In this document: one piece after another, positions 1-21,249 of the stretch
How the letters are laid out: every line of letters begins with the position of its first letter
Position numbering within the stretch: position 1 is the stretch's first letter
IMG/VR virus record: IMGVR_UViG_3300023109_000172
Span: 1-21,249 of that record
Origin: a virus
DNA length: 21,249 bases
Direction: 5' to 3' (one strand)
Notes under the pieces: model-generated
Database searches by the model: none
Told to the model about the DNA's origin: nothing
Seen by the model: only the letters and a program-made list of their open reading frames with translations
Position numbers and translations under genes: made by a program

Positions 1-219
1 ATCAGAAGCAGCTTCTACAGCTGTTCTTACTTGTGTAGAAGAAGAAATTATTCCTTCAGGTATGTTTGTTAAATCAGTATAGTTTGAAGTTCCAGTAGAA
101 ATTCCTGTTAATGCTGATCCGTCTCCTTTGAAGAATGATGCTGTGACGGCATTAGTAACATTTAAATTGTTTAGAGTGGCATCGGAGCCACTAACTATTA
201 GTTTTTTCCAGTTTGGCAT
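1..219 (-). CDS. Phage appendage/fibre protein, N-terminal part (cut by left window edge)
   Basis: Only the first 73 codons are inside the window; the reading frame is open to base 1. The protein begins MPNWKKLIVSGSDATLNNL, a near copy of the start of the gene at 538-1428 (MANWKKIIVSGSNGHLANL). It continues with FFKGDGSALTG, a motif that the neighbour also carries as FKGDGSALTG. Residues 54-65 (IPEGIISSSTQV) match the GIVSSSAQI-type repeat of the 625-aa protein at 1986-3863. It is therefore a paralogous, modular virion appendage protein, probably a tail-fibre or capsid-decoration component; the exact structure is unknown. The ATG at 219 is chosen because it reproduces the paralogue's N-terminus exactly. 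It is separated from the upstream gene by a 90-nt leader that holds a promoter-like element and a GC-rich patch. Confidence 0.8.
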   Translation of the reverse strand, partial: MPNWKKLIVSGSDATLNNLNVTNAVTASFFKGDGSALTGISTGTSNYTDLTNIPEGIISSSTQVRTAVEAASD

Positions 220-284
220 ATTTTCTTATCATGGTTGGTTACAGGATTGCCTGCCCACTTCCCTTTTCGGGCCAATAATATACC

Positions 285-292
285 AATAAATA
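285..292 (-). promoter_or_regulatory. Candidate late-promoter element (variant) upstream of the left-edge appendage gene
   Basis: On the coding strand this reads TATTTATT inside CAACTATTTATTGG. It is a one-mismatch version of the TATTTATA element found before other transcription units here, and it has the AACTA prefix. It lies 65 nt before the ATG at 219, farther than most copies. Function is inferred from position and recurrence only. Confidence 0.35.
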
Positions 293-309
293 GTTGTGTT
301 AAGCTAAGT

Positions 310-528
310 CTATTTGTTAGTTTTAAGACTTTGTAATTTTGAAGATAGTTTCACCCAAACAGAGTAAAAATGTTCAAATTCCGTACCTTTATAAGTTGCT
401 GATTTAAGTTTGGTAAGTATAAATTCCAAATCTCTTATATTAAGACTACTCTTACTTATACTTTCTTCGGTAATTTTTACTCTAGCTTCTTTACCTGTAA
501 CTAAATCGCCATTAATGTTAACAGCCAT
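310..528 (-). CDS. Small conserved-looking phage protein of unknown function (72 aa)
   Basis: This 72-residue protein lies between two appendage genes, 9 nt after the stop of the 296-aa gene, so it probably shares that gene's transcript. It has no signal peptide, membrane segment or motif I recognise. The N-terminal half is short-stranded and polar (MAVNINGDLVTGKEARVKI). The second half looks helical, with the pattern LRDLEFILTKLKSA-like around residues 31-44 and LSSKLQSLKTNK at the end. The N-terminal wording resembles the start of small virion decoration proteins, but I cannot assign a family. The ATG at 528 is the only good start, preceded by an A/T-rich leader. It might be an accessory protein or chaperone of the adjoining fibre genes; that is inference from position alone. 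Confidence 0.7.
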   Translation of the reverse strand: MAVNINGDLVTGKEARVKITEESISKSSLNIRDLEFILTKLKSATYKGTEFEHFYSVWVKLSSKLQSLKTNK

Positions 529-537
529 ATTTTTATT

Positions 538-1428
538 TTATGCGTATATCCAAATATCGTCAGAAGAATCAACTCTTATATTTCCTCTATGGTCAGCCTG
601 TGCAGATGCAGCAGCAGATGCATTACCATCGAAAACTCCACCAACATAGTAACTAACAGTTGCAGATGTAGCATCTGAATTTACATTGTTAGCGATAGCA
701 AGACGTCCATCATTACTGTTATAGTCACCATTCCAAATAAGACCTACTCCGTTACCAGAAGTACCGTTGGCACCTCCAAACACAATACCAGATTCATCAC
801 CTATTGTTGCAGATCCTGAATTAAGTAGTAAGAATTTATCTTTTATGTTGGTGTTTGTAGTACTTAGTGTAGTAAGTGAACCATTTACAGTAAGATTACC
901 GTTTACAGTTGCATCATTGGTTACTGTTATACTACCAAAGGTAGGAGTACCTGTTGTACCTAAACTGTTAACAGTAATCGCTGTTTGTGCTGCTCCGTTA
1001 TTTGTTAGTTGTACTTGACCCTGTGTGGATGGAGCAGAAATAGCTGAAGCTGATAAAATGCTTCCGCCTAAATTATATGTAATAGTATTATTACTAACTG
1101 TAGCAGAAATGTTAGTACCTCCTGTAAACTCTAAAACATCGTTTTGTAAATCTACCGTGTCGTCATTGCCTGTATCAGCACCAACTGTTAAGTTAGTTGC
1201 CAGTCCAGTTAAAGCAGAACCGTCACCTTTGAATGAACCTGTAAATGCACCAGTTGCTTGTATGCCGGTTGCACCGGTAGTGGCTAAAATATTACCACTT
1301 CCATTGATTGCAGTTGTTGTTAAGTTACCTGCAGCTCCAGTTACTACACCAGATGATAAGGAATCTACGTCTAAGTTAGCTAAATGCCCATTAGATCCCG
1401 ATACTATTATTTTTTTCCAGTTTGCCAT
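538..1428 (-). CDS. Phage appendage/fibre-type structural protein (296 aa)
   Basis: A low-complexity, Gly/Ser/Thr/Asn-rich beta-type protein. It begins with the NWKKIIVSGSN module shared with the gene at 1-219, then FKGDGSALTGLATNLTVGAD. A run of short beta repeats follows (VNGNLTVNGSLTTLSTTNT, residues ~175-195), then KDKFLLLNSGSATIGDESG and a small C-terminal region ending in DDIWIYA. These are hallmarks of fibre and virion-decoration proteins of marine T4-like phages, where the NGNLTVNG and DKFLLLN motifs are familiar. I infer a virion surface location. It is preceded by an exact TATTTATA element 19 nt before its ATG. No enzymatic or lectin motif could be read, so receptor binding is possible but unproven. 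Confidence 0.8.
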   Translation of the reverse strand: MANWKKIIVSGSNGHLANLDVDSLSSGVVTGAAGNLTTTAINGSGNILATTGATGIQATGAFTGSFKGDGSALTGLATNLTVGADTGNDDTVDLQNDVLEFTGGTNISATVSNNTITYNLGGSILSASAISAPSTQGQVQLTNNGAAQTAITVNSLGTTGTPTFGSITVTNDATVNGNLTVNGSLTTLSTTNTNIKDKFLLLNSGSATIGDESGIVFGGANGTSGNGVGLIWNGDYNSNDGRLAIANNVNSDATSATVSYYVGGVFDGNASAAASAQADHRGNIRVDSSDDIWIYA

Positions 1429-1447
1429 GTTAAGATACTATTATATG

Positions 1448-1455
1448 TATAAATA
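1448..1455 (-). promoter_or_regulatory. Candidate late-promoter element upstream of the 296-aa appendage gene
   Basis: The coding strand reads AACTAACATATTTATACAT, which contains an exact TATTTATA. It sits in the 34-nt gap after the stop of the 173-aa gene and 19 nt before the ATG at 1428. The same 16-base string AACTAACATATTTATA recurs before the gene at 10183. Confidence 0.5.
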
Positions 1456-1462
1456 TGTTAGT

Positions 1463-1984
1463 TTATTCATTTACCCCCAAGTAAAGATTGTAATCATTTC
1501 CAAAATACATACCACCTTCTACAGGGGTGGGAGCCGAACTTTGTGAGAATAATTGTAAAACTCCTTCGTTGTTTACCTTTACTGCTTCTTCACCATCAAT
1601 GTTTATTTGAAAATAGTCAGATACACCGTTAAGATTGAGATCAAATGAACCTGTAACCTCTAAATCAGAGTTATCCAGTGATAACGAACCTGTTAAGTTG
1701 ACAGAACCAGTTATACTGTGTAAATTAAGTAGGTCAGATCCTATAATAGATGAACCTGATAGGTTATTTCCAGTTGATATTTCTTTCCATCCTGCTACAT
1801 TGCCTACATTAGAAGTATCTACAAGTAGATAGTACCTGTCTGTATCTTGTTGGTAAACTGTAAGACCTTCATATATGTTAGCAGAAGATAATCCGTAACG
1901 TGCGGCGGCATCTGCAACACTAAATCTAGCATCAGATGGTTCGTTGTTGGTTATGGTAAACCCGCCAGGTAGAATTATTGCCAT
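1463..1984 (-). CDS. Phage virion appendage protein (173 aa)
   Basis: A 173-aa protein starting MAIILPGGFTITNNEPSDAR. Next comes a segment that reads as a small globular adaptor (residues ~25-70, with GLTVYQQDTDRYYLLVDTSN ending near a W-K-E-I motif). The rest is a Ser/Gly/Leu/Asn-rich beta repeat region (GSVNLTGSLSLDNSDLEVTG). The C-terminus GGMYFGNDYNLYLGVNE is the kind of ending seen in fibre-associated proteins of marine myoviruses. It starts one nucleotide after the 625-aa fibre gene stops (TAA-A-ATG), so the two are translationally coupled and probably act in the same appendage. The ATG at 1984 has an A-rich leader. It is the last gene of the transcript beginning at gp13. The precise role is unknown. 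Confidence 0.75.
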   Translation of the reverse strand: MAIILPGGFTITNNEPSDARFSVADAAARYGLSSANIYEGLTVYQQDTDRYYLLVDTSNVGNVAGWKEISTGNNLSGSSIIGSDLLNLHSITGSVNLTGSLSLDNSDLEVTGSFDLNLNGVSDYFQINIDGEEAVKVNNEGVLQLFSQSSAPTPVEGGMYFGNDYNLYLGVNE

Positions 1985-1985
1985 T

Positions 1986-3863
1986 TTACGTCAAATTATA
2001 TGTTATACTACTTCCGTTACCACCAGCTTGTAGTGTATTAGTTCTATATACCTTGTATTGTCCAATAGTTGTAACACTAAACTGGCCTAGTACTCCAAAT
2101 CCACTTGTTGTGATATTAGATAAGTTACTTCTTGAACTATCGTACACTATGTAATGGTATTTATCACCAGAAAATGTTATTGTCACTTGGTCCCCACTAG
2201 GGTTTGTATTGCCTTTATCTATTGTACCTATATTACCACCTATTGTAGTTTCCCATAATGATAAATCAGCTAACTGTTCTACAGTAAATGTAGTTAAAGC
2301 ACTAGCCCCATACCTTACACTTCTTATTTTACTATAGGTATTAGTAGTAGTACGTGTTGTATTAGTATCAGGATCATTTTCTCCTGAAGGAGAGTCGTAG
2401 TAGGCTGTAGCTATGATAGATATTGATGATGATCCTGTTGCAGAACCTGTAATAGCATAAGGGCTTTTAAAATTTGTTTCAGTTCTATCTAATTGCCATT
2501 GATTAGATGTAGCTGAAGATGAAGAAGTAAATGTAATACTTCCTGTAGCACCTTGTTCAATTTGATTTGAACTATATCCTAACTGTACATTAGGAGTGGT
2601 TGTTAAACTAGCAGCAGAAGGATTACTTTTTGATAAATTTTTGTTTAGATTTTCAGTTTCTTTGTAAAGTGTGTTATCTAATGGTGAACTTGCAGTGTAT
2701 GTAAGTTTATATGTATGGTTACCTATCGAAGAAGTTGGAAAAGTAATAGACGTACCAGTATTTACCGATGTTAGTAACGTGCTACCTTCAAAAATAGAAG
2801 CAGTTAAAAGTGTGTAACCTCCATTATTCCATGTTGCTGTTATATCGTATGAATCTACTGTTTGGTTAAATCTATCTGTATCGAATCCTGAAGTTGATAG
2901 GGACACAGATGAAGGTTGAGCCGGTGTTCCGAATGTAAGTGTGAGTTTACCTGTAGAATCATCAAAGATTGCTGCTACATCTGCATCGTAATCATTTACT
3001 TGTAGTTCTTTTAAACTGTAGTTACTCGAAGTAACAAATGTTACTGCTCCTGCTCCTGATATTGCACTAGCTAATTGTGTTGATGATGATACTATACCTG
3101 CTGGTACTTCTAATATCTCACTATATCTTGATGCAGTTACAAAACCTAACTCAGATATTTGAGCAGACCTTGATACTATACCTTGTATACTTGAAGATAA
3201 AAACTGTAAGTCAGCAATTTGTGCAGAACTACTTACTATACCTAGAGGAAGAGATTGTTTTCCTACTTCTTCTAACTCACCTGACGACGATATCTTTGCT
3301 TCATATACAGTATCTATGACTACACCTGAATCATTTACTACTCCTATTGATGAAGTAGTTATTAGTATGTTACCGACACGTATTCCTTCATCTTCACCTG
3401 AAATAGTCGATACAATTGAGCCATCCCTAACAAAATTTAATGACGCTGTAGTGATATACAGGTCTTTCCAAGGATTGGTTGCTGAACCTAAATCATGTAA
3501 ACCGTTTCCTGATGGTGTAGCTTGAGGAATTAATGATCCGCTAAAATATTGACTACCGGTAAAGTAATTAGACGATGTAACTGCATAGGAACTAGTTGCA
3601 TCTGCTATAGATTGAGTAAAGTTGTTAAGAGATGCCGACCATACAGTAAGTCCACCTAGAACTAACGGTGTTTCACCGGTTGCTGCTTCTACTGTAGCAA
3701 GTCTTACACCTATATCAGTGCCAGCAAACCGTAGATGAGGTCCTTTGATGTTTAAAGAGCCGGTTACTTGTAACTCTGTGTTATTTGGTACAAGAGTTAC
3801 TGTTTCTACGCCATTATCTCTAAAGGCTAACGATCCCGATAGTAAAGTATCTAATCTAGCCAT
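1986..3863 (-). CDS. Large tail-fibre/appendage protein (625 aa)
   Basis: The largest appendage gene here. The N-terminal ~120 residues are Ser/Thr/Gly-rich beta repeats. LGSATNPWKDLYITTASL (residues ~122-140) is a motif typical of phage tail-fibre shafts. The middle holds three copies of a GIVSSSAQI-like repeat (coding region about 3070-3260). The C-terminal ~300 residues look like beta-sandwich modules, rich in Ser/Thr and almost without charged clusters, and end in KVYRTNTLQAGGNGSSITYNLT-like strands. No protease, lyase or intramolecular chaperone motif was recognised. It follows gp15 by 3 nt and precedes the 173-aa gene by 1 nt, so it is expressed with the neck genes. The position next to gp15 suggests a whisker, collar or tail-fibre component, but which one cannot be told from sequence. 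Confidence 0.8.
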   Translation of the reverse strand: MARLDTLLSGSLAFRDNGVETVTLVPNNTELQVTGSLNIKGPHLRFAGTDIGVRLATVEAATGETPLVLGGLTVWSASLNNFTQSIADATSSYAVTSSNYFTGSQYFSGSLIPQATPSGNGLHDLGSATNPWKDLYITTASLNFVRDGSIVSTISGEDEGIRVGNILITTSSIGVVNDSGVVIDTVYEAKISSSGELEEVGKQSLPLGIVSSSAQIADLQFLSSSIQGIVSRSAQISELGFVTASRYSEILEVPAGIVSSSTQLASAISGAGAVTFVTSSNYSLKELQVNDYDADVAAIFDDSTGKLTLTFGTPAQPSSVSLSTSGFDTDRFNQTVDSYDITATWNNGGYTLLTASIFEGSTLLTSVNTGTSITFPTSSIGNHTYKLTYTASSPLDNTLYKETENLNKNLSKSNPSAASLTTTPNVQLGYSSNQIEQGATGSITFTSSSSATSNQWQLDRTETNFKSPYAITGSATGSSSISIIATAYYDSPSGENDPDTNTTRTTTNTYSKIRSVRYGASALTTFTVEQLADLSLWETTIGGNIGTIDKGNTNPSGDQVTITFSGDKYHYIVYDSSRSNLSNITTSGFGVLGQFSVTTIGQYKVYRTNTLQAGGNGSSITYNLT

Positions 3864-3866
3864 TTG

Positions 3867-4619
3867 TTAGATGTCATTTATATTTTTAACTGTTTCTGAA
3901 GTAACTTTTACTGCAGCTTTACTAAAAAACTTCTTGGAATTGACTGCAAGTGCATTAACAGTGTCTGTAACTATATGTCCTAACAGGTTTATTTGAAATT
4001 CTGATCTAACCATTCTATCTCTACCTTGAACTATTTCAGAAGATGTTGAAAAACTATCTATCATAGCTCTAAAATGAAAGTTTTTTGGGTCTCCCCAGTA
4101 AGAATCAGAAGCAAAGTTGATTGCTTCAACTAATTTATTGTTTTGTTCAACGTAATCAGTGAATATAACACATGCGTATGTAATATTAACGTAGTCTGGT
4201 ATGGCTACAGCATAATATTCTTCTAAAGGCACTCTATTATTTATAATACCAAACCTATCGTATACATTTTTCTTTGAATACCTTTGTTTATATACACCGT
4301 AGTTACTTGGGTTGTTAGCATCTAACTTGTTACCTATGTTCCTGTTTCTTTCAACACTCTCTCTTCTAAATACTATCAGAGGAGCTTGCATCTTACCGTT
4401 TTTATCCCTATAGTACCCATCTGCTTGCATAGCTTTCCACCTTTCTGGTGAGCCATACACAACTGGTACGTTAATTCTTTTACCGTTTTGTATTACATTT
4501 GGTTTAAGAACCTCGTTAAAGTAGTAAAAAATAGCAGTGTCAATGTCTTTAATACCTACTTTGAAGTCTTTAACTTCATCATCAGCTCTTGATACTTGAT
4601 TTCCTCTGTTTTCAGCCAT
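3867..4619 (-). CDS. gp15: Tail sheath stabiliser and completion protein, T4 gp15-like
   Basis: A 250-aa protein close in length to T4 gp15 (272 aa). From memory of the T4 sequence, three blocks align in order. INVPVVYGSPERWKAM (residues 49-64) corresponds to gp15's RVPITYASKEHF. YACVIFTDYVEQNNKLVEAI (148-167) corresponds to YELSIFTRYEDDMFQIVEQI. A late block, RMVRSEFQINLLGHI, corresponds to the RRRIEWSLTFEVNGW strand. In T4, gp15 forms the hexameric ring at the head-proximal end of the tail and joins the tail to the neck protein gp14. Placement one nucleotide after gp14 (TAATATG junction) supports this. The C-terminal ~30 residues are a Lys/Val/Ala-rich extension. Assignment is from motif alignment by eye, without a profile search. 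Confidence 0.75.
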   Translation of the reverse strand: MAENRGNQVSRADDEVKDFKVGIKDIDTAIFYYFNEVLKPNVIQNGKRINVPVVYGSPERWKAMQADGYYRDKNGKMQAPLIVFRRESVERNRNIGNKLDANNPSNYGVYKQRYSKKNVYDRFGIINNRVPLEEYYAVAIPDYVNITYACVIFTDYVEQNNKLVEAINFASDSYWGDPKNFHFRAMIDSFSTSSEIVQGRDRMVRSEFQINLLGHIVTDTVNALAVNSKKFFSKAAVKVTSETVKNINDI

Positions 4620-4620
4620 A

Positions 4621-5106
4621 TTATCTTACTTCTGATATGCCAACTCTGTCAGCTCTGGTTAAGTGACAATCTAAAATTATAGAAAGTGAAGTTCCGAATT
4701 GTTTTCCATATGGAGTCAGGTTGTAACTCTTGTCTCTACCTAAGAATAACTGGTTCTCTCTAACGGTATCAACTTCGTAATAGTCGTTGTGCCATTGAAC
4801 TATATCCCCTACCTCAGGAACAACGTCTACATCTTCTAGATCTGGTCTTAAAAGTGCAAATGATGCTTCTCTACCTAAATTCGGTCCAAAATCCTCGATA
4901 TCAACTACTTGATCACCTCTAGTGATTAAACAGTTTAGTTTTACTGAGTTATAATAGGATTTTTCCAGTGATTCACCGTAAAGGTTGAAATCAGTGTCAA
5001 CTAAACTAAGTTTATGGTACAGTATTTCTTGTTCTACTATATCTTTGAGTAGTTCACGGTTAATACTTACCAGTAAATCGAAATCTCTATTAGATCCAAA
5101 CAGCAT
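4621..5106 (-). CDS. gp14: Neck protein, T4 gp14-like
   Basis: A 161-aa protein, shorter than T4 gp14 (256 aa). Supporting similarity includes an early helix with ELLKDIVEQEILYHKL followed by DTDFNLYGESLEKSY (about residues 40-52), comparable to gp14's helix and its PDLIFGEDLKNKF. The second block is GDIVQWHNDYYEVDTVREN (about 101-119), comparable to gp14's GDLIYFPMDNSLFEINWVE. In T4, gp14 and gp13 form the head-completion (neck) ring that receives the tail. The gene overlaps the 99-aa gene by one base (TAATG) and is followed by gp15 after 1 nt, giving the order gp13, 99-aa, gp14, gp15. The shorter length and remote similarity make this a probable rather than firm assignment. Confidence 0.65.
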   Translation of the reverse strand: MLFGSNRDFDLLVSINRELLKDIVEQEILYHKLSLVDTDFNLYGESLEKSYYNSVKLNCLITRGDQVVDIEDFGPNLGREASFALLRPDLEDVDVVPEVGDIVQWHNDYYEVDTVRENQLFLGRDKSYNLTPYGKQFGTSLSIILDCHLTRADRVGISEVR

Positions 5107-5405
5107 TATTTTTCTTCTATTGATTTTTCTGCTACCATAACTGTGTATATATCTTTATACTTAGATGTAGCATTATTTTTAAATGATTCGTAGGCTTCTT
5201 GTGGTCCTTTCTGTGTAATTACCTTTACTTTAAATACTTCTACTCCAGGTTTTTCTTCTCTTACCAATGTTACTGTAGTTACTCCTGGTAAAGCTCTTAA
5301 TAGTTCACCAATTTGAGCACTACCCAATTCATCGTTAAACACAACCTTTGTCATTGCAACAAAAGTTTTGTACTCTATAGATTCTATTATTTTACTTAAC
5401 TTCAT
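5106..5405 (-). CDS. Small neck-cluster protein with ferredoxin-like beta-alpha-beta pattern (99 aa)
   Basis: An unknown 99-aa protein placed between gp13 and gp14 and joined to both by one-base TAATG overlaps. After a short N-terminal helix (MKLSKIIESIEYK) the predicted order is strand FVAMTKVVF, helix SAQIGELLRALPG, strands VTTVTLVRE and VFKVKVITQ, helix GPQEAYESFKNNATSKY, and strand IYTVMVAEKSI. That is the beta-alpha-beta-beta-alpha-beta order of a ferredoxin-like fold. No cysteine cluster or catalytic motif is present. T4 has no gene between 13 and 14, so this is an addition to the neck module. Tight coupling suggests a stoichiometric virion or assembly-factor role; this is inference. 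Confidence 0.8.
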   Translation of the reverse strand: MKLSKIIESIEYKTFVAMTKVVFNDELGSAQIGELLRALPGVTTVTLVREEKPGVEVFKVKVITQKGPQEAYESFKNNATSKYKDIYTVMVAEKSIEEK

Positions 5406-6550
5406 TACCCAATAAAAATTGTATAAGGAACATCACTTAGTGTTTTCCTTAAGTTTTCAGATTCGTTAGCTTTTCTTTCTAACTGAGCTTGTCTAGAAGT
5501 CTGTTCTAACATCTCTTTTAACTCAGTCATTAACTTATCTTTTTCGTCTCTTGAGTCTGCTAATAAGTCTGCTTGGTTAAGAGTTGCTTCAGAACCAGGA
5601 ACTGGTACTGTTTGATACTTTCCTCTAACATATGCTAGTAATTCTTTTGCTAAAGCTAATGTGTACCTAAACACCCACTGTCTACCTACACTGTTTATTT
5701 GTGAGTAGTTAGGGTTATTGTAAGGTACTTCTCCTACATTAGTAACCAACCCTTTACTTTCATTATCAAAAGCATTATCTTTATCACTTCTTTTATAGTA
5801 GTCAAATAGTAGATTGTATGCTCTAGTAGGTTTTGGGAAAATACGTAATCTATTATTTATTAACTCAAAAGTATAAGTAGATTTACGTACTTGGTCATTT
5901 AATTCGATTGCTTGTATTTTAGCTAAGTCAAATGATACTGGCATTAACATAAAATTTACCCCTGGACTGTAAGAACCAAAATCAAAAGCATCCATTAACG
6001 ACTGTACTCCAGTACCTGTACCTGCATAAGGGTCAAAGTACCTTAATATAGCAGGTGGAGCTTCATAGTATATTTTTCTTATTTCTATTCCACCGTCAAT
6101 ACCTTGATCAGTAGCCCATTTATCTAAATCGTATTCTTGAACTGAAGAAGTTACTGCTAGTGAACCAGTATGTCTTGTTATAAGTCCATTTACTCCTGCT
6201 TCAGTTGCGTAATTTTTACTTATATTAACTACTCTATTGAGAGTAGGTTCCACCAACCTGTTGTTAAGGTTACTACCTGTTTGAGCTCCTTCTAGGTTAA
6301 GATAATTTTCTCTTATTTTATACTGAAATACTTCGTTACCGTAGGTAGTAACTGCTTCTTCAAAGCAAGCAAAAAAGTTACCATCTTGTAGTTCGACATC
6401 CATCAATGGAAACCCTAACCGAGTACCGCAAAACTTAGCAACCTTTATCGCATCATTTTGAAAATCAGAATCGCTATCATAAAATCCAAATGGAGTAGAA
6501 CTACCAGAAGTGAAAGTTGCTGATCCGTTCCATATTACTACATTAGCCAT
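5405..6550 (-). CDS. gp13: Neck/head-completion protein, T4 gp13-like
   Basis: A 381-aa protein, longer than T4 gp13 (309 aa). An N-terminal block, RLGFPLMDVELQDGNFFACF with EEAVTTYGNEVFQY (residues 44-77), aligns with gp13's [20 protein letters not shown] and ALELYGEYHF. A C-terminal block, RQWVFRYTLALAKELLAYVR (290-309) then a segment with DSRDEKDKLMTEL, aligns with gp13's NRWVKDYATALAKELNGQI and EEARLEKEALREEL. Both proteins end in a short hydrophobic tail, YTIFIG here and FGILVG in T4. In T4, gp13 caps the packaged head with gp14. Extra length comes from a Ser/Gly-rich N-terminal ~25 residues, a central region and a charged insertion at ~349-373. It is the first gene of its transcript, preceded by a terminator and a TATTTATA element. 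Confidence 0.85.
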   Translation of the reverse strand: MANVVIWNGSATFTSGSSTPFGFYDSDSDFQNDAIKVAKFCGTRLGFPLMDVELQDGNFFACFEEAVTTYGNEVFQYKIRENYLNLEGAQTGSNLNNRLVEPTLNRVVNISKNYATEAGVNGLITRHTGSLAVTSSVQEYDLDKWATDQGIDGGIEIRKIYYEAPPAILRYFDPYAGTGTGVQSLMDAFDFGSYSPGVNFMLMPVSFDLAKIQAIELNDQVRKSTYTFELINNRLRIFPKPTRAYNLLFDYYKRSDKDNAFDNESKGLVTNVGEVPYNNPNYSQINSVGRQWVFRYTLALAKELLAYVRGKYQTVPVPGSEATLNQADLLADSRDEKDKLMTELKEMLEQTSRQAQLERKANESENLRKTLSDVPYTIFIG

Positions 6551-6563
6551 ACTTAAGTTTTAA

Positions 6564-6571
6564 TATAAATA
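6564..6571 (-). promoter_or_regulatory. Candidate late-promoter element upstream of gp13
   Basis: The coding strand reads ATCTATTTATATTAAAA, containing an exact TATTTATA. It lies immediately after the T-run of the gp23 terminator and 13 nt before the gp13 ATG. Its location directly after a terminator makes a promoter role likely, since gp13 would otherwise be cut off from upstream transcription. Confidence 0.55.
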
Positions 6572-6573
6572 GA

Positions 6574-6601
6574 TAAAAAAAGAGGTCCAAATAGGACCTC
6601 T
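6574..6601 (-). terminator. Rho-independent terminator after the major capsid gene
   Basis: On the coding strand a perfect 8-bp stem AGAGGTCC/GGACCTCT with loop TATTT is followed directly by TTTTTT. It begins 25 nt after the gp23 TAG stop. Stem, short loop and U-tract are those of an intrinsic terminator. It would keep abundant gp22/gp23 transcription from entering the neck genes. Confidence 0.9.
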
Positions 6602-6626
6602 CTTTCTTTCTATATAAATCTAACTA

Positions 6627-8216
6627 CTATATTAAGGTAGAGTCAGAAATAAAGATTTTACCATAAAATTCTGGACGAATCATTTTCTTAGCGTAACGAG
6701 TCATCAAACCTTTTCTAGGTGTAAAGGTTTCTGGATCGTATACTAATGGAGTCATCATTAATGGTACATATGGTGCATAAACTGCTCCAGTTTCTAAGAA
6801 TTGAGATCCTCTAAATCCTAACAACAAAATGTTCTCAGTCATATAAGGGTTCTTGTATACTTTGAATCTGTTAGCCAAAGATCCTACTCTTTGTACTCCC
6901 ATATTGAATTCAGCCTGATCTCCGTCTGTAGCAGCAGCATATCCAGGAATAGATTCCAAGATTGTAGCAACTGTAGGTGAAGTCACGATGAAATTAGCAC
7001 CACCTCTTAATGTCTTCTGGTGGATTTTGTTAGATACTTTTTGGATTTTAGTTCCTAAAGTTTGGAACCATTGTCCTTGTGTATTGTAGAAATCAGAAGT
7101 TGAAGTAGTCCAAGATGTACCATTCCATACTTTGTTGTTCTCAGCAGACCATCTTTCAGTAGTTCTAGCATCAGAGATCAACATATCTAAAATCTCAAGA
7201 TCAATTTCCATTGAAATATACTCGCTCAATAGTGAAGTCAATTCTGCTTCAGCATCGATTGAGTGGTAAGCGTTAAGATCTTGAGCAAATTCTGGTGTCC
7301 ATTGTGCCTTTAACTTACGTGTTTTGGCAACAATTGCTTCAGAAGCAAGTTTAACGTCAATTTCTGGAATAGAGATTGAAGTATCTACAGCAGCAGTTGA
7401 ATCAGCTTCAAAGTCTCCTCTGTCGTTGTCTACTGGTTGCTTGTGATAAGTGATTTGTACGTTAGCTCCGTTGTCTACCCCGCCAGTAACTGATTGTACT
7501 AATACTAGGTTAGCTCCAGAGATTTTCGTAAATTGAGGATGTAGTGTTGCAGATCCAGATGCAGCAGATAAACCAAATGCACGTATTCCTTGTGCATCAT
7601 ATCCTGAGATAGATGATAGGGCTACTGTTACAGTTTCGTATGAACCTGTAGCGATTGATTGATCATAATCAACGTCAGCAAGAGTTGCAGCAGCTACTGT
7701 TGCAGCAGTTGCAGTTCCTGTAGCTTGGTTGATTGAGTATCCAAATTTTCCTGCTCCATAAAGACCACCAGCAACGTCAGTATCAACTCCCATCTTTGCA
7801 GATGCAGAAGATACATTACCGTATAGGTTTTCTCCGTCATTACGTCCGTTTGTAGCGGTACCGTATTTGAAATCTAGATAAAATACTAGACCTGAAGGTA
7901 GATTCATTGGTTGTACAGATACAAAGTCTTGAGCAACGATTTGAGCGAATACTTTACGTACTAATGGTAAAGCTACTCCAGCCCACTGCTCACCTGCACC
8001 TGCTGTGAAGGATCCTCCTCCAGCGTTTGTGTTGTTTGCTTCAGCTACGATTTGTTTTGCTTGGTTCTCAAGGATCATTGCCATGTTGTTGGCATATCTT
8101 TCATCCTCAATCCCTTCTAACAAACCAGAAGCTTTCCACTTGTCAGCCAAACGACTAGCATCAGCTTGCATGCTTTTGTAGTTGTTTGAACTTTCTAATA
8201 GGTTGTTAATTTCCAT
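6627..8216 (-). CDS. gp23: Major capsid protein, T4 gp23-like
   Basis: A 529-aa protein, close to T4 gp23 (521 aa), expected to have the HK97 fold. The N-terminal ~59 residues form a helical, charged propeptide. VAE59|A60 fits the T4 gp21 cleavage rule (hydrophobic-x-Glu before Ala/Gly), and T4 gp23 loses 65 residues in the same way. The predicted mature protein starts ANNTNAGGGSFTAGAGEQW. It is followed by GVALPLVRKVFAQIVAQDF and QPMNLPSGLVFYLDFKYG, blocks characteristic of gp23. Residues ~140-270 are an Ala/Thr/Ser-rich beta insertion that would sit in the exposed E-loop/insertion region. The C-terminus contains YDPETFTPRKGLMTRYAKKM, another conserved gp23 block. It follows the scaffold gene by 17 nt without a promoter element, so the two are cotranscribed. 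No gp24-like vertex paralogue is present. Confidence 0.95.
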   Translation of the reverse strand: MEINNLLESSNNYKSMQADASRLADKWKASGLLEGIEDERYANNMAMILENQAKQIVAEANNTNAGGGSFTAGAGEQWAGVALPLVRKVFAQIVAQDFVSVQPMNLPSGLVFYLDFKYGTATNGRNDGENLYGNVSSASAKMGVDTDVAGGLYGAGKFGYSINQATGTATAATVAAATLADVDYDQSIATGSYETVTVALSSISGYDAQGIRAFGLSAASGSATLHPQFTKISGANLVLVQSVTGGVDNGANVQITYHKQPVDNDRGDFEADSTAAVDTSISIPEIDVKLASEAIVAKTRKLKAQWTPEFAQDLNAYHSIDAEAELTSLLSEYISMEIDLEILDMLISDARTTERWSAENNKVWNGTSWTTSTSDFYNTQGQWFQTLGTKIQKVSNKIHQKTLRGGANFIVTSPTVATILESIPGYAAATDGDQAEFNMGVQRVGSLANRFKVYKNPYMTENILLLGFRGSQFLETGAVYAPYVPLMMTPLVYDPETFTPRKGLMTRYAKKMIRPEFYGKIFISDSTLI

Positions 8217-8233
8217 GATTAATTTAAAATAAA

Positions 8234-9331
8234 TTATTTAATAATTCCAGCTAATTTTTGCATTCTTAGGACGGTATCTGATACTTCATTAATTACTTCT
8301 GGTTTAGCAGCAGTAGTTCCTGTAGCTTTAGACGCCATTCCTTTGATTTTCGATTCAGAAACATTTTCTTTTTTCGTTACAACGTTTTCAGAAACAGTTT
8401 CAAAAACCAATTTTACTTCTTTTACCGTTTCGGCTTTATCAAATGCAGCGATGATATTTACTTTCTGTGCTTCATTTAGATTATTAGCCTTGAAGATTTT
8501 GTTAACATAAAGAAGTTTAGAATTTAATAGATTAGTTTCGTGTAAGTCTTTCTTAAGTTGCTCGATAGTTTCGAGTGCTTGAGCAAGATCTTCTTCATTT
8601 ACTACTCTATTGATGTTAGTACCTTGTGCTTGAGAATCAGTAGTGTCTTGTACCTCAGTAGACTGAGCTGTAGATACTTCTTCAATCTCTTCTTCACCTT
8701 CGGCTACTGTAGCTTCTAGTTCAGCAAGTAATTCGTCTAAATCAATTTCTTCTTCTTGTACGTCAATTTCATCTTCAACAGGCTCTTCATCAGCTAATGG
8801 TTCTTCTAGTTCAGGTTCATCACCCATACCTTCGATGTCACCAGCATCCATGTCAGCACCCATATCGTCTGCACCGCCGCCCATTTCCTGAGCTATGATG
8901 TCTCTGATCATATCCTTAAACTGATCAACAGATAAGTCTCCTAGATCTTCGTCACCATCTACGGCTTCGTCGTCACCAGCTTCTTCGCCAGCGTCTTCGA
9001 TTTCTTCAGCTTCGTCCTCTGATTCTTCAGAGTCATCCTCAGCTTCTTCTTCTTCAGCTTCAGCAGTTACTGTTTCTAGTCCTGAAAGGTCTTCCTCAAT
9101 TGCTTCGTCTTTTTTGTCGTCTTTAGCTTCTTCAACTTCATCTTCATCGACTTCGTTTACTACTTCTTCTTCAACAGATGAATCTTCCATCTCTTGTAGT
9201 TTAGCAGCTAACATATCTTTCAGATGAGGTGTTAAAGACTCTTCTAAAGCTTCTTTAGCGTTAGCAATAGCGGCTTCTCTTACAGATTTAGCTTCAGCAA
9301 TAGCTTGCTTGAATAAATCCTTGTTTGCCAT
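8234..9331 (-). CDS. gp22: Prohead core scaffold protein, T4 gp22-like (by position and composition)
   Basis: A 365-aa protein directly before gp23, the position of T4 gp22 (269 aa). Residues ~1-50 are an Ala/Lys/Glu-rich helix. Residues ~50-220 are extremely acidic, with long Glu/Asp runs plus a Met/Gly/Asp-rich segment. A coiled-coil stretch follows (AQALETIEQLKKDLHETNLL, ~245-265), then a helical C-terminal third ending in VLRMQKLAGIIK. Several hydrophobic-x-Glu sites fit gp21 cleavage, for example LNE|A in NNLNEAQKV. Scaffold proteins of this type are digested to small acidic peptides inside the maturing head. Sequence identity to gp22 itself is not evident to me, so the name rests on position, acidity, helical content and cleavage sites. 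The start is ATG 9331, with an 89-nt leader from the promoter-like element. Confidence 0.75.
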   Translation of the reverse strand: MANKDLFKQAIAEAKSVREAAIANAKEALEESLTPHLKDMLAAKLQEMEDSSVEEEVVNEVDEDEVEEAKDDKKDEAIEEDLSGLETVTAEAEEEEAEDDSEESEDEAEEIEDAGEEAGDDEAVDGDEDLGDLSVDQFKDMIRDIIAQEMGGGADDMGADMDAGDIEGMGDEPELEEPLADEEPVEDEIDVQEEEIDLDELLAELEATVAEGEEEIEEVSTAQSTEVQDTTDSQAQGTNINRVVNEEDLAQALETIEQLKKDLHETNLLNSKLLYVNKIFKANNLNEAQKVNIIAAFDKAETVKEVKLVFETVSENVVTKKENVSESKIKGMASKATGTTAAKPEVINEVSDTVLRMQKLAGIIK

Positions 9332-9420
9332 TTAAAAAATTTTTTGGGATTTCTACGATTATTAGAATCGCAATAAAAGTTATAATGTGTTCAATACAGT
9401 AACTTGTCCGTATATTCGTA

Positions 9421-9428
9421 TATAAATA
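9421..9428 (-). promoter_or_regulatory. Candidate late-promoter element upstream of gp22-gp23
   Basis: The coding strand reads ATATATATTTATATACG, with an exact TATTTATA. It lies between a strong terminator (9463-9494) and the gp22 ATG, 89 nt before the start, which leaves an unusually long leader. That leader contains a weak hairpin (CGATT/AATCG, 9356-9370) and an A/T-only stretch next to the ATG. Confidence 0.5.
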
Positions 9429-9462
9429 TATATGGAAACAAAAAACACATCAAAATAGATAT

Positions 9463-9494
9463 AAAAAAACAAAAAACCCACCGAGTAGGTGGGC
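9463..9494 (-). terminator. Rho-independent terminator after the 218-aa gene
   Basis: The coding strand shows a perfect 6-bp G/C-rich stem CCCACC/GGTGGG with loop TACTC, followed by TTTTTTGTTTTTTT. It lies 32 nt after the stop of the gene at 9527-10183. It separates the upstream unit from the gp22-gp23 unit. Confidence 0.92.
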
Positions 9495-9526
9495 TTAAGT
9501 CAAATGAGTGTAGCGGTGTTAGATAC

Positions 9527-10183
9527 TTATGAATCTAAAATATCTTTAATTTCGTTTTTAAAAGCTGCTTCTTTAGTAAGCTTTGTTTCTTCTACCCCTT
9601 CTTCATATCCTCTACCTTTTTCTCTAGCTTGTTTTTTTACAGAAGAAAAATCAGTTTGGAAGTTTTTCCAAGCTTTACATAATTTGTTATCTGCATTAGC
9701 ATCACAATAATCCATTGCTGACATTCCGCCTTTTACTGCTGCAAACAATCCAGCTCCATAAGTTGCTAAAATACCTAAAAGTTCTGGTTGATCCATTACC
9801 AATTGAAGAATATCAGTACCTTCATTTACTTCAGTTTCATCAACTGTTTCTCCTTCAGCTGCAACATCAGCTTCGTTTTTCTTTTTACTATGTCCGTGGC
9901 TACTTTCAGTAAGTACATTTAAGTCTCCTACAGGAATATTTTTAACTGTTTTATTACCTTCTTTAAAGAAAACATCATAGTGAGTAACTACATGCTTACC
10001 TTCAGCATTTTCTACTAATGTATGTTCTCCGTCTAGGCAAATTCCGTATCCATAAGTTTCATGGACAACATGGGCTGCACAATCGTGATCGAAACCAGGT
10101 GCAGTTTCATCTATATTTTCTTCTTTTGCTTTCTTACCTTCGGCAATAAAGTTTCTTAAGTTAAAATTTGTATACTTACTCAT
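9527..10183 (-). CDS. Candidate internal head protein with T4-type capsid-targeting N-terminus and SH3/Tudor-like domain (218 aa)
   Basis: The protein begins MSKYTNFNLRNFIAE|G. The FIAE segment resembles the T4 capsid-targeting sequence of IPIII (MKTYQEFIAE|A, from memory), which gp21 removes. Residues ~37-92 then show HVVHETYGYGICLDGEH, THYDVFF and a closing VKNIPVGDLNVL. That spacing (V-x-H-x-x-G-x-G, then strand, then V-x-x-x-x-L) recalls the small Tudor/SH3-like barrel at the C-terminus of UvrD/PcrA helicases and in CarD proteins. Residues ~95-122 are a charged linker. Residues ~125-155 are hydrophobic and Gly/Ala-rich (LGILATYGAGLFAAVKGG), and a charged helical tail follows. It stands alone between a promoter element and a terminator, next to gp22. 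The role is inferred: a processed virion-internal protein. The SH3-like call is by eye only. Confidence 0.75.
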   Translation of the reverse strand: MSKYTNFNLRNFIAEGKKAKEENIDETAPGFDHDCAAHVVHETYGYGICLDGEHTLVENAEGKHVVTHYDVFFKEGNKTVKNIPVGDLNVLTESSHGHSKKKNEADVAAEGETVDETEVNEGTDILQLVMDQPELLGILATYGAGLFAAVKGGMSAMDYCDANADNKLCKAWKNFQTDFSSVKKQAREKGRGYEEGVEETKLTKEAAFKNEIKDILDS

Positions 10184-10207
10184 TTTTAAAATTCTTTTAT
10201 GTTTATA

Positions 10208-10215
10208 TATAAATA
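10208..10215 (-). promoter_or_regulatory. Candidate late-promoter element upstream of the 218-aa gene
   Basis: The coding strand reads AACTAACATATTTATATA, with an exact TATTTATA, in the 45-nt gap between the 205-aa gene and the ATG at 10183 (24 nt before it). The string AACTAACATATTTATA is identical to the copy near 1448. Confidence 0.5.
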
Positions 10216-10228
10216 TGTTAGTTTTTAA

Positions 10229-10846
10229 TTAAACACCTACTACTTTAGGTCCTATAGATTTAACTGCTGCTGCTAGTTCAACTCCTTTTATCCCACCGAG
10301 ACCGCCTTCTATAGCAGCAATAATAGGACTTCCTGAAGTGAGAGCACTATGGGCTGCTCCTATAGCATTAGTTCCTGCTATTGCAATGGCTATGTTAAGA
10401 ACTACTTCGGCAGTTAGTTTTAATTTTTTTACATCAACCTTACCAGATTGTTTGTCTTTCCATACGGCCTTAGCCAATCCAGTCAGCTTTACAAATCTCA
10501 TTACTATCTTAATATACTTCCTATGAAGAGAGTGTCCGTTATTTTCTATCCAGTTTGAAATTTTATTTTCTCCTTCTTCATCTTCCCCACCACCTTTAAA
10601 AAGTTTTCTAAATATTTTTACGACAAACTTTATCAATTGAGCTACATATTCCATTAACTTAGGTGCTGCTAGTATTGTTCCTACTATAATAGAAACAGCA
10701 GCTTCATTGACTAATGGTTTTTCTGATTCATGTACAGCATTGATATCTTCTTTAGTAATTCCTTCAAGTATAAGGTTAAGCTTTCTCTCTTCCTTAACTT
10801 CAGTTATTACTTCTCTAACAAGTTCTTGTAATTGAGATTTTTTCAT
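10229..10846 (-). CDS. Hydrophobic phage protein with candidate capsid-targeting leader (205 aa)
   Basis: An unknown protein overlapping the end of gp21 by one base (TAATG), so made with the protease. Its leader, MKKSQLQELVREVITEV, matches the leaders of the 77-aa and 294-aa proteins (L6, L9, V/I10, E12, E16 shared). Two gp21-type sites follow: ILE28|G29 and VNE48|A49. Beyond residue 49 is a hydrophobic segment (AVSIIVGTILAAP then VAQLIKFVVKIF, ~49-83), then a Gly/Glu linker, a basic helix region, and a second hydrophobic Ala/Gly/Ile-rich segment (~140-170 and again near the C-terminus). These could be membrane-interacting helices or buried core helices; sequence alone does not decide. The location between gp21 and gp22 and the leader suggest a prohead core or injected internal protein. 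Confidence 0.75.
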   Translation of the reverse strand: MKKSQLQELVREVITEVKEERKLNLILEGITKEDINAVHESEKPLVNEAAVSIIVGTILAAPKLMEYVAQLIKFVVKIFRKLFKGGGEDEEGENKISNWIENNGHSLHRKYIKIVMRFVKLTGLAKAVWKDKQSGKVDVKKLKLTAEVVLNIAIAIAGTNAIGAAHSALTSGSPIIAAIEGGLGGIKGVELAAAVKSIGPKVVGV

Positions 10847-11424
10847 TATGCTCTTAGTATATCGTTTATGATGGTATCTAAATTATGGTATTTAGAAACT
10901 TTTATTTTACCTTCCTGTAAAGCTACAGGGTTCATAAAAGCTCCGTGAGTTGATGGATTAGAAACAAAATCCCAGCATACTAGTTCAAAGTCTGGTTGTA
11001 CTTCTAAATTACCTTCGTTAGTCTGTTGAACTGATCCGGTACCTCTAGAACTAATACCGATAGTATGTCCTGCTTTAATAATTTCTTTTACGATATTACC
11101 TGCAGGAGTATTTAATAGTTCTACTTTACCCATAAGGTCGTCTCCCTTCCAGTATAGCTCTTTTACTATATGAGATGCATTTTTTAAAGATACTACAGGA
11201 GATTCAGGATGATCTAATTCTCCAAAGGCGTTACCGTTCTTAACGAATTCATCTGTATATTTTTTAGCTTCTCTTTCTAGAATAGCTTTAGAGTAAACAC
11301 GGCCATTTTGATTTTGTGCTTTAGCTCTTTGCATAACACCTTCTACTTCAAAGACTCCAGGTTTTGTTTTGGACTCCCTAATAGTTGGTCTGAATGGTGT
11401 TATATCTACTAATAATTGTGGCAT
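10846..11424 (-). CDS. gp21: Prohead maturation protease, T4 gp21-like
   Basis: A 192-aa serine protease of the herpesvirus-assemblin/T4 gp21 type (T4 gp21 is 212 aa). GRVYSKAILEREAKKY (residues 41-56) and GNAFGELDHPES (64-75) are the family's signature blocks. H72 is the likely catalytic histidine. GISSRGTGS (123-131) carries the likely nucleophile, S125 or S126, and DFELVCWDFVSNPSTHGAF (145-163) is the conserved C-terminal core block. In T4 it is activated inside the prohead, cleaves scaffold, internal proteins and gp23 after hydrophobic-x-Glu, and then digests itself. The start ATG is 3 nt after the 506-aa gene, and its stop overlaps the next start. It is the presumed processor of the leaders described for the neighbouring genes. 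Confidence 0.93.
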   Translation of the reverse strand: MPQLLVDITPFRPTIRESKTKPGVFEVEGVMQRAKAQNQNGRVYSKAILEREAKKYTDEFVKNGNAFGELDHPESPVVSLKNASHIVKELYWKGDDLMGKVELLNTPAGNIVKEIIKAGHTIGISSRGTGSVQQTNEGNLEVQPDFELVCWDFVSNPSTHGAFMNPVALQEGKIKVSKYHNLDTIINDILRA

Positions 11425-11427
11425 AGT

Positions 11428-12948
11428 TTAAAAATTTGGAGTAAAGATAGTTGATTTAGGTTCCTCTACAACTTCTGTTTCACCTAAAGGTTTTTGGCCA
11501 GAATTGTGAGCGTCAACATCTGCTTGTGTTATTGTTCTAACTTTTGGTAAACTTACCTTACTTAGGAAAGCTCCTTTCTTTATAACTCTACCTAAATCTT
11601 GTTGAAATGCTGCTTCTAAGCTAGGAGCAATAAATCCACCAATCTTTAGACCTTCACCGTTTTCAAACGTACTAGTCTTATCAAAAGTTTTAGCTATCTT
11701 ATCAGACATTTTATCGTAAAAAGATTCTATCTCTGTTACAATATTTTCTAATTCGTTTACTACTGATTTTACTCCGGCAAAGCTTTCGTATCCTTCAGCC
11801 CAATCTGCTAACTTTACTGTAGCAGCTTCGTTTAGTAAGCTCTTTTTAATAATAGACTTTATAGCTTCTTTTAACTGCTTTTCTTTTTCTGCTTGTTTTT
11901 CTTTAGCTTTATCGTAAGTAGATTTTTTACCCGCTAATCTATCTTGAGTATGAGCTTTTTGCATTCTTTTCATTGCATAGCTCTCATCCTTACCCATAGC
12001 TTTTTTAATAGCTTTATCTTTAGCATGCATATAATCATCTCCATCGATGTCTCCATCTCCGTCATGATCAGTTCCTTTCTTTTCACCCATATCAGAAGGA
12101 CCTTCATAGTTTACAGAGATATACTCTCTAAACTCGTCTTCGATATCTGCTCCATCTAGAAGATCTTCTCCATGTGTTCTAATGAAATCTTTTAACACAC
12201 CTGCTGTAATATCTGGATAATTAGTTCTTAATGCTCCTACTACTTTTCCTAATAATGCTTTTTTAGCATCTTCAGACATTGGTGGGTTAGGGTCAACTAC
12301 TTCCTCGTCTTGATGTGGATAATCATGATCGTAAGAATCTAAGTCATTCTTAGCATCTTCTTCTTCATCTTCTCTCATAGGAGAACCAGCATGCTTATTT
12401 GCTAACTCTTCTGGTGATAACTCTTCATCATCTCCATCTTGATTACCTTCAATTTCTTCTCTTAAGGTAGCTTTTTTAAGTCCGTTAAAAGTATCTACTG
12501 TAGTTGCTCCTCTTTTTACTTCTACTTCCTTATCGTGTTTGTCTACTTTATTAGATTCACCTGACATAAGGTCTAAATAGTGAGTGGCATTTTTTTCTAA
12601 GTTATCTTTTGCTTTACTTTCAGCTTGCTTGTAGTCTTCTGGTTTAATGGTCTGTCTAGCAATATCAATACCCATTGACTGTAATTCAATCCTAATACCT
12701 CTTTCTAATGCATCAAGTGAGTAGGTAAGTGCAGGTCTATCGTCGTATACTTTTACTCCAGAGAAAGCAGGTTTTGGTGCTTCAAACAACATACCTCTGT
12801 TTTTAAGAATTTGAACTGTGCTGTCAAACCCGTCGTATTGAGAGACGTACATTGGGTACGATTGTTTCATTTGTCGTACAAATTCTCTCTTAGCCATATT
12901 ACCTTCGTTTACGGCTCTGTATTTTTCTGTTACTGTTCTTGCGTTCAT
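11428..12948 (-). CDS. Prohead-region protein with EF-hand-like calcium-binding loop (506 aa)
   Basis: An unknown, highly charged, mostly helical protein just before gp21. I chose ATG 12948, which gives a TAATATG junction with the upstream gene; a longer TTG start at 12963 would overlap that gene. Features in order: AVNE15|G16, a possible gp21 site; residues ~20-115, mixed globular; ~150-230, acidic linker; ~230-285, helices; residues 294-305, DHDGDGDIDGDD, a complete EF-hand loop pattern (D1, D3, D5, G6, I8, D12); then a Lys/Ala-rich coiled-coil; LLNE|A, a second cleavage-type site near base 11825; and a C-terminal ~130-residue domain. The position matches T4 gp67/gp68 prohead core genes, but no similarity to them was recognised. 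A calcium-binding core or internal protein is the best inference. Confidence 0.8.
   Translation of the reverse strand: MNARTVTEKYRAVNEGNMAKREFVRQMKQSYPMYVSQYDGFDSTVQILKNRGMLFEAPKPAFSGVKVYDDRPALTYSLDALERGIRIELQSMGIDIARQTIKPEDYKQAESKAKDNLEKNATHYLDLMSGESNKVDKHDKEVEVKRGATTVDTFNGLKKATLREEIEGNQDGDDEELSPEELANKHAGSPMREDEEEDAKNDLDSYDHDYPHQDEEVVDPNPPMSEDAKKALLGKVVGALRTNYPDITAGVLKDFIRTHGEDLLDGADIEDEFREYISVNYEGPSDMGEKKGTDHDGDGDIDGDDYMHAKDKAIKKAMGKDESYAMKRMQKAHTQDRLAGKKSTYDKAKEKQAEKEKQLKEAIKSIIKKSLLNEAATVKLADWAEGYESFAGVKSVVNELENIVTEIESFYDKMSDKIAKTFDKTSTFENGEGLKIGGFIAPSLEAAFQQDLGRVIKKGAFLSKVSLPKVRTITQADVDAHNSGQKPLGETEVVEEPKSTIFTPNF
12034..12069 (-). other. EF-hand-type loop inside the 506-aa protein
   Basis: The twelve codons encode DHDGDGDIDGDD. 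Liganding positions 1, 3, 5, 9 and 12 are all Asp, position 6 is Gly and position 8 is Ile, as in canonical EF-hand and dockerin loops. The flanking exiting helix is plausible (YMHAKDKAIKKAMG). Only one loop was found. Confidence 0.75.
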
Positions 12949-12949
12949 A

Positions 12950-13183
12950 TTATAAGTAATCAAATCCTTTAGTATGTGATGGTCGTTTTGGACGACTAAC
13001 TTTTTTGAAACCTAATTTAGTTAGTGTTTTTTTAGCTCTATTACCTTTACCAAAAGCATGCGGTGTTGCATATTGTGCTCCTGAACCTGGTGTGAATGAA
13101 GCTCCGCCTACATTGGTGGTATTTGCCTCATCTAATTCCTGCATTACTTCTTTCACTAATTGAACTAACTCTAGTTTTGTCAT
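12950..13183 (-). CDS. Small capsid-targeted protein whose predicted mature N-terminus copies that of gp23 (77 aa)
   Basis: The leader MTKLELVQLVKEVMQELDE19|A20 matches the leaders of the 205-aa and 294-aa proteins and ends in a gp21-type site (LDE|A). After the site the protein reads ANTTNVGGASFTPGSGAQYA. The predicted mature gp23 reads ANNTNAGGGSFTAGAGEQWA: 13 of these 20 residues are identical, 14 of 21 with the preceding Glu. The remainder (about residues 40-77) is strongly basic (KGNRAKKTLTKLGFKKV then SRPKRPSHTKGFDYL). It overlaps the 285-aa gene in an ATGA junction and is followed by the 506-aa gene after 1 nt. I infer a small basic internal or capsid-lattice-associated protein; the basic tail could bind packaged DNA. 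Such short genes are easily missed or called hypothetical. Confidence 0.8.
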   Translation of the reverse strand: MTKLELVQLVKEVMQELDEANTTNVGGASFTPGSGAQYATPHAFGKGNRAKKTLTKLGFKKVSRPKRPSHTKGFDYL

Positions 13184-14037
13184 GTAATAGACTTTAGTTC
13201 ATTTACTAAATCATAGTACTGCATTAAATTGACTAGATGGTTATCGTTAATTTTTTCCTTATTAGTTAAAGGATTAATATTTTTAGCAACCTCTTCTAGT
13301 TTTATCTTTACTACTTCATCTTTTACTTTTACTGAAAGTTTTCTGATTGCTGAAGCAACTTTGTTAAGTTCTTCATTTACTAATGAACGTAAACGAGATT
13401 GTGAATTTACTGATGTAATAAATTCCTTTAAAATAGTTTTCTGTTCTGGTAAAAGATTTTTGTATTTTGAATTAAATTTCTCCAATAGTATCTTAAACGT
13501 CAAAAGTTTTAAATCCTTATCGTATTTAGAATATTCTTCAATTAACGTGTCCTTAACGTCCTCTCTGTTTTGTGATTCAGAAGTAAGGTGTTCTAATAGT
13601 GTAGTTTTATTATCTATTAATACCTGAGGGTCTACTAAGTTGGTGTTGTTTTGTGCTTCGAGTAAACAAAATAGTGCAGCCAAAGGTTTGTAGTCTCTAA
13701 CCTGCATACCGAAAAATTCATTCACATCATAACTTTCTTTTATTTCAGATATGAGTTCATATTTTTCAGCTCTTAATTTTTTTTGGTTAAACTTTCTTGA
13801 TACTTCAGTAATAGTTGAAAGTATTGCCTCTGCTTTATTTTGAGAAGTACTTTTATTCTTTACTATAAATTCGTATAGTTTATACTCTTTTGATAGTAAA
13901 GTATTTTTAGCGTAGTATTTTTTAAGTATCGATACCGATTTAGAATCTGAATTGTTTAGAGTATCAACAGCTATCTGCTTAACTAACAGTTCAAAAATTA
14001 AACCAGTATTACGAAATTTGGAGTGTTTTATCTTCAT
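13180..14037 (-). CDS. Unknown helical protein between portal and prohead core genes (285 aa)
   Basis: The protein starts MKIKHSKFRNTGLIFELLVK. It appears almost wholly alpha-helical, rich in Lys, Glu, Leu and Ser, with no signal peptide, membrane segment or catalytic motif. Helical segments include the region around NEFFGMQVRDYKPLAALFCL (~105-124) and a Lys/Val-rich one near residues 225-250. No hydrophobic-x-Glu|Ala/Gly site appears near the N-terminus, unlike its neighbours. It is the first gene of a unit that ends with gp21 and the 205-aa gene. It has a TATTTATA element 16 nt before its ATG and overlaps the next gene by 4 bases (ATGA). Its place just after gp20 matches T4 gp67/gp68, suggesting an assembly or core role, but no homology was recognised. 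Confidence 0.75.
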   Translation of the reverse strand: MKIKHSKFRNTGLIFELLVKQIAVDTLNNSDSKSVSILKKYYAKNTLLSKEYKLYEFIVKNKSTSQNKAEAILSTITEVSRKFNQKKLRAEKYELISEIKESYDVNEFFGMQVRDYKPLAALFCLLEAQNNTNLVDPQVLIDNKTTLLEHLTSESQNREDVKDTLIEEYSKYDKDLKLLTFKILLEKFNSKYKNLLPEQKTILKEFITSVNSQSRLRSLVNEELNKVASAIRKLSVKVKDEVVKIKLEEVAKNINPLTNKEKINDNHLVNLMQYYDLVNELKSIT

Positions 14038-14053
14038 TATACACGTTTACTAT

Positions 14054-14061
14054 TATAAATA
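14054..14061 (-). promoter_or_regulatory. Candidate late-promoter element upstream of the 285-aa to 205-aa unit
   Basis: The coding strand reads AACTAACACATATTTATAAT, with an exact TATTTATA, in the 28-nt gap after the gp20 stop and 16 nt before the ATG at 14037. The AACTA prefix overlaps the gp20 stop codon. Confidence 0.5.
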
Positions 14062-14065
14062 TGTG

Positions 14066-15964
14066 TTAGTTACCTAAATCTTTTATGTTGTCTTCTTTCA
14101 ACATATCAGGGGTCTTGTCTGATGATTCTTCAAATACAATACTCTTTAACATATCTCTATTTTGCAAGTAAACTTTGTTGGTAGTAACGTTTTCCATTAC
14201 ATTCTCATTATCTGATGGATACCCACCTTTCATACCATGTTGACCTAAAGGATCTATACCTCCAAGTGGGTTATCTTGTGTGCCATATACTGACATTTTT
14301 TCTAATGGTCTTCCTCCTTCTGGTCCTGGTTCTCCATGTTTAGGAGTAGTTTCAGAATACCCAGCAGGTAGTTCATCCTGTGATCCTCCTTTCGGTGTGT
14401 TGGTAGCTCTTCTACCGTACATTGAAGCTAGATCGTGAGGTGTACCGTATGTCTGACCTGATTTAGCAGGATCATTACCTTCATTTTCAATCTGTGCTAA
14501 TCTAAACAGTCGCTTAGAATCTTCTCTTACTAAGTCTCTTTGTTCTATATATTGATCCTCAGATAAATCAAACAGTTGTTCGTAAATAAAATCAGTTGAG
14601 AACAACTTAGTATCTTTCATCTGATTAGCTAGATCTACTTTTTCTTTAAGTAGAGCAACTTTTTCTTGTTCAAATATTATAGAAGGTGTTGTTAACTTAA
14701 GATCAAAGTTAGTTAAACTTTCTCCTGTAAAACCTTGGGTGTATAAGTGAACTAATGCTATTTTAGTAAGTTCTGATTCTAGTATCTTTTGTATTCTTTC
14801 AACTGTACGTGCAAATCTAATATCTTCTGCTGCTAAAGTAGCTTTACCTGAAAGATCTCCTTCATATCCGAAGTAAGCTTTTGGTATCTTGAGAGCAGCA
14901 AACATTTTTTCTTGAAGATATCTTACGTCTGTTACACCGTCATATTCTAATCCTTTAGTAGTTTCTATTCTAGTAGATGAATCTCCTCCTCTTACAGGAA
15001 GGTAGAAATCCTCCATCATATTTTGTATGTTGAATTTCAAGTTATATTGACCATCTTCTCCTACATAAGGAGTTTTTTTCATTTGATTGATAGTCTTTTG
15101 CATAAACTGCTCAACCTCATTAGGTGGAATAGAACCAACATTAATATAGAACATTCTCTTCTCAGGTGCTCTCATTATACGATGTATTAACATCGCATCC
15201 TCCATTAGAGTAACCTGTTTGTATATTTTTCTAGCTGGTTCCAAATAAGATCTACCGTATGGCAGGTAAGATGTATCTGAAATGAGCCTAAAGTGTGCTA
15301 TTTCGTAATTATCAAACTCAATTACCTTTTTAGAATCTTTTTTCTTATAACTGTAACTAGGAGCTGTTTGAGCAGCTAATCCATCAGGATCTAATTTAAA
15401 TGATACTTTAGCTGGATTTTCAGGGTCTGTACCTTCTTCTCTAATGAAGTTATATACTGTATAAGGTAGTACGTTGTATACACCAAACTTTTCTGCTATC
15501 TCTAACTTTAAGAAAAAGTCTCCGTACTTACACATATTACGTGTCCAAGACCAAAGGTTAAATTCAATATTTAGTACGTCGTAAAATAAGTTGTAAAGTA
15601 CTTTTTGGATATTTTCATCAGATGATTTTATCGAAAGTATTTCACCCATGTCGTTTTTGACAGTAGCTTCATCAGCAATAATATCTAATGCAGAAGCTAA
15701 AATTGGATCTGAGTCCATTGCTTCATAATCGGTATAGAGTTGAATTCGAAGTGTTTGGTAATTTAAATTAGGGTTAAACACATTCTTATGGTTGTACAAG
15801 TAGAGTCTTGTAAACCTATCCATTAGAGAATTGGTTTCGTATTTTCCGGTAGTCTGTATAGTGTTAACATCAGCTACCTTGAGCTGGTCTCCACCGACAT
15901 TACGTATCACTACGTCAGACGAAAATAATTTTTGGAGTCTACCAAATAGAGATTTATCGGCCAT
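14066..15964 (-). CDS. gp20: Portal vertex protein, T4 gp20-like
   Basis: A 632-aa protein, longer than T4 gp20 (524 aa). Recognisable portal blocks are LRIQLYTDYEAMDSDPILAS with ALDIIADEATVKN just after (residues ~50-85), NFIREEGTDPEN, YEIAHFRLIS, YGRSYLEPARKIYKQV, and MRAPEKRMFYINVGSIPPNE (~275-295). The block GYEGDLSGKATLAAEDIRFA then lies near the clip/stem part, with TVERIQKILESELTKIA next. Portal proteins form the dodecameric ring at one capsid vertex through which gp17 pumps DNA, and they nucleate prohead assembly on the core. The final ~120 residues are a Gly/Pro/Asn-rich extension with no T4 counterpart I recognise. The gene follows gp17 by 23 nt, in a gap holding a promoter-like element, with no gp18 or gp19 between. 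Gap and start (ATG 15964) are clear. Confidence 0.93.
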   Translation of the reverse strand: MADKSLFGRLQKLFSSDVVIRNVGGDQLKVADVNTIQTTGKYETNSLMDRFTRLYLYNHKNVFNPNLNYQTLRIQLYTDYEAMDSDPILASALDIIADEATVKNDMGEILSIKSSDENIQKVLYNLFYDVLNIEFNLWSWTRNMCKYGDFFLKLEIAEKFGVYNVLPYTVYNFIREEGTDPENPAKVSFKLDPDGLAAQTAPSYSYKKKDSKKVIEFDNYEIAHFRLISDTSYLPYGRSYLEPARKIYKQVTLMEDAMLIHRIMRAPEKRMFYINVGSIPPNEVEQFMQKTINQMKKTPYVGEDGQYNLKFNIQNMMEDFYLPVRGGDSSTRIETTKGLEYDGVTDVRYLQEKMFAALKIPKAYFGYEGDLSGKATLAAEDIRFARTVERIQKILESELTKIALVHLYTQGFTGESLTNFDLKLTTPSIIFEQEKVALLKEKVDLANQMKDTKLFSTDFIYEQLFDLSEDQYIEQRDLVREDSKRLFRLAQIENEGNDPAKSGQTYGTPHDLASMYGRRATNTPKGGSQDELPAGYSETTPKHGEPGPEGGRPLEKMSVYGTQDNPLGGIDPLGQHGMKGGYPSDNENVMENVTTNKVYLQNRDMLKSIVFEESSDKTPDMLKEDNIKDLGN

Positions 15965-15976
15965 TATGAGTTTTTA

Positions 15977-15984
15977 AATAAATA
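15977..15984 (-). promoter_or_regulatory. Candidate late-promoter element (variant) upstream of gp20
   Basis: The coding strand reads AACTATTTATTTAAAAAC, containing TATTTATT, one base off the exact element and with the AACTA prefix. It occupies the 23-nt gap between gp17 and gp20, 12 nt before the ATG at 15964. Confidence 0.4.
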
Positions 15985-15987
15985 GTT

Positions 15988-17562
15988 TTAGTTAAGTAAC
16001 CAAGAAATATCTTCTTCGCCACCATTTGTCTTTATAATATAAGGATTTTCTCTTTGGTTACCAACAGAACTTATAATAGCTTTGTTTTGTGCATTGAGAT
16101 TATTAAAAGACGATAGTTGAGCTCTTGCCAGGTCCATACCTTGTTGTCTAAGCTTGAGAGCAGTATCTCTAACGTACAACGCAGTTGCACAGGACATAAT
16201 AAGGTCATCATTATATCTATCTTGAGCTTGAGCTTTTCCGTTTTTCCAAACAAACACTCTCATTTCCCCCATCAGTCTTTTAGATTGAATAGTTACTGAT
16301 TTCTCTCTTATATATTCTATCATCTTAGCAATTACAAGAGGTCTAGTTCTAGCTGACATTGTAAAGCCAGGTACTAATTTATCCCTTTCAAACTTATGCA
16401 TATAAGATTCAACAGTTTCTTGATTACTAGTAGAACTATAATATATGTTTCTATATTCTCTTTCTAATAACTGTTCAATTGTAGCCCAACCTATATTTGC
16501 ATTTTCAACTACCAGAAGTGCTTCGTTATATTCTGTAGCTAATCCTACTAGAAAGTTGCCATAGTCTTTAGGAGATATTTTACCTTTATATTCGGCAACT
16601 TGAGTACATGTTTCTATATCAAAAACGTGGCAAGCAGAATAGTCTTGTGAATCGCCTCTTGCAACATCAGCAACTACCATGTACGATTTCATGTAATCCA
16701 CTCCTTCCCATACCCATAGATTGCTATCTACTCCTCTTCTTTCAAGAGGATCTTTTTGATATGTTTGTTCTATAAACGACATATCGTCTGGTTCAAATAC
16801 TGTTTGACCGGATGCTAAGAAATCACAATCACACTCCTGTCCTGCCATTCGAGGACCTAAGTCAGAGTCTTGTTGGTTTCTCCATGATTGGTCTCTTTCA
16901 GGGTGCACAGTCCATGGTAAACGTATTGGTAGGAAACTATTTTCTCCACTTTCTGCTTTTTCCCATGTTTGGTGAAACCAGTTACCAATACCGTTTGGAG
17001 TTGATAACGCCATACATTGACCACCTGTAGCTAACGTTTGCTGTGCTGCTGTAAATGTCTCATCAACATTATCTATAAATGCTGCTTCATCCATTAAGAG
17101 TAACGATACTGCTTCTGATCTTGCAGCATCAGGTGATGATGATTTAGCTTGTACTTTAGAACCATTCTTTAATCTGAGGGATAGTTTATTTTTTTCAACA
17201 GAAGGCAGCTTTAACCATTTTGGTAACTCATCATACATAAAGATAACTTTAGTTACTAAGTTACGAGCTGTTGCTTGAGTTGTAGCCAGAGCTAATACGT
17301 TTTTATCTTTATGAAATAACATCAACCATAAACTGTATGCTGCAGCTAAAGTAGATATACCAAGCTGTCTTGACTTAAGAGTTATAAGATATTGTTGATC
17401 TCTAAATAAATGAAGTACTTTTTCCTGAAATGGATAGAGGTTAAATAAGATTCTACCTCGAGTTGGGTGTTGAATATGGCAATACTTTTTCATAAAGTAC
17501 GCCGGATCTTTTCCACACTTGATATACTCTTGTGCGATTATTTTTTTTATGTCTTGTGCCAT
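15988..17562 (-). CDS. gp17: Large terminase subunit (DNA-packaging ATPase/nuclease), T4 gp17-like
   Basis: A 524-aa two-domain packaging motor; T4 gp17 is 610 aa, and this one lacks roughly the first 90 residues. ATPase domain: the adenine-binding-type segment FNLYPFQEKVL (40-50), Walker A-like SRQLGIST (64-71), Walker B LLLMDEAAF (154-162, with D158 and E159), and coupling motif STPNG (187-191). RNase H-like nuclease domain: D299 in VVADVARGDSQDYS, E353 in LLVVENANIGW, and D452/D453 in DRYNDDLIMS, matching T4 D401, E458 and D542. It cuts concatemeric DNA and drives it through the gp20 portal. The Walker A Lys found in T4 (SRQLGKT) is absent here; such variants occur in other terminases. It starts 2 nt after the 398-aa gene. 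No small terminase (gp16) was recognised next to it. Confidence 0.95.
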   Translation of the reverse strand: MAQDIKKIIAQEYIKCGKDPAYFMKKYCHIQHPTRGRILFNLYPFQEKVLHLFRDQQYLITLKSRQLGISTLAAAYSLWLMLFHKDKNVLALATTQATARNLVTKVIFMYDELPKWLKLPSVEKNKLSLRLKNGSKVQAKSSSPDAARSEAVSLLLMDEAAFIDNVDETFTAAQQTLATGGQCMALSTPNGIGNWFHQTWEKAESGENSFLPIRLPWTVHPERDQSWRNQQDSDLGPRMAGQECDCDFLASGQTVFEPDDMSFIEQTYQKDPLERRGVDSNLWVWEGVDYMKSYMVVADVARGDSQDYSACHVFDIETCTQVAEYKGKISPKDYGNFLVGLATEYNEALLVVENANIGWATIEQLLEREYRNIYYSSTSNQETVESYMHKFERDKLVPGFTMSARTRPLVIAKMIEYIREKSVTIQSKRLMGEMRVFVWKNGKAQAQDRYNDDLIMSCATALYVRDTALKLRQQGMDLARAQLSSFNNLNAQNKAIISSVGNQRENPYIIKTNGGEEDISWLLN

Positions 17563-17564
17563 AA

Positions 17565-18761
17565 CTAAATAGGTTTGTAGTCTCCCATTAAATTAGTAGG
17601 AGCTACTCTCTTACTCTTGCTACGAATATTTAACGTCATTCTATAAACTGCAGTAGTAAAAACTATATCAACTCTTTTTGCTGTTCCTCCTGCACCACCG
17701 TAACGTATAGTAACGCCAGAAGTCGGTCTAGATGCTTTTTTAACATATTCTTCAGTAACTAGAAATAAATCTGTTCCTCCTGATTCAGTACCTTTTAACA
17801 TGTAATAACCGTGGCCAATGCCTGAGTGTAGTAAGTTATAAAGTTTTTCAGGATCTGCATTTGATATTTCGTGGTATTCACTAAAGTTTGTTCCTGTTCC
17901 ATCCTCCTTGTACTCGTTAAACACTCTACAAAATAACTCGTTATCTATTCCTAATGTTTCTAATAATGCAATACCGCTTTCAGTTTTAATTTTACCTGAT
18001 TTTATTTCTTCTTCAGTAAATATTTTTTTAACTCCAGGGTTAAAAAACGTTAATGTATTGCCGAATTTTAAGGAAATATATATTGGTTTATTATTTACTA
18101 TTAAAGTAATATCAGTTAAAGTTTCAGCTATAGACTGTGCTTGTTTGTCGCTTTTTATAGGTGTTCCTAATACTGGTCCTTCTGGTGTAAATATAAGCGG
18201 TCTTTTTTGGTTTCTTTTTCCTTCTTCTTTGATTTTGAAATTAGTAGGAGTTAATTTAAATTCCTTTATCATTTTTTCAATCAATGATTGGTAAGTAAAG
18301 TCTTTTCCGCCTTCTATAAACTTTTGCAGATCGTTAGCTACAACAGTCTCAAACTTATTACCTTTGTTACCACCACTAGCTAAAACTATTCCTATTTCTT
18401 TGTCTTCATATGTAAATTGAAAAAAGAAAAACGAACCACTTGGATTAGGTGCTATTTTTGGAGGTGTAGTTTTAACCTGTATCGAACTGTCAGTCACAGC
18501 TTTAAGGTCATCAATAAACTCATTATTGTCTATACCTTCTTTATTAGCAACTCTAAAAGCAGCAGACATTGTACTGTATTTATCAGGAAATTTAGAAACA
18601 AGCCGTTTAATAATTTCAGCTTCATTTTCTCCTTTTCTTTCTTGTATCTTAAAACCAAAGATAGATTCAAAAACTTTAAGATCGTTTTCGTTATTAAGGT
18701 CAGGATATCCTTTTTCGGACATCCAAGCCCATTCTAATATTGTTCTATCTATAAGACTCAT
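17565..18761 (-). CDS. Unknown protein with possible PD-(D/E)XK-like nuclease core (398 aa)
   Basis: It lies 2 nt upstream of gp17 and 1 nt after the 294-aa gene (TAATATG), so it is expressed with the terminase. The N-terminal ~35 residues contain ILEWAWMSEKGYPDLNNEND, a helical module. A second region from ~108 to 250 shows GNKGNKFETVVANDLQKFI (131-149, E138), then TLTDITLIVNN (215-224, D217) and PIYISLKFGN (226-235, S230 and K232). The arrangement helix-Glu, strand-Asp, hydrophobic strand-S-x-K is what PD-(D/E)XK nucleases show, though the Glu/Asp of (D/E)XK is replaced by Ser. The C-terminal part ends in VYRMTLNIRSKSKRV. T4 places gp16 here, but there is no similarity. It could be a DNA-processing enzyme or an inactive structural derivative; the nuclease reading is tentative. 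Confidence 0.75.
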   Translation of the reverse strand: MSLIDRTILEWAWMSEKGYPDLNNENDLKVFESIFGFKIQERKGENEAEIIKRLVSKFPDKYSTMSAAFRVANKEGIDNNEFIDDLKAVTDSSIQVKTTPPKIAPNPSGSFFFFQFTYEDKEIGIVLASGGNKGNKFETVVANDLQKFIEGGKDFTYQSLIEKMIKEFKLTPTNFKIKEEGKRNQKRPLIFTPEGPVLGTPIKSDKQAQSIAETLTDITLIVNNKPIYISLKFGNTLTFFNPGVKKIFTEEEIKSGKIKTESGIALLETLGIDNELFCRVFNEYKEDGTGTNFSEYHEISNADPEKLYNLLHSGIGHGYYMLKGTESGGTDLFLVTEEYVKKASRPTSGVTIRYGGAGGTAKRVDIVFTTAVYRMTLNIRSKSKRVAPTNLMGDYKPI

Positions 18762-18762
18762 A

Positions 18763-19647
18763 TTATCCTTCTTCTCCTGATTCGAAGTCTATAGGCTCGT
18801 CAGATAGATCTTCTCCTCCTTCATCGCCTCCTATATCTGCTCCTGCGTCGTCTCCTCCGAAATCTTCTCCTCCTTCAGCTCCTCCAATATCAGATCCAGG
18901 AAATTCTCCTCCACCTCCGCCGTCGGCAGATCCAAAGTCACCATCAGCTCCTTCACCTTCTTCTTCACCAGCACCCTTCATTGGTGCTTCTTTATAAAGT
19001 ATAGCTAACTTATCTAATGCTTGTTGGTAGTCATCGATCTTGTTAATGAAATACCTTTTACCAAGTATGTTAGCTTCAAAAGTTTTACCTGTCCACTTTA
19101 AAATATAGTCTTGACCGTTCTTTAGATTTACTCTAAATGAACTAGGTCTAGGTGAAATCCAATCAATTGTGTCAACAAACTCTTTAAAATCTTCAGTTTG
19201 TAGTTTTACAATTACTTGTTTTAAAGTAGGAAATTTAGCTAGTATCGTATCTGTAGCATCTTCCAAGACCGTTTCTGGAGCAGCTTCTGTATCTGGTTCT
19301 TCCTCTGGTGTTGGTTCTTCTTCGTCTTCAGACAGTTGATCTAGTAGTGATTCGTTTAAATCTTGTGGAATGTTAGTATCCAGTATCTCTACCTGTTCAC
19401 CTTCTAAGTCATCCATCAAACCTGGATTGTATTCATCTACACTAAAGTAAAGTATTACACCATCTGGGTCGTCTTGAATTTCATATTTGATTCCATATAT
19501 GTCTTCTAGTACTACTTGTGCAGCATTTTGACTTCTAGCATCCTTAGGTATCTTTATATAGAAATACCTATCTGGTGCTTCGTTAAGTTCAGTTAGTACT
19601 TCAGCGTATGCTTCTAGTATGAGATTATTTAGATCTTTTCTCTTCAT
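18763..19647 (-). CDS. Acidic phage protein with candidate capsid-targeting leader and Gly/Asp/Glu-rich tail (294 aa)
   Basis: I chose ATG 19647; the frame is open further upstream to a TTG at 19749, but that would overlap the previous gene by 125 bases. The chosen start gives [17 protein letters not shown], aligning residue for residue with the leaders of the 205-aa and 77-aa proteins. It ends in LNE23|A24, a strong gp21-type site. Residues ~25-75 form a small alpha/beta unit ([12 protein letters not shown] then [14 protein letters not shown]). Residues ~95-130 are an acidic linker and ~130-215 a second alpha/beta unit ([35 protein letters not shown]). The last ~70 residues are almost only Gly, Asp, Glu, Ala and Ser. 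It is cotranscribed with gp17. I infer a processed head protein; the polyacidic tail could mimic nucleic acid or bind a basic partner. Confidence 0.75.
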
Positions 19648-20920
19648 TTTGTTGTGATGTTTTACCTTCATATGGAGCTCCGTCATTTCTTCCGTAGTTT
19701 CCTCCTCCAGCTCTACCGAATTCAAAGTCAATTTTATAATGCTCTCCAATAAACTCCATCACTTCCATAGCAGCTTCGATTTCATCTCCATCCGTCTCCA
19801 TTGCCATTGCTTTGATGACTTCTATAATATCGTCTCCTGAACCTCTAAGTTCGTTCATTCTTTTAAGAGGTGTACCATCCAATTTATGAGGTATACCATT
19901 CTTCATTATATACTTAGGTTTCTTAGGCTCTTTTGCTTTTAATGTAGCTTTTAAGTCAGGGTTAGTTTCTTTACCTTTAGATATAGTTTTACTACGACCT
20001 TGTCCAGTACCGAATCCAGTTGCTTGAGCTTCATCCGTGTCAGATAGTTCTTGACCTGCTCCTATTCCACCTACTGCTTGATCTAATTGAGCTTCTAGTT
20101 CTTTTTTACGAGCTGTATGCTGTTTCAAAGCAGCTACTATTTTAGCTTTTGCTTCTCCTTCAGCTGTTTTATAATGCTGTGCTAGTTGTTTCATTTTACC
20201 AACTAAAGCATCATATTCTTTTTTGATTGCATTTGCAGAAGCTTCTTCTACTCCTTCTTCTAAAGCAAGTTGATCTAAAGCTGGTTGCTTTTCTTCTGAC
20301 TCTAAATAATGTTGAGCTGAAGAGATAAACTCTCTTGCTTTAATTACTTTACCTTGCCACCAATGTGGAAAATCAACTTCACCGTCTGATTGATCGTATT
20401 TATGTAATTGCTTGTATAGCTTAGCTGCATATACTGCAATATCATATACATCATTTTTAAGCATTGAAGGTTCGTCATCTTGATGACCTACGTCAAGATC
20501 TCCTTCTGCTTCTGGTTCTTCTGGTACTTCATCTGCTACTGGTATCTCTTCTACTTCTTCTATATCGTTAGCATTTTGCATTAACGCATATATTTTTGCA
20601 ATAGTTTCTTGGTCTTTTGGAGTTAATCTTTCCATTCTTTTTCTTTCTAAATCTTCAGGGTCTCCTGGTTTCATTTCTGAGGTTAGTTTAACATTTACTC
20701 CTTGATCTGCTAAGTCAGCAGCTTTATCTTCATCATCAGTAGCTACTACTCCTTTATCTACCTCTAACAATTGTTTTTGTAGTGATTCACGGAGTATCTC
20801 TAATTTTTTAGTAGTTTGAGAAATATCTACATTATCTGAGTTTTTATATGAGCCGTCTTTTATTTTTTCTAATGTTAATTCACATTTTGAAAGACGTTCT
20901 TGTATTTCTTTATAGGTCAT
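19625..20920 (-). CDS. Unknown acidic/coiled-coil phage protein (431 aa)
   Basis: I chose ATG 20920 ([15 protein letters not shown]); an upstream TTG-free extension to 20992 would translate the promoter-like element and overlap the previous gene. Order of features: an N-terminal coiled-coil (residues ~1-55), an acidic linker (~115-150), and a compact helical module containing [16 protein letters not shown] (157-172) and [17 protein letters not shown] (183-199), with paired Trp residues. Next come an Ala/Lys/Glu-rich coiled-coil (~231-282), a Gly/Ser/Lys linker, [20 protein letters not shown], and a final acidic helix. The helical module with its W-W pair looks like a conserved domain of marine T4-like phage proteins, function unknown. 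It is the first gene of the gp17 unit, with a 23-base overlap with the next gene. Confidence 0.75.
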
Positions 20921-20942
20921 TTGTAAATGTTTTATATACGTA

Positions 20943-20950
20943 TATAAATA
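20943..20950 (-). promoter_or_regulatory. Candidate late-promoter element upstream of the terminase unit
   Basis: The coding strand reads AACTATTTATTTATATACG, with an exact TATTTATA at its 3' half and a second overlapping TATTTATT. It is 22 nt before the ATG at 20920 and directly after the stop of the edge gene. The segment TATTTATATACG is shared with the copy before gp22. Confidence 0.5.
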
Positions 20951-20955
20951 AATAG

Positions 20956-21249
20956 TTATTTTTTCTTTCCACCTTTCATGTTGGCACACCAATGATACAT
21001 TTTACCTTTCTCACCGCCATACTTTTTAGCCTTAGCTCGTAGGTCGGTTACTGAGCCTTTACATGATGCTCCAGATTTTTTTACTCTACCGGGTTTTGAT
21101 TTACCTTTTACTTTACCGTCATCGTAGTTTTCATAAACATCAGTTGGTTGAAAAATATCAGCTATACTTTTAAGTATTTTTACATGTTCTGCTTCAAGTA
21201 GAGGATATGTGTCTCCAAGAATACCTCTATCTGTAGTGGATAAATACGG
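20956..21249 (-). CDS. C-terminal part of a small basic Cys/Trp-containing phage protein (cut by right window edge)
   Basis: The frame is open from the right edge to a TAA at 20956-20958, giving 97 residues. The visible part begins [20 protein letters not shown]. It then has a Lys/Gly-rich linker ([15 protein letters not shown]) and ends with a compact basic module: [19 protein letters not shown] followed by [18 protein letters not shown]. The module has one Cys at each end (C-K-G-S-V and H-W-C) around a Lys-rich helix. I recognise this CKGSV...WCANMK pattern as a small conserved module in phage and other viral proteins, possibly the one catalogued as a DUF. I cannot state a function. Two Cys plus His could support metal binding or a disulphide. 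The N-terminus is unknown. Confidence 0.75.

Follow-up and report, generated by a model that had tools for sequence, protein, structure and literature searches.

The window, by which is meant the whole stretch of DNA analyzed (21,249 nucleotides; positions 1 to 21,249 of IMG/VR virus record IMGVR_UViG_3300023109_000172), encodes 20 proteins and is a head-gene cluster of a T4-like phage, kin of Flavobacterium phage immuto. Its features are listed in Table 1. The gene for an S77 prohead protease, one of the marks of a T4-type internal-protein system, is present, and its product, gp21, is the predicted processing enzyme. Genes for proteins of 285, 77 and 506 residues lie between gp20 and gp21, in the window as in four related genomes (RB68 was used as control), and those for the 205- and 218-aa proteins occupy the slot between gp21 and gp22. 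The VxE of the gp23 propeptide is invariant (43/43 homologs) and is followed by Ala in 39 and by Gln in 4. Sites were also noted in gp22 (IAE13/A) and in the C-terminal region of gp21 itself (L(Q/N/S)E171/G), both of which the original prediction had overlooked.

Table 1. Features of the window and of immuto leader-tagged proteins. A slash marks a predicted cleavage site.
Feature	Position	Strand	Basis or remark
gp21-type S77 prohead protease, 192 aa	10849..11424	-	Pfam PF03420, E 4.7e-34; PHROG 207, head maturation protease
gp21 residues 172-192, after C-terminal site L(Q/N/S)E171/G	10849-10911	-	conserved, about 117 homologs
gp23 propeptide, end VAE59/A, second site LLE34/G	8040..8216	-	homolog alignment
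gp22 scaffold N-terminus, MANKDLFKQAIAE13/A	9293..9331	-	51/51 homologs
218-aa protein	9530..10183	-	alignment; AlphaFold; Foldseek
218-aa leader, N type, MSKYTNFNLRNFIAE15/G, heptad LRNFIAE	10139..10183	-	E15 in 22/22 homologs
205-aa mature body, predicted	10232..10702	-	hydropathy, pI
205-aa propeptide, K type, MKKSQLQELVRE12 ... VNE48/A, heptad LQELVRE	10703..10846	-	E48 invariant in alignment
506-aa protein	11431..12948	-	between 77-aa gene and gp21, universal
506-aa predicted N-terminus, MNARTVTEKYRAVNE15/G	12904..12948	-	E15 52/56, G16 55/56
Mature 77-aa protein, predicted N-terminus ANTTNVGGASFTPGSGAQY	12953..13126	-	side-by-side comparison across loci
77-aa leader, MTKLELVQLVKEVMQELDE19/A, heptad LVQLVKE	13127..13183	-	E19 in 65/69 homologs
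294-aa protein, leader-tagged, acidic	18766..19647	-	relatives 227-822 aa
294-aa leader, sites E12/A13 and LNE23/A, heptad LNNLILE	19579..19647	-	homolog alignment
Among immuto_194, _195, _199, _200 and gp22/gp23, predicted mature starts N14 or G26			MADNFNLRSFLTE/NKLTKNAQLLKE/G
Same immuto set, predicted mature starts N13 or N25			MENFDLKKFLVE/NKLTTNSKILKE/N
Same immuto set, predicted mature starts V13 or M17			MKKSQIVKAVQE/VLEE/M
Same immuto set, predicted mature start G14			MRTLQEKYNAIQE/G

In T4, the internal proteins IPI-IPIII and Alt carry a short capsid-targeting sequence (CTS) that is removed by gp21; they are injected with the DNA, and some counter host defences. The original prediction was that several such processed internal proteins surround gp21 in the window, each beginning with a short peptide that ends in hydrophobic-x-Glu followed by Ala or Gly. 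The peptides are all present: FIAE15/G in the 218-aa protein, ILE28/G and VNE48/A in the 205-aa protein, AVNE15/G in the 506-aa protein (for which an LLNE/A site had been listed as well), LDE19/A in the 77-aa protein, LNE23/A in the 294-aa protein and VAE59/A in gp23. The starts used for the 506- and 294-aa proteins (ATG at 12948 and at 19647) are backed by homologs. As a marker the motif held in part: homologs almost always keep the leader Glu but differ at P1', as is the case for T4 gp21, and both the 205-aa superfamily and gp23 relatives with VAE/Q go against a strict rule of Ala or Gly at P1'. Within the first 60 residues, [LIVMF]xE[AG] occurs in 65/278 genes near gp21 versus 245/1661 elsewhere in nine related genomes, or 15% of the genes distant from gp21. 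When each window protein was compared with its own shuffles, none showed a significant excess of sites. The raw motif is weak evidence, barely above chance, and was rejected as a predictor.

T4 gp21 cuts after L/I-x-E, the IP propeptides (10-19 residues) target the core, and T4 core proteins are gp21 substrates as well; in IPIII, positions 4 and 7 serve targeting and positions 8 and 10 processing (PMC9026906). A heptad, [YFLIMW]xx[FLY][LIVMF]xE, was built from the IPIII positions and was found in exactly 4 of the 20 window proteins, all from the set first proposed, ending at E15 in the 218-aa protein and at E12 in the 205-, 77- and 294-aa proteins. The first 30 residues of the 506-aa protein hold no heptad, and it was therefore not filed with T4-type CTS-tagged internal proteins.

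Across relatives, the number of genes in the gp21-gp22 slot ranges from none to three, their bodies being unrelated, and 53 of the 61 slot proteins begin with one of three leader types, set on several unrelated bodies. Homologs of the 218-aa protein likewise keep the leader while the bodies change. Behind its leader lie a small beta-barrel (residues 31-98), a hydrophobic variable segment (residues 122-200) and a conserved C-terminal tail (residues 204-218). The barrel was modeled by AlphaFold with a pLDDT of about 80-88, and its top Foldseek hits were CdnL, Mfd and the PcrA/UvrD Tudor domain (E 0.12-0.25; VIA Z about 5); neither Pfam nor the PDB gave a sequence match to it, and since the fold is common no function follows from it. 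The 205-aa superfamily occupies the slot in many relatives, and 27/27 very divergent members have [L/V/I/A]xE (E48 here) at the boundary between linker and body, immediately before a hydrophobic body, with A, F, L, V, S or G at P1'. The mature 205-aa body is itself hydrophobic, with two segments of about 19 residues (mean hydropathy 1.5-1.6); its AlphaFold model is helical, at a pLDDT of 43, and was set aside. A Pfam TA_inhibitor match on this protein fell under its cut-off and was discarded. The strongest candidates for packaged internal proteins are the 205- and 218-aa proteins of this variable slot.

The predicted mature N-terminus of the 77-aa protein resembles the mature gp23 N-arm, and the gp23 and 77-aa sites covary and have downstream sequence in common. 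At the 506-aa site the block is conserved on both sides; relatives of this protein range from 286 to 817 aa, and it has four LxE[AG] sites versus 1.6 expected (p 0.08). Because they are universal and stand in the position of T4 gp67/gp68, the 77- and 506-aa proteins are probably core or shell-assembly components; as for homology to gp67/gp68, no Pfam or PHROG match was obtained for these short, fast-evolving proteins. Homologs of the 294-aa protein retain LILE12/A13 (17/17) and E23 (17/17) over a poorly conserved body, and the protein is likely internal. Its invariant first site, LILE12/A, had not been listed before. Searches of Pfam, PHROG and PADLOC gave no family match beyond noise for the 205-, 77-, 294- and 506-aa proteins. 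The calculated pI of the mature proteins is basic for the 205-aa (9.9) and 77-aa (10.9) proteins and acidic for the 218-aa (4.9), 294-aa (4.1) and 506-aa (5.0) proteins; a small basic mature protein is typical of T4 IPs, and not strictly defining. What stands of the proposed group around gp21 is a T4-like leader set, by position, heptad, Glu and sharing; it is not a uniform one, the 77- and 506-aa proteins being core-like and the latter having no heptad.

A leader search across related genomes, suggested along with the original prediction, showed that leader-like N-termini cluster around gp21 (nine genomes). Leader patterns, designed in part with the slot proteins in view, mark 27 of the 176 genes lying no more than 16 kb from gp21 versus 10/871 elsewhere (p 2e-14), shuffles giving an expectation of 0.15 and 0.6 genes, respectively. 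With the patterns fixed, four further genomes, selected for holding an N leader, gave 19/134 near gp21 versus 9/779 elsewhere (p 1e-10). The L pattern also picks up p99-type neck-region proteins, which may not be cleaved. In IMG/VR the exact N leader, MxNFDLKKFLVENK, begins 74 proteins in about 31 unrelated body clusters, and the K leader is spread over 17 body clusters. An S77 protease was present in 13/13 N-leader contigs tested; none was seen in five K-leader contigs, which are fragments of 44-74 kb. The leaders, their conserved sites, their sharing and their clustering at gp21 are all read directly from the sequences. For this phage group, no report of such leaders and no virion proteomics were found in the literature.

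Cyanophages provided virion proteomes for comparison, and with them indirect support for the predicted presence of leader-tagged proteins in virions. Cas9, a SAM hydrolase, an APH-like kinase and a cytidylyltransferase/NMNAT were found in purified S-CREM2 particles (PMC10665884). The T4-type heptad used there, which was chosen with the S-CREM2 N-termini in view, occurs in 7/51 virion versus 1/158 other proteins (virion proteome from PMC10665884), and the heptad set includes all four packaged enzymes that the authors class as regulatory or DNA-metabolism proteins. The first naive motifs (loose, strict and short) showed no enrichment on S-CREM2; the heptad on T4 positions alone was enriched. In S-SCSM1 the motif is limited to two proteins, a virion NMNAT and a protein of the structural cluster that is not in the virion (p 0.31 by itself, underpowered). 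An NMNAT detected in purified cyanophage virions has the N-terminus MKSFLQFLKE (PMC9602691), which also fits the T4 heptad.

We consider it probable that the leaders are T4-CTS-like and gp21-processed, and that the proteins bearing them fall into two classes, core or shell-assembly components and internal cargo, some of the latter probably ejected. Docking, cleavage, packaging, ejection and function are inferred as follows. The N-terminal amphipathic leader would work like the T4 capsid-targeting sequence and dock the protein on the gp22 core during prohead assembly; gp21 would then cut after hydrophobic-x-Glu, freeing the mature protein inside the head. The universal core or shell-assembly class would comprise gp22 and the 506- and 77-aa proteins, in place of T4 gp22/gp67/gp68, and the cargo class the 205-aa (hydrophobic) and 218-aa (barrel) proteins and probably the 294-aa one. 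Some cargo proteins would probably be ejected with the DNA, the 205-aa one perhaps to act at the membrane and the 218-aa one perhaps to bind a host target. Effector function is suggested here by analogy, T4 being the model.

Alternatively, all leader-tagged proteins, the 205-, 218- and 294-aa proteins included, might be core or assembly factors that gp21 cuts into inert fragments, which then either leave or stay, with no effector being ejected. The universal 77- and 506-aa genes between gp20 and gp21, the presence in most relatives of members of the 205-aa superfamily and of the 294-aa family, and the processing of T4 core proteins by gp21 (PMC9026906) all speak for this; the variable slot with its unrelated bodies and the single leader on about 31 unrelated bodies nevertheless fit cargo better than a fixed scaffold, and heptad-tagged cyanophage virion proteins include enzymes. 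We hold this reading to be doubtful, though a real contender. We think it unlikely that the leader goes unprocessed and serves only as a docking helix when the head or tail is assembled, its Glu being kept for helix contacts. Conservation on both sides of the 506-aa site, variable P1' residues in K and L leaders and leader-like N-termini on some neck-region genes would agree with such a helix; against it stand the hydrophobic-x-Glu conserved at the linker/body boundary of the 205-aa superfamily with P1' free, the covarying gp23 and 77-aa sites with their common downstream sequence, and the typical gp21 sites that these genomes retain in gp22, gp23 and gp21. A chance occurrence of the peptides in proteins rich in Glu agrees with the frequency of the raw motif in unrelated genes and with the shuffles, which no single window protein exceeds, but is contradicted by the near-invariant Glu, the leaders on unrelated bodies and the strong clustering at gp21; a chance origin was rejected on homolog conservation and clustering, and we regard it as very improbable.

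The leader would allow proteins that are likely packaged, and perhaps injected into bacteria, to be predicted from sequence. Only for very few environmental phages, to our knowledge, are the proteins known that pass into the cell along with the DNA. Should the heptad hold as a predictor of head loading beyond the T-evens, a list of packaged proteins could be drawn up by sequence alone for the abundant T4-like phages of aquatic bacteria, of which immuto is a cultured relative, and the same rule would explain Cas9 and NMNAT in cyanophage virions. More tentatively, and with somewhat less than even confidence, we suggest that, in distant T4-like phages infecting Bacteroidota and related hosts, a mobile CTS cassette of several subtypes is grafted onto dozens of unrelated small proteins in a dedicated gp21-gp22 slot and elsewhere. 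This would amount to a large, fast-changing set of head-loaded, host-entering proteins, including membrane-active and possibly transcription-directed members.

Like the window proteins, T4 IPI, IPII, IPIII and Alt have a short N-terminal leader running to hydrophobic-x-Glu, the leader is common to otherwise unrelated proteins, and an S77 protease is encoded in the genome. The IPIII heptad, which we take to be YQEFIAE, has the same pattern as LRNFIAE of the 218-aa protein. Unlike the T4 IPs, the window phage group has several leader subtypes, the 218- and 294-aa bodies are acidic, and the window proteins are candidate internal proteins; the libraries searched showed no relation of their bodies to T4 IPs. 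Like T4 gp67 and gp68, the 77- and 506-aa proteins are encoded between gp20 and gp21; T4 gp22 has an orthologue here, with IAE/A, and the 506-aa protein may resemble the core proteins further in its several LxE sites (p 0.08). Unlike gp67/gp68, the predicted mature 77-aa protein has an N-terminus resembling the gp23 N-arm, and, unlike in the T4-type RB68, where gp21 adjoins gp22, a slot separates the two here. The small barrels of CarD/CdnL, the Mfd RID and the UvrD/PcrA Tudor domain, of a type that binds RNA polymerase, may resemble the fold predicted for the 218-aa protein at residues 31-98, at weak E-values. Cyanophage virion enzymes have N-termini, such as MKNFSSFLTE and VKRFDAFLTE, that fit the T4 heptad as the window leaders do; they belong to another phage family and have other bodies. 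The ejection proteins of phiKZ and SPN3US, which unlike those of the window phage have propeptides mostly longer than 100 residues and another motif, and belong to giant phages, are carried in the head and cleaved by an S77-type protease behind a motif whose last residue is Glu, and include diverged paralogs with common N-termini (PMC5694885).

Three recurrent leader forms, N (NFDLRKFLxE), K (MKKSQLxxLVREVIxE) and L (MKLSxLILE), were found at the N-termini of proteins whose bodies (the part after the leader) are unrelated. The gp21–gp22 interval (the slot) holds 0 to 3 genes in 47 distinct arrangements; 53 of its 61 proteins open with one of these forms, and their bodies fall into several unrelated clusters. 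Leader forms were carried by 27/176 genes near gp21 and by 10/871 elsewhere, against 0.15 and 0.6 genes, respectively, expected from shuffles; in four further genomes searched with patterns fixed beforehand, the counts were 19/134 and 9/779. An exact-pattern search of IMG/VR returned 72 stretches with the N leader and 27 with the K leader; among proteins of sufficient length for comparison, 74 of N-type were resolved into 31 body clusters and 29 of K-type into 17. Tandem runs of two or three N-tagged genes occur. An S77 protease was present on all 13 N-leader contigs tested and on 2/7 K-leader contigs, the remaining five being fragments. A zeta-toxin-like kinase and a GNAT/nucleotidyltransferase are among the leader-tagged genes of relatives. 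The kinase of contig L165 and its homologs in three other contigs lie ~17-20 kb upstream of gp21.

In the window (21,249 bases, IMG/VR) every gene is on the minus strand, in the order 431-aa, 294-aa, 398-aa, gp17, gp20, 285-aa, 77-aa, 506-aa, gp21, 205-aa, 218-aa, gp22, gp23 and then more structural genes. The closest named phage is Flavobacterium phage immuto (~74% identity across gp17-gp20). As judged from its sequence, gp21 is clearly an S77 prohead protease; its C-terminus has its own conserved L(Q/N/S)E|G site (the bar marks the predicted cut), consistent with the C-terminal processing of T4 gp21 (PMC9026906).

The original prediction had named five candidate internal proteins (218-, 205-, 506-, 77- and 294-aa) by leaders ending in hydrophobic-x-Glu before Ala/Gly. 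These peptides were confirmed in the window at the predicted residues. The motif taken alone is weak: [LIVMF]xE[AG] occurred within the first 60 residues of 23% of gp21-proximal genes versus 15% elsewhere (nine related genomes), and its sites were in significant excess over the protein's own shuffles in no window protein, so that the argument has to rely on comparison. In the ten-residue leader of T4 IPIII, residues 4 and 7 serve targeting and residues 8 and 10 processing (PMC9026906). A heptad derived from these positions, [YFLIMW]xx[FLY][LIVMF]xE, matched exactly four window proteins, all among the five; the 506-aa protein had no match. Conservation of the predicted P1 Glu was scored in homologs from 155 IMG/VR loci and immuto (see table). 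In the 294-aa family the body diverges and the leader is nearly invariant. The 27 members of the 205-aa superfamily, all slot proteins of 141-205 aa, differ in leader type, yet in every one of them [LVIA]xE immediately precedes the hydrophobic body, and P1' is unconstrained (A, F, L, V, S, G), in agreement with the T4 gp21 rule of L/I-x-E with a loose P1' (PMC9026906).

Coordinates, heptads and predicted cleavage sites of the features compared
Feature	Location (strand)	Heptad	Predicted P1 Glu (kept in homologs)	Remark
218-aa protein		LRNFIAE15	E15 (22/22)	
205-aa protein		LQELVRE12		
77-aa protein	mature N-terminus, window 13070-13126 (-)	LVQLVKE12	E19 (65/69)	AN.TN.GG.SFT.G.G.Q directly after predicted cut
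gp23	mature N-arm, window 7977-8039 (-)		kept (43/43)	same motif directly after predicted cut
294-aa protein		LNNLILE12	E12 (17/17), E23 (17/17)	
506-aa protein			E15 (52/56)	
gp22			kept (51/51)	
Downstream neck and tail-type structural genes	window 1-6550	none		raw motif in first 60 residues of 173-aa protein only
C-terminal module (50 letters of protein sequence)	window 20954-21249 (-), open at contig edge			in relatives (L166, L181, others) terminates leader-tagged proteins with unrelated enzymatic bodies
Zeta-toxin-like P-loop kinase (PF06414)	L165:16055-16996 (+)			starts MIRISDLILE|A
immuto_192, 841 aa	L005:14006-16531			fusion equivalent of 431-aa + 294-aa proteins; N-terminus MKKLIRIVE|AG
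immuto_194	L005:17631-18632			annotated PduO, yet an N-leader protein; no Pfam match
immuto_204	L005:25626-26867			annotated DNA polymerase phi-like, yet the gp22 orthologue
S-CREM2 virion Cas9, SAM hydrolase, APH-like kinase	L332 (OR473000) 3837-12846	T4-type, at each start		

Two classes were distinguished by gene position. The gene order 285-, 77-, 506-aa recurs in the gp20–gp21 interval of the window and of 4/4 relatives mapped gene by gene, the place of gp67 and gp68 in T4-type RB68; these three genes are best read as encoding core or assembly proteins. The second class, the 205- and 218-aa genes, is located in the variable slot and encodes the better candidates for internal proteins. The 77-aa protein and gp23 also change jointly: gp23 VAE|Q is accompanied by 77-aa EE(L/M)|STT or DEI|STT in four relatives, with immuto as an intermediate exception.

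The 205-aa body is basic and hydrophobic. The 218-aa protein consists of leader, barrel, swappable hydrophobic segment and conserved tail, and the barrel is absent from some relatives (alignment A1). This small barrel is mobile, being found C-terminal on 431-aa-like proteins, fused to 506-aa-like proteins, or alone (A1; L056, L076, L123, L159). The best Foldseek matches of the predicted barrel were CdnL, Mfd and the PcrA/UvrD Tudor, all tied to RNA polymerase or repair; given E values of 0.12-0.25 and VIA Z ~5, this possible likeness is a lead only.

The barrel also occurs in cyanophages, adjoining T4-GC190 (cytidylyltransferase), which begins MKKFSAFLTEA in P-SSM7 and was detected in virions of S-SM1 (PMC3037559). 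Using the virion list of S-CREM2 (PMC10665884), the heptad [YFLW]xxF[LIMFV]xE was found in 7/51 virion proteins, including Cas9, SAM hydrolase, APH-like kinase and cytidylyltransferase, versus 1/158 others (p 2.4e-4), an enrichment taken as support, not proof, since the N-termini were inspected before the pattern was fixed. S-SCSM1 gave two matches, one to the sole virion NMNAT and the other to a non-virion protein encoded between two virion genes, too few for significance on their own.

Most likely, the leader would dock the protein on the core as in T4, and gp21 would release it from the leader. The T4 internal proteins guard incoming DNA, IPI, Ip2 and Ip3 inhibiting GmrSD restriction enzymes (PMC12373910). 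We infer that leader-tagged proteins may likewise be ejected and act as effectors. The T4 internal proteins have the leader alone in common, and the pattern in the window lineage, a leader common to differing bodies, is the same in kind; it differs from that of T4 in belonging to another phage lineage, in having several subtypes of leader and in spanning a far larger number of bodies.
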